From a virus: a stretch of 41,126 nucleotides of DNA. Below are positions 1-41,126 of this stretch, in pieces. Position 1 is the stretch's first letter. Each line of letters opens with the position of its first letter. The position numbers and the translations under genes were made by a program. The notes under the pieces are model-generated. The model had not been told where the DNA came from and searched no databases. It worked only from the letters and a program-made list of their open reading frames with translations. The DNA lies in IMG/VR virus record IMGVR_UViG_3300046001_010210, positions 1 to 41,126 of that record; one strand, given 5' to 3'.

Positions 1-52
1 CCCCCGACATCAACCTTGGCAAGGTTGCGCTCTACCACTGAGCTATACCCGC
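1..52 (-). tRNA. tRNA-Gly (GCC), 3' end cut by window edge
   Basis: The minus strand starts GCGGGTATAGCTC and folds into a D-arm and an anticodon arm (stem CAACC/GGTTG, loop TTGCCAA), giving anticodon GCC. The T-arm and acceptor 3' strand lie outside the window. Confidence 0.9.
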
Positions 53-55
53 AAC

Positions 56-131
56 TGGTACAGAATGGTGGAATCGAACCACCCCCGCTAGATCCACAAT
101 CTAGAGTGCTAACCTCTATCACTAATTCTGC
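56..131 (-). tRNA. tRNA-His (GTG), without G-1
   Basis: The anticodon stem CTAGA/TCTAG with loop TTGTGGA gives GTG. The T-stem is GGTGG/CCACC, which leaves a 7-bp acceptor (GCAGAAT with ATTCTGT, first pair G-U), discriminator A73 and an encoded CCA. There is no extra G-1 opposite C73 as in E. coli tRNA-His. This pattern is known from a group of alphaproteobacteria. Confidence 0.88.
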
Positions 132-309
132 GTAGTTGTTCTACTATCCAAGTGTATACAGAGATGCTAGGAAATAGCACACCCCAAAAAAGTAGATACC
201 CAAGAAAACCAATCTCACCCTCAGAACTGTTTTTTGATTTAGATGAGTGTGCACGAGTCCAGTATACGCCACTACTATGACTTTTCGGTTTTAGTCCACC
301 TTGTCGCAT
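109..309 (-). CDS. small putative membrane protein
   Basis: This 66-residue protein is of unknown function. It has a basic N-terminal half and a hydrophobic, aromatic stretch around residues 34-58 that could be one membrane segment. Support for coding is the AGGAG ribosome site just upstream of the ATG and a promoter-like pair further up (337-365). Its TAG stop lies inside the tRNA-His D-arm, an arrangement repeated at several other gene/tRNA junctions here. No family recognised. Confidence 0.55.
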   Translation of the reverse strand: MRQGGLKPKSHSSGVYWTRAHSSKSKNSSEGEIGFLGYLLFWGVLFPSISVYTWIVEQLRRISDRG

Positions 310-336
310 TAGCTCTCCTATTAGTTGTTATGTTTT

Positions 337-365
337 AATATAACAAAAAAGAGAGTAAGATGCAA
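337..365 (-). promoter_or_regulatory. sigma70-like promoter for the small gene and tRNAs
   Basis: TTGCAT (360-365) and TATATT (337-342) are 17 bases apart on the minus strand. An inverted repeat TTGTTAT / ATAACAA (325-331 and 340-346) straddles the -10 and could be an operator. The 366-472 interval between this promoter and the plus-strand one is AT-rich, and I see no gene in it. Confidence 0.6.
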
Positions 366-472
366 GCTAATTTTTTCTGTGAATTGTAAATTTTTAGTGA
401 CAGGACAGATAGATAATGTATTTTTTCAGAAAATAGTACGGCAAGCAACCTAAACTAAAAAAATTTTGCTAC

Positions 473-501
473 TTGCCTTTTGTTATATTTTACGCTATAA
501 T
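473..501 (+). promoter_or_regulatory. sigma70-like promoter for the lysis/curli block
   Basis: TTGCCT (473-478), a 17-base spacer and a perfect TATAAT (496-501). The predicted start of transcription, near 508, is only a few bases before the ATG at 512, so the first mRNA would be almost leaderless. Confidence 0.6.
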
Positions 502-511
502 AGTTTTGAAG

Positions 512-1000
512 ATGAGAGTATTAGCTTTGGTATTTTTACTTGCCGGCTGCTCAATATCTACTCCTAAACCTACTACAGTCTTATCGCTATCTGGCGCAAA
601 TGCTTTAGTAGGATTACATGAAAAGAGTGATAGGGAATTCCTAAAATCCCTTATGGGGATTGACCCGGTAAGATATGAGTGGTGCGCGGCATTTGTAAAC
701 GCAATTTTAAGTAGAAATGGAATACCGGGCTCTGAATCAGTGTCTGATAACCCTCTTTTGGCTCGAAGCTTTTTAGCCTGGGGAACTCCGGTAACGTCTC
801 CTAAACGTGGAGATATAGTAATATTTCCAAGAGGCGACGAGAGTTGGCAAGGTCACGTAGGATTTTATAAAGGTAAAGTCTATCGAGACGGAGTTCTTTA
901 CTATATTATTCTTGGTGGAAATCAAAGTAATATAATATCCTATGAATTTTATCCCGCTAAATCTGCTCTAGGCATTAGACGCTGGATTGTGAAGGAATAG
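512..1000 (+). CDS. lipoprotein CHAP/NlpC-like peptidoglycan hydrolase (TIGR02594-like)
   Basis: The protein has 162 residues from ATG 512. It begins with a lipoprotein signal peptide ending LAGC (Cys13). The rest resembles the TIGR02594 family of cysteine amidase/endopeptidase-like phage proteins: a WCAAF motif gives the probable nucleophile Cys58, GHVGFY gives His115, and GGNQ gives Asn137. A TTG at 473 would lengthen the frame but would start inside the promoter, so 512 is preferred. It opens a cluster of small membrane proteins, which suggests a lysis role as a wall hydrolase anchored to a membrane. The lipobox is unusual for an endolysin. The function is inferred from motifs. Confidence 0.75.
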   Translation: MRVLALVFLLAGCSISTPKPTTVLSLSGANALVGLHEKSDREFLKSLMGIDPVRYEWCAAFVNAILSRNGIPGSESVSDNPLLARSFLAWGTPVTSPKRGDIVIFPRGDESWQGHVGFYKGKVYRDGVLYYIILGGNQSNIISYEFYPAKSALGIRRWIVKE

Positions 1001-1001
1001 T

Positions 1002-1280
1002 ATGGATTTTTTAGCATTAGTAGCTGACGTAGGTTTTCCAATAGCTTCTGCACTTGCAGGAGGTTTTTTCGTATTTTTAACTCTAAAGTTTATTCTTGCG
1101 GGAGTGCTAGAGTCTATCAAAACTCAAAGAGGCTTTGTACTCGCACTCAACAATAGAGTTAAGACTATGAATAACGAGCTTGTACGAATTGATGTGCTAA
1201 TTTGTAATAGTTTTAATATCAGACCTGATTTAGACCGGATAGCGCGTGCTGACGGACAACAGGATGCTAGAAAGGATTAA
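1002..1280 (+). CDS. one-segment membrane protein, holin/spanin-like context
   Basis: The 92-residue protein has one hydrophobic segment (about residues 5-35) followed by a helical, charged tail. It shares the GFP-start of the membrane segment and the tail layout (a conserved run of L, N, D and R near an IR/VR pair) with the protein at 1535-1837, so the two look like paralogues flanking a two-segment protein. Good ribosome site (AAGGA). A role in lysis or in membrane anchoring is inferred from position only. Confidence 0.7.
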   Translation: MDFLALVADVGFPIASALAGGFFVFLTLKFILAGVLESIKTQRGFVLALNNRVKTMNNELVRIDVLICNSFNIRPDLDRIARADGQQDARKD

Positions 1281-1283
1281 AAA

Positions 1284-1535
1284 ATGACGGAACAAGATAA
1301 AGATTTTAAAGATGTACACGTAGACCTAGTAACTAAAGGGGATAAAGTCGCTACACACTTTACATACTGGTTTGCTTGGTTTTGGGGTGTTGTAAGCGCA
1401 GTTTACTTTTTTGCAGTTACGTTTCTACCTATTCCCGCTGCCGGAGAAAACTTTGCTAATATCATCTTAGGATTTCTACTAGGCACTGCGGTCTCCACAA
1501 TTATCAACTTCTTCTTTGGGAGTAGTGAGCAATAA
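1284..1535 (+). CDS. putative holin, two membrane segments
   Basis: The 83-residue protein has a charged N-terminus and two strongly hydrophobic segments (about residues 28-48 and 56-78), the second being glycine- and phenylalanine-rich (NIILGFLLGTAVSTI). Size, topology and position beside a peptidoglycan hydrolase fit small phage holins. No signature residue proves it. The stop overlaps the next start by one base. Confidence 0.65.
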   Translation: MTEQDKDFKDVHVDLVTKGDKVATHFTYWFAWFWGVVSAVYFFAVTFLPIPAAGENFANIILGFLLGTAVSTIINFFFGSSEQ

Positions 1536-1837
1536 TGGAACTAGACATTGCAGCGGCGATTAGCCAATATGGATTTCCAATCATTGCTGCTTTTGGGTTG
1601 GGGTATTTTATCTTCTATATCTGGACCTGGGTAACACAAGAAGTAGACCCTGTCGTAAACGAGTCTCACATGACTCTTATTGGACTTATTGATCGTATTC
1701 GTATGTTAGATAACGATTTAATACGCTTAAATACTAAATTAAATATGATTTTACAAGAGCAAGAGCGACGACAAAAGGAGAGAGAGTATGAAACTCCTAA
1801 TACTACTCCCGTTGATACTAATAGCTCCAACAACTAA
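1535..1837 (+). CDS. one-segment membrane protein, paralogue of the 1002 gene
   Basis: The 100-residue protein has an N-terminal hydrophobic segment (about 10-33), then an amphipathic helix and a charged, disordered tail. The first 75 residues parallel the protein at 1002-1280. Its last 50 bases overlap csgF, so the lysis-like genes and the curli genes are physically coupled. Confidence 0.7.
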   Translation: MELDIAAAISQYGFPIIAAFGLGYFIFYIWTWVTQEVDPVVNESHMTLIGLIDRIRMLDNDLIRLNTKLNMILQEQERRQKEREYETPNTTPVDTNSSNN

Positions 1838-2246
1838 TGCGGGTGAACTCGCTTTTCAATTTAGTTCGCCTGCGTTTAGCGGTAATGGATACAGCTCACA
1901 CGTATTAACAATAGAGCAACTAGAACAACAACGCAAAGAAAAAATTATCTCAGACGCTACTGCGGCACTAGAAAAAGAAGAACGAGAACTAAAAAACTCT
2001 AATGTGTATAAGTTTCGTAATAATTTAGAATCTCGAATCTATGCCCAGCTGAGCCGTCAAATAGCTGATAATCTTTTTGGGGAAGGTGCAACGGTAGTAG
2101 ACGGAGAATGGTACACTACCGAAACTCCTTTTGGAGATGTAATAAATTGGAAGCGAGAAGATAATAGAATCTACGTAACTATTGAAGATTCTAATGGAGA
2201 GCTAGTAGCAGAGTTTGATGCTCCAATTGGGGAGTTTGCATTCTGA
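1788..2246 (+). CDS. csgF: CsgF-like curli assembly factor
   Basis: The 152-residue protein has a signal peptide (1-18) and a mature N-terminus GELAFQFSSPAFSGNGY that matches the CsgF hallmark (E. coli: GTMTFQFRNPNFGGNP). In E. coli this segment plugs into the CsgG channel, forms its second constriction and couples nucleation to secretion. The C-terminal part also follows CsgF (a helical middle, then beta strands ending in G-E-F-A-F). A strong AGGAGAGAG ribosome site fixes the start although it overlaps the previous gene. csgG follows with a one-base overlap. Confidence 0.88.
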   Translation: MKLLILLPLILIAPTTNAGELAFQFSSPAFSGNGYSSHVLTIEQLEQQRKEKIISDATAALEKEERELKNSNVYKFRNNLESRIYAQLSRQIADNLFGEGATVVDGEWYTTETPFGDVINWKREDNRIYVTIEDSNGELVAEFDAPIGEFAF

Positions 2247-3022
2247 TGAAAAAAATAGTAATTAGCCTATTACTGGCTTTTAACCTAGCAAGTTGTTCTA
2301 CTATTATTAATAGGCTAGAACCCACAGAACCTGAAATAGTAAAACCGGCAGCTACAGAATTTGACAGTTTGCCGGCCCCTAAAAATGGTCAGATGGTAGC
2401 TGCTGTTTATGGCTTTGAAGATAAAACTGGACAGCGTAAGCCGAGTGACAGACTCGCTAATATTTCTACGGCAGTAACACAAGGTGCTGAAGTCTGGGTA
2501 ATTAAAGCCCTACAAGAAGTTGGCGGAGGAAAGTGGTTTAAGGTTGTTGAGCGTGTAGGGTTAGAAAATCTTTCACGAGAGCGACAAATTATTCGTCAAA
2601 CTAGGGATAGCGTTGAAGACCCTACTCCCGTAGCTCCTATGATGTTTGCAGGAGTACTTGTAGAAGGGGCTGTTATTGGTTATGACTCAAACACTCTAAC
2701 AGGAGGTGCAGGAGCACGCTATTTAGGCGTTGGGCCTAGCACTCAATATAGAGAAGACGTTGTTACTGTTACTATGAGAGCAGTATCTGTGCAGACAGGT
2801 GAAGTTCTAGTGAGTGTAGCAGTATCTAAAACAATTGTAAGTACTAGCACGAATATGGGAGTATTTAAGTTCATAGAGGCAGGAACTGAGAATGTCGAAC
2901 TTGAAATCGGCAACTCTCAAAACGAGCCGGTAAACTATGCCGTGCGAGTAGCAATCGAACAGGCTGTTGTTGAAATGATAAAAGAAGGTGCAGTTAAAGG
3001 ATATTGGTCTTTTAAAAGGTAG
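2246..3022 (+). CDS. csgG: CsgG outer-membrane curli secretion pore
   Basis: The 258-residue protein is a lipoprotein (lipobox LASC, Cys17), close to the 277 residues of E. coli CsgG. Conserved CsgG blocks are visible: VAAVYGFEDKTGQRKPSD, EVWVIKALQE, a W-F-VVERVGL-NLSRERQIIR run, a GAGARYLGVG-like loop and TVTMRAVSVQTGEVL. CsgG forms a nonameric outer-membrane channel that exports unfolded curlin subunits. A pore able to open the outer membrane directly next to lysis genes is notable. The start overlaps the csgF stop (TGATG). Confidence 0.93.
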   Translation: MKKIVISLLLAFNLASCSTIINRLEPTEPEIVKPAATEFDSLPAPKNGQMVAAVYGFEDKTGQRKPSDRLANISTAVTQGAEVWVIKALQEVGGGKWFKVVERVGLENLSRERQIIRQTRDSVEDPTPVAPMMFAGVLVEGAVIGYDSNTLTGGAGARYLGVGPSTQYREDVVTVTMRAVSVQTGEVLVSVAVSKTIVSTSTNMGVFKFIEAGTENVELEIGNSQNEPVNYAVRVAIEQAVVEMIKEGAVKGYWSFKR

Positions 3023-3029
3023 AGCATAA

Positions 3030-3638
3030 ATGAAAAAGTTAATATTACTTCTTAGTTTACTAAGTAGTCCAGTATTTGCGGCTGAAGTATATATAGATCA
3101 GGCAGGTGGGGCTGCAACTGTAGACATACTGCAAGAAAACGGTATGAATAGAGTTAATGCCGAATCTGACCCTGCACTTCTAAGCGGTGATGATATTATT
3201 TTAAATATTCTTCAGAGCGGAGATTTAAATACTGCCGATCTGTATTTTGACCAGAACGCTAATAGTACAGATTTTTCGTACTACGCCACAGGCAGTTTTA
3301 ATGAGATACTAGCAAGTATTTTTGGAGGAGTTAACAACTATTTTCTAACTACAATTACGGGAGATACTAATATAGTGACTGCCTGTAAGAACCTCTATGC
3401 AACTACTTGTAACGGAGTAATTGTAAATAACACCCAAAACACCCTAACACTAGTAGGTAATAACAACGAAATTAACTACGCTCTAGACAGCGGAGATGCA
3501 ATTAACAATATAAACATTGGATCTACGGTGCCCAGCGATTTTAACGTTATTAACTTAACTCAAACAGGTGCAGGTGAGCATATGGCTACTATTACAATAG
3601 ATGGGAATAACAATTTAGTTGACCTAGTTCAGAATTGA
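3030..3638 (+). CDS. secreted curlin-repeat-like protein 1
   Basis: The 202-residue protein has a signal peptide (about 1-17). The mature chain is rich in N, G, Q, T and short beta strands, with curlin-like repeat ends (I-x-Q-x-G at about Q24, Q35, Q62, Q178, Q201) separated by degenerate stretches. The C-terminus (a GNNN step, then V-D-L-V-Q-N) is typical of CsgA/CsgB repeats. It is the likely substrate of the CsgG/CsgF pore just upstream. It has two cysteines (119 and 127), unlike E. coli curlin. The repeats are irregular, so it may be a nucleator (CsgB-like) rather than the bulk fibre. Confidence 0.75.
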   Translation: MKKLILLLSLLSSPVFAAEVYIDQAGGAATVDILQENGMNRVNAESDPALLSGDDIILNILQSGDLNTADLYFDQNANSTDFSYYATGSFNEILASIFGGVNNYFLTTITGDTNIVTACKNLYATTCNGVIVNNTQNTLTLVGNNNEINYALDSGDAINNINIGSTVPSDFNVINLTQTGAGEHMATITIDGNNNLVDLVQN

Positions 3639-3639
3639 A

Positions 3640-4734
3640 ATGTGGAAATCTGTACTAGTGCTCATTTTATTACCTACTATAGCACTAGGAGAAGTTGGTG
3701 CAGTAACTGAGTTTTCAGGTAATCCAGCACAAGCAAAAAGATCTGAAGAAAGCTTCATAGTTGAAATGGGTTTTACGGTAGAGATGCTAGACGAACTTAT
3801 TACCGCTAATACTAGAATGGGATTAACTTTTGAAGACGGGTCTAGGGCAGAGATTACTGAGCAGAGTGAGCTAATAATAGACGACTTTGTATATGACCCT
3901 AATAGCGGTGCGGGAAAAATGAGCATGAAAGTAGCTCTTGGCACGGTTCAAATGGCTTCCGGTCGTATTGCTAGAACTTCTCGAGAAAATGTAAGTATTA
4001 AAACTCCTACTGCAAGTATTACGGTACGAGGTACTAGTTTTTCTATGACTGTGGATGAACTTGGTAGAAGTCTTATTATCAACCTACCTATTGACTGCCC
4101 GGACCCTGAACTAGAAGAAGATGAGTGTCCTAGTGGGGTAATTGAAGTCAGTACTGACGCCGGGTCGGTAACACTAAATAAACCTTTCTTAGGTACTATG
4201 GTTAGTAGTTCTAGCCTATTACCTGCAGACCCGAGACGATTACTTTTAGACGGTCGTAAGATTGACAACGACCTTATTATTGTGCCGCCTTCAGAGTTTC
4301 CTAGAGGCTTCTCTGACGAGGATGAGGAAGAGGAAACATCTACAGCACTTGATATAGACCTTCTAGAGTACCAAGAACTGAGTCAAGACTTTTTAGACCA
4401 GGATTTTCTAAAAACTAGTGCATTAGATATTAACAGACTAAAAAACGACTATCTAGATAACTTGCTAGATATAACAGCCCAAAGTTTAGACAACGAATTA
4501 GATGAAGAAGGGCCTGACGTATTACCCAATATTAAACGTTTTCCTTGGATTCAGTGGGCTTATAATGAAGAATTTATTTTACTAGATTCTGATAGACCAC
4601 CACATATTGCAGTTTTAACTGTAGATAGAGACACACAGGGAACATTTGCTCTAACACAAGATGAGTACTCAGCTACTGTACAAATTAATAGTGGGGGGAC
4701 TGATGTGAGCATAAAGGTAGTTCAAAAACAATGA
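3640..4734 (+). CDS. secreted FecR-domain protein
   Basis: The 364-residue protein has a signal peptide (about 1-17). Residues 18-150 form a FecR-like beta domain, with the typical KTPTASITVRGT motif at 121-132 preceded by a short G-x-V-x-x-x-S-G-R run. The C-terminal half is acidic, with a D/E-rich run near 227-235, and ends in a beta-rich region. In bacteria FecR domains often occur beside CHASE2 sensors and act in the periplasm as signal or anchoring modules. Here it sits between two curlin-like genes, overlapping the second by four bases. It could be an envelope anchor for the fibre or the ligand of the CHASE2 cyclase downstream; that part is inference. Confidence 0.8.
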   Translation: MWKSVLVLILLPTIALGEVGAVTEFSGNPAQAKRSEESFIVEMGFTVEMLDELITANTRMGLTFEDGSRAEITEQSELIIDDFVYDPNSGAGKMSMKVALGTVQMASGRIARTSRENVSIKTPTASITVRGTSFSMTVDELGRSLIINLPIDCPDPELEEDECPSGVIEVSTDAGSVTLNKPFLGTMVSSSSLLPADPRRLLLDGRKIDNDLIIVPPSEFPRGFSDEDEEEETSTALDIDLLEYQELSQDFLDQDFLKTSALDINRLKNDYLDNLLDITAQSLDNELDEEGPDVLPNIKRFPWIQWAYNEEFILLDSDRPPHIAVLTVDRDTQGTFALTQDEYSATVQINSGGTDVSIKVVQKQ

Positions 4735-5846
4735 AAGGAATTTTAAAAACATTAGCAATTATGATTACAATGGCTTGGGCTACGGTAGCGCAGGCCGGTA
4801 TATTAGATGGTAAGTTTGGTACAGGTCAAATGTTTGACGTCCAGTACTACTGGAGCGGAAACGATTTAGTTGCCAGTAGCTTCACGCGAGTGTTCTCTAG
4901 CACAGGCCAGTTAACTGTGCAGGACTATACAGATATGGATGCGAATAATAGATACTTTGCATTTTTTAACTCAACTACACATCCAGGTGAGTACGGATTG
5001 GCTGTATATAATAGCGATGGTACAGTGAATAGAACACTTCATACTAGAGGAACTATTACTGCGATAGGTAATGATGCTATCTTTTATCTAGGCAGCGGAT
5101 TTTATGGTACCGTGATACCGACAACTCAAGGATACGCTTTTGGAGACAGTGCTACGTTTACAGGGATGAACCAGTCGCCCACAGCCAGTGAGATAAGCAA
5201 CTATAATGCAGGTACCACACCTCTTGCACCTGGTCAAAGCGGTGGTGGTGGGCCTACCCCCGTCTACATAAGTTCAATTACTACAGCTCAAACTACTACA
5301 AAAACTGCTGCTCTTGCAACTACTACAGGCAATAACGCTAACATTACTATACTAGGAAACGATAACGAAGTGGATATTAGACAGTTAACAAATGGTAATT
5401 ATTTAGATCTCAGTATAGACGGAGACGAGAATATTGTAGACATAGAACAAACTAGCACTACTCTAGCAAGACACTTCGCTGAGATAGATTTAATAGGAGA
5501 TAATAACGAGTACACTATGCTACAAAGCGGAACTGCTAAAACAGCTTTTATCTCTTCTGACGGCAATGAGAATATACTTAGCATTATCCAAAAAGACGGT
5601 GGAGAACACTACCTTAGCCTAAACAATATTGGAAATGAAGCTGAGATTACAATTTTACAAGAGGGTGCAGGAAATCATAGTGCAACTCTAGAGCTTGAGA
5701 ATGGCGGCGGAAACTGGGTATTTAACCTAACACAAAGTGGAGCTACTAACTACTTATATAGCTTACCGCATAACCTTACCGACAATACAGTAGTTACGGG
5801 AATCTGTTATACTGGCACTTGTAGTATGACGATTGTACAACAATGA
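4731..5846 (+). CDS. secreted curlin-repeat protein 2 with an N-terminal domain
   Basis: The 371-residue protein has a signal peptide (1-22). An N-terminal domain of unknown fold (about 23-165) is followed by a G/P/T-rich linker (165-200). Then come six clear curlin-type repeats, each ending I/L-x-Q, with the glutamines at about 218, 240, 265, 287, 310 and 335. The 22-25 residue period matches CsgA/CsgB repeats, and each repeat carries a G-N/D-x-N turn. A Cys pair near the end could form a disulfide. This looks like the main amyloid subunit, perhaps displaying the N-terminal domain. The stop overlaps the next start. Confidence 0.82.
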   Translation: MKGILKTLAIMITMAWATVAQAGILDGKFGTGQMFDVQYYWSGNDLVASSFTRVFSSTGQLTVQDYTDMDANNRYFAFFNSTTHPGEYGLAVYNSDGTVNRTLHTRGTITAIGNDAIFYLGSGFYGTVIPTTQGYAFGDSATFTGMNQSPTASEISNYNAGTTPLAPGQSGGGGPTPVYISSITTAQTTTKTAALATTTGNNANITILGNDNEVDIRQLTNGNYLDLSIDGDENIVDIEQTSTTLARHFAEIDLIGDNNEYTMLQSGTAKTAFISSDGNENILSIIQKDGGEHYLSLNNIGNEAEITILQEGAGNHSATLELENGGGNWVFNLTQSGATNYLYSLPHNLTDNTVVTGICYTGTCSMTIVQQ

Positions 5847-6181
5847 ATTTTTTACTTAGTTTAGCTACTACTATGCATTTAGGTTTTGAGGGTGAGTACA
5901 ATAGTATTCACCCTCATACTCGTTTTGAGAGTAATGATTATGCTATTGGTGCTTACTTAAACAGTGAAAATAATATTAGCCCTTACATCTCGTACAGCCT
6001 AAAAATGCAATCTTATAGTTTAGAATTAGGTTTAGTAGGAGGATATAACATTCCTGCAGTTCCCTTACTACGTTTAGGCAAATCTCTCTCTAAAGACGTA
6101 GATATTTTTATTACGCCAGGATTTGAGAATAACACAGAAAACCCCAAAATAGTTTTGGGACTTGAATTTACATTGAGGTAA
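5843..6181 (+). CDS. small beta-rich phage protein, barrel-like pattern
   Basis: The 112-residue protein has alternating hydrophobic strands and many Y, S, N, G residues (for example around YAIGAYLNSE and PYISYS), ending in an aromatic strand GLEFTLR. It resembles small conserved phage proteins with a repeated Y-x-x-G-x-Y-x-N-S pattern whose function is unknown. There is no convincing signal peptide, though the first 14 residues are hydrophobic. It sits tightly between the curlin-like gene and the cyclase, so it probably belongs to the same operon. Confidence 0.7.
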   Translation: MNFLLSLATTMHLGFEGEYNSIHPHTRFESNDYAIGAYLNSENNISPYISYSLKMQSYSLELGLVGGYNIPAVPLLRLGKSLSKDVDIFITPGFENNTENPKIVLGLEFTLR

Positions 6182-6183
6182 AG

Positions 6184-8217
6184 ATGATACAAAAAATACT
6201 AACCAGCGCCATTTGGAGTATCGTTACTCTAGCATTAATGGTCGGAATAGCCTATCTGAATCCGTCATTTATTGAAAGCGTAAAACTCCGATATTTTGAC
6301 ACTCTAATTACGTCAACTCCCAAAATAGAAAATAATATCTATACCGTAAACATAGATGAAGCAGCTATTGAACAGTACGGTCAGTGGCCTTGGTCAAGAG
6401 ATATATATGCCAATATTATAGAAGAACTTTACGCTAGAGAAGCTGGTTTAGTAGTTTGGAATATATTAATGTCCGAATACGACAGAAGCGGTAAAGATTC
6501 TTACTTAGGGGATACTTTAGCGCAGTATCCGGTAATACTAAATATACTAGGTGCAGAAGAATCTAAAAATTCTGCAATAAATCCCGGGGCTGCAATAATT
6601 AATTCTGAGTACCAAGATTTAATACTCTCCTATCCAGGAATTATTGCAAATATTCCTGAGTTAGAAAACCTAGCTTCGGGTAGTGGTATTGTTAATACGC
6701 TACCAGAAATTGACGGGGTCACACGTCGTGTGCCGATGGTAATCTCCAGTGGGGGCACTCTGTATCCTAACCTTACTCTAGAAACACTTCGAGTTCTTGC
6801 TGGAGACCCAAGTTTTCAGATTAAGCTTTCTCCCCTTGGAGTTGACCGACTGCGTATTCCTCAGTTTGGAGAAATACCAACTGACGAACTCGGACGCGTA
6901 TGGGTCGATTGGAGTCAAAGTAGTAAAAGTGTTTCTCTCACTAATCTTCCTGATAGTTTTGGAGGTGCGATAGTTTATATAGCGCCCACTGCAGCAGGAT
7001 TAAATAATCCTATTGCAACTGCTGCTGGAGGTGTTTGGCCTCATGAATTGCAGGCTGCACTTCTAGGTACAGTTTTTAATCAGAGTAATATTGAGCGTCC
7101 CGCTTGGGCATCAGGCGCAGAACTAATTTCATTAGTACTCGGGGGTATTCTCTTAATCTTCTCAGCACGCTGGACCTATTTAGGATTAGGAGTTTTTGTA
7201 CTACTGCTTGCTAGCACTGTAGGCGGTAGCTGGTATGTTTTTGTGGAATATAAGTGGCTACTCGATGGTGTTACGCTTACGGCATCGTTCATTCTAATCG
7301 GTCTTGTACGATATGCTGTGAAGTTTATTTCAGAGTACCTACAAAAGTTAAAAATTAAAAAGCAGTTTGGCGGATATGTCTCTCCGCTTGTCATTGAACA
7401 GTTACAAAAAAACCCCGAGCTTGTCAGCCGGGGCATTAAACGCGATGTTTCTATTGTAATGACAGACTTACGAGGTTTTACACCACTAGGAGAGTCATAT
7501 GGGGATGACGTCCACGGTCTCACACAGATTATGAATGACTATATGACTGCTATTTCACAACCTGTACTTGACGATGGAGGCACTATTATCAAGTATATTG
7601 GCGATGCAACTCTACACATTCATGGAGCGCCTCTCACTGATGAGCATCATGCAAAGCACGCCGTTGCAACTACGTTGCGAATGATTAAAGCGGTCGAAGA
7701 GTTTAACACTGAGCTAGATGCTATCGGTAAACCACGAGTAGCAATGGGAGCAGGTATCAATACTGGCCCTGCTGTTATTGGCAATATCGGTTCTAAGACT
7801 CGATTTGGGTATGATATACTAGGAGATAGTGTTTCTACCGCGGCTCGATTAGAGGGTCAGAGCAAGCCCTACGGAGTCAAGATTGTTATTGGTGAGAGCA
7901 CCGCAGAGCTAGTACGAGATGACTATATCTTATTAGAACTCGATAAAATTGCGGTAAAAGGCAAGACAATTGGACTACGCATGTATACCGTAGTTGCTGA
8001 AGGTAGTCCTGAAGCTGTTCAAAAGCACGAAGAGATGTTACAGCTCTATCGCGCACGTGAGTTTAGCAAAGCTAGTGTCGCGTGTGTGCTGCTCAAAAAT
8101 GAGTTTGGCGGTGAAATGCGTGACTACTATAAAATGTGGATGTCTCGCTGTGAAGAAATGCGAAACTCTAGTCTTCCCGAAGACTGGGATGGAATTTATC
8201 GAGCCACTTCTAAATAG
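6184..8217 (+). CDS. CHASE2 sensor - class III adenylate cyclase
   Basis: The 677-residue protein has an N-terminal membrane helix (about 8-25), an extracytoplasmic CHASE2 domain (about 35-300), a hydrophobic block of probably three helices (about 305-382) and a class III cyclase domain (about 415-610). Metal-binding aspartates are present (Asp428 in TDLRGFT, Asp474 in KYIGDAT). Lys470 and Asp544 fit ATP rather than GTP specificity, and Arg555 is kept. The transition-state Asn is replaced by Ser551 (GDSVSTAAR instead of the usual VN), so activity may be altered. It is last in the curli-type operon, has a GAGGTAAAG ribosome site, and its stop abuts the oppositely oriented tRNA-Arg. Confidence 0.9.
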   Translation: MIQKILTSAIWSIVTLALMVGIAYLNPSFIESVKLRYFDTLITSTPKIENNIYTVNIDEAAIEQYGQWPWSRDIYANIIEELYAREAGLVVWNILMSEYDRSGKDSYLGDTLAQYPVILNILGAEESKNSAINPGAAIINSEYQDLILSYPGIIANIPELENLASGSGIVNTLPEIDGVTRRVPMVISSGGTLYPNLTLETLRVLAGDPSFQIKLSPLGVDRLRIPQFGEIPTDELGRVWVDWSQSSKSVSLTNLPDSFGGAIVYIAPTAAGLNNPIATAAGGVWPHELQAALLGTVFNQSNIERPAWASGAELISLVLGGILLIFSARWTYLGLGVFVLLLASTVGGSWYVFVEYKWLLDGVTLTASFILIGLVRYAVKFISEYLQKLKIKKQFGGYVSPLVIEQLQKNPELVSRGIKRDVSIVMTDLRGFTPLGESYGDDVHGLTQIMNDYMTAISQPVLDDGGTIIKYIGDATLHIHGAPLTDEHHAKHAVATTLRMIKAVEEFNTELDAIGKPRVAMGAGINTGPAVIGNIGSKTRFGYDILGDSVSTAARLEGQSKPYGVKIVIGESTAELVRDDYILLELDKIAVKGKTIGLRMYTVVAEGSPEAVQKHEEMLQLYRAREFSKASVACVLLKNEFGGEMRDYYKMWMSRCEEMRNSSLPEDWDGIYRATSK

Positions 8218-8294
8218 TGGAGCCTCTGGCAGGATTCGAACCCACAACCCTCGCGTTCGAAGCGCGATGCTCTATCCAGTTGAGCTACAGAGGC
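8218..8294 (-). tRNA. tRNA-Arg (TCG)
   Basis: Acceptor GCCTCTG/CAGAGGC, anticodon stem TCGCG/CGCGA with loop CTTCGAA, T-loop TTCGAAT, CCA encoded. The 3' end touches the stop of the converging cyclase gene. Confidence 0.93.
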
Positions 8295-8298
8295 AATT

Positions 8299-8376
8299 TG
8301 GTAGGGCATACGGGTTTCGAACCCGTTATCTCCGCCTTGAAAGGGCGGCGACCATCGCCAAGTAGTCCTATGCCCC
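8299..8376 (-). tRNA. tRNA-Glu (TTC)
   Basis: Anticodon stem CCGCC/GGCGG with loop CTTTCAA, T-stem ACGGG/CCCGT, acceptor closing with a G-U pair, discriminator A, CCA encoded. Confidence 0.92.
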
Positions 8377-8381
8377 AAAAT

Positions 8382-8458
8382 TGGTTGTCCCTGATAGATT
8401 CGAACTATCGACCCCAGTCTTATCAGGACTGTGCTCTAACCAACTGAGCTAAGGGACA
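8382..8458 (-). tRNA. tRNA-Ile (GAT)
   Basis: Acceptor TGTCCCT/AGGGACA, anticodon stem CAGTC/GACTG with loop CTGATAA, discriminator A, CCA encoded. Confidence 0.93.
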
Positions 8459-8463
8459 ATATG

Positions 8464-8539
8464 TGGTGCCTGAGGTTTGAATCGAACGAACATCTCCTGC
8501 TCTTCAGGCAGGCGCTAAGACCACATCAGCTACTCAGGC
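8464..8539 (-). tRNA. tRNA-Phe (GAA)
   Basis: Acceptor GCCTGAG/CTCAGGC, anticodon stem CCTGC/GCAGG with loop CTGAAGA, CCA encoded. Confidence 0.92.
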
Positions 8540-8544
8540 GTTAT

Positions 8545-8620
8545 TGGTGAACCGGGTGGGAGTCGAACCCACGTTGACACGGATTAAAAGTCCATCGCTA
8601 AACCGCTCAGCTACCGGTCC
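8545..8620 (-). tRNA. tRNA-Lys (TTT)
   Basis: Acceptor GGACCGG/CCGGTTC, anticodon loop CTTTTAA, T-arm GTGGG/CCCAC, CCA encoded. Its first base is also the last base of the upstream gene's stop codon. Confidence 0.92.
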
Positions 8621-8841
8621 TAAAAAGGAATTTCTTCGTCTTCGGGCTGATCACCATACAACTCATCCCACTCTTCGTCGGTCATACCCGTCAAGATAAA
8701 CTCTCTAGCACTGGCCGAGAGCTGGGGAAAGGCATATTGAATTAGCACCCCGCTTTTCCAAGCATCAATCTGTTCCTGGGTGATAGGCAAATCACGTCCA
8801 CGAGTTTCACCAGTAAACGGAGAGGTACGAACAACAATCAT
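8620..8841 (-). CDS. conserved-looking hypothetical protein
   Basis: The 73-residue acidic protein has an N-terminal R-T-S-P-F-T-G motif and a C-terminal WDELYGDQ acidic tail. It looks like small conserved proteins annotated in other large phages, function unknown. It is translationally coupled to the upstream gene by an ATGA overlap and ends one base into tRNA-Lys. Confidence 0.75.
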   Translation of the reverse strand: MIVVRTSPFTGETRGRDLPITQEQIDAWKSGVLIQYAFPQLSASAREFILTGMTDEEWDELYGDQPEDEEIPF

Positions 8842-9092
8842 TTCTGATATCCTACATTTTTGAGCATACGAGAGGTGGAAGTGTTAAGAAGGATTTCTGC
8901 ACGAGGATAGAAGCACTCTTTTAAAGTAGACGATGACTGGATGAGTTTGCGTTTATACTGTCGCTTAAACCGAGCGTTCCAATCTAGCACAGTTTGCTTA
9001 TCTTCATGTTTATAAACGAGCCACCACCACTCTCGACGAGTGTTTGGAATTTCATCACAGTCAGTTCCGTGCGTTTCGTATAAGTAGTACAT
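8838..9092 (-). CDS. hypothetical protein
   Basis: The 84-residue basic protein has a WWWLVYKH motif and many aromatic residues. AGGT ribosome site before ATG 9092; four-base overlap with the next gene. No family recognised. Confidence 0.7.
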   Translation of the reverse strand: MYYLYETHGTDCDEIPNTRREWWWLVYKHEDKQTVLDWNARFKRQYKRKLIQSSSTLKECFYPRAEILLNTSTSRMLKNVGYQK

Positions 9093-9107
9093 CTATACCT
9101 CATAGTT

Positions 9108-9191
9108 TGGTGGGAGTGAAGGGAATCGAACCCAACATGAGTTTCCTCGACGGAGTTACAGTCCGCTGCCTCACCTTGAGGCGTCACTCCC
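9108..9191 (-). tRNA. tRNA-Tyr (GTA), long variable arm
   Basis: Acceptor GGGAGTG/CACTCCC, anticodon loop CTGTAAC, extended variable arm as expected for bacterial tRNA-Tyr, CCA encoded. Confidence 0.93.
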
Positions 9192-9199
9192 AATAAGCT

Positions 9200-9228
9200 A
9201 ATATCGCATATTACTAAGTATTGAGCAA
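9200..9228 (-). promoter_or_regulatory. sigma70-like promoter upstream of tRNA-Tyr
   Basis: TTGCTC (9223-9228), 17 bases, GATATT (9200-9205). It would drive tRNA-Tyr, two small genes and the five tRNAs down to 8218. Confidence 0.45.
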
Positions 9229-9237
9229 GGCTGATGT

Positions 9238-9313
9238 TGGTAGTGCTAGTAGGACTCGAACCTACGACTTACAGAATATGAGTCTGCTGTTCTACCAGCT
9301 GAACTATAGCACT
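9238..9313 (-). tRNA. tRNA with CAT anticodon (Met elongator or Ile2)
   Basis: Acceptor AGTGCTA/TAGCACT with an A-U first pair, anticodon stem GCAGA/TCTGT with loop CTCATAT, CCA encoded. It lacks the three G-C pairs of an initiator anticodon stem. Two CAT tRNAs occur in the window, so one may be the lysidine-modified Ile2 species. Confidence 0.88.
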
Positions 9314-9723
9314 CCGAGAACCTCGTATCCGTCTAACTGAGATTTGTAGTGTTGATGTGGACCAAGATAGTAATAATCAAATCCACGAGACTTATAAAGC
9401 GCACACTCGTGATAGTTAGCAATCCACCCTAACTGAAGGCTAGGATTGTGATAGGTCCAGGCGAATTGATACCCCCGCACACTGTTACTGTCTAGAAGCT
9501 GTACTAGAGTGAAAGCTTCTAGCACTCCATCATCGTAGTATCCAACTGTCTCCGCGTTATCAATATCAAAGTCAAAAAGTGGTTCCACTGAAAGAAACTG
9601 TTTATGCGCACAGTATCTAGCATAGATGTCTCGTAACTGTGACTTATTTGGGTTAGTGATGATTCGAGCCTGTGAGTAGAGAGGATAGTTTGTGCGGCTC
9701 AGCACTACTCTACCGTACTTCAT
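9304..9723 (-). CDS. GNAT-like protein, resembling the C-terminal part of aminoacyl-tRNA-protein transferases
   Basis: This is a 139-residue protein. The segment from GYYDDGVLEAF to the SRGFDYYYLGP motif looks like the second half of arginyl/leucyl-tRNA-protein transferase (ATE) or FemAB-type GNAT folds, where a Y-Y-L-G run follows a conserved helix. It is much shorter than ATE (about 240), so its substrate is unknown. Four-base overlap with the upstream gene; its TAG stop is formed by bases 8-10 of the tRNA downstream. Confidence 0.7.
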   Translation of the reverse strand: MKYGRVVLSRTNYPLYSQARIITNPNKSQLRDIYARYCAHKQFLSVEPLFDFDIDNAETVGYYDDGVLEAFTLVQLLDSNSVRGYQFAWTYHNPSLQLGWIANYHECALYKSRGFDYYYLGPHQHYKSQLDGYEVLGVL

Positions 9724-10388
9724 CGTACGAAGAACCCAAGTCTAACTTCGTTAGAATACGGATTAACGTCAGACATATCAGTAGAATTTGGAATAAATCG
9801 ATAACCTTTAGTGTATAGATTTATTAGTTGTTGTCCATCAGATTTCCAGACTGGAATATACTCATTGTATTGTGAGTAGATGGACCCATCAGGATTGCCC
9901 GATGCACGTAGATGAATCTCTATTGGCTTATCACCTTTAAACTCAATATTTATATATCGTACGTCTGAGAGTACGTTTAATATAGCAGGAACCGGTGGAA
10001 CATACTCACTACGAGTCCAGCGAGTAAACTTAGTTAAATTCTCGGTAGAATTCATTCCCTGCCAACAAGAAAGAGGTTTCCAAAGTGGCCGAACACCATG
10101 ATAAAACTCATACGTGGCGCTATAGTGAGGCGCGTCAAAGTACTCACACCAAAAATATCCCGGAGGGACGGAACTACGATCTCCCGCTTCAATATATTGC
10201 AGCCGAGCCCCTAGACCCATACCAGCTAAGTTATAAATCGGACGAACAATATAGTTATCACTGCGAGGAGGAGGATAACCTCCTGGACCACATAGGTAGT
10301 TAAGACAATTAGCTAGATAGAGTTTATTAAACCAAAGTCTGTGTTGAGGATATCTATCCCAAAGCTCCCACTCGTCTAAGTCTTCCAA
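9720..10388 (-). CDS. hypothetical phage protein with a possible ATP-grasp-like motif
   Basis: The 222-residue protein is Y/W-rich. A Y-I-V-R-P-I-Y-N-L-A-G-M-G-L-G-A run (residues about 46-61) resembles a nucleotide-binding ATP-grasp signature but is not decisive. It is coupled to the GNAT-like gene by an ATGA overlap, so the pair may act together, for example in a ligation or transfer reaction. That is speculative. Confidence 0.65.
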   Translation of the reverse strand: MEDLDEWELWDRYPQHRLWFNKLYLANCLNYLCGPGGYPPPRSDNYIVRPIYNLAGMGLGARLQYIEAGDRSSVPPGYFWCEYFDAPHYSATYEFYHGVRPLWKPLSCWQGMNSTENLTKFTRWTRSEYVPPVPAILNVLSDVRYINIEFKGDKPIEIHLRASGNPDGSIYSQYNEYIPVWKSDGQQLINLYTKGYRFIPNSTDMSDVNPYSNEVRLGFFVR

Positions 10389-10402
10389 ACATACTCTCCT
10401 TT

Positions 10403-10486
10403 TGGAGGTCGGTGCGTGAATCGAACACGCTACTTTTCAGTGCTATGGAGTTGCAGTCCATCCCCTTACCATCCGGGCCACCGACC
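10403..10486 (-). tRNA. tRNA-Cys (GCA)
   Basis: Acceptor GGTCGGT/ACCGACC, anticodon stem ATGGA/TCCAT with loop CTGCAAC, discriminator U73 (a tRNA-Cys identity element), CCA encoded. The variable region is longer than usual. Confidence 0.92.
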
Positions 10487-10523
10487 ATGAAAAAACCCCT
10501 CCAGTGATACTGAGAGGGGTTTA
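10487..10523 (-). terminator. intrinsic terminator
   Basis: On the minus strand AAACCCCTC pairs with GAGGGGTTT and is followed by a T-run, ending just before tRNA-Cys. Confidence 0.75.
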
Positions 10524-10558
10524 GCGTTTGCATAAACAATACTAAACTGCTCCCAGCC

Positions 10559-10606
10559 CTAATAGCTGTGATACATCTCAATAAAAGTTTTGCAAATAGT
10601 ACGCAT
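10559..10606 (-). CDS. possible 15-residue peptide or amber-interrupted gene
   Basis: A short ORF starts at ATG 10606 after an AGAGAG run and stops at a TAG. The same frame stays open beyond the TAG with protein-like sequence (GWEQFSIVY) until it meets the terminator. It could be a real micropeptide, a decayed gene or chance. Confidence 0.25.
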   Translation of the reverse strand: MRTICKTFIEMYHSY

Positions 10607-10624
10607 TGTTTTCTCTCTATACTA

Positions 10625-10699
10625 TGGTGCGCAGGGAGGGACTCGAACCCCCGACAGCTTGCGTGTAAAGCAAGAGTTCTACCGCTGAACTACCCGCGC
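10625..10699 (-). tRNA. tRNA-Val (TAC)
   Basis: Acceptor GCGCGGG/CCTGCGC, anticodon stem CTTGC/GCAAG with loop TTTACAC, CCA encoded. Confidence 0.92.
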
Positions 10700-10705
10700 A
10701 AAAAA

Positions 10706-10782
10706 TGGCGACCTATGCCGGGCTCGAACCGGCGATTTCCTGCGTGACAGGCAGGCGTCTTAAACCACTCGACTAATAGGCC
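10706..10782 (-). tRNA. tRNA-Asp (GTC)
   Basis: Acceptor GGCCTAT/ATAGGTC, anticodon stem CCTGC/GCAGG with loop CTGTCAC, discriminator G73, CCA encoded. Confidence 0.93.
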
Positions 10783-10914
10783 TTACTTTAACATTCCAGC
10801 TGCAGCCCCTATGAATACGGCTGCAGCTCCTGATACTAGTACTGGGTCAGACTGTACTAACTTACGTTCTTCCGCGCAACCGGCTAAAGCCAAAAGCACT
10901 AATAGCGCTCTCAT
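10783..10914 (-). CDS. small lipoprotein
   Basis: The 43-residue protein is a probable lipoprotein: the signal sequence ends LAGC (Cys13), followed by a charged spacer and a small-residue-rich hydrophobic segment (about 26-42). ATGA overlap with the upstream glycine-zipper gene; its TAA lies directly against tRNA-Asp. It could be an outer-spanin-like or envelope protein; that is inferred only. Confidence 0.72.
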   Translation of the reverse strand: MRALLVLLALAGCAEERKLVQSDPVLVSGAAAVFIGAAAGMLK

Positions 10915-11351
10915 TTTACAAAATCAACGTTATAGCGTTTACCGTCAATCCTAAAAGAGGCAGTTGAATGGCTATACTGCTGTACGCGTTCGTCTCTATA
11001 TCGAACAACTTCAGAACATTGACGCTCGGTACGATAACCTACAATTTCATTACGCGTGCTGCGAGAGGCAGCATCCGCACCTGCAATCGCGCCGAGAACG
11101 GTCATTGCGTCTTTGCCTTTACCCTCTCCAAACTGATTACCTAAAAGACCGCCAATAATAGCGCCAGCTACAGCATCACCTGTTGAAGCAGGTTTTTGAG
11201 CATAGACGGGAACCTCTACATTCTGACACTCTGTTGCACTAACAGGAATAGAAACTGTTTTTGTGGTATAGTGGTCTGTAATTGTAGCAGTAATTGATTG
11301 ACTATCAGCAATAGTTGGAAAGAACATTGCAAAGACAATTACATATTTCAC
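10911..11351 (-). CDS. secreted glycine-zipper (17 kDa antigen-like) protein
   Basis: This 146-residue protein begins with a signal peptide (about 1-18). A central glycine-zipper segment (DAVAGAIIGGLLGNQFG, about 58-74, continuing to an AIAGADAAS run) is typical of the Rick_17kDa / 2TM glycine-zipper families that insert in bacterial envelopes. Two cysteines flank the zipper. With the following small lipoprotein it forms an envelope-directed gene pair. Confidence 0.8.
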   Translation of the reverse strand: MKYVIVFAMFFPTIADSQSITATITDHYTTKTVSIPVSATECQNVEVPVYAQKPASTGDAVAGAIIGGLLGNQFGEGKGKDAMTVLGAIAGADAASRSTRNEIVGYRTERQCSEVVRYRDERVQQYSHSTASFRIDGKRYNVDFVK

Positions 11352-11370
11352 GGCATTTCTCCAGTATGGG

Positions 11371-11461
11371 TGGCGGAACGTATTGGATTCGAACCAATGG
11401 TACCCTATTCAGGTACGACGGTTTAGCAAACCGCTGCCTTAAACCTCTCGGCCAACGCTCC
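11371..11461 (-). tRNA. tRNA-Ser (GCT), long variable arm
   Basis: Acceptor GGAGCGT/ACGTTCC, anticodon loop TTGCTAA, long variable arm, discriminator G73, CCA encoded. It starts directly after the upstream gene's stop. Confidence 0.93.
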
Positions 11462-12022
11462 TTATTTCTTAGCTAGAATACTCAAACCCCAATTATGTGT
11501 AAAGTGTTCTTTTAAATACCAGTCAGGATTTGTTTCTAAGAATTCTAGAACAGCTGGACCTAATCCCTTGTATCTAACTCCGTTAGCATCGTATTTTTGG
11601 CCGTGCATATCTTCTCCAAACTCTTGAAAAAATTCAGTGTCGTGAAGAACGATATACTTACGAACCTTAGAACCATGAAGTGCAAGCTCTTGTTTTAGCT
11701 GGTCATAGTAGTGTGCTGTGTCAATAAAGAGTAGGTCAGTTTCTTCAATGGAGACATCTAACACATCAGCTTTAATAAAAGTTAGCTCTACATTATGAGC
11801 CTTGGCATACTCTTGTGCTTGTGTCAACCTATCTACAGGAGGGTCGGCAATATCATAGAGAACTAATTTTTGTGGGTAGGATTCTAGCCAAGCCCACACC
11901 GAAACTACGTTTCGCACTCCCATCTCTGTAATATGCTTACAGTGTTTAGCATAGTCATGCATAACTTGCAAGTGTTCGTTAATATCACCGGGAGTTGAGA
12001 TTAAAAGTTTAAGTTCTGACAT
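11462..12022 (-). CDS. SAM-dependent methyltransferase-like protein (Methyltransf_24 / CmcI type)
   Basis: This is a 186-residue protein with a Rossmann-like pattern. ITEMGVRNVVSVWAWLE takes the place of motif I, LVLYDIADP gives the acidic end of strand 2, and LLFIDTAHYYDQLKQEL with VLHDTEFF matches the DxxH...HD features of the methyltransferase-24/CmcI group, which often modify sugars. The substrate is unknown. The stop abuts tRNA-Ser. Confidence 0.72.
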   Translation of the reverse strand: MSELKLLISTPGDINEHLQVMHDYAKHCKHITEMGVRNVVSVWAWLESYPQKLVLYDIADPPVDRLTQAQEYAKAHNVELTFIKADVLDVSIEETDLLFIDTAHYYDQLKQELALHGSKVRKYIVLHDTEFFQEFGEDMHGQKYDANGVRYKGLGPAVLEFLETNPDWYLKEHFTHNWGLSILAKK

Positions 12023-12039
12023 ATGGGTTCCTATCTTTA

Positions 12040-12131
12040 TGGCGGGCAGAGAGGGATTCGAACCCCCGGAACGCTCTCACGTTCGTCGGTTTTCAAGACC
12101 GATGTAATAAACCAGACTCTACCATCTACCC
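12040..12131 (-). tRNA. tRNA-Ser (TGA), long variable arm
   Basis: Acceptor GGGTAGA/TCTGCCC, anticodon stem TCGGT/ACCGA with loop CTTGAAA, long variable arm, discriminator G73, CCA encoded. The upstream gene's stop codon uses acceptor-stem bases 4-6. Confidence 0.92.
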
Positions 12132-12419
12132 TTTATTTTGCATTTTAGCAAGTTGTTTTTGAAGTCTGCCAATGGTAGCTAGCAACTTCAATTTTTCCTG
12201 TTGTAGCACAAAGTTTTTTACTTGTAAATTAATAGTGCTAGCCAGGCATACAATATCTTTATTCTCGTGTGACGCTTTTAGAAACCCTTTATATACCGCT
12301 ACAGCTAAAGTTTTATAAACCTCGTCTTCGTCAACCTCTATCATACCAAAATCTGTGGGTTCTATATCAGCAGCTCTAGCTAGATTAATCAGTTGTTCAA
12401 GAGTTAGTTTTGTAGTCAC
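12126..12419 (-). CDS. hypothetical protein with C-terminal coiled coil
   Basis: The 97-residue protein starts at GTG 12419, supported by an AAGGAG site. It is helical, with a leucine/glutamine-rich amphipathic C-terminus (about 65-95). No family recognised. It ends six bases inside tRNA-Ser. Confidence 0.65.
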   Translation of the reverse strand: MTTKLTLEQLINLARAADIEPTDFGMIEVDEDEVYKTLAVAVYKGFLKASHENKDIVCLASTINLQVKNFVLQQEKLKLLATIGRLQKQLAKMQNKG

Positions 12420-12435
12420 ACAAATTCTCCTTTTT

Positions 12436-12512
12436 TGGCTCCCCCGGCTGGACTCGAACCAGCGACACTCTGATTAACAGTCAGATGCTACTACCAACTG
12501 AGCTACAGGGGA
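12436..12512 (-). tRNA. tRNA-Asn (GTT)
   Basis: Acceptor TCCCCTG/CGGGGGA, anticodon stem TCTGA/TCAGA with loop CTGTTAA, discriminator G73, CCA encoded. Confidence 0.93.
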
Positions 12513-12685
12513 ACTGTATTTTTACGATAATCTTCATATGTGAGGTAGATAAACATGCCAATAAATAACCCTAACATATTAAACTGCAGCAGTCCAGCAG
12601 AAATTAAATCTGCACAGAGGGCGCACGCTAAATAGTCGTACCATTTTAGAGGTTGTCCATGCGGAGAAATATGTGGTTTTTCCAT
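12503..12685 (-). CDS. small membrane protein
   Basis: The 60-residue protein has a hydrophobic stretch (about 18-50) that could form one or two membrane segments, with a charged C-terminus. It overlaps the end of the wall hydrolase gene by 40 bases, and its TAG stop is bases 8-10 of tRNA-Asn. A holin-like partner of the hydrolase is possible. Confidence 0.6.
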   Translation of the reverse strand: MEKPHISPHGQPLKWYDYLACALCADLISAGLLQFNMLGLFIGMFIYLTYEDYRKNTVPL

Positions 12686-13107
12686 GTTCCTACCTCTTCG
12701 TATTGCCTAGCCCAACGAGGCTTATGAGACACGAGTTTTGGATTATAGTAATGTGTAGCTCCCATATTGTAGAGAGGAAGACTACCCTCAAGTAATCCCC
12801 ACGCTATCATACGGGCCATAAGCCACGAGTACTCGTCTCTCGGCGTATGGTCATCTATTAAATGCGTCCAGGAAAACTGATAGGGTTGATATACAACACC
12901 ACAAACAGAATTTGGAAACTCGTCTAGACGCACTCGATTTAATGTTACTTCCCCTACTAGTTGCATACCTTGAAAGCCTTGATTGCGAGCTTCGTGATAC
13001 ATATTTAGAGCAAGTGCGCGTACTTGGCTGTCAAAGTTACAGGCACCGCCTTTGGCCCCTGTCGCACCTGCAATTAGTAGTAGGGCTACTAATACAGTCA
13101 CTATCAT
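12646..13107 (-). CDS. SleB/CwlJ-type cell-wall hydrolase (Hydrolase_2)
   Basis: This 153-residue protein starts with a signal peptide or anchor (about 1-18). The body matches the Hydrolase_2 family: ALNMYHEARNQ with the catalytic Glu, then GEVTLNRV, a VVYQPYQFSW block and a C-terminal ATHYYNP...PRWARQY...VGTWKNHIFL run. Family members cleave peptidoglycan glycan strands. It is a second wall hydrolase in the window, besides the CHAP-like one at 512. Confidence 0.87.
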   Translation of the reverse strand: MIVTVLVALLLIAGATGAKGGACNFDSQVRALALNMYHEARNQGFQGMQLVGEVTLNRVRLDEFPNSVCGVVYQPYQFSWTHLIDDHTPRDEYSWLMARMIAWGLLEGSLPLYNMGATHYYNPKLVSHKPRWARQYEEVGTWKNHIFLRMDNL

Positions 13108-13119
13108 TCATTTTCCTTT

Positions 13120-13203
13120 TGGTGCGGGTAGAGGGACTTGAACCCCCACGCTAAAAGCGTCAGAACCTAAATCTGATGCGTCTACCTGTTTCGCCATACC
13201 CGC
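13120..13203 (-). tRNA. tRNA-Leu (TAG), long variable arm
   Basis: Acceptor GCGGGTA/TACCCGC, anticodon stem TCAGA/TCTGA with loop TTTAGGT, long variable arm, discriminator A73, CCA encoded. Confidence 0.93.
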
Positions 13204-13209
13204 GAAATG

Positions 13210-13830
13210 TTATTGGTATTTTAAGAAGTTTTCTCTATGTCGCCTATAATAGAGTAAGCCCTCTTGATGGTAGGAAAGCGTAGCACCTCGCTTACGCATT
13301 TGATTCCATAAGTACCAGTCTTCGTTTGGTTGTTCTGTGCCGTATCGTTCAGGCTGATAACCAATTTCTTGTCCAAGTCGCGTACGATAGAGCATCGAAC
13401 CATGATGCGCAGCAGTTCGCTTCCAGTATAAATCACCTTGTAGAGGAGTCAAGTTAGGAGACTCTAGTTTAGGAGGGGCAATGCCTTTTAATTCTCCAGT
13501 TACAACAATATCATAAGTAACTATATCAGTAACTGGAGGGCTAAGAACTTCAAGTGCGTCAGACCTAAGCCAGTTATCGGCCCCAAGAAACATGACGTAC
13601 TCTGATTGCACTCTCATTAACATATCTTGAAAGTTGTTAACAGTACCAAGATTACGATCTCGGAGCACGTATTCTACTTCTGGATACAGCGCTGGAAGAT
13701 GAGTGCAGTCACCTATACCATCATCTACAAATAGTATGCGCTCAGGAGACTTTGTCTGACTAAGAATAGATTCTATACAGTGGGCAGCTAAGTGTCCATA
13801 ACGATAAGAGGCTATAACAACTGTAATCAT
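13210..13830 (-). CDS. family 2 glycosyltransferase
   Basis: The 206-residue protein has a GT-A fold: the N-terminal MITVVIASYRYG, FVDDG (about 34-38), a FLGADNW segment in the DxD position, and a C-terminal NEDWYLW motif like the ED-acid motif of GT2 enzymes. Its start overlaps the end of the NodB-like gene by four bases, so it is the last member of a three-gene sugar operon. Confidence 0.85.
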   Translation of the reverse strand: MITVVIASYRYGHLAAHCIESILSQTKSPERILFVDDGIGDCTHLPALYPEVEYVLRDRNLGTVNNFQDMLMRVQSEYVMFLGADNWLRSDALEVLSPPVTDIVTYDIVVTGELKGIAPPKLESPNLTPLQGDLYWKRTAAHHGSMLYRTRLGQEIGYQPERYGTEQPNEDWYLWNQMRKRGATLSYHQEGLLYYRRHRENFLKYQ

Positions 13831-14351
13831 TCAAACCAAGCCACGTAATCTCTATAAATTTTAAATTGCCAGTCTGGAACAGAAGTGTCAAGAGTGCCTT
13901 GACGCACGCTCCACGCACGTTCATACCCAGCATTCTTCACCGCCTGTACAACTTCGTTGTTATAGGCTCCGTATGGATAGGCAAAATATCTACAAGGAAA
14001 CGGTGGAGTAATTTCTTGAATTAACTGCTGACGAGACACTTTAGTAAGGTCTGGATGGTTCCAGGTGTGCCAACCAATCTCAAAATTATACTCGTTACAA
14101 ATCTCTTGTACCTGCTCTAGCGTGCAGTAGCGCTCTAGTGCTGGCACATATTCAAGGTCAAAAGAGTTGTCTCGACCTAGATAGTTACCCATTACAAACA
14201 TAATACCAGACTTACCGGCTAGTATATCACGATTTTCGTACACATTGAGATAGATACCGTCAAAACCTATTTCGTCGTGACAAGCAGCTATCTCTTCTCG
14301 AGTATGGTAGTTCGAATGTTTGTGTGTTCCAATATTATGGGCTAACTTCAT
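13827..14351 (-). CDS. NodB-like polysaccharide deacetylase
   Basis: The 174-residue protein has the carbohydrate esterase 4 core: EIGWHTWNHPDLTKVS holds the H-x-x-x-H metal-binding pair, and FAYPYGAYN matches the R/P-x-x-Y/F-G motif, followed by the AGYERAWSV strand. The usual N-terminal TFDDG motif is not recognisable, so the domain looks shortened or divergent. It overlaps the methyltransferase upstream (17 bases) and the GT2 downstream (4 bases). Confidence 0.82.
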   Translation of the reverse strand: MKLAHNIGTHKHSNYHTREEIAACHDEIGFDGIYLNVYENRDILAGKSGIMFVMGNYLGRDNSFDLEYVPALERYCTLEQVQEICNEYNFEIGWHTWNHPDLTKVSRQQLIQEITPPFPCRYFAYPYGAYNNEVVQAVKNAGYERAWSVRQGTLDTSVPDWQFKIYRDYVAWFE

Positions 14352-14820
14352 AAAGAGTCAATTCTTGGTGTAGGGTGTCACGATAACTAAAGTTACATTG
14401 TGTTAGTATAGTTCCAAAACTATATGGAAGCAACCAATCTTTAATGCCAGATACTAGCACAAGTCGAGAAGCACTAGCCCGTATCCAAGAAGCGATTAGT
14501 ACATGGTCATATTCTCGATAGAGTGTACCAGTAGTGATGACAAGGTCGTAGCGACCGTCAGGAACTTGCACCCGACGAATATTAGATGCTAGTCGCGCGG
14601 CAGCCTTGTCAGATATCTCTATGCCATCAATACTAGCTGCGGGAAGGTCTTCTGTAATATACCCTTCACCACAACCAATATCGAGAGCACGCTGAAAAGG
14701 TGCGTATGGTTGTAGGGTCTGAAGTATAGTTAGTTTACGATGGGCATCATCAGGAGTACTGCGATAGCCCCAAGGGTCTTCTTTAAGATACCAAGCTTCA
14801 AACCAACTTTTTTCAAACAT
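14335..14820 (-). CDS. NodS-like SAM methyltransferase
   Basis: The 161-residue protein carries the N-terminal signature SWFEAWYLKEDPWGYRSTP... seen in NodS-type N-methyltransferases, then motif I ALDIGCGEGYITE and a DLVITTGTLYREYD block. NodS methylates the deacetylated amino group of chitooligosaccharides, so its pairing with a NodB-like deacetylase and a glycosyltransferase makes biochemical sense. Whether the substrate is a capsule, O-antigen or other amino sugar is unknown. Confidence 0.85.
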   Translation of the reverse strand: MFEKSWFEAWYLKEDPWGYRSTPDDAHRKLTILQTLQPYAPFQRALDIGCGEGYITEDLPAASIDGIEISDKAAARLASNIRRVQVPDGRYDLVITTGTLYREYDHVLIASWIRASASRLVLVSGIKDWLLPYSFGTILTQCNFSYRDTLHQELTLYEVSP

Positions 14821-14831
14821 GCTTTATCCTT

Positions 14832-14907
14832 TGGCTGGGAATCAGGGATTCGAACCCCAAACCTGCGGTACCAAAAACCGTTGCTCTGCCAATTGAGCTA
14901 ATTCCCA
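14832..14907 (-). tRNA. tRNA-Gln (TTG)
   Basis: Acceptor TGGGAAT/ATTCCCA, anticodon loop TTTTGGT closed by CGGT/ACCG, discriminator G73, CCA encoded. Similar to E. coli tRNA-Gln1. Confidence 0.9.
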
Positions 14908-14908
14908 G

Positions 14909-14982
14909 TGGTGCCGCTAGAGAGAATCGAACTCCCGTCGGCGCATTACTAATGCGCTGCTAAACCACTCAGCTATAGCGGC
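14909..14982 (-). tRNA. tRNA-Thr (AGT), unusual A34
   Basis: Acceptor GCCGCTA/TAGCGGC, anticodon stem GCGCA/TGCGC with loop TTAGTAA, discriminator A73, CCA encoded. The anticodon AGT starts with A, which is rare in bacterial tRNAs apart from Arg ACG. Confidence 0.88.
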
Positions 14983-14987
14983 AATCT

Positions 14988-15062
14988 TGGAGCGGGTAGC
15001 CGGCATCGAACCGGTCCTCTCTAGCTTGGAAGGCTAGGGCACATCCTCTATACCATACCCGC
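14988..15062 (-). tRNA. tRNA-Gly (TCC)
   Basis: Acceptor GCGGGTA/TACCCGC, anticodon stem CTAGC/GCTAG with loop CTTCCAA, discriminator U73, CCA encoded. Confidence 0.93.
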
Positions 15063-15075
15063 TTAATTCTTTTCA

Positions 15076-15104
15076 AGAATAACACAAATAATACGTGATA
15101 GCAA
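15076..15104 (-). promoter_or_regulatory. sigma70-like promoter for the Gly/Thr/Gln tRNA group
   Basis: TTGCTA (15099-15104), 17 bases, TATTCT (15076-15081). An ATTCTT-TTC-AAGAAT inverted repeat (15066-15080) overlaps the probable start site. Confidence 0.5.
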
Positions 15105-15112
15105 GAAAAAAA

Positions 15113-15643
15113 TTATGCTAAGCTCTCATCGAGCTGAAGCCATTGAGACCAACTGTCGTGACGCAGATTAAAGGGTAACTGTTTACGCTTGCGCACTAAC
15201 TCGTAGTATCCAGGCTTGTACGGAGCATAATTTGGCTTCATACCAAGACTGTTACCTTTTCGCATATTGCAAGGAGAACACGCGGTAACAATGTTTTCCC
15301 AGTTAGTACGTCCACCCCGTGATAATGGCAGTACGTGGTCAAGCGTACCGCTGTTATTATTTACTGCGGTTCCGCAATACAGACAGTGATACTGGTCCCG
15401 CAAAAAGACATTCGTCTTTGAGAATCTAACCTCTGTTGCTCTACGTAAATAGTCTTTTAACATGATGACGGCAGGCACACGAGTTTCCCAATGCGCACTA
15501 TGCACAACCCAATTGTCGTACCATTCCATAACATCACACTTGTCATGATACATATAGAGAATGGCTTCTTTCCAAGAGACTACACTAAGAGGTACGACGC
15601 TCACCGGTAGCCCATCTGCGTTAATTACTAGCGTGTCTGACAT
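15113..15643 (-). CDS. HNH endonuclease
   Basis: The 176-residue protein contains YHCLYCG ... LDHVLPLSRGG ... NIVTACSPCNMRKGN, a complete HNH/zinc-binding site of the McrA/phage type. The N-terminal 75 residues are not the homing-type repeat. It could be a genome-packaging, restriction-like or homing nuclease. The ribosome site is weak. Confidence 0.85.
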   Translation of the reverse strand: MSDTLVINADGLPVSVVPLSVVSWKEAILYMYHDKCDVMEWYDNWVVHSAHWETRVPAVIMLKDYLRRATEVRFSKTNVFLRDQYHCLYCGTAVNNNSGTLDHVLPLSRGGRTNWENIVTACSPCNMRKGNSLGMKPNYAPYKPGYYELVRKRKQLPFNLRHDSWSQWLQLDESLA

Positions 15644-15650
15644 GATAATT

Positions 15651-15818
15651 CTATGAGGGCTTTTTCATACTTTTTGCAGCTAAATACGTTGGATAGTGCA
15701 TTGCCGCTAATACAGATAAGTAAACACTCGCTTCGTCGGTTTTTCGAGCGACTAGAGAGCGTATATATAGACGCTTATAGTGCTCTAGTAAATCAACTAA
15801 GATGTTTGCGGTTTCCAT
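15651..15818 (-). CDS. small hypothetical protein
   Basis: The 55-residue helical protein starts at ATG 15818 after a GAGAGAAT ribosome site and overlaps the end of the DUF1289 gene by 26 bases. Leucine- and alanine-rich with a basic end. No family recognised. Confidence 0.6.
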   Translation of the reverse strand: METANILVDLLEHYKRLYIRSLVARKTDEASVYLSVLAAMHYPTYLAAKSMKKPS

Positions 15819-15957
15819 TAATTCTCTCTAATACACCTAGTTTTTCTAGGTCACTCATTCCTAACCAGCGTGATATCTCATCACGCGTACGGTAACACCC
15901 TACACAAATATCACGACTATTAAGGTGACAAACTTTAATACAAGGGCTAGAAATCAA
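15793..15957 (-). CDS. DUF1289 small cysteine protein
   Basis: The 54-residue protein is a full DUF1289 domain: SPCIKVCHLN, a C-V-G-C-Y-R-T pair and the EISRWLGMSD helix. The four cysteines probably bind a metal. The start is TTG 15957, inside the stop region of the upstream HAD gene; a longer reading of the frame would run far into that gene and adds nothing domain-like. Confidence 0.72.
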   Translation of the reverse strand: MISSPCIKVCHLNSRDICVGCYRTRDEISRWLGMSDLEKLGVLERINGNRKHLS

Positions 15958-16402
15958 CTGAGGTGGGCGTTTGTTTCGGCGCAACTTGAAATACCTGTAA
16001 TCCAGCCTCTCGCCACATTTCAACGGAGAGTGGATTGTCCTCAAAAACTGCTTCGGGAGAATATCCATCACGACGAATGCAGTCAAGTAGTATACGTTTA
16101 ATCTGATAGTTGCGTAGATACTCTTCACTACGCTGACGCATATACAAATCGTGAGCCGGAATACTTTGACTCTGAAGCCACTGAATTGTCAAGTTACGGC
16201 ATCGCTCTGGACGCCCCGTACAAAGTACGATACGGTGACCTGCTGCATCAAGGGCTTTAAGAATAGCGACCGCAGAAGCAATAGGAGGGTCTTCTACTAA
16301 GAGGCTATAGTAAAGCTCCCAATCCTTATGAGGACCATGAATAAGGTGTTCTCTATGTGAACTATTACTAAGTGTATCGTCTATATCGAATATATAGTCC
16401 AT
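15947..16402 (-). CDS. HAD phosphatase, polynucleotide 3'-phosphatase-like
   Basis: The 151-residue protein has the HAD motifs FDIDDTL (nucleophile Asp5, Asp7 as partner), VLCTGRPE (motif II) and a VFEDNPLSVEMW motif IV. The insert between motifs I and II, starting at N-S-S-H-R-E-H-L, and the overall length resemble the phosphatase domain of T4 polynucleotide kinase (Pnkp). The kinase half is absent. A tRNA or RNA repair role is plausible given the surrounding tRNA genes. Confidence 0.82.
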   Translation of the reverse strand: MDYIFDIDDTLSNSSHREHLIHGPHKDWELYYSLLVEDPPIASAVAILKALDAAGHRIVLCTGRPERCRNLTIQWLQSQSIPAHDLYMRQRSEEYLRNYQIKRILLDCIRRDGYSPEAVFEDNPLSVEMWREAGLQVFQVAPKQTPTSVDF

Positions 16403-16435
16403 GTGAGACTCTAAAAAGTTAAGGAAATAGAAAGT

Positions 16436-16511
16436 TGGTGGACCCGAGGAGACTTGAACTCCTAGCCGCTTGCTTGCAGGGCAAATGCTCTCCCAGTTGA
16501 GCTACGGGCCC
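16436..16511 (-). tRNA. tRNA-Ala (TGC), with C33
   Basis: Acceptor GGGCCCG/CGGGTCC contains the G3-U70 alanine identity pair. Anticodon stem TTTGC/GCAAG with loop CCTGCAA gives TGC, but position 33 is C instead of the nearly invariant U. CCA encoded. Confidence 0.88.
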
Positions 16512-16651
16512 TCTGTATAAAAAATGCGGCAGGTGCGGTATCTGGCGTTTTATGAGAACGCTTGCCCATGCTCCTTTTACAGTTTGGCCAAACTGCTCTA
16601 AACATATGCCTATGATCACTTGGCTTGTCCAGACTTTCCTTACCGCACTAT
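16512..16651. other. spacer with a perfect 16-bp palindrome
   Basis: No convincing gene. CAGTTTGGCCAAACTG at 16580-16595 is a perfect palindrome. A short minus-strand frame starting near 16570 after AAGGAGC would run into tRNA-Ala and is weak. Confidence 0.4.
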
Positions 16652-16726
16652 TGGCATCAGTGGAAGGAATCGAACCCTCTACGCGCGGTTTTGGAGACCG
16701 CCGCTCTACCATTGAGCTACACTGAT
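16652..16726 (-). tRNA. tRNA-Trp (CCA)
   Basis: Acceptor ATCAGTG/CACTGAT, anticodon stem GCGGT/ACCGC with loop CTCCAAA, discriminator G73, CCA end encoded. Confidence 0.92.
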
Positions 16727-16727
16727 A

Positions 16728-17090
16728 TTAACCAGCGCTACGAGTGATGAAGTTGACTCGAACCTTCTTAGGGTTGAAGTACTTACGAATGAGATCCTCT
16801 GCAATCTTCACATCAACAGTCTTACAAGAGAAGATGTCAATGTAGGCATCACCATTTATATCGACAAAGTGGGCAGTAATGCTGCTAGTCTCAATCAACT
16901 GAGTAGCGGTAATACCAGCTTTATCCGGCTCGTGAGTAGCAAAGTGTTGGATTTGCGGCTCTCCGAATGCTATCATGTCGATAGCCGGGACGAGTTCTTT
17001 AATAAAATTATAAACGTTTTCTTCACTTGTGACTTTTTCGATATCGCAAGCAGCGCAATCAAACATTGCGTGGTATCCCCAGTATGACAT
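16728..17090 (-). CDS. speD: S-adenosylmethionine decarboxylase proenzyme
   Basis: The 120-residue protein belongs to the small prokaryote/phage SpeD type. Residues 67-74 (ETSSITAH) correspond to the ESHxxxH processing site: Ser69 is the likely pyruvoyl precursor, and the first His is replaced by Ser70. The following DAYIDIFSCK keeps the catalytic Cys89. The enzyme self-cleaves and supplies the aminopropyl donor for spermidine. Phage copies are common in marine T4-like phages. It follows the 17292 gene and shares its promoter. Confidence 0.85.
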   Translation of the reverse strand: MSYWGYHAMFDCAACDIEKVTSEENVYNFIKELVPAIDMIAFGEPQIQHFATHEPDKAGITATQLIETSSITAHFVDINGDAYIDIFSCKTVDVKIAEDLIRKYFNPKKVRVNFITRSAG

Positions 17091-17091
17091 A

Positions 17092-17292
17092 TTAAATACT
17101 CCTAAGTTGTTTTAAATTCCACGCTTCTTCAAACCCATCCTCGTGGTAGACGGCTTCGTGATTACCCCATAGCCTAAAAAAATAGGACTTATGCATATCA
17201 ACGATAGATTGTTCACTCCAGCTATCAGGAATTAGATGGCCTTTTACAATCCAGTGTAGGCGATTAGCTTCTTTTAGTTCTTCTGTACTCAT
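17092..17292 (-). CDS. hypothetical protein
   Basis: The 66-residue protein is rich in W, H and E (for example RLHWIVKGHLIPDSW). It is the first gene after a strong promoter-like pair and is directly followed by speD. No family recognised. Confidence 0.65.
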   Translation of the reverse strand: MSTEELKEANRLHWIVKGHLIPDSWSEQSIVDMHKSYFFRLWGNHEAVYHEDGFEEAWNLKQLRSI

Positions 17293-17297
17293 AGCTT

Positions 17298-17326
17298 ATA
17301 TTAACACAAGTAGAGTTCTGTGTCAA
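17298..17326 (-). promoter_or_regulatory. sigma70-like promoter for the speD pair
   Basis: A perfect TTGACA (17321-17326), 17 bases, TAATAT (17298-17303), immediately upstream of ATG 17292. Confidence 0.7.
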
Positions 17327-17341
17327 ACAAAAAATTAAAAG

Positions 17342-17418
17342 TGGTGCCCCAGGAGAGATTCGAACTCCCGACTTTCGGTTTACAAAACCGCTACTCTGGC
17401 CAGCTGAGTTACTAGGGC
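17342..17418 (-). tRNA. tRNA-Thr (TGT)
   Basis: Acceptor GCCCTAG/CTGGGGC, anticodon loop TTTGTAA closed by CGGT/ACCG, CCA encoded. Confidence 0.9.
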
Positions 17419-17425
17419 AAAATTA

Positions 17426-17500
17426 TGGTAGGAGCATAAGGAATTGAACCTCATCTTTAAGCGTTATGAGCGCCACGTGCAACCTTCACACCCTACTCCC
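17426..17500 (-). tRNA. tRNA with CAT anticodon (Met elongator or Ile2)
   Basis: Acceptor GGGAGTA/TGCTCCT with two G-U pairs, D-stem GTGT/GCAC, anticodon loop CTCATAA with a weak stem (TGGCG/CGCTT), T-arm TGAGG/CCTTA, CCA encoded. It is not an initiator by its anticodon stem. Confidence 0.83.
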
Positions 17501-18112
17501 TTTACTAACGTTACAACTTCTGCATAATAATTGAATGTTATCTACAGTAGTTGTTCCCCCTTTAGAAAAAGGGATAATATGGTCTAAATGTAAATTTTGA
17601 CCATAATCAATGTTGTGGTCTAAATTATCGTAACCACAATATACACATTTGTTACCGAACTTATTAAAAATAAACTCTATTTCTGATTGAGATAAGCTTC
17701 TGTCTAACTTTCTATCTCTTTTTCGCACTCTAGAATTTTGAGCTTCTGGAGTTCTGTCATAGTAATTTTTTTGCTCTTTATTGTGACAAACTCTACAAGA
17801 CCCCATAAGTCCGTCTAAATTTGTATTATTAACGCCAAAATCACTTATATCTTTTACGCAATCACATTTTTTACAATACTTTTTATTTATAGATCGTAAA
17901 AGGTACGATATAAAATTTTGTCTATCTCTTCTATCTGGAAATAACTTTTTTACTAGACTAGTAGTTTTTGTCGGGCTTAGAACTAAGTTATCTGACAATT
18001 TTCCCGGTTGTAGCAACGCTTCAACAAATAAAAGTTTAGAAAACGGCATATCTAAAAAACAAATGTTTTCTAGTGCTAACAATAAATGTTTTTTTAGCTC
18101 AGCCTCATTCAT
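17486..18112 (-). CDS. HNH homing-type endonuclease
   Basis: The 208-residue protein has a central four-cysteine zinc ribbon (YCKKCDCVKDISDFG ... CRVCHN) followed by a C-terminal HNH site (CVYCGYDN ... LHLDHIIPFSKGG ... NIQLLCRSCN). It is more AT-rich than its neighbours. It lies between an orphan 5' half of a tRNA and an intact CAT tRNA, and its TGA is inside that tRNA's D-arm. All this suggests a mobile homing gene that entered a tRNA site. Confidence 0.88.
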   Translation of the reverse strand: MNEAELKKHLLLALENICFLDMPFSKLLFVEALLQPGKLSDNLVLSPTKTTSLVKKLFPDRRDRQNFISYLLRSINKKYCKKCDCVKDISDFGVNNTNLDGLMGSCRVCHNKEQKNYYDRTPEAQNSRVRKRDRKLDRSLSQSEIEFIFNKFGNKCVYCGYDNLDHNIDYGQNLHLDHIIPFSKGGTTTVDNIQLLCRSCNVSKGSRV

Positions 18113-18124
18113 GGTATATTTTTA

Positions 18125-18155
18125 CGCTCTGCATTAACCGTTATGCTACAGGCCC
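18125..18155 (-). pseudogene. orphan 5' half of a tRNA
   Basis: The minus strand reads GGGCCTG-TA-GCAT-AACGGTTA-ATGC-A-GAGCG: acceptor 5' strand, complete D-arm and 5' side of an anticodon stem, directly after the stop of the upstream gene, as for intact tRNAs here. No matching 3' half (CGCTC and CAGGCCC in order) follows before the HNH gene. Confidence 0.6.
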
Positions 18156-18302
18156 TCATTTACTTTTTAGTTCATAGAGACGGTCTGGTATCCAACGCAT
18201 TACAGACAGCTCATCGTCAGTTGGATCTTTTAGAGTTTTTAAATATTGCAACGTGAGTTGCAATCCAGCGATTTCAGCATAGTCTAAACTAGTTTTGCAC
18301 AT
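18156..18302 (-). CDS. small hypothetical protein
   Basis: The 48-residue helical protein starts at ATG 18302 after a GAGAGG ribosome site, with an acidic DPTDDELSVM segment. The stop is directly against the orphan tRNA half. No family recognised. Confidence 0.65.
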   Translation of the reverse strand: MCKTSLDYAEIAGLQLTLQYLKTLKDPTDDELSVMRWIPDRLYELKSK

Positions 18303-18318
18303 TTAAACCTCTCTAAAA

Positions 18319-18412
18319 TGGTAGTCCTGGTAGGATTCGAACCTACGACGCTCTCTAATCTGGAGACGATGCCGAGTATAAGCCGGGTGTTTTACCACTA
18401 AACTACAGGACC
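18319..18412 (-). tRNA. class II tRNA with TAT anticodon (Ile-like?)
   Basis: Acceptor GGTCCTG/CAGGACT (first pair G-U), D-arm GTTT/AAAC, anticodon stem CCGG/TCGG with loop CTTATAC giving TAT, then a long variable arm (TCTC/GAGA core), T-arm GTAGG/CCTAC, A73 and encoded CCA. TAT would read AUA (Ile), but tRNA-Ile normally has no long arm, so identity is uncertain. Confidence 0.75.
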
Positions 18413-18417
18413 GAATT

Positions 18418-18500
18418 TGGTGCCCGCAGCCGGACTCGAACCGGCACGCACCAGCGAGGGTTTTTAAGACCCTTGTGTCTACCTATTCCACCATGCGGGC
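18418..18500 (-). tRNA. tRNA-Leu (TAA), long variable arm
   Basis: Acceptor GCCCGCA/TGCGGGC, anticodon stem AGGGT/ACCCT with loop CTTAAAA, long variable arm, A73, CCA encoded. Confidence 0.93.
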
Positions 18501-18506
18501 AATCTG

Positions 18507-18583
18507 TGGTCGGAGTGACAGGATTTGAACCCACGACATCCTGGTCCCAAACCAGGCGCTCTACCAAGCTGAGCTACACTCCG
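18507..18583 (-). tRNA. tRNA-Pro (TGG)
   Basis: Acceptor CGGAGTG/CACTCCG with the C1-G72 pair typical of tRNA-Pro, anticodon stem CCTGG/CCAGG with loop TTTGGGA, A73, CCA encoded. Confidence 0.93.
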
Positions 18584-18589
18584 AATCTA

Positions 18590-18721
18590 TTATTTTTTGG
18601 TGTCCCACTTTCTCCAGCCGTACACTCCAGCACGGCGAGCCATTTTAGGGTTACACCTGCGCAACCGCAAATCTTCACAGTCTTTACGACTAGCGTAGTA
18701 TAATGCGGGCCATTTTTTCAT
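18590..18721 (-). CDS. small basic protein
   Basis: The 43-residue protein is rich in W, R and K (RRAGVYGWRKW near the end). Start ATG 18721 is chosen because a GGAG site lies seven bases upstream; an in-frame ATG at 18733 would add four residues. No family recognised. Confidence 0.6.
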   Translation of the reverse strand: MKKWPALYYASRKDCEDLRLRRCNPKMARRAGVYGWRKWDTKK

Positions 18722-18738
18722 ATCATTCTCCATAACTC

Positions 18739-18814
18739 TGGCGCTCCCGGCAGGACTCGAACCTGCGGCCTGCCGCTTAGAAGGCGGTTGCTCTATCCGC
18801 TGAGCTACGGAAGC
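18739..18814 (-). tRNA. tRNA-Arg (TCT)
   Basis: Acceptor GCTTCCG/CGGGAGC, anticodon loop CTTCTAA closed by CCGC/GCGG, discriminator G73, CCA encoded. It shares one base with the upstream gene's stop. Confidence 0.92.
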
Positions 18815-19026
18815 TATTTCTTAGCTGCAAACACAAACGCTACTACAAAAGCAACAATAAAAGAAATTGCTGCCGGAATCCAGATTGGGCTTAGCACCCA
18901 CCACCAACTCCAAGCAATTGTGCCTGTCAGCTTAAGGTAGATGAAGAGCAGCGCCAAGGCCGGCAGAAAAACTCCGTTTTTATCTATATTTATAGTATAT
19001 GTCAGTTTGTTGAGATTGTCAAACAT
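18814..19026 (-). CDS. two-segment membrane protein, TM Fragile-X-F-like
   Basis: The 70-residue protein has two hydrophobic helices (about 19-35 and 40-66) around a WSWWWVLSPIW motif, which is the signature of small 'transmembrane Fragile-X-F' proteins found in many phages and plasmids. Function unknown. Confidence 0.75.
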   Translation of the reverse strand: MFDNLNKLTYTINIDKNGVFLPALALLFIYLKLTGTIAWSWWWVLSPIWIPAAISFIVAFVVAFVFAAKK

Positions 19027-19268
19027 TAATTTACCTCAAGTATCTTCAGAGACAGTGGTTGAACTTGCTTTCCGACGAACTCAAACCCCCAAGCCCCAGA
19101 TTCAAGTTCCTTGAAAGCTCGAACAAGGTCTTGATGCTTACAAGGATTGCGCGCGGGACACGAGCATCGCTTACCGCTCACTCGATAGACTGCAATAGGC
19201 TCTCGATAATCGTCATCAAAGTTTGAGACTTGAAATACGTCTTTGAATATCTCACGCACGGTATACAT
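19026..19268 (-). CDS. SWIM zinc-finger-like small protein
   Basis: The 80-residue protein has a CSCPARNPCKHQDL motif, the CxCx(n)CxH pattern of SWIM zinc fingers, which bind nucleic acid or protein. A clear promoter lies just upstream. One-base overlap with the membrane protein gene. Confidence 0.75.
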   Translation of the reverse strand: MYTVREIFKDVFQVSNFDDDYREPIAVYRVSGKRCSCPARNPCKHQDLVRAFKELESGAWGFEFVGKQVQPLSLKILEVN

Positions 19269-19291
19269 CTATTGCCCTCTGTTGATAATCT

Positions 19292-19320
19292 ATATTACGA
19301 TAAAACACAGAATAGTGCAA
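19292..19320 (-). promoter_or_regulatory. sigma70-like promoter for SWIM gene and downstream tRNAs
   Basis: TTGCAC (19315-19320), 17 bases, TAATAT (19292-19297). The terminator at 19324-19360 sits directly upstream, separating it from the previous unit. Confidence 0.65.
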
Positions 19321-19323
19321 GAG

Positions 19324-19360
19324 AAAAATAAAGGTGTGAGCACCGAGTACTCACACCTTT
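19324..19360 (-). terminator. intrinsic terminator of the structured region
   Basis: An 11-bp stem (AAAGGTGTGAG with CTCACACCTTT, positions 19330-19340 and 19350-19360) is followed on the minus strand by a T-run. Confidence 0.85.
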
Positions 19361-19608
19361 ATGGTTGTGCCTACTGCACAGTAGGACTTCATCAGAGGTC
19401 AACCACTTCTCCTAAAACTACTTTAGTGCTGGGTGAGTTTAGCGACCCTGAGCAGTTTTGCTGTTTACCTGATTACTGCTAACAGGCCCCTCACACTTAG
19501 CCTTGCTAAGCCTAGAGAGTTGAGTGTAAAAGCTGCCCCGCCCATCCGCACTTTTACGAGACTGTTCACACGCGCTAGCATTATTAACAGTCTTACCAAT
19601 CCACAAAC
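19361..19608 (-). ncRNA. candidate structured non-coding RNA
   Basis: Between the stop of the 19609 gene and the terminator, the minus strand holds a series of nested or consecutive helices. AGACTGTT pairs with AACAGTCT (19586-19593 and 19559-19566). GTAAAAG pairs with CTTTTAC (19551-19557 and 19526-19532). CTTAGC-AAG-GCTAAG forms a hairpin (19496-19510). CCTG and AGCAGT pair with ACTGCT and CAGG (19475-19486 and 19447-19456). CCTACT-AGTAGG forms a hairpin (19370-19385) enclosed by GGTTG/CAACC. A 54-codon frame exists but has untypical codons and no good start. No tmRNA or RNase P signatures. Confidence 0.5.
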
Positions 19609-19935
19609 CTAAGCCTGTGAATCGTCATGAGTCTTTAGATACACTATCAGAGAAGACAGTGCTTCTTTGGTAGACCCACTAAAACCAGTAGTATCAAACC
19701 CTACTAAGGACTGGAGTGTATTAAGCATTTCTTTTTTAGAAGTACCATTCTTACGATCTTGCGGTTTTGGCGCAGGAACGTAAACACCCTCTCGAACTAG
19801 TTTTGAGCGGACTGAACGTACCGGTTTTTGAAGCTGCTCAGCAATCTGGTCAAGACCGTCAGTGCCAAGCTGCGCATAGAGATTAAGTAGTTGCTGTGTT
19901 TGTTCTTCAGTGTAGTTTTGTTGTGCAGCGTTCAT
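19609..19935 (-). CDS. phage HTH-like protein
   Basis: The 108-residue protein starts with a YTEEQTQQLLNLYAQ helix and an IAEQLQKPVRSVRSKLVREGVY segment. This resembles the Myb/sigma-region-4-like helix-turn-helix of small conserved proteins in T4-like phages. A DNA-binding or regulatory role is inferred. It has its own promoter. Confidence 0.7.
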   Translation of the reverse strand: MNAAQQNYTEEQTQQLLNLYAQLGTDGLDQIAEQLQKPVRSVRSKLVREGVYVPAPKPQDRKNGTSKKEMLNTLQSLVGFDTTGFSGSTKEALSSLIVYLKTHDDSQA

Positions 19936-19963
19936 AGATTCCTCATTGGCAATTTATACATAT

Positions 19964-19992
19964 ACTATAGCGCACTATAGAGGATGTGGCAA
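19964..19992 (-). promoter_or_regulatory. sigma70-like promoter
   Basis: TTGCCA (19987-19992), 17 bases, TATAGT (19964-19969), upstream of the HTH-like gene and the structured RNA region. Confidence 0.65.
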
Positions 19993-20018
19993 GAAGAATT
20001 TTATTTAACTTTTGGTCG

Positions 20019-20258
20019 TTACTCTGCCCAGTCTCTGTCTCTTCGAACATAGAGAGGAGCTGTGCTACCATCTTGAAACTCTAAGAAGGTTTCGACACCT
20101 TCTCCTGAAATAGCACGTTCTTTTCCCGAGGTCTCAAAGACTAGCTCAGTAGCGTCTCTATTTACAACTCTTTTAGATACCAAGCGTAAGCCTTGAGTTT
20201 CACAGTGTTCTAGTGTTTCTTCTACATGAGCGGGACTACAGGTGACTCTTACTAACAT
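20019..20258 (-). CDS. hypothetical protein
   Basis: The 79-residue protein looks like a small alpha/beta domain (ferredoxin-like alternation of strands and helices). It overlaps the upstream small gene by 23 bases. No family recognised. Confidence 0.65.
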   Translation of the reverse strand: MLVRVTCSPAHVEETLEHCETQGLRLVSKRVVNRDATELVFETSGKERAISGEGVETFLEFQDGSTAPLYVRRDRDWAE

Positions 20259-20397
20259 TGAGGAGTCTCTTTTTGTCTCTGCGTCGTAACTTGCGTTTTT
20301 CTCGTTTCCATTCTTCTTTGTCTCCCTTAAAATTGATAATTCCTTTTTCTAAGGCCTGGGTTTTAGTGTCGCAATATAGTTTATCTAATTCGGACAC
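20236..20397 (-). CDS. small basic protein
   Basis: The 53-residue protein starts at GTG 20397 after an AGGAGA site, with a strongly basic helical stretch (KREKRKLRRRDKKR). Possibly nucleic-acid binding. No family recognised. Confidence 0.62.
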   Translation of the reverse strand: MSELDKLYCDTKTQALEKGIINFKGDKEEWKREKRKLRRRDKKRLLNVSKSHL

Positions 20398-20417
20398 GCG
20401 GAGTCTCCTTCTTCAGG

Positions 20418-20681
20418 CTACCCTACGACAGCTCCTTTCAGCTTGTCTAGAATAATCTGACTAGGATGGCTCTCGCCTTGAGAGCGATGAGCCATGCCTC
20501 TCATTAAGAATTGAATAGTAGCAATATCAAATGCAATAGCTGGGTCTTCTAGGTTGACGTCGTGATGCGCAAGATTGCTCATATAGTCTAGCGTAAAGGC
20601 ATCAAGTATACCTTGCGTGACGTTAGCTTTAATAACGGCTTGCCTCTTTGCCGCAAAGTCTTGAAAGTTAATAACACTCAT
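20418..20681 (-). CDS. hypothetical protein
   Basis: This 87-residue, mainly helical protein is coupled to the ligase gene by a TAATG overlap. Similar small proteins occur in marine T4-like phages; function unknown. Confidence 0.7.
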   Translation of the reverse strand: MSVINFQDFAAKRQAVIKANVTQGILDAFTLDYMSNLAHHDVNLEDPAIAFDIATIQFLMRGMAHRSQGESHPSQIILDKLKGAVVG

Positions 20682-22384
20682 TAAAACATTCCTTTGAGCA
20701 CAATCGCTCGATTATTCCAATAGTTGATTACCGGGATACCATACTTTTGCGCTTGTTTTGTCTTAGTCGATTCTTCTCCCGAAGAAATTAGCGCATAGCA
20801 GTCTTTGGTAAGTGCATCACTAAGTTCGAATCCGAACTTGGAGAGATGAGCCCCTAGTTCTGATTTAGTCATGTCCAGTTTTCCAGTAACACATACTTTG
20901 CGATACTCTACCTTATCTTCAGGAGTAGAGGTTTCGACCTCTAATCTATAAGGCAGTCGTTCTACCCAATCTGCATTAACCTCCAACCAGCTTAAGATGT
21001 TTTCTACGGTAGTAGGCCCAATCCCATGAATCTGTAGCTCCCCAATACGTGAGAGATTTTCAAAAGCAGGAATGTGTTTACAGATAAGTTGAGCTGTAGA
21101 TTTACCTACGCCAGGAATACCCAAGGATGCAAGTACTGTCGGATAGTCTTTCGGACGAGAAATCTCTTCTCGAATTTTATCTCCATTTTTACCAAGAATG
21201 CTCCACGGCACATCACCATAGAGTTCAGAGGGATGCGAGATTTCAAGCTTCTCAATAGAAGATGGGCCTAGACCTTTAATACCGAGTGTTTTAACATAGT
21301 GCTCTACTAAGCGCTGACCATTCTCCGCATCAACATAAATCTTTGGCCCCCGACGCTCTAGAGACACTCCTAGAGCTCGCTCTGCGTCTGCGAGAGAAAA
21401 CGGAGCGTAGTTAGAGTGCTCAAGAACTCGCACAAACTGAGGGGTAATTCTGCGTTCAATGAGAATAGAATCTCCGGGACGGAGATTGTTTTCCAGTACA
21501 AATTCAAGATTATGCAGAATAACTCGGGTAACTGTAGCCCCATCAAGCACTACGGGGTCCACCAAGCCAACAGGAGTTACGACTCCACTACGGCCTACAG
21601 TCCAGATAATATCTTTAAGATTAGTAGCTGCGCTATAGTGCTCTTTTTGTTTCAGCGCTACTGCAAATCGCGGATGCTTAGAAGTATGACCCAGCTCTTG
21701 CTCTCGAGCATAGGAGTTTACTCGATAGACTTTACCATCTTGCGGATACTGAGTATAGGCATCATCGAGTACAGTTTTGAAACCCGCTTTTTTAGCCAGT
21801 TTCAACCTATCAAGATAGTCTGCCTCTACACCGAGTACGTCGTGAACAATAAAGCGCAGGTTACGCTCTTGTGCTTCTTTAGCACTCTTGAGTCCGAGAG
21901 CACCTGCAACATAGTTACGAAAGTTTTCTACATTAGGATTGTCTGTAACTACCTCGCCGACAAAAGTAGCGCTTTGGGCTACTGTTGGTGGAACTCCTTT
22001 GATAACCTTAGACAGGTGAATAACATTTTCACCATACTCACCATCACCCCGAGTAAGAAGAGTACGTAGAGCACCCGACTCATAGGTTGCAGACAGATTT
22101 ACTCCATCAAGTTTAGGAGTAAGAACTGAAAATTCAGCCTCTACCTCTTCTTCACTGTACACCTTTTTCAGAGAATAGAGCTGATGCGGATGTTTGATTT
22201 TACCGCCAAGAGAGCTAATACGCACAGTAGGGCTGTCAGGGTCTTTCCAACCCTGCAGCCGTTCCATTTCTACAAGTTGGTCATAGAGACCGTCATATTC
22301 TGAGTCTGAGAGAACAGGCTTACCTAGATCGTAGTAAAGCTTATCGTGATGCAGAACAATACTTTTAAGTGATTTATAGTCCAT
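20681..22384 (-). CDS. ligA: NAD-dependent DNA ligase
   Basis: The 567-residue protein has the LigA layout. Domain Ia has YYDLGKPVLSDSEYDGLYDQL for NMN binding. The nucleotidyltransferase domain has KLDGVNLSATY with the adenylated Lys91 and an RGDGEYGENV block. An OB-fold follows, then helix-hairpin-helix repeats (GIKGLGPSSIE, GIPGVGKSTA, IHGIGPTTVE) and a C-terminal BRCT domain (about 495-560). It is about 100 residues shorter than bacterial LigA (about 670). The four-cysteine zinc finger expected after the OB-fold is missing (no cysteines near residues 340-375). T4 itself uses an ATP ligase, so the NAD type is worth noting. Confidence 0.95.
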   Translation of the reverse strand: MDYKSLKSIVLHHDKLYYDLGKPVLSDSEYDGLYDQLVEMERLQGWKDPDSPTVRISSLGGKIKHPHQLYSLKKVYSEEEVEAEFSVLTPKLDGVNLSATYESGALRTLLTRGDGEYGENVIHLSKVIKGVPPTVAQSATFVGEVVTDNPNVENFRNYVAGALGLKSAKEAQERNLRFIVHDVLGVEADYLDRLKLAKKAGFKTVLDDAYTQYPQDGKVYRVNSYAREQELGHTSKHPRFAVALKQKEHYSAATNLKDIIWTVGRSGVVTPVGLVDPVVLDGATVTRVILHNLEFVLENNLRPGDSILIERRITPQFVRVLEHSNYAPFSLADAERALGVSLERRGPKIYVDAENGQRLVEHYVKTLGIKGLGPSSIEKLEISHPSELYGDVPWSILGKNGDKIREEISRPKDYPTVLASLGIPGVGKSTAQLICKHIPAFENLSRIGELQIHGIGPTTVENILSWLEVNADWVERLPYRLEVETSTPEDKVEYRKVCVTGKLDMTKSELGAHLSKFGFELSDALTKDCYALISSGEESTKTKQAQKYGIPVINYWNNRAIVLKGMF

Positions 22385-22601
22385 CTGAGTCCTCTTTTTT
22401 ATCTTCTTCTAGAATATACTCCATAAAATTAGCATTTATCAAGAGAGAATTAAGAATGCGACGAGTATCACGATAATGTGAATGCATTGTGTATGCATCA
22501 ATTGCTATTAGCAACATTCCCGTAAAAAGAAGTAGTGGTGTGACATACTGAAGAATAAAAAGAACTATGAATACAACTCCTAGCAGTCCGTAACTTTTCA
22601 T
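22374..22601 (-). CDS. small membrane protein
   Basis: The 75-residue protein has two adjacent hydrophobic segments (about 5-20 and 22-36) and a charged acidic C-terminus. It overlaps the ligase start by 11 bases and the SprT-like gene by four. No family recognised. Confidence 0.65.
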   Translation of the reverse strand: MKSYGLLGVVFIVLFILQYVTPLLLFTGMLLIAIDAYTMHSHYRDTRRILNSLLINANFMEYILEEDKKEDSDGL

Positions 22602-23104
22602 TGCAACACGCTAGAAACATATTCGTTATATAGTTTTTTCATTTCAACCTGATTTGGTAGCTTATGGTTAAATACAGCCTTACGTAATTGAGCGTAGGGT
22701 TGTTTAAAAGATTTACCGTGTGCTTTATCTACTGACATATTTAACACTTTTTTACGATAGAACTGGACCGCGTGTGCCATTTCATGGCAAACAATCATAC
22801 CAGTAGCTAAGTTACGGTCAGTAGCATAGAATCCACCAATAACTGAATCAGCATCAAAACTGGCGTACTCGTACATTCTAAAAATAGTTCCGCGGTTTCG
22901 AGACAATAACCACATTGCGAGGTTAATTCCCGGACCGCTAGCATACCAACCGCCTTTATGAGCTGTTCGAGTGGTTGCCCAATCTAAACGACAGTGGTGT
23001 AGTTCAAAAGAACTACAATCACTCCAACACTTAATTTCCTGCTCACATAGAGAAATCCAGTGATACACACTCTTCTCTAGGAGAATTTTACTAGGAGCGT
23101 CCAA
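22598..23104 (-). CDS. SprT-like zinc metalloprotease
   Basis: The 168-residue protein has an HEMAH zinc site (His107, Glu108, His111) followed by HGKSF (His129), the spacing of SprT/Spartan-type proteases. Spartan degrades DNA-protein crosslinks, so a role beside the ligase in repair is plausible. The C-terminal zinc ribbon of bacterial SprT is absent, but the adjacent gene encodes a Cys-rich mini-protein. Confidence 0.82.
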   Translation of the reverse strand: MDAPSKILLEKSVYHWISLCEQEIKCWSDCSSFELHHCRLDWATTRTAHKGGWYASGPGINLAMWLLSRNRGTIFRMYEYASFDADSVIGGFYATDRNLATGMIVCHEMAHAVQFYRKKVLNMSVDKAHGKSFKQPYAQLRKAVFNHKLPNQVEMKKLYNEYVSSVLQ

Positions 23105-23276
23105 TGTCTATTACCTCTCGACGAGTAATAAGTTGATAGGCGCCTTTGTTAAAAGCAGGAGCGACAGTAAATTGCTTTGGCTTACCACCGTGCTGCAAAC
23201 AAGTGCTATAGCCAAGGCGCGCTCGCGCTTCGCTAAAGTCTTCTCCACAAACAGAACACTTACACCATTCGTACAT
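23091..23276 (-). CDS. small zinc-ribbon protein
   Basis: The 61-residue protein begins CKCSVCGEDFSEARARLGY and has a second C-L-Q-H pair, giving a likely single zinc site. It overlaps the SprT-like gene by 14 bases. It might supply in trans the zinc element that SprT proteins usually carry; this is speculation. Confidence 0.72.
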   Translation of the reverse strand: MYEWCKCSVCGEDFSEARARLGYSTCLQHGGKPKQFTVAPAFNKGAYQLITRREVIDIGRS

Positions 23277-23292
23277 AGTTTACCTCTAAGAT

Positions 23293-23320
23293 TATACTTA
23301 AAGATAGCATATAGTTAAGC
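23293..23320 (-). promoter_or_regulatory. possible promoter
   Basis: A perfect TATAAT (23293-23298) lies 16 bases from a weak TTAACT (23315-23320), upstream of the zinc-ribbon gene and the repair block. Confidence 0.45.
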
Positions 23321-23337
23321 ACGTGTCTATAGATAAC

Positions 23338-23805
23338 TTAAATTCGTCGGGACCACTCTTGAATAAACTGTGAACTACTCTGAGTCTTCTTACCGCCAAC
23401 ATTAAAAAGCAGTAGAATACCGAGCTCCATACAGAGGTCTATCTCAGCCTGACTAACATTAGTAGGAGTACGGTCTCCACCATTAGCAAAGAATAGATTA
23501 CCTCTACCCCCAACTCCGTTCGTTAGTAGGTGCTTAGAAGTGTAAAACTGTTGAATGGCTCCACAAGCAGTGCCGTCACTATCATCCCAGCCAGTTTGTA
23601 CCTCGCTGACATGCTTACAGTGTTTTAAGATTGCAACTCGTTCACTAAGAGGTTGAAAAGGAGCACCCTTTTTTCGTGTCAACCAATTATCCGAGTTAGG
23701 TGCTACTACTAGAGTTCCTATATGAGCAGCTTGCTCCATTGCCGCAAGATGACCCGAATGAATAGGGTCAAAGCCGCCTGTAAATAGTATATAATTCACA
23801 GACAC
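23338..23805 (-). CDS. cytidylyltransferase-family nucleotidyltransferase
   Basis: The 155-residue protein has the HxGH signature (GGFDPIHSGHL) and a VVAPNSDNWL strand. It belongs to the superfamily of glycerol-3-phosphate cytidylyltransferase, RfaE/HldE adenylyltransferase and NMN adenylyltransferase. The LTRKKG run and size fit sugar-phosphate (RfaE-like) enzymes, in keeping with nearby surface-sugar genes, but the substrate cannot be fixed. Confidence 0.82.
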   Translation of the reverse strand: MSVNYILFTGGFDPIHSGHLAAMEQAAHIGTLVVAPNSDNWLTRKKGAPFQPLSERVAILKHCKHVSEVQTGWDDSDGTACGAIQQFYTSKHLLTNGVGGRGNLFFANGGDRTPTNVSQAEIDLCMELGILLLFNVGGKKTQSSSQFIQEWSRRI

Positions 23806-24059
23806 AGATCTACCAGCTCTTGAATACGCTTAGTCTTTTCATCGAGTTCGTCAATGTTCTGCTTTTTCAGAGCCGTAGCAGCCGCTCGTACGTCAGCTAC
23901 TGGAAGCCCGTATGTCTCTTTTAGATACTTAAGCTTATCACTAATCATATCACGAGACGCATCTACCGATTCCATTAGACTGACAATTGTATGAATAGTT
24001 TTTGCTACGTCTTCCGGATTAATTGCATTAATCTGTTTCGGTTCTTTTTTCGGTGCCAT
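23796..24059 (-). CDS. small helical protein, T4 DsbA-like pattern
   Basis: This is an 87-residue, all-helical protein. A central K-Y-L-K-E-T-Y-G-L-P stretch and the C-terminal DELDEKTKRIQELVDLCL run recall the T4 dsDNA-binding protein DsbA of late transcription. The resemblance is only in pattern. It overlaps both neighbours. Confidence 0.5.
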   Translation of the reverse strand: MAPKKEPKQINAINPEDVAKTIHTIVSLMESVDASRDMISDKLKYLKETYGLPVADVRAAATALKKQNIDELDEKTKRIQELVDLCL

Positions 24060-24399
24060 TTTGAGCCTTTACTTGAGAAATTAAATGTTGGAGAATTGTT
24101 CTGCTTCTTAGAGGAAGCGTTGTATTGTTCGGGTCTTGATGCTTAAAACAAATAGCGAGTGTATGATGACCATTTACTGAATTTGCTACTAGTTGAATAT
24201 CGTGGTCACTCATTGAGAGTACATCTAGAGGATATGGCAGTCTCATAACATACTCACCCCAGTACTGGTCTTCATGTGCTATGTCAGAGTCTAGACGTAA
24301 TTCAGGAATCCACTTTGTTAAGTCGCGGAAAAACTTACGACCAACAAGTTCATTTGTTGGGATATCGCGAGGTAGTTCATAAATAATTGCTGAGTCCAT
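24028..24399 (-). CDS. hypothetical protein
   Basis: The 123-residue mixed alpha/beta protein has no recognisable motif. AGGA ribosome site before ATG 24399; 32-base overlap with the next gene. Confidence 0.65.
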   Translation of the reverse strand: MDSAIIYELPRDIPTNELVGRKFFRDLTKWIPELRLDSDIAHEDQYWGEYVMRLPYPLDVLSMSDHDIQLVANSVNGHHTLAICFKHQDPNNTTLPLRSRTILQHLISQVKAQNGTEKRTETD

Positions 24400-24400
24400 G

Positions 24401-25171
24401 CTATAGTCCTACTGTTTTAAATCTATCATATTCAACTTCACTTGGGAAGCGTGAAGTAGTTTTAAGTGCTGGATATGCTATGTCTATTCTGCGACTTTTA
24501 GGTACGTAGTCTACAGGTACAAGCTCATCGAACGGAGTTCGATATTCAAATGGAGGCTGAGAGTCTCTACGAGCAACTTCACTTGGATGAATACTCTTTC
24601 CCCACTTCCACTGAAGGTACTCTCTATTATAGAGTACGCGATTCATAGAGGGATTACGTTTAACTGTCAGGCTCTTATTTGAGCCTGCAGAGGGAACCAT
24701 TAGAGAATTAAGAACTATTCCTTGTAACATACAGCGTTGCTTATAATCAGCGTCTTCACTATACACATAGATAAAATTTTCATCAAAAGCGCCTACCTGT
24801 TTCCAGGTATCTCTATGAATTGCAAAACAGCTAAACTCAAAGTATGGTTGAAATACGCCAGTTAAACAAGTAGCAGAAGTCTCAGCTAGTGCGTCTTCTA
24901 TTTGTTCTTCTGTATAGCACGCGTCGTCCTGCGTAATAATAATCTTTTCTAAATTTAAATAGTCAAAAGCTATACGACAAATAAGATTCCAGCCGCCAGC
25001 ACAGCCAAGGTTAGTGCTAGTAGTATAGGTAGTACAGGTAAAAGTTGCATCATAGCTTTGGTTTCCATTGTCTATAAAATAAAAAGTGGAGCCAGGGAAG
25101 TCTTTAACACTAATAGTATTAAAGAAGTCCTGGGCTCCACAATAACTTAGTACAAAAATGTGATTAGTCAT
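24401..25171 (-). CDS. family 2-like glycosyltransferase
   Basis: The 256-residue protein (from MTNHIF) has a TNLGCAGGWNL motif, an IITQDDACY segment in the DxD position and FIYVYSEDADYKQR as the acidic catalytic motif, all typical of GT-A family 2 enzymes. ATG 25171 is chosen; an upstream alternative start would add 11 residues inside the dehydrogenase gene. It forms a sugar block with the dehydrogenase and phosphomannomutase-like genes. Confidence 0.82.
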   Translation of the reverse strand: MTNHIFVLSYCGAQDFFNTISVKDFPGSTFYFIDNGNQSYDATFTCTTYTTSTNLGCAGGWNLICRIAFDYLNLEKIIITQDDACYTEEQIEDALAETSATCLTGVFQPYFEFSCFAIHRDTWKQVGAFDENFIYVYSEDADYKQRCMLQGIVLNSLMVPSAGSNKSLTVKRNPSMNRVLYNREYLQWKWGKSIHPSEVARRDSQPPFEYRTPFDELVPVDYVPKSRRIDIAYPALKTTSRFPSEVEYDRFKTVGL

Positions 25172-25922
25172 CTCTAATCGTGTTATTATAATCCACTGCA
25201 GCACGCAAGATCGAAAGATCTAAATCTAATTCAGTGCTAGAGGTATGAAGAAGAGCTGCGGTATCCTTAGGAAAGCAATAACCGCCAAATCCTCTAGAGT
25301 CCTCAAACACAAAAGTATGGCTAGGTCCTATTCTAGAATCTAGCGCAATGCCTTCTCTAACATATCTATAGTCAATACCTAGACGCTCACAGAAGTCGTA
25401 TATCTGATTAAAGAACGCAACTTTTGTAGCTAAAAAAGAGTTTCTAAAGTATTTTACTGTGATGGCCTCTTCGGGTCGCATCTCATATATTTCTATATTA
25501 GGAAAGGCTCGTTGGTAAAGTCTTTTCCAAAATAGTACATCTCCACCAGCAACAATAGCACTACTAGTAGCTTGTACATCTTCTATTGCAGTATCTGCAC
25601 GTAAAAATTCAGGACTAAAAGTAATTTGGTGTTTTGAAAATCTTTTTTTAAGTTTTTTCCAACCCTCTAGACTAATAGTGCTCTTAATCATAATAGGTAT
25701 GGAATCTGAACACTCACTAATTACAGATTCAACATAACTAGTATCACAGCTACCATCACTAGATTCTGGGGTAGGTACACATACAATTATGCCTTTTGCG
25801 CTTGGAAAATCTTGAATCTTTTTATAGGTATACTTTGGATCTACTACTGATACCTCGTGAGTTCTTTTAAGTGTTTCATAGTAGGCTTTACCAACAAAGC
25901 CAAAACCAGCAATAATAATCAT
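25164..25922 (-). CDS. UDP-sugar dehydrogenase, short form
   Basis: The 252-residue protein keeps the NAD-binding GFGFVG motif at the N-terminus, a CVPTP segment and the central catalytic GYCFPKD with Cys216. It lacks the C-terminal UDP-binding domain of UDP-glucose/UDP-ManNAc dehydrogenases (about 400-450 residues). Either it is a minimal enzyme or it has changed function. It overlaps both neighbours by a few bases. Confidence 0.85.
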   Translation of the reverse strand: MIIIAGFGFVGKAYYETLKRTHEVSVVDPKYTYKKIQDFPSAKGIIVCVPTPESSDGSCDTSYVESVISECSDSIPIMIKSTISLEGWKKLKKRFSKHQITFSPEFLRADTAIEDVQATSSAIVAGGDVLFWKRLYQRAFPNIEIYEMRPEEAITVKYFRNSFLATKVAFFNQIYDFCERLGIDYRYVREGIALDSRIGPSHTFVFEDSRGFGGYCFPKDTAALLHTSSTELDLDLSILRAAVDYNNTIRDD

Positions 25923-26632
25923 ATAGAAGCTTTCATAACAGACAATATTTTATATGTATTTTCCCAACCCTTAACAGTAAAACATTCACCTCTAGATTCT
26001 GTTTCAATAGCTACTTTTAATGGGTAGTCATTACCCCCGGGTTCCATTTTATCACCAAAAAAGAAAAGCCTGTCTTTAACTGAGAAGTCTTTAATAATCT
26101 GGCTTTTGTCATGACCTTTTGGAAAAATATCAATACCCGTATCGCCACCAACTCTAGCAGATAGGGTAGGAAATTTATGATTAAACTGAAGAGCTATACG
26201 TTCGCGCTCTTTGTTCTCCTCATCGTAATCTACGTATATTTGGCGCTGACTTAGAGAAGCTAATCTACCTACCACAGAAAAATTAACGCAGCCTGGACGC
26301 TCTTCTAAATGTTTCCCGGCACGAATTGCAAAGTTACTGAGGTCTAGTTCTCTAGCTAACCATTCTTTTGCTTCAAGAGAAATTTTCCAGGGGCTAGTAT
26401 AAATATTGTTATCTTGCTCCCACACATCATTGCCAGAGCAGTTATAAACTCTTTTAGAAGCGTTAACAATATCTAACCCAAGCTGTTCAATTGTTTTAGG
26501 TCTGTCAGATCCAGTAATTAAATATACGGGGTAAGACTGACAAAAATCTAAAAAGAAGGTAGAAAAAGAAGAATCAATACGTTGACGGCTAGGGGTTAGA
26601 GTACCGTCAACGTCAAAAATAAATCGATACAT
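25919..26632 (-). CDS. HAD phosphomannomutase of the eukaryotic PMM type
   Basis: The 237-residue protein has FDVDGTLTPSRQ (nucleophile Asp8), a LITGSDR motif II, RPGCVNFSVVGR in the cap, and a C-terminal DIFPKGHDKSQI plus FFGDKMEPGGNDYPL, which are diagnostic of eukaryote-type phosphomannomutases (PF03332). It would make mannose-1-phosphate for GDP-sugar synthesis. ATGA overlap with the dehydrogenase gene. Confidence 0.88.
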   Translation of the reverse strand: MYRFIFDVDGTLTPSRQRIDSSFSTFFLDFCQSYPVYLITGSDRPKTIEQLGLDIVNASKRVYNCSGNDVWEQDNNIYTSPWKISLEAKEWLARELDLSNFAIRAGKHLEERPGCVNFSVVGRLASLSQRQIYVDYDEENKERERIALQFNHKFPTLSARVGGDTGIDIFPKGHDKSQIIKDFSVKDRLFFFGDKMEPGGNDYPLKVAIETESRGECFTVKGWENTYKILSVMKASI

Positions 26633-26635
26633 AAT

Positions 26636-26989
26636 TTAGTTATTAGTTATCCCAAAAAATGTCGGAGTCGGTGCTTCACTCGATTCTTGAAACGAGTTTT
26701 GGGGTTCCTCCGTGACAGGCGTACTTACAGATTCTGCGGGAATCTCTACTAACTCAGGGGCAACGTCAATAGGTACATCAGGGGCAGCGTCAAAAAGTGC
26801 AATAGGATTTTGAATAACAATAACATCCGAACTAAAAAGAGCCTCAATCTCAGAAGAGGTCCAAGAGCTAATAGGCTTCCAGTCGGACTGAGGAACGTCT
26901 ACTTTAGTCTTACTACCATCTTCTGAAACGCGCACCCATCGGTATACATTTTTACTATTATTATCTATTACAGGGGTAAATTTAGGCAT
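26636..26989 (-). CDS. hypothetical protein, acidic/proline-rich tail
   Basis: The 117-residue protein has an N-terminal globular part (about 1-60) and a low-complexity A/P/E/V tail. AGGAG ribosome site. No family recognised. Confidence 0.65.
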   Translation of the reverse strand: MPKFTPVIDNNSKNVYRWVRVSEDGSKTKVDVPQSDWKPISSWTSSEIEALFSSDVIVIQNPIALFDAAPDVPIDVAPELVEIPAESVSTPVTEEPQNSFQESSEAPTPTFFGITNN

Positions 26990-26999
26990 TATATTTCTC

Positions 27000-28082
27000 C
27001 TAGAGTGTTAAAACTTGTAGAGTTTCTCCAGCGTACTGTTCTTCTTCTTTGATATAGGCATAAAACTGCTGAACAGCTTGTTCTTTGTTTTTTGCTTCAA
27101 TATCAAAGTCTGCATATTGCAGCATTGGAACAGTAAGTGCGAGAAGTTCTTCGTCCCACAGTAGCTCTGCATGAGCATTAGGCTTCATCCAGTATTCTTC
27201 ATTCTCTAAAGGAAACGGATGACTAGTATGAAATAGAGGACGAACCTCTTTCCAAGTTTTAACAGATTCAATAAACCACGGATGGTTTACGGTAATGTGC
27301 TCTACATCTCGATTTTTTTGGTTAACAACCGTTCCTGCAGAATTCTTTACTTTGTCGGTTTTAGTCATGAGATGGCAAGCATAGTGATGAGTATCTAATG
27401 TAGCACGAGTAGGAATACGAGCACAAAGCTCTAGTACGTGTTCGATGCCGTAACCAGATTTTGCTTTATCTTCGTTTTCAACAGCTAGACATTGCTGAGC
27501 ATAGTCTGAGAGATATTGAAAATTAGTAGCAAAGCGGTTAATACCGTCAATATGTTTTCCGCCATACAAACCTTGCAGGTGAATATTCATAGTAAAATCA
27601 CGAGCAGGCAAATTCATAAGCTTACCATAGAGAGCATGGTACTCTAGGTCACGAATAGAATTTTGAACTACATCAGAACTGCTAGAACCTAGAACAGTAT
27701 ATTGTCCAGGATGAACACTGACACGAATTTCGTATTTGCGAGCAATTTCCCCAGCCTGTGCTAGAATAGTAGAAATCTTTGGCATAATTTCATCATACCA
27801 AGGTTTAGTAAAATCTAGTGTGTAGCAAGGAAAGAGTTCAGATGAGATACGAAAACTACGAAGATTGCGAGGTTGGTCGTTGAAATACGTAGATAGGGAG
27901 TCTAGAAGCTTACGACAATTTTCAAGTGCTTTAGACTGTACTTTTTGTTTGCCTTCTGCTTTAAGAGCGTAAGTTTTTGTAGTAGTTCCAAAGTTATAGC
28001 GTTTTGCTTTAGCTGCGTCAATCCACTGACAACACTGAGAAATACGCCAATCAGTACGAGTTTTGTTAAAATAGCTGGTCAT
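27000..28082 (-). CDS. uvdE: UV-damage endonuclease (UvdE/UVDE)
   Basis: The 360-residue protein follows the UVDE TIM-barrel: RISSELFPCYTLDFT near the start, RVSVHPGQYTVLGS, NIHLQGLYGG, LAVENEDK and TLDTHHYACH with metal-binding His/Glu, then FHTSHPFPLENEEYW. UVDE nicks 5' of UV photoproducts, an advantage in sunlit water. It is led by the strongest promoter-like sequence in the window. Confidence 0.93.
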   Translation of the reverse strand: MTSYFNKTRTDWRISQCCQWIDAAKAKRYNFGTTTKTYALKAEGKQKVQSKALENCRKLLDSLSTYFNDQPRNLRSFRISSELFPCYTLDFTKPWYDEIMPKISTILAQAGEIARKYEIRVSVHPGQYTVLGSSSSDVVQNSIRDLEYHALYGKLMNLPARDFTMNIHLQGLYGGKHIDGINRFATNFQYLSDYAQQCLAVENEDKAKSGYGIEHVLELCARIPTRATLDTHHYACHLMTKTDKVKNSAGTVVNQKNRDVEHITVNHPWFIESVKTWKEVRPLFHTSHPFPLENEEYWMKPNAHAELLWDEELLALTVPMLQYADFDIEAKNKEQAVQQFYAYIKEEEQYAGETLQVLTL

Positions 28083-28109
28083 AGTAATCCTATAGTTAAG
28101 TTACAGATT

Positions 28110-28138
28110 ACTATACGAGTTTAAATACTGAATGTCAA
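28110..28138 (-). promoter_or_regulatory. strong sigma70-like promoter of uvdE
   Basis: A perfect TTGACA (28133-28138), 17 bases, TATAGT (28110-28115). Confidence 0.75.
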
Positions 28139-28145
28139 CTAAAAA

Positions 28146-28820
28146 TTAACTTTCAGGGGTGAGTACAATTCGGAAAGTTCCGTTTTCTAGCATGTCATTT
28201 TCACCCCCTTCCTCTTCATCTTCTTCTTCGTCGTCGCCTTCGTCGTTTTCAGGCATACCTGCTAACTGCCTAAATTTAGCCATGTGTACATCATTAATAT
28301 AAGAGTGCTCTTCTGCTAAGCCCATACGCTCTGCATTATCCATAATAAGTTCCGCAAACTCTTCTGCTTTTTCGTATTCTTCTTCGTCAATAGAACCCAT
28401 TGCAATTGCCTGTTTTTCTAGTCTAAAGAATAAATCTTGAAGCATCATAGTCTCTACAATAAGATGAATCATATCAGTTTTACCGCGAATATTACTGTAT
28501 AGAGCCTGTGCTGAGGGACAGATATCGAAATGTCTAGTAGTATAATCACCAATAGTTATTTGCTGAGAGTTAGTAGAATCACTATTTTCGGATTCCATCA
28601 TCTCTCCCATTTCTTCCATCTCTTTTTCTTCGCTAGACTCTTCATCATCGCTAAACTTATAGTAACCATAAATAGACTCGATATAGTGGTCTATATCGTT
28701 AATCTTGTTTTGCACCCAAGGCTCTAACTCGTCAGTAGGCTTAATCATACCTAAGAGCTCTGTGGAGTATGCGATAGCTTTTTTTAAGCTGCTACGTGCC
28801 ATTTTACCTTCATAACTCAT
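28146..28820 (-). CDS. acidic hypothetical phage protein
   Basis: The 224-residue protein has an N-terminal helical domain (SLKKAIAYSTELLGMIK ... PWVQNKINDIDHYIES) of a kind seen in marine T4-like phages, then E/D-rich low-complexity segments (about 57-80 and 195-210). Function unknown. Confidence 0.72.
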   Translation of the reverse strand: MSYEGKMARSSLKKAIAYSTELLGMIKPTDELEPWVQNKINDIDHYIESIYGYYKFSDDEESSEEKEMEEMGEMMESENSDSTNSQQITIGDYTTRHFDICPSAQALYSNIRGKTDMIHLIVETMMLQDLFFRLEKQAIAMGSIDEEEYEKAEEFAELIMDNAERMGLAEEHSYINDVHMAKFRQLAGMPENDEGDDEEEDEEEGGENDMLENGTFRIVLTPES

Positions 28821-29701
28821 TTTTTCATCTCACTTACTCGGTCACATAATAATTTTTTTATATAATTTTTATCATATATAGTACTTGTAGCTATAAAAAA
28901 ACACACTCTATTGAGTTTTTTATTTATTTCTATTTTATTTTTAGTTGTTTCTGGTCTTAAACTACCATCTAGTTCTATATACAAGTCTAGGTCTTTTAAA
29001 TACCAATCATATAATAAAGTATCGTAAGGATAAGGATATTTGGGTTCTACTTCATATGCATATTGATTATGTAAATACTCATCACAAAAATAAGCCTCAG
29101 CAGAACTCCTGTATAAAACTCCGTCTAAACCCTTAGTAATATTACCATAACCGTTTTTTGTTGTAATAGGTAAATTAGCTTTTGCTATAGCATTATTCCA
29201 GGATTTAAAGTATTTATTAATTATATGACTATTTGGGTATTTTAACGTATTTGCTCTAAAATCTTTAGACGTAGGTACTCTTTTGTATTGATGATAGAAA
29301 TCAGTAATAGCTTGAATTATTAAGTTTTCTGTCCAAATAATTTTTTTTGACCCGACTAAATTATATATTTCTTCCCAATTTGTAAAGTATCTTTTTATTG
29401 TTGTAAAGGATGGAGCATTTTCTGAACTACTATTAGGAAATTTATTGTATTTGTTTATATACTCTTTAGTATAGTTCATTATAGAATTTCTACACCAGGT
29501 ATTATTTTTAACTTGTCTTGTGTTTTTTGGTATTCCGGCTTTTTCTAATCCCACATTCCAGCTACCGAATCTATCTACAACTACCCAGCCACTTATGTAT
29601 CCATTAGCTTTTGAAAATTCGTGTTTAGTCGGACTTCTACCATTTTTATGATAAAAATCAGACAAATGAGAAAGTATTTCTTCATCCGTGTATCTTGTCA
29701 T
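28817..29701 (-). CDS. homing endonuclease with HNH-type repeats and a Vsr-like nuclease domain
   Basis: This is a 294-residue protein. Three copies of the homing-endonuclease-associated repeat are visible (about residues 1-58, 68-118, 125-178; each has a hydrophobic helix, R-x-P-T/S and a W near the end). The C-terminal part (SSAEAYFCDEYL ... LYDWYLKDLDLYIELDG) looks like a PD-(D/E)XK/Vsr-like nuclease. The gene is clearly more AT-rich than its neighbours, consistent with recent mobility. ATGA overlaps at both ends. Confidence 0.8.
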   Translation of the reverse strand: MTRYTDEEILSHLSDFYHKNGRSPTKHEFSKANGYISGWVVVDRFGSWNVGLEKAGIPKNTRQVKNNTWCRNSIMNYTKEYINKYNKFPNSSSENAPSFTTIKRYFTNWEEIYNLVGSKKIIWTENLIIQAITDFYHQYKRVPTSKDFRANTLKYPNSHIINKYFKSWNNAIAKANLPITTKNGYGNITKGLDGVLYRSSAEAYFCDEYLHNQYAYEVEPKYPYPYDTLLYDWYLKDLDLYIELDGSLRPETTKNKIEINKKLNRVCFFIATSTIYDKNYIKKLLCDRVSEMKK

Positions 29702-30039
29702 TTGGGAGGAGTCTTTTTACTTCCTGTAGGGCTCCAAAGACGTCTACGTGCCCAATAGTTAGCACTAAACTTATCATCTTTAGTTAAATTACCGGATTCA
29801 TCACGAATACCTGCGCTACGTGCTAAATAGTTTTTACGTGCTTCGGCACTATAGTTGTGTCCGTATTCACGGTGACCGTAGCGTACAACTTTAATCTCAT
29901 CGCCTTTTTTAGCAAGAACTACTTCTTTATGCTGAGATCCTGAAGTATTGCGTTTAGGTTTGTTAAAACCTGCAAAACGTTCTCCACGATACTCAATACC
30001 CCCACTAGGTAGTCTTTTTACGTCTTTTGTTGTTGCCAT
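29698..30039 (-). CDS. basic phage protein (DUF6321-like)
   Basis: This 113-residue basic protein matches by eye a conserved family of T4-like phages: the pattern LPSGGIEYRGERFAGFNKPKR, V-L-A-K-x-G-D-x-I-K and S-A-N/x-Y-W-A-R. Possibly a DNA-associated protein; function unknown. Confidence 0.75.
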   Translation of the reverse strand: MATTKDVKRLPSGGIEYRGERFAGFNKPKRNTSGSQHKEVVLAKKGDEIKVVRYGHREYGHNYSAEARKNYLARSAGIRDESGNLTKDDKFSANYWARRRLWSPTGSKKTPPK

Positions 30040-30133
30040 CTTTCTTTACCTCAACAGTCTTTGGTTTTTTAGGGCGAGCTTTTGAGGGCTTCTGCCCTAA
30101 AAAAGTTGACTGAAAACTAGGAGCGATACTCAT
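30005..30133 (-). CDS. small basic protein
   Basis: The 42-residue protein is K/R/P-rich. Its start overlaps the upstream stop (ATGA) and it overlaps the next gene by 35 bases. It contains an 11-bp inverted repeat (TTTTTTAGGGC/GCCCTAAAAAA) within the coding region that might act as an attenuator. Confidence 0.58.
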   Translation of the reverse strand: MSIAPSFQSTFLGQKPSKARPKKPKTVEVKKDGNNKRRKKTT

Positions 30134-30387
30134 TTCATTTTCCTGTAAGGACGTACTTTTTTAGCTATCTTTTCAGGCTGAGAAACAAACTGCTTTCCTT
30201 CTTTTGTGCCTTCTCGTTTTGCACGATTAGTAGCAGCTTTCTCTCCTGAAGAAAGAGCTTTCCACGCACGCTCTGGCAGATATCTACCTCTCTCTGTCCG
30301 TGGCTTATCTCCTTCTTTTTCAGACGAGTACTGCCATTTTTGCTCTGTCCAACGCTTTAATGAACGCTGACTGGGTTTCAGAGCCAT
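30130..30387 (-). CDS. basic phage protein (DUF5872-like)
   Basis: The 85-residue protein has a KPSQRSLKRWTEQKW start, then YLPERAWKALSSGEKAATN and a KKVRPYRK end. This is the pattern of a widespread small basic protein family in T4-like marine phages and giant viruses. Function unknown. Confidence 0.78.
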   Translation of the reverse strand: MALKPSQRSLKRWTEQKWQYSSEKEGDKPRTERGRYLPERAWKALSSGEKAATNRAKREGTKEGKQFVSQPEKIAKKVRPYRKMK

Positions 30388-30388
30388 T

Positions 30389-30541
30389 TTACTTCTTCTT
30401 TTTCTTTAAAATCGCAGCTTGAAGTGCAGGAGGTAGTTTTTTCTGACCGGCAGTAAGACCGTTAGTTGGCTTCTCTTCTTTACCGTTCATCATTTCTTTC
30501 TTACCATTTTTTCCGTTTTTACCATTTGGATGCATTGCCAT
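30389..30541 (-). CDS. small lysine-rich protein
   Basis: The 50-residue protein is N/G/K-rich at the start, with LTAGQKKLPPALQAAILKKKKK at the end (a common tail in small phage basic proteins). Good AAAGGAG ribosome site. Confidence 0.68.
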   Translation of the reverse strand: MAMHPNGKNGKNGKKEMMNGKEEKPTNGLTAGQKKLPPALQAAILKKKKK

Positions 30542-30553
30542 TGTATTTCTCCT

Positions 30554-30712
30554 TTATGATTTGCCTCGGTGGCCTAAATCAATCTTTTTACCTTTATGAG
30601 GACCAGATTTTCGTGCTATTAACCCTCGAGCCACGAGTCTAGCTCTATTGGTAGAACCAATAGGCTTTCCTTCTTTATGTTTTTTTAGCAGCTCAGAATA
30701 GTTAATTTTCAT
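30554..30712 (-). CDS. small basic protein
   Basis: The 52-residue protein begins MKINYSELLKKHKEGK and is very K/R/G-rich. ATG 30712 is preferred because it overlaps the upstream stop (TAATG); longer readings would cover the next conserved gene. Confidence 0.65.
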   Translation of the reverse strand: MKINYSELLKKHKEGKPIGSTNRARLVARGLIARKSGPHKGKKIDLGHRGKS

Positions 30713-30888
30713 TATTTTTTGTAACCGCCACCTGCGCGTTTGTATTCGCTCGCGAGCAGCTGCGCTTTTCTCGCGCTCCACTGACCGGGAGCACCGCCTT
30801 TATCGCCAGCTTTTATACGCTCAAAAATCTGCTTACGTAGAGTTGGTTTAGTGTAAACTCCAGCCTCATTTACCGTAGATTTCTTCAT
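30712..30888 (-). CDS. conserved small basic phage protein
   Basis: The 58-residue protein matches a very common marine phage family (pattern K-S-T-V-N-x-A-G-x-Y-T-K-P then IKAGDKGGAPGQWSARKAQ and a G-G-G-Y end). Function unknown, probably nucleic-acid associated. Confidence 0.78.
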   Translation of the reverse strand: MKKSTVNEAGVYTKPTLRKQIFERIKAGDKGGAPGQWSARKAQLLASEYKRAGGGYKK

Positions 30889-31015
30889 TCTTTACAACTC
30901 CATGCATTAGCGCTTTAGGCGTTTTCTGTATTTTATGCTTATTAGTAGAGCCTGCGTTTACGGGTGGAATTTTTTTTAGTTTTTTGCTAGTTACTGGTTT
31001 GATAATCTTTCCCAT
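30866..31015 (-). CDS. small basic protein
   Basis: The 49-residue protein is lysine- and proline-rich. It ends 23 bases inside the next gene. No family recognised. Confidence 0.58.
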   Translation of the reverse strand: MGKIIKPVTSKKLKKIPPVNAGSTNKHKIQKTPKALMHGVVKNEEIYGK

Positions 31016-31018
31016 AGC

Positions 31019-31243
31019 TTACTTCTTCCTAGCAGCGCGGGCTTTCATCATTGCAGCAGCTGCTACTCTAGCACCTGCTTCTTCACTGCCATACTGTTCA
31101 GCCGCAGAAGCAGCTATCTTAGAGAATTGCTTTCCCTTTTTACCAATATCTTTTCCGGCTACAGCCCGTTTGGCTAAAGAACTTCGTTCTTTTTTAGTAA
31201 GCATTTCCATGCCTGGGTGCTTAGAAGGTACTTTTTTTGCCAT
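31019..31243 (-). CDS. small basic helical phage protein
   Basis: The 74-residue protein is K/A-rich with small-residue helices (ASAAEQYGSEEAGARVAAAAM). It resembles conserved small proteins of T4-like phages. Function unknown. Confidence 0.7.
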   Translation of the reverse strand: MAKKVPSKHPGMEMLTKKERSSLAKRAVAGKDIGKKGKQFSKIAASAAEQYGSEEAGARVAAAAMMKARAARKK

Positions 31244-31245
31244 GC

Positions 31246-31566
31246 TTAACTCCTACTCATATATGCACTAGATCCAAAGAATGTAGCTACTACACCTGCT
31301 TGTGCTATATAAAACATCTGCAGTAGGTTATCTAACGCACTAACACGTTCTGTGCTGATAAACGGAAGAAAGAGAATGATAGTAAAAACAACCATACTCA
31401 TCATCGCTACCCACGCCATTTGACGTAGTTGGTCTTCTTTTGCGTCTTTATTTTCTAATTCAAGTATTTTTTCGGCGTTAGTCATTTCTTCATCAGAAAC
31501 AATTCCATCACCGTCTGAGTCAAATTGATTGTACTTGCTATCAGCTTCTAGTTTTTTACCGGCCAA
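31246..31566 (-). CDS. EF-hand membrane protein
   Basis: This is a 106-residue protein. Residues about 16-27 (DSDGDGIVSDEE) form a canonical EF-hand calcium loop, followed by a charged helix and two membrane segments (about 50-70 and 84-101). A small calcium-responsive membrane protein in a phage may be a regulated holin-like factor; function inferred only. Confidence 0.78.
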   Translation of the reverse strand: MAGKKLEADSKYNQFDSDGDGIVSDEEMTNAEKILELENKDAKEDQLRQMAWVAMMSMVVFTIILFLPFISTERVSALDNLLQMFYIAQAGVVATFFGSSAYMSRS

Positions 31567-31577
31567 TAGGTCTCTCC

Positions 31578-31769
31578 TTACTTTTTAGATTTACCTGCGG
31601 CAGAAAGGGCAATAGCAATAGCTTGTTTACGTTGTGCTTCACTTTTTGAAATGCCTTCTTCCTTAGCTAGGGTAGATACGGCTTTACGTCTGGTCTTGCC
31701 AGGTTTTTTCATTAATTCTTTTATGTTAGCGCTAATAGTGCGCTGACTAGAGCCACGTTTTAGAGGCAT
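31578..31769 (-). CDS. small basic phage protein (DUF6496-like)
   Basis: The 63-residue protein has a MPLKRGSSQRTISANIKEL start and an RKQAIAIALSAAG end, as in a conserved family of small phage proteins. Function unknown. Confidence 0.75.
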   Translation of the reverse strand: MPLKRGSSQRTISANIKELMKKPGKTRRKAVSTLAKEEGISKSEAQRKQAIAIALSAAGKSKK

Positions 31770-31773
31770 TAGC

Positions 31774-31971
31774 TTACTCCCGTTCTAAGAACTCATAAGG
31801 TAAGTACTTTTGATATAGAGACCAGAAAAGCAGGTATTTAGGAAGAGTTAGCAGAGGATAGCTACGCTGAGCTCGAATTAAGCTGATAACTTTCTTCCTG
31901 TCCGTTTCCGATAAAGGCTGGTCTAATAATCGCTGAAATTGGCTTCTCGAGAGCCGTCTTACTTTTATCAT
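31774..31971 (-). CDS. hypothetical protein overlapping phoH
   Basis: The 65-residue protein is basic, with a hydrophobic aromatic region (LLTLPKYLLFWSLYQKYL). It overlaps the last 110 bases of phoH in another frame and has no clear ribosome site, so the start is uncertain. Confidence 0.45.
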   Translation of the reverse strand: MIKVRRLSRSQFQRLLDQPLSETDRKKVISLIRAQRSYPLLTLPKYLLFWSLYQKYLPYEFLERE

Positions 31972-32602
31972 CTGAATCTATGTATTTTAAAATATCTCTA
32001 ACAAGAGCACTACGAACTACGTCAGAATTGTTATAACGAATAATATGCACACTCTCACACAGCTTTAGCTTTTCAATAGCCCACTGTAATCCGTTAGTGC
32101 CTTTTATATCGCTTTGAGTTAAGTCACCAGTAATTACTACTTTAACGTTTTCACCGAAACGAGTTAAAAACATTCGCATCTGTTCGATAGTAGTATTTTG
32201 CGCTTCGTCTAAGATAATAAAGGCGTCTGAAAAAGTGCGACCACGCATAAAGGCTAAAGGTGCAATCTCTATTTCGCCTGTTTGAGTAAGGTCTTGAACT
32301 CTTCTAGGGTTGCTAAGACTAATAAAAGCATCCATAAGAGGTAATAAGTATGGGTCTAGTTTTTCTTTTATATCGCCTGGCAGAAACCCGATATCTTCGG
32401 TAGCAACTACAGGGCGTACAATAATAATTCTATCTACAAATGCGAATTCTAAGTATTCTAGTGCTTTAGCTGCTGCTAAGAAAGTTTTTCCGCTTCCCGC
32501 AGCTCCTGTAGCAAAGATAACATTTTTTTCTGTTACTGCGCTAATAAACTCACGCTGTTTTTTATTCTTTGGTTCGACGACAATGCTTTTTTTCTTGTTC
32601 AT
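31862..32602 (-). CDS. phoH: PhoH-like ATPase
   Basis: The 246-residue protein is the short PhoH type. Walker A GAAGSGKT (33-40), IIVRPVVATEDIGFLPGDI, AFIILDEAQNTT (Walker B) and VVITGDLTQSDI are all present. phoH is a very common marine phage gene whose exact role, possibly RNA metabolism under phosphate limitation, is unsettled. The last 25 residues lie beyond the conserved domain. Confidence 0.93.
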   Translation of the reverse strand: MNKKKSIVVEPKNKKQREFISAVTEKNVIFATGAAGSGKTFLAAAKALEYLEFAFVDRIIIVRPVVATEDIGFLPGDIKEKLDPYLLPLMDAFISLSNPRRVQDLTQTGEIEIAPLAFMRGRTFSDAFIILDEAQNTTIEQMRMFLTRFGENVKVVITGDLTQSDIKGTNGLQWAIEKLKLCESVHIIRYNNSDVVRSALVRDILKYIDSDDKSKTALEKPISAIIRPAFIGNGQEESYQLNSSSA

Positions 32603-32605
32603 TAA

Positions 32606-33310
32606 TTACCTATCCACCGGGAAACATAAAAAGTTTTCGGTTAACGTCTCTCTAATCTCGTATCCTAGACTCTCTATTTGTCTTCGCAGTCTAGGCACAT
32701 CAGATTTTAAAAACTCAATAAATATGATAGGCTTACATCTTTTAATTGTTTCTATGGCTCCCAAAAGAACTTTTTCCTCCATGCCTTCAACATCTATCTT
32801 AAGCAAGTCTAGCCTCTCAAAGTTTAGAGAATCTAATTTTCTTACCGGAACTGCTTCGTATGTAGAAGTTGTTTGGCCGATGTACTCTTTGTTATTTTTT
32901 TGTGGATCAATCTCCACTCCACCATAGTTTGATACTAAAGAATAGTCAAAAATAGGTACAGGAATCACTGAATCTTCGTTACCTATAGCTAACTGATGAC
33001 AGAACATATTCGAAAAACAATTTAACGCTATAGAACCACATACCATGTAGTACAGTGCTCTCTGCGGTTCAAAAGAGATAACAGTGCTATTAGGGTTAGC
33101 GTGCTTTAACTCAAAAGAAAACCATCCTAAGTTTGCGCCAACATCTACTATAACAGGAGCTGGCATGTCCCTAACAATTGCACTTAATCTATCTAAATGA
33201 GACTGGTCTATATGTTTTCTATGTTCTTTATAATAGAGACCTTGATTAGTATCAGTATTTAGTATAATGAGCTTGCCAAAATGAGTCTCAAGTATTTCTG
33301 TGTAGTGCAT
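32606..33310 (-). CDS. FkbM-family methyltransferase
   Basis: The 234-residue protein has VIVDVGANLGWFSF (motif I), VISFEPQRAL, a LDLLKIDVEGMEEKVLLGA block and a C-terminal PIIFIEFL strand, typical of FkbM SAM methyltransferases that O-methylate sugars or lipids. It fits the surface-modification theme. Overlaps the nuclease gene by 23 bases. Confidence 0.88.
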   Translation of the reverse strand: MHYTEILETHFGKLIILNTDTNQGLYYKEHRKHIDQSHLDRLSAIVRDMPAPVIVDVGANLGWFSFELKHANPNSTVISFEPQRALYYMVCGSIALNCFSNMFCHQLAIGNEDSVIPVPIFDYSLVSNYGGVEIDPQKNNKEYIGQTTSTYEAVPVRKLDSLNFERLDLLKIDVEGMEEKVLLGAIETIKRCKPIIFIEFLKSDVPRLRRQIESLGYEIRETLTENFLCFPVDR

Positions 33311-33986
33311 AATAACTCTTTATTCTATATTTTAATTCGGGTAAATAATGATGCGGACTTCCCGTAAACACGGTGGAAGACCCATCTTCAACAGCCATAA
33401 GTATATAAAATCTATCTACTTGGGTATTAAATAACTTATTATGCGCGGTACAATAAAAAGTAGCTTGTAAATAGTAGTCTTTTATCTGGCTAACTGTTTT
33501 CTTTTTTCTAGAAGTTTTGTAGTCTATTACAACTAACTTATCATTCCAGTAACCAACCCCGTCACACCTACCAGCTATTTTAAGTTCTGAATCCCATACC
33601 ACAAATTCCTGTGATACTGAACGAAAATTATTGGCAAGTAGATGTTTTATTAGCTCTACGGTCATAGTTCTAATAAAGGGTTTTTCTTCATTAAGTCCAG
33701 AAGAAGCTATAAAACTTTTGGCTTGCTCTTTGGTGGGACAGTCATACTCTTCGTATAAACGCTCTAGGTAATTGTGAAGTATCGTACCACGCTCTGCGGC
33801 AGCCTCTTTTATTCTGTTAGCCTCTTCTTCTCCTATACTATCAATCCACCGTTGTAACCAAGTTTTATTTGCGGTAGCTCCTAGCATAGTTGTAATGCTA
33901 GGAAAGGTTCCTTCGGGAGTAGTGTACACTCGACCAGAAGGAGAGTCTATGTTAATTATTTCTCTACACTGATTATATGTTAGCAT
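33288..33986 (-). CDS. PD-(D/E)XK nuclease (RecB/Cas4-like)
   Basis: The 232-residue protein has an early R-G-T-I-L-H-N-Y-L motif (His upstream of the core), a GRCDGVGYW aspartate, VVIDYKTSR as the (D/E)xK motif and a YYLQATFY helix (QxxxY motif). Typical of phage exonucleases used in recombination or DNA processing. ATG 33986 is preferred to an upstream TTG. Confidence 0.85.
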   Translation of the reverse strand: MLTYNQCREIINIDSPSGRVYTTPEGTFPSITTMLGATANKTWLQRWIDSIGEEEANRIKEAAAERGTILHNYLERLYEEYDCPTKEQAKSFIASSGLNEEKPFIRTMTVELIKHLLANNFRSVSQEFVVWDSELKIAGRCDGVGYWNDKLVVIDYKTSRKKKTVSQIKDYYLQATFYCTAHNKLFNTQVDRFYILMAVEDGSSTVFTGSPHHYLPELKYRIKSYYALHRNT

Positions 33987-34005
33987 AATATTTATACTTT
34001 GGCAA

Positions 34006-34050
34006 TCAAAAAATTTAAAAACCAAAGAGAACGTTAGCTCTCTTTGGTTT
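34006..34050 (-). terminator. intrinsic terminator
   Basis: A 12-bp stem (34019-34030 with 34039-34050) whose minus-strand 3' side is followed by T-rich sequence. It separates the phasin-like group from the nuclease gene. Confidence 0.8.
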
Positions 34051-34053
34051 ATC

Positions 34054-34137
34054 TTACTTATTAGCTATTATTTTCTTATACGCTAAGAGCGGTTTTTCAA
34101 ATAATTCGTAGGCCTCTTCATCGGTATAGGGCCACAT
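34054..34137 (-). CDS. 27-residue peptide
   Basis: A short ORF, M-W-P-Y-T-D-E-E-A-Y..., is placed four bases after the stop of the upstream gene and just before the terminator, with an AAAGAG site. The helical, amphipathic composition looks protein-like. Confidence 0.5.
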   Translation of the reverse strand: MWPYTDEEAYELFEKPLLAYKKIIANK

Positions 34138-34141
34138 GGTG

Positions 34142-34369
34142 TTACTCTTTTTTGTCCTTGGTAGAAATAAAAGAATACATATCTATAGCCTTTTTCATCA
34201 TATCATCAAAAGAGTATGGCTGAAAAGCTTTCATGTATTCATCAATCTGTATCTTACCAAGAGCTTGCATTTTTTCTGCATAAATCATATTCATTTCAGC
34301 TTGCTTATCCATATATTCCTTGGCAAGTTGAAGAATTTCTCCGCGAATCTCAAAAGGGTTCTTGTTCAT
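34142..34369 (-). CDS. small helical phasin-like protein
   Basis: The 75-residue all-helical protein is rich in M, Q, K, A (EYMDKQAEMNMIYAEKMQ). Together with the upstream gene it resembles phasin-like small proteins annotated in marine phages. ATGA overlap. Confidence 0.62.
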   Translation of the reverse strand: MNKNPFEIRGEILQLAKEYMDKQAEMNMIYAEKMQALGKIQIDEYMKAFQPYSFDDMMKKAIDMYSFISTKDKKE

Positions 34370-34572
34370 TTCATCGCCCTAGCCATAGCTTCACCAGTTG
34401 CGTTAGAATAAGCAGCAATAGACTTCATTGCGATTTTAGTAAATTGTGTTTGTGCGGCAATAAAATCATGGAGAGGCTTACTAATTTCTTTGTCTTTGAC
34501 CCAAGTGTTTACCCATGAAGTTTTTGCATTCTGGATTGTATCAATCCACATATTTGTCATATATTCATTCAT
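34366..34572 (-). CDS. small helical phasin-like protein
   Basis: The 68-residue protein has FIAAQTQFTKIAMKSIAAYS, a pattern like the amphipathic core of phasins (polyhydroxyalkanoate granule proteins). Good AGGAG site. Function in the phage unknown. Confidence 0.62.
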   Translation of the reverse strand: MNEYMTNMWIDTIQNAKTSWVNTWVKDKEISKPLHDFIAAQTQFTKIAMKSIAAYSNATGEAMARAMK

Positions 34573-34594
34573 ATTAATTCTCCTGTGTTGTGTG

Positions 34595-35059
34595 TTAGTT
34601 TAATAGCCAATAGTTATAATTGAGTAAGGAGGCAAAACTTACCCAAGCAAGATAAGGTATAAACATTAAGCTAGCGGTACGATTTACTTTCCAAGCCACT
34701 ACTACATAGCTAACAATAGATAGCCAGAGAGCAACTATATAGTAAAATGCTGCTTCAAGATTTTCAGCGCCTGAGAATACAGGAGTCCAGATAGTGTTGA
34801 GACCCATTTGTAAAGCCCAGAGAGAAATAGCTAGTGCGGTATATTTGTGAGGACTACTATGCAATAGTTTCCATGCACTAGTTGCTATTAAAAGATATAG
34901 AATAGTCCATACAGGTCCAAATAGCCAATTAGGGGGAGAAAAAGAGGGACTAACTAAACTAGTATACCAAACGTTAGCGTCTCCCAGCGGGAACACAAAA
35001 CTAGCAGAACTGGCTACTACAGTGCATAAGTATAGTATTACCCAAATTAAATATTTCAT
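34595..35059 (-). CDS. tspO: TspO/MBR family membrane protein
   Basis: The 154-residue protein has the five-helix TspO pattern: WYTSLVSPSFSPPNWLFGP with V-W-T-I-L-Y after helix 1, then an LNTIWTPVF block in the third helix region, and IPYLAWVSFASLLNY at the end. TspO binds porphyrins and cholesterol-like ligands and modulates stress responses in alphaproteobacteria. A host-derived copy in a phage probably alters tetrapyrrole or redox metabolism. Confidence 0.92.
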   Translation of the reverse strand: MKYLIWVILYLCTVVASSASFVFPLGDANVWYTSLVSPSFSPPNWLFGPVWTILYLLIATSAWKLLHSSPHKYTALAISLWALQMGLNTIWTPVFSGAENLEAAFYYIVALWLSIVSYVVVAWKVNRTASLMFIPYLAWVSFASLLNYNYWLLN

Positions 35060-35069
35060 TTAGACCTCA

Positions 35070-35101
35070 AGAAAAAACGAGGGGCTAACCGTAGCCCCTC
35101 G
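35070..35101 (-). terminator. intrinsic terminator
   Basis: A 10-bp GC-rich stem (CGAGGGGCTA with TAGCCCCTCG, loop of four) followed on the minus strand by six T. It follows the DUF1127 gene. Confidence 0.88.
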
Positions 35102-35123
35102 CGTGCTTATTAAGTAGCAACCC

Positions 35124-35402
35124 TTAGCGATATGTAACGGTTTGATAAGCTACATCGCGAATTTGTGATCGAGTAATACCGATATCATTTAACTCTTTAT
35201 CAGAGAGTCTAGAAAGCTCTTTGATAGTATGTTGAGCTTCATGACTCAGAACTCGATTACGAGCGTACTCTTCCCAAGCTTTCATAAGTTTTGAGCTCAT
35301 AAACGCTTCAAAAAGATTAAGAATTTTCATATAACTACCTGTAACTGCTTCAGAGAGCGGTTTTTGAAGATAGTTGTTTAGTGCTGTTACTAATTGTGTC
35401 AT
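35124..35402 (-). CDS. DUF1127 (YjiS-like) protein
   Basis: This is a 92-residue protein. The C-terminal part (about 45-90: a short helix, then LSRLSDKELNDIGITRSQI) is a DUF1127 domain, small arginine-rich proteins of proteobacteria some of which bind RNA or affect phosphate and stress responses. An internal ATG (35330) with an AGGT site would give a 68-residue protein that avoids the 53-base overlap with hsp20; either start is possible. Confidence 0.8.
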   Translation of the reverse strand: MTQLVTALNNYLQKPLSEAVTGSYMKILNLFEAFMSSKLMKAWEEYARNRVLSHEAQHTIKELSRLSDKELNDIGITRSQIRDVAYQTVTYR

Positions 35403-35832
35403 GTGTGACTACCTCGCTTTTACCAATTGGAATTACACGAGGACGCATTTCTTCTGGAATTACGTACTTCAATTGAATTGCAAGTATGCCATCCTGAATG
35501 TCTGCTCCGCTAACGTGAACGTGTTCAGACAGCCTAAAGGTGCGCTGGAACTTTTTAGTAGAAATTCCGCGATGAATATACTGGCGACCTTGTGAAACGT
35601 GCTCACCTCTCACAACTAGAGTTCTATCTTTGACTTCAATAGTGAGTTCATCTTTATTAAAGCCTGCAATAGCCAGCTCGATAAGGTATTCTCCCTCTCC
35701 TGTTTTTACGATATTATGAGGGGGGTAATGGTCGTTTGCTTGTTTTGCTACTCTATCTAGTTCATCTAAGAGGTGGTCAAAACCTACAAACGCTGAGCGC
35801 GGAAATAATGTATTTACAGTTAAGCCTGTCAT
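35350..35832 (-). CDS. hsp20: Hsp20 small heat-shock protein (IbpA-like)
   Basis: The 160-residue protein has the alpha-crystallin domain: YPPHNIVKTGEGEYLIELAIAGF, VVRGEH and a FRLSEHVHVSGADIQDGILAI segment, with an IPI motif near the end for oligomer assembly. Similar chaperones occur widely in marine T4-like phages. Good AGGAG site. Confidence 0.92.
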   Translation of the reverse strand: MTGLTVNTLFPRSAFVGFDHLLDELDRVAKQANDHYPPHNIVKTGEGEYLIELAIAGFNKDELTIEVKDRTLVVRGEHVSQGRQYIHRGISTKKFQRTFRLSEHVHVSGADIQDGILAIQLKYVIPEEMRPRVIPIGKSEVVTHDTISNSTKQLSSKTAL

Positions 35833-35864
35833 TTGCTTTCTCCTTTTTTAAGCAAGAAAATATA

Positions 35865-36281
35865 TTAAGCCCCAAAATTTGGCAGCTTATCATTATCAAC
35901 TACTAGCTTAATCTTACTATGAGCTACTAGTTGAGTTTCTCTAATAAATCGCTCTTCTTTAAGCTGGTTTATTAGAAATCTCCAGGCAGATTCGAATTTA
36001 GCAGAATCTGCTTTATTTAGTTTTTGAAGGGCGCGGCCATGCGTGACTTCGTCACACACCAAAGCTGCGGCAACAAAAAGATTAACACTACCTATGTATC
36101 GAGTTAAATCTTCGTCGTCTTCTTCATACTCTTCATCTTCATCGTCGTCATCTGATACTTCTCGAGGGTCTACTAATTCAAAAGAGCTATGGCTAATAGA
36201 CTCTTGTTCCTCGTAGAAAATATCTACCGGGTCAGACAATAAAATTTTTTTTACGTAGTCTACTAAGTTTTGTTCTATCAT
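35865..36281 (-). CDS. acidic hypothetical protein
   Basis: The 138-residue protein (from MIEQNL) has a D/E run (about 45-60) and a helical rest. ATG 36281 forms an ATGA overlap with the upstream stop, which decides the start. No family recognised. Confidence 0.68.
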   Translation of the reverse strand: MIEQNLVDYVKKILLSDPVDIFYEEQESISHSSFELVDPREVSDDDDEDEEYEEDDEDLTRYIGSVNLFVAAALVCDEVTHGRALQKLNKADSAKFESAWRFLINQLKEERFIRETQLVAHSKIKLVVDNDKLPNFGA

Positions 36282-36592
36282 TTCAACCAAGAGGCTAAAA
36301 GAGCTAAACCGCCAGTCACTAAACCTCCAATCACCCAAAGGGTGCGAAGACTAGTTTTACCTTGAGTTGCAAGTTCTTGCAGTGCACTAATATGCCGCAG
36401 AATTTCTGCCATATCTGTAGAGATTTGCTCTTCTAAGGTATCTAGACGATTCTCCAACCTCTCAAAACGTTCTATCATGTTTTGATGGCGTTCTGCACGA
36501 GTTGCATCTTCTACTTTAAGAGTAGTCTCAGCTTGTTGCAGACGCTTAGAGATATCTTTTAAGTCTTCTCTGAGGTTAGAGAGTTCGTCCAT
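36278..36592 (-). CDS. coiled-coil protein with C-terminal membrane anchor
   Basis: The 104-residue protein has a long heptad-patterned coiled coil (about 5-70) and a single C-terminal membrane segment (about 84-102), the layout of XhlA-like haemolysin/holin-associated proteins. Function uncertain. Confidence 0.7.
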   Translation of the reverse strand: MDELSNLREDLKDISKRLQQAETTLKVEDATRAERHQNMIERFERLENRLDTLEEQISTDMAEILRHISALQELATQGKTSLRTLWVIGGLVTGGLALLASWLK

Positions 36593-36616
36593 AGGCTTTC
36601 TCCTAGTTATACTATT

Positions 36617-36645
36617 ATTATATAGTAGTAACCTTTTAAAGTCAA
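36617..36645 (-). promoter_or_regulatory. strong sigma70-like promoter
   Basis: TTGACT (36640-36645), 17 bases, perfect TATAAT (36617-36622), before the coiled-coil gene, and likely driving hsp20 and DUF1127 too. Confidence 0.75.
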
Positions 36646-36648
36646 AAA

Positions 36649-37518
36649 CTATTTTTGTAAAACTGGCGAGAAGTGCGTAGTTCTACCGTCGTCTAGAGTA
36701 ATACGACTAATAGCATTGCCATACGGGTCTATTTTTTGCCCGTATACCATTACCTTACCAAGTCGAGCATCTGCAATTTCTTTTACTGCAGAAGCGTATC
36801 TTACATACTTACCCTCAGAATTGTAGATATCGGAATAGCTCTGAATAGTTGAACCTCCCGTTTCATACGCAGTTCTAAGCACTTGCACTACGGCATTATA
36901 CAGGGTTAGTAGCTCTTCTCTAGAACAAGATGACACAAGCCTAGCTGGATGCAAACGAGCTAGGAAAAGACTTTCACTCTTATAGATGTTTCCAACTCCG
37001 CTGACGACACTCTGTGTCATGAGAAAGTTCACTAGACTCTTACGTTTATGTCGAGCCGCAATATCTAACCACTGCTCTTCACTGCAAGGCTCGTTAAGCA
37101 TATCAGGACCAATAGCCAAAAGCTTACGATTTAGCTCGCTGGTACCGCGTATAAACTTAAGAGTACCAAAATTACGCATATCGCTAAAGTAAACACGGCT
37201 TTCAACTTGAATATCTCCTAAATCGTGTAGGTAGTCAAACCTAACACGAGCATAAGGATTAGTTGAAATTTTAAAAGAGCCAGACATGCCAAGAGTAATA
37301 AATACGTAATGGTCTTGTTCTAGGCTCATATAGATAAACTTACCCTTGTTGTTTACACTAAGAATTTGTCTAGGCAAACGAGAGGTAAAGTCTTCATACC
37401 CTTCTGGCAGAGACTTTAAATACCTGCCAGAAAGAATGTCTACATCAGTTAGGTATGCGTTTTTTAGGATAGAGTTAAGCTGAACAGCTACAGTTGTGCA
37501 CTCAGGGCCTTCAGGCAT
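36649..37518 (-). CDS. Fpg/Nei-type DNA glycosylase with a zincless finger
   Basis: This 289-residue protein starts MPEGPECTTVA: Pro2 and Glu3 are the catalytic residues, so ATG 37518 is the true start rather than the longer frame. The helix-two-turn-helix (LMTQSVVSGVGNIYKSE) is present. The C-terminal finger lacks the four cysteines of bacterial Fpg (it reads VYGQKIDPYGNAIS ... GRTTHFSPVLQ), so it looks like a zincless finger as in NEIL1 and mimivirus Nei. It removes oxidised bases. Confidence 0.9.
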   Translation of the reverse strand: MPEGPECTTVAVQLNSILKNAYLTDVDILSGRYLKSLPEGYEDFTSRLPRQILSVNNKGKFIYMSLEQDHYVFITLGMSGSFKISTNPYARVRFDYLHDLGDIQVESRVYFSDMRNFGTLKFIRGTSELNRKLLAIGPDMLNEPCSEEQWLDIAARHKRKSLVNFLMTQSVVSGVGNIYKSESLFLARLHPARLVSSCSREELLTLYNAVVQVLRTAYETGGSTIQSYSDIYNSEGKYVRYASAVKEIADARLGKVMVYGQKIDPYGNAISRITLDDGRTTHFSPVLQK

Positions 37519-37837
37519 TTTGTTTCTCGAGGTTTTGATACCACGAATAATGATGGAAGGCCCAAGCGTACTCTTGCTGCAGTTGACGCAGCTTGAGTTC
37601 ATCTGAGTCTGTAGACTTCAGAATTTGCAACATAGCTGAAATAGCTTTCAGCAGTGGGTTAATAGTCTTTTTTTGATAATATCCGTAAGAACTAGCTGGA
37701 TGAGTAGAAGTAAACTTAGAGTAGTAAGTAGGATTGTTAAGTTTAAGTAGACTCTTTTTCAGAGTTTCTACGTTGAGAGTAGTTTTCAGTGAGTTAGCAA
37801 GTTCAAAGAATTCAATATCAAAGGTAGAGAAGTTCAT
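37511..37837 (-). CDS. hypothetical protein
   Basis: The 108-residue helical protein has several Y/F/H-rich segments near its C-terminus. It overlaps the glycosylase by eight bases and its upstream neighbour by four. No family recognised. Confidence 0.65.
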   Translation of the reverse strand: MNFSTFDIEFFELANSLKTTLNVETLKKSLLKLNNPTYYSKFTSTHPASSYGYYQKKTINPLLKAISAMLQILKSTDSDELKLRQLQQEYAWAFHHYSWYQNLEKQNA

Positions 37838-38124
37838 TTGTTTCCTTTAGGTTGGGTTAAGTTAAGTTTTATACGTCGGGACTCTGCTAATCTATGTCCC
37901 CAATATTCTTCATGTTTCACTTTACCAGATTTTTCCAAAAAGTCAATTGTAAAGTTAATTTTTTCTGCTGATTGGTTCCAACTTTTTAGTTGAACGTCGT
38001 TTTGGATATGCGCGCGAACATCTTCCATCCAATCAATAGCTAAGTTAGGATTCCACTTAGCTATATTAGGAGATTCTCGCACTACTTGTTGAAAGTTCCA
38101 GGTATTTAATCCTTTTTGAGCCAT
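37834..38124 (-). CDS. hypothetical protein
   Basis: The 96-residue protein has a W-rich N-terminal half (NTWNFQQVVRESPNIAKWNP). Strong GAGGAGAAC ribosome site. First gene of the leftward unit. No family recognised. Confidence 0.65.
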   Translation of the reverse strand: MAQKGLNTWNFQQVVRESPNIAKWNPNLAIDWMEDVRAHIQNDVQLKSWNQSAEKINFTIDFLEKSGKVKHEEYWGHRLAESRRIKLNLTQPKGNK

Positions 38125-38148
38125 GATTGGTTCTCCTCAATTTTTTAT

Positions 38149-38176
38149 TTGACTTTATATTTTTTCCTAGTATAAT
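38149..38176 (+). promoter_or_regulatory. divergent promoter region, rightward element
   Basis: TTGACT (38149-38154), 16 bases, TATAAT (38171-38176). On the other strand TATACT lies 16 bases from TTGGGC, so overlapping divergent promoters probably serve both directions. Confidence 0.7.
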
Positions 38177-38195
38177 TAGTGTTGTGAGGTGCCCA

Positions 38196-38435
38196 ATGAG
38201 AATAATTGGAATTTACGACAGCTTAACACAAAAAGTGGTTCAAAAACAGGTAGCAGAACTAGTTCGACTAGGCTATCCGGCAGAAACTCTAGATTTTGAA
38301 AGCGCTAGCAGAGAGTACTCAGTAAAGTACGCTCCAAGTTTTGCTATCTTAAAGAATAATAAACTTGGCTACAGTCTTAATGGTAAACAAGATTTTGGTC
38401 GGGTACTACAATGGGTACAAGAGTCAGGAATATAA
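38196..38435 (+). CDS. thioredoxin/glutaredoxin-fold protein without CxxC
   Basis: The 79-residue protein has the short thioredoxin pattern with a cis-proline segment (YSVKYAPSFAIL), but no CxxC, so it is not a dithiol enzyme. ATG 38196 with a GAGG site is preferred to an in-frame start at 38127. The stop overlaps the bS21 start (TAATG). Confidence 0.72.
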   Translation: MRIIGIYDSLTQKVVQKQVAELVRLGYPAETLDFESASREYSVKYAPSFAILKNNKLGYSLNGKQDFGRVLQWVQESGI

Positions 38436-38692
38436 TGCAAGTCAATACTAAAAAATATAACGGAGACCCAATGCGCAGTTACAAAGCTCTCATGCGCAAA
38501 CTTAATAGAGAAGGTCTATATCAAGAGCTTAGAGAGCGTGAGTACTTTAAGAGCAAAGGACAACGCAGACGTGAAGAACGTATTAGAAGTGAAATGAGAA
38601 CTAAGCGAAAACAGCAACTACGAATGGAACAGTTGCTTAAGGAGCTTCCACCCCGTAAAAACACAAATAAAAGTAGACAGCAAAAAATTTAA
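38435..38692 (+). CDS. rpsU: ribosomal protein bS21 homologue
   Basis: The 85-residue protein begins MQVNTKKYNGDPMRSYKAL and continues with a bS21-like LMRKLNREGLYQELREREYF and basic RRREERIRSEMR segments. bS21 is the last protein to join the 30S subunit and sits near the anti-Shine-Dalgarno region; phage homologues are known and may replace the host copy. The stretch to 38692 is longer and more basic than E. coli bS21 (71). Confidence 0.83.
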   Translation: MQVNTKKYNGDPMRSYKALMRKLNREGLYQELREREYFKSKGQRRREERIRSEMRTKRKQQLRMEQLLKELPPRKNTNKSRQQKI

Positions 38693-38700
38693 ATTTTTGC

Positions 38701-38729
38701 TTGCACGATTCCTATATTTTATTTATATT
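38701..38729 (+). promoter_or_regulatory. sigma70-like promoter right before a terminator
   Basis: TTGCAC (38701-38706), 17 bases, TATATT (38724-38729). A transcript starting near 38736 would immediately meet the hairpin at 38740. Confidence 0.5.
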
Positions 38730-38739
38730 AATAATTGAA

Positions 38740-38770
38740 AGTGCTCATACTTTTGAGCACTATTTTTTTA
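38740..38770 (+). terminator. intrinsic terminator after bS21
   Basis: AGTGCTCA pairs with TGAGCACT (38740-38747 and 38754-38761), followed by ATTTTTTTATT. Confidence 0.85.
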
Positions 38771-38782
38771 TTGGGTATTGAT

Positions 38783-39547
38783 ATGATTATATATTTTAGA
38801 GTTTGTGAAAAGCAAGAAACACTAAGTTTTGTGCCTCGTTGGGAAAATAAAGATAAGAGAGAAATTATTAGAAAGTGTTTTTTGTCGCTGCAACCTTCTA
38901 TTCAGGCAAATGACACTTTTATTATTTTGTGGGACAAGGTGAGACCTAGCACTCTTGAGTGGTTGAAGGCTCACAGTGCTACTCCTAACGTAATTATTCA
39001 AGAGTGTCCTATTTCTGATGAAACTAGTAAGCTAACGCACTTAGATATCGGGCTAGACAAGCGTGGAAGTAACTTCCTAAATCTAGCTGCAGTAATGGAT
39101 AAGTATACAAAACAGTTTCCTGATGAAATTCACTATCTCTGCAATGACGACTTCTTACATTTGCCTCATGCACTTCGAGCTATCAAGTCAGTTTACGAAG
39201 ATGGTTGGACAGGGTTTGTTCTAGCCTACGACTATCCAGACCGTTATACTCTTGATAGAGACAGAAATACTACTATTCTATTAAATAGGTACTCTCATTG
39301 GCGAACAGTTCCATCGGGCACTGGAGTAGTAAACGCTCTAGGTAAAACTTGGCAAAAGTATATACACCTGCTGAAACAAAACTCTCTCTATAATTCAGAT
39401 AGCTTTACTTGGGAAGCCTATATTAAAGAAGGCGCTCTAGCTCCTATTCCAGGTATGGCTACACACCTAACAGCCTATCACTTAACACCTAGAATAAACT
39501 GGAAAGAACTTTATGAGTCTATTGATATCGGTCAGCCTGACTGGTAA
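38783..39547 (+). CDS. glycosyltransferase-like protein
   Basis: This is a 254-residue protein from MIIYFR; a longer reading would start inside the terminator. It has an FIILWDKV strand, a YLCNDDFLHLP segment in the DxD position and a SGTGVVNALGK loop. It looks like a GT-A fold enzyme, family unclear. It probably opens the surface-sugar group that follows. Confidence 0.72.
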   Translation: MIIYFRVCEKQETLSFVPRWENKDKREIIRKCFLSLQPSIQANDTFIILWDKVRPSTLEWLKAHSATPNVIIQECPISDETSKLTHLDIGLDKRGSNFLNLAAVMDKYTKQFPDEIHYLCNDDFLHLPHALRAIKSVYEDGWTGFVLAYDYPDRYTLDRDRNTTILLNRYSHWRTVPSGTGVVNALGKTWQKYIHLLKQNSLYNSDSFTWEAYIKEGALAPIPGMATHLTAYHLTPRINWKELYESIDIGQPDW

Positions 39548-39608
39548 TACCTATAATATAGTCAGAAACAGATCAAAAGTCAATATAAAAATTTATTAAA
39601 GTTTACTC

Positions 39609-40202
39609 ATGAGCACCTATGTAGAGATAAAAGGTAACTTAATCCACAAAACAGCTGTAATAGACTGGGATTATGTAGAGATTGGTACAGGCAATAAGAT
39701 TGGTCCTTATGTTTGCATAGGAGAAGATGCTCAGCATCCGAGAAAAGCATCGTCTGGAAAAATTGTTATTGGAAACAATAATATATTTAGAGAACACTGC
39801 TCAATAAATAGGCCTACCTCCTGGTCTAAAGAAACTAAAATAGGTAATAGTAACTACTTAATGGTAGGTAGTCATATTGACCATGACTGTGTTTTAGAAG
39901 ATAACGTCAGGCTCTCTACGCAGACAATACTGTCTGGCCATGTATATATAATGTCAGGAGCTGTGCTAGGGTTAGGTGTCTTAATTCACCAGTTTCAAGT
40001 AATAGGTTCGTACACTATGCTAGGAATGGGTGCAGTTATTCCAAAAAAACTTAGTGTAACTCCCGGCTATACCTTTGCAGGAAATCCCGCAAAACTACTA
40101 AAAAAGAATGTCATTGGGCTAGACAGAAATAGTATTACTGAAGATATGCTAAAAACAGAAACAGATAGATTTTTACAGTTGAAAGCTAGGTATCAAGAAT
40201 GA
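39609..40202 (+). CDS. LpxA-like acyltransferase (left-handed beta-helix)
   Basis: The 197-residue protein has hexapeptide repeats throughout. The catalytic LpxA signature is kept: GSHIDHDC with His89 and His92 (E. coli His122 and His125), then IHQFQVIGS (about 126-134) and FAGNPAKL. LpxA adds an acyl chain to UDP-GlcNAc in lipid A synthesis. It is shorter than E. coli LpxA (262), mainly at the C-terminus. It overlaps the next gene by four bases. A plain sugar N-acyltransferase (WbpD type) is the alternative. Confidence 0.82.
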   Translation: MSTYVEIKGNLIHKTAVIDWDYVEIGTGNKIGPYVCIGEDAQHPRKASSGKIVIGNNNIFREHCSINRPTSWSKETKIGNSNYLMVGSHIDHDCVLEDNVRLSTQTILSGHVYIMSGAVLGLGVLIHQFQVIGSYTMLGMGAVIPKKLSVTPGYTFAGNPAKLLKKNVIGLDRNSITEDMLKTETDRFLQLKARYQE

Positions 40203-41038
40203 AAATAGGTTTAGTAGGTTTCGGCTACTGGGGTAGAATACTGTATAAGAATCTAAAAACATCCTACGCTAAAATCACAGTGTACGACCCTGTAGCAACA
40301 GAGTCTTTTGTAACAAAAAACATAGAAGATTTATATAGCTGCACAGACGTTTTTATTGCAGTACCGTGTTTTTATCACTATGATTTATGTAAAAACTTTT
40401 TAGCTAGAGGCATAAACGTATTCTGCGAAAAACCTCTAACTATTACCTTTGAGCAGGCTAAAGACTTATATGCACTAGCAGAGACTACTAACACACTACT
40501 TTTTGTGGATTGGTTATTTACCTTTAATGAACAGGTAAACTATATAAAACAACTAGTAGCAACAAATGAGCTAGGAAAACTAAAAGCTATTAGTATGAAA
40601 CGCCTAAACAAAGGACCTGTTAGAGTAGATGTTAATTGCTTTTATGACTTAGCGTCTCATGACGTGTCAGTACTGCTACACATACTAGGCACAGATAGCA
40701 CATTTAAGAGCGTTAAAACTAACCACTACAGAATGAATCCGCTGTCACAAACTCACGACAGTTTCTTTGGTATTTTTACTGTAAAAGATGTTTCTTGCAC
40801 AATCGAAACTAGTTGGGAGCACCCAGTAAAGAACAGAGACTGCTATTTTGTGTTTGAAAAAGCAACAGTCTACTGGAACGATATAAATCAAGAAATTATT
40901 ATTGACGGTTCAAAAGTTTATCCAATAACACAGCAACAGCCGCTAAAACTAAGTATTGATGCCTTTTTAAAAGATAGACATAACAACAAAGATATTACCC
41001 TAAAGATTGCAGAGATTCTAGATGATAATAAAATTTAA
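40199..41038 (+). CDS. Gfo/Idh/MocA oxidoreductase (GnnA/WbpB-like)
   Basis: The 279-residue protein has GFGYWGRILYKNL (Rossmann NAD site), the EKPL motif (about 77-80) and a DLASHDVSVLLHILG segment carrying the conserved D...HD pair. Family members oxidise a sugar nucleotide at C3 before amination. Coupled to both neighbours by overlaps. Confidence 0.88.
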   Translation: MKIGLVGFGYWGRILYKNLKTSYAKITVYDPVATESFVTKNIEDLYSCTDVFIAVPCFYHYDLCKNFLARGINVFCEKPLTITFEQAKDLYALAETTNTLLFVDWLFTFNEQVNYIKQLVATNELGKLKAISMKRLNKGPVRVDVNCFYDLASHDVSVLLHILGTDSTFKSVKTNHYRMNPLSQTHDSFFGIFTVKDVSCTIETSWEHPVKNRDCYFVFEKATVYWNDINQEIIIDGSKVYPITQQQPLKLSIDAFLKDRHNNKDITLKIAEILDDNKI

Positions 41039-41126
41039 TGACCTATTTGCTCAATGGAGCGAAATAGAGAGAGAAGCTCTGCCAAATTTATTACAGGTTC
41101 TTCGAACAGGAAACTACATTTTAGTC
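41022..41126 (+). CDS. DegT/DnrJ aminotransferase, N-terminal part (cut by edge)
   Basis: 35 codons are visible. The start K-F-N-D-L-F-A-Q-W-S-E-I and a short T-G-x-Y-I-L motif match the N-terminus of PLP-dependent DegT/DnrJ/EryC1 sugar aminotransferases. It overlaps the oxidoreductase by 17 bases. Following an oxidoreductase, it would aminate the keto-sugar (GnnB/WbpE-like). Confidence 0.75.
   Translation, partial: MIIKFNDLFAQWSEIEREALPNLLQVLRTGNYILV

Follow-up and report, generated by a model that had tools for sequence, protein, structure and literature searches.

What a bacteriophage does with curli genes is disputed: PMC9599517 proposes that phage curli genes make fibres, while PMC9004378 regards them as the remnant of a pore that may serve in lysis. 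The question is raised again by a stretch of 41,126 nucleotides from a large virus of bacteria (the window; positions 1 to 41,126 of virus record IMGVR_UViG_3300046001_010210, which bears 25 tRNA genes), in which the following features form one run.

473-1000, plus strand: possible endolysin with a CHAP domain, first gene of the run (CHAP in Pfam, 5.8e-8; PHROG 1259 tail lysozyme, 8.6e-20)
1002-1280, plus strand: small single-TM protein, phrog_18771 (PHROG)
1284-1535, plus strand: small two-TM protein, resembling a holin only in position and appearance (no Pfam family above cut-off)
1535-1837, plus strand: small single-TM protein, second copy, overlapping the csgF start by 50 bases
1788-2246, plus strand: csgF (ORF call)
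2246-3022, plus strand: csgG (ORF call)
3030-3638, plus strand: divergent curlin-family subunit 1 (family membership; signal-peptide-like start, by eye)
3640-4734, plus strand: FecR-domain protein (PF04773; signal-peptide-like start, by eye)
4654-4731, plus strand: C-terminal curlin-like repeat of the FecR protein, about 26 residues (profile and motif tests)
4731-5846, plus strand: curlin subunit 2 (Curlin_rpt)
5843-6181, plus strand: small beta-rich protein (ORF call, relatives)
6184-8217, plus strand: membrane protein with CHASE2 sensor and class III nucleotide cyclase (Pfam, PHROG and PDB profiles)
7810-7836, plus strand: cyclase active-site stretch with a D...S pair (T/S...N in bacterial relatives)

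The seven ORFs between 1788 and 8217 all lie on the plus strand, separated by gaps or overlaps of 1-7 bases, and the Pfam matches of CsgF, CsgG, FecR, the subunit 2 Curlin_rpt and the CHASE2 cyclase all exceed the curated cut-offs, subunit 1 being placed by its family. One tight run of CsgF, CsgG, two curlin-type proteins, a FecR protein, a beta-rich protein and a CHASE2 cyclase, as described in the earlier note, is thereby confirmed, also by the HMM searches it had suggested. The run reaches further 5' than 1788: four genes starting from 473 precede csgF, overlapping or spaced no more than 3 bases apart. Its other end is 8217, with a convergent tRNA-Arg adjoining at 8218. The same note had placed the module directly after lysis-like genes, which is true of the window and not of the family in general, because a CHAP gene is present in 4 of the 113 distinct viral records and lies outside the conserved curli core. 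The small proteins encoded before csgF in the window are membrane proteins of 83-100 aa; the products of 1002-1280 and 1535-1837 are apparently paralogues of each other, and their relatives sit before csgF in the phages HTVC008M and Melnitz. One or two histidine kinases were placed at this position by PMC9599517; a kinase domain was found in none of 20 scanned members of the single-TM family, which gave this reading no support. Relatives of the small beta-rich protein occur in 12/113 distinct records, the window included, and it has no significant family match (best PHROG E 0.079, none in NCBIfam, none in Pfam at 0.1). T4-type late promoters (TATAAATA) were found 6 times versus 4.1 expected, none of them inside the operon, and the counts of sigma-70 promoters and terminators were not above those in shuffled sequence.

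CsgG matches PF03783 (9.8e-54) and PDB CsgG (3.7e-48 over residues 9-256), is lipoprotein-like with Cys17 invariant in 23 aligned sequences, and in NCBIfam scores 3.4e-52 as CsgG and 3.2e-11 as HfaB, both below the curated equivalog cut-offs. CsgF matches PF10614 (4.2e-14), passing the Pfam cut-off and staying far below the NCBIfam equivalog one; its residues 7-51 align weakly (E 0.037) with PDB 6l7a CsgF, the N-terminal stretch corresponding to residues 8-53 of the solved protein, and the motif F.sP.FsG.Gysshv (capitals 90%, small letters 60%) is kept across 76 sequences, duplicates included. CsgE, already reported missing in the earlier note, was found neither in the window nor in 14 viral records (0/14, some maybe fragments), while an E. 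coli control was matched. Phage modules in PMC9599517 are likewise without CsgE, and its absence departs from the gammaproteobacterial type of curli and not from the alphaproteobacterial one, since the latter are reported to lack csgC, csgD and csgE (PMC3521004). Possessing a CsgG pore, a CsgF partner and curlin repeats, the module is a predicted amyloid secretion system of type VIII (curli).

Assignment of the two subunits to the curlins rests on different grounds. Subunit 2 matches Curlin_rpt (PF07012, 9.2e-8) and is made up of an N-terminal domain without family, repeats of the curlin type starting near residue 200 and a conserved C-terminal Cys pair, with G231, N259, Q265, Q287, Q310, C359 and C364 invariant among 27 aligned proteins. 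Subunit 1 itself matches no curlin family in Pfam and is counted as a curlin because its relatives match Curlin_rpt (15 of 28 aligned family members, the window's not among them) and because of motif counts: at least two strict QxGxxN motifs are present in 88/103 distinct curlin-family proteins versus 1/1358 other ORFs (the published repeat pattern is X6QXGX2NX10, PMC3521004). Its invariant residues among the 28 are Q24, Q35, N40, G64, N67, N91 and Q178. The AlphaFold2 model of subunit 1 is all-beta (pLDDT 84) with parallel beta-helices as its best VIA-align matches (top Z 15.2, SufBCD complex entry 5awg), and in subunit 2 the repeat part is confident and the N-terminal part poorly predicted; Foldseek against PDB gave nothing at E 0.001 for either model. 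Among the 50 Foldseek matches listed per model, FapC, a functional amyloid, has non-significant E values of 2.9 and 0.89; the absence of any curli fibre entry from these lists is uninformative.

Some of the second curlins bear adhesin-type domains, of which we found no published account: the 27 aligned proteins comprise 21 with Curlin_rpt, 6 with PA14, 6 with F5/8 type C and 3 with GLEYA matches. Among 8 scanned singly, Curlin_rpt and an adhesin-type domain occur together only in HTVC008M, and those of L084 and L089 have neither at E 0.001. The N-terminal part of the window's subunit 2 matches no adhesin family. In L048 another insert between fecR and the cyclase gene contains an autotransporter beta-domain (5.6e-12).

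The FecR protein matches PF04773 (2.8e-9), and FecR is matched by 26/26 aligned members. Phage FecR proteins end, judging by profile comparison, in a curlin-like repeat, for which we found no published account: the profile-profile test of this C-terminus against the curlin repeat gave E 5.4e-6, the best of 16 controls 0.05, and Q362 is invariant in the 26 aligned proteins. This test is fairer than our regular expression, which was composed after the tails had been seen. Other results speak against it: Pfam Curlin_rpt matches none of the 26 at E 1, and the curlin-tail HMM at E 1 finds only 9/63 FecR tails, versus 0/1601 other viral ORFs and 0/3362 ORFs of the bacterial cyclase loci (best 80 of at least 581). 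The tails (from FecR proteins of 300-420 aa) are separated with an AUC of 0.90 from other viral ORFs and 0.86 from inner FecR pieces. In the reverse direction the FecR-tail HMM at E 1 matched only 1 curlin plus 2 other ORFs, and nothing in 10 bacterial curli loci. The comparison set of 29 bacterial FecR ORFs includes 5 that reach the end of their locus, so that part of the C-terminus may be missing from these.

The cyclase is assigned by CHASE2 (8.6e-35), Guanylate_cyc (1.4e-19), phrog_35576 (2.3e-192) and PDB cyclases (best 2.5e-28). The two metal Asp and the substrate Lys are kept (D428, K470 and D474 invariant in 23 aligned), the first search pattern as written being absent from 5 and the second from 1 of 81 distinct phage cyclases. 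At what we take, from mammalian cyclases, to be the transition-state Asn position, the window's protein has Ser, which leaves its cyclase activity unsure. This D/S pair, of which we found no published account, is present in 61/81 distinct phage cyclases, the window's included, while 76 of 80 bacterial relatives (best 80 of at least 581) have T/S and N, the other 4 not being matched by the pattern.

As to distribution, CsgF, CsgG, FecR and cyclase occur together in 60/113 distinct viral records, with order and strand kept in 58 of these 60. In 60/60 csgG and fecR have a curlin gene between them, and in 39/60 a second one lies between fecR and cyclase. Family counts leave out L001 and L117, L035-L037 were dropped as duplicates of L002-L004, and short fragments under the length limit of each analysis were left out. 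A misjoin of bacterial and phage DNA is very unlikely, as the same 18.2 kb recurs in two other IMG/VR records, L035 and L036, at 100% and 99.98% (L037 matches in pieces at 78-89%). The view of a self-contained unit in a phage is supported. The supposed novelty of the full set did not stand: subunits, FecR and adenylate cyclase were described in marine pelagiphages in 2022 as CsgF-CsgG-CsgA/B-FecR-(CsgA/B)-cyclase (PMC9599517), and the core order CsgF-CsgG-curlin-FecR-curlin-cyclase is that of HTVC008M (NC_020484) and of the Melnitz methylophages (MZ577097). The window's module is a further member of this published arrangement. It differs in its small beta protein, upstream CHAP gene and 25 tRNAs, and its CsgG groups with L004, L005, L006, L041 and L007 (support 99/96), in another phage clade than HTVC008M and Melnitz (99/94); the D/S pair is shared with Melnitz, HTVC008M having S/N. 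Bacterial curli loci resemble it in part: CsgF, CsgG and curlins are present in 5/5 alphaproteobacterial loci (L246-L250), but no FecR or CHASE2 cyclase match was seen in these or in 5 gammaproteobacterial loci (over at most about 10 kb on either side).

In our view the module is fairly probably a phage-carried type VIII secretion system, which would put an adhesin-bearing curlin fibre or anchor on the infected cell, with FecR touching the fibre and the cyclase perhaps informed of it. Surface display of curlin is likely, and the surface amyloid put forward in the earlier note is the likely product, given the curlin families and the conserved order. The two Sec-exported subunits would pass the outer-membrane pore CsgG, with CsgF as its extracellular partner, and be assembled on the infected cell's surface, where the N-terminal adhesin-type domain brought by the second curlin in some phages would make the fibre or short anchor sticky. 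The FecR protein probably assembles together with the curlins, is capped by them or contacts them, and the inner-membrane CHASE2 cyclase probably reads the periplasmic state of the module, via FecR or directly, its product being a cyclic nucleotide that would tune the host. Infected cells would likely benefit by adhering or aggregating, or by being shielded from other phages, both already published ideas. A precedent is the Caulobacter holdfast anchor HfaABD, where the CsgG-like HfaB is required for surface HfaA and HfaD, which are curlin-like and adhesin-like, respectively (PMC6707917), although the window's CsgG scores far better as CsgG than as HfaB and is accompanied by CsgF, FecR and cyclase. 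The lack of clumping in Melnitz-infected cells (PMC9004378) and the absent CsgE count against the fibre, as do the missing Curlin_rpt match of the window's subunit 1 and the missing adhesin family of its subunit 2.

Tentatively, and with considerable doubt, FecR may also be a curlin-tailed sensor, whose last repeat docks on exported or stalled curlins and signals to the cyclase how far amyloid export has come. It would then constitute a phage-borne amyloid-gated second-messenger circuit, possibly of altered nucleotide chemistry because of the D/S pair. Counting for the preferred reading as a whole, a FecR match is found near 29 of 80 bacterial CHASE2 cyclases (best 80 of at least 581; stretch around each); it is no more than 250 bases away in 17 cases, and 10 of these 17 are upstream on the same strand. 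In Sinorhizobium meliloti a FecR-domain gene likewise lies, by locus numbers, near a CHASE2 cyclase (CyaD1/SMc02177/SMc02178; PMC5498481), with no curli gene named in the available part of that source; the sensor role is weakened because SMc02177 is there dispensable for signal perception.

The fibre system might instead carry the cyclase as separate signalling cargo merely travelling alongside, which we consider unlikely. Co-inheritance of the cyclase is indeed lower (Mantel r 0.49-0.54, versus 0.81-0.87 among CsgF, CsgG and FecR; null maximum 0.14, 53 loci), its gene is inverted in L112 and L113 and lies up to 4.6 kb from fecR in complete records, in some with other genes between, and the two active-site types do not track the CsgG tree (L007 and L011; cyclase tree built with 40 of the 80 bacterial sequences). 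However, CsgG is present in 9/10 large viral records retrieved with the cyclase as query (12/13 after adding 3 retrieved with CsgG itself), and the gene order is nearly constant. Through the bacterial cyclase loci CsgG was reached in 0/6 genomes, in a search without positive control.

Quite improbable is the proposal, made for Melnitz in PMC9004378, that the CsgG/CsgF pore now serves lysis or permeabilisation, as an analogue of a pinholin or secretin, with curlins as remnants or plugs. It accords with the non-clumping cultures and with the CHAP and small membrane proteins that begin the run, but the CHAP neighbour is rare, the repeat residues of the invariably present curlin are conserved, and the conserved CsgF N-terminal stretch speaks against loss of partnership with CsgG. 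Moreover, the Melnitz GenBank record, with the same order as the window, has two curlin-repeat proteins annotated, contradicting the statement in PMC9004378 that csgA/csgB are missing, and a lysis pore would need neither an adhesin-bearing curlin nor a cyclase. Uptake of nutrients or cofactors through the pore (PMC7029224), with FecR as iron-linked regulator (PMC9599517), is very improbable, as FecR has a signal-like N-terminus (by eye) and a conserved curlin-like tail, Pfam and PHROG showed no sigma factor or FecA receptor encoded in the run, and curlins and adhesin-type domains would stay unexplained.

Conserved curlins, adhesin-type domains and the curlin-like tail of FecR tip the published disagreement towards fibres or anchors, and FecR passes from presumed iron regulator to a component of the fibre apparatus that can be tested. 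Viral contigs of up to 357 kb contain CsgG together with the cyclase, and the module therefore extends beyond the phages of its first description.

The seven ORFs that the earlier note had placed at 1788-8217 were recovered by ORF reading as a single tight run on the plus strand, and family profile searches gave strong matches for CsgF, CsgG, FecR, one curlin and the CHASE2 cyclase. Curlin 1 (3030-3638) by itself matched no family in these searches; its 28 aligned family members share invariant Q, G and N residues, and 15 of them matched Curlin_rpt, the Pfam curlin repeat family. Taking both subunits together, at least two strict QxGxxN motifs were present in 88 of 103 distinct curlin-family proteins versus 1 of 1358 other ORFs. 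Upstream the run extends to a CHAP protein, a two-TM protein and two small single-TM proteins, apparently paralogous, while its 3' end abuts a convergent tRNA array. The module is real, its core is complete and well conserved, and it belongs to an already known kind of phage module.

The published views differ in what they describe. PMC7029224 describes CsgF/CsgG in pelagimyophages as a first report, states that CsgA and CsgB are missing and proposes sibling capture, and PMC9004378 proposes a lysis role, with CsgF perhaps no longer a CsgG partner. The novelty formerly ascribed to the full set does not hold, since CsgA/B, FecR and AC, along with an alphaproteobacterial affinity, are already reported in PMC9599517. 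Our analysis adds three things: the tail of FecR, the adhesin-type domains and a changed cyclase active site.

Relatives were sought, under length limits, using profiles built up from the proteins of the window. Viral contig scans supplied 33 CsgG loci and the best 80 of 139 cyclase loci; after removal of duplicates, 110 records from these scans, the methylophage Melnitz, the pelagiphage HTVC008M and the window made up 113 distinct viral records. At the length limits used, and with many records short, CsgG was found in 76, CsgF in 72, FecR in 74 and the cyclase in 101. The order CsgF-CsgG-FecR-cyclase on one strand was kept in 58 of the 60 records with all four genes, the two exceptions (loci L112 and L113) having the cyclase on the opposite strand. 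All 60 carry a curlin between CsgG and FecR, and 39 a second one between FecR and the cyclase. CsgG was present in 12 of 13 hand-picked viral records (62-357 kb), three of which had been fetched by CsgG, so that the fair count is 9/10. Distance matrices of CsgF, CsgG and FecR were strongly correlated (0.81-0.87), that of the cyclase more weakly with the others (0.49-0.54; null maximum 0.14). At four loci (L057, L063, L066, L071) fecR and the cyclase gene are separated by 2.7-7.8 kb, in which phosphoesterase-like, glycosyltransferase-like and peroxiredoxin-like ORFs were noticed by eye only.

Read directly, the phage FecR C-termini (window 4654-4731) have a repeat-like ending. The curlin-strand pattern, picked after inspecting these tails, lies within the last 30 residues of 52 of 62 non-redundant phage FecR proteins versus 2.9 expected from shuffles; elsewhere it occurred in 3 of 603 internal windows, 2 of 29 bacterial FecR ORFs and 13 of 1758 other viral ORFs of at least 100 aa. 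A terminal Q-Q spacing of 19-24 residues was present in 48 of the 62, where shuffling gave 13 on average and 24 at most, and in 4 of the 29 bacterial ORFs. The fair test sets one profile against another, and here FecR tails matched curlin tails with a probability of 86% (E 5.4e-6); none of 16 control profiles (seven other FecR parts; C-terminal or inner pieces of CsgF, CsgG and cyclase; C-termini of the small TM protein) did better than E 0.05, and none of 30 column-shuffled versions better than 0.054. Q362 is invariant across 26 diverse FecR proteins despite its position far outside the FecR domain. Against a curlin-like reading, single tails scored weakly with HMMs, and Pfam Curlin_rpt matched none of the 26 proteins.

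Among 27 aligned second curlins, Curlin_rpt was matched by 21, PA14 by 6, F5/8 type C by 6 and GLEYA by 3 (E 0.01). Eight were also scanned one by one at E 0.001, giving PA14 in L055 and HTVC008M, F5/8 type C in L005 and L092, Curlin_rpt in L057, L091 and HTVC008M, and no family in L084 and L089. Thus, in these eight scans, only HTVC008M combined Curlin_rpt with an adhesin-type domain in one protein; in the other second curlins the curlin part was assigned by our own profile and alignment. The N-terminal part of window curlin 2 matched no family and was modelled with low confidence. At L048 the protein between FecR and the cyclase has a C-terminal autotransporter beta-domain. Searches of an open-licence literature library yielded no paper that deals with adhesin-domain phage curlins or with a FecR tail of curlin type.

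The 23 aligned phage cyclases share invariant metal and lysine positions. At the positions that we take to be base-specifying and transition-state, names borrowed from mammalian cyclases, 81 distinct phage cyclases carry D/S (61, window included), T/N (11) or S/N (8), with one unmatched, and 80 bacterial relatives (the best 80 of 581) carry S/N (42) or T/N (34), with four unmatched.

The closest of those bacterial cyclases show 33% identity across most of their length, or 35% in one fragment, and a quick tree set 77 phage cyclases on one side of a branch versus 40 bacterial ones (SH-aLRT 100). With window-derived profiles, CsgG, CsgF and curlin were found at none of the best 80 of 581 bacterial cyclase loci, some of them short; FecR matched at 29, in 17 cases within 250 bases of the cyclase, and 10 of these 17 lay upstream on the same strand. 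Neither FecR nor a CHASE2 cyclase was found in the stretch read around 10 bacterial curli loci, taken from two genome searches (385 and 369 genomes), and PMC9599517 describes canonical bacterial curli operons as free of FecR and AC. Curli export and the FecR-CHASE2 pair, both of them bacterial themes, thus appear to be combined in phages. A tree of CsgG places the 10 bacterial curli proteins together (98/99), and the phage proteins, which do not resolve into one clade, may or may not share a single origin; window CsgG groups with L004, L005, L006, L041 and L007, apart from HTVC008M and Melnitz. Very large FecR-domain ORFs of 1225-1517 aa were seen at three bacterial cyclase loci (L122, L123, L124; Bradyrhizobium, Methylobacterium), each 65-107 bases upstream of its CHASE2 cyclase and possibly forming an adhesin-cyclase pair with it.

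As to mechanism, CsgG/CsgF would serve as the pore, and a curlin fibre or a short anchor, bearing an adhesin, would be displayed on the cell surface; this display is the reading we adopt, and we hold it to be likely. FecR would probably contact the fibre via its tail, and the cyclase may report on it. According to PMC13001267, a protein signal acts on the CHASE2 cyclases of S. meliloti via an outer-membrane barrel. The FecR-to-cyclase step is the weakest, because the FecR-domain gene near S. meliloti CyaD1 is dispensable for perception, as stated in PMC5498481. That the cyclase is separate cargo is rather improbable; the limits of the adhesin evidence make display slightly less probable and separate cargo slightly more so. 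A bacterial contig misjoined to phage, which the earlier note named as a refuting condition, is very unlikely, since an 18.2 kb stretch of the window recurs in two other IMG/VR records at 100% and 99.98%, and a third matches it piecewise at 78-89%.

Further features of the record, a virus entry 41,126 bases long, are as follows.
56-131 and 8218-18814: 25 tRNA genes, with all 20 amino acids represented; 24 lie on the minus strand at 8218-18814
17486-18112: endonuclease VII-like gene
20681-22384: gene for an NAD-dependent DNA ligase on the minus strand (PHROG 3869, 1.1e-98)
25164-25922: UDP-glucose dehydrogenase-like gene
32606-33310: methyltransferase-like gene

Small single-TM proteins, often paired, were seen at most 2.5 kb upstream of csgF in L115, L116 and 30 of the 60 complete records, and sometimes on the module's far side on the opposite strand. 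They share the conserved stretch 'ALDNRVRTMNNDLIRID'; a search of them for a kinase domain found none, and they may be the "histidine kinases" named in PMC9599517. A csgG-like gene is also carried by L117 (OR851715.1, 'Salmonella phage S.Kent 1-2-1'), an unverified low-coverage contig of 1.5 kb that may be of bacterial origin.
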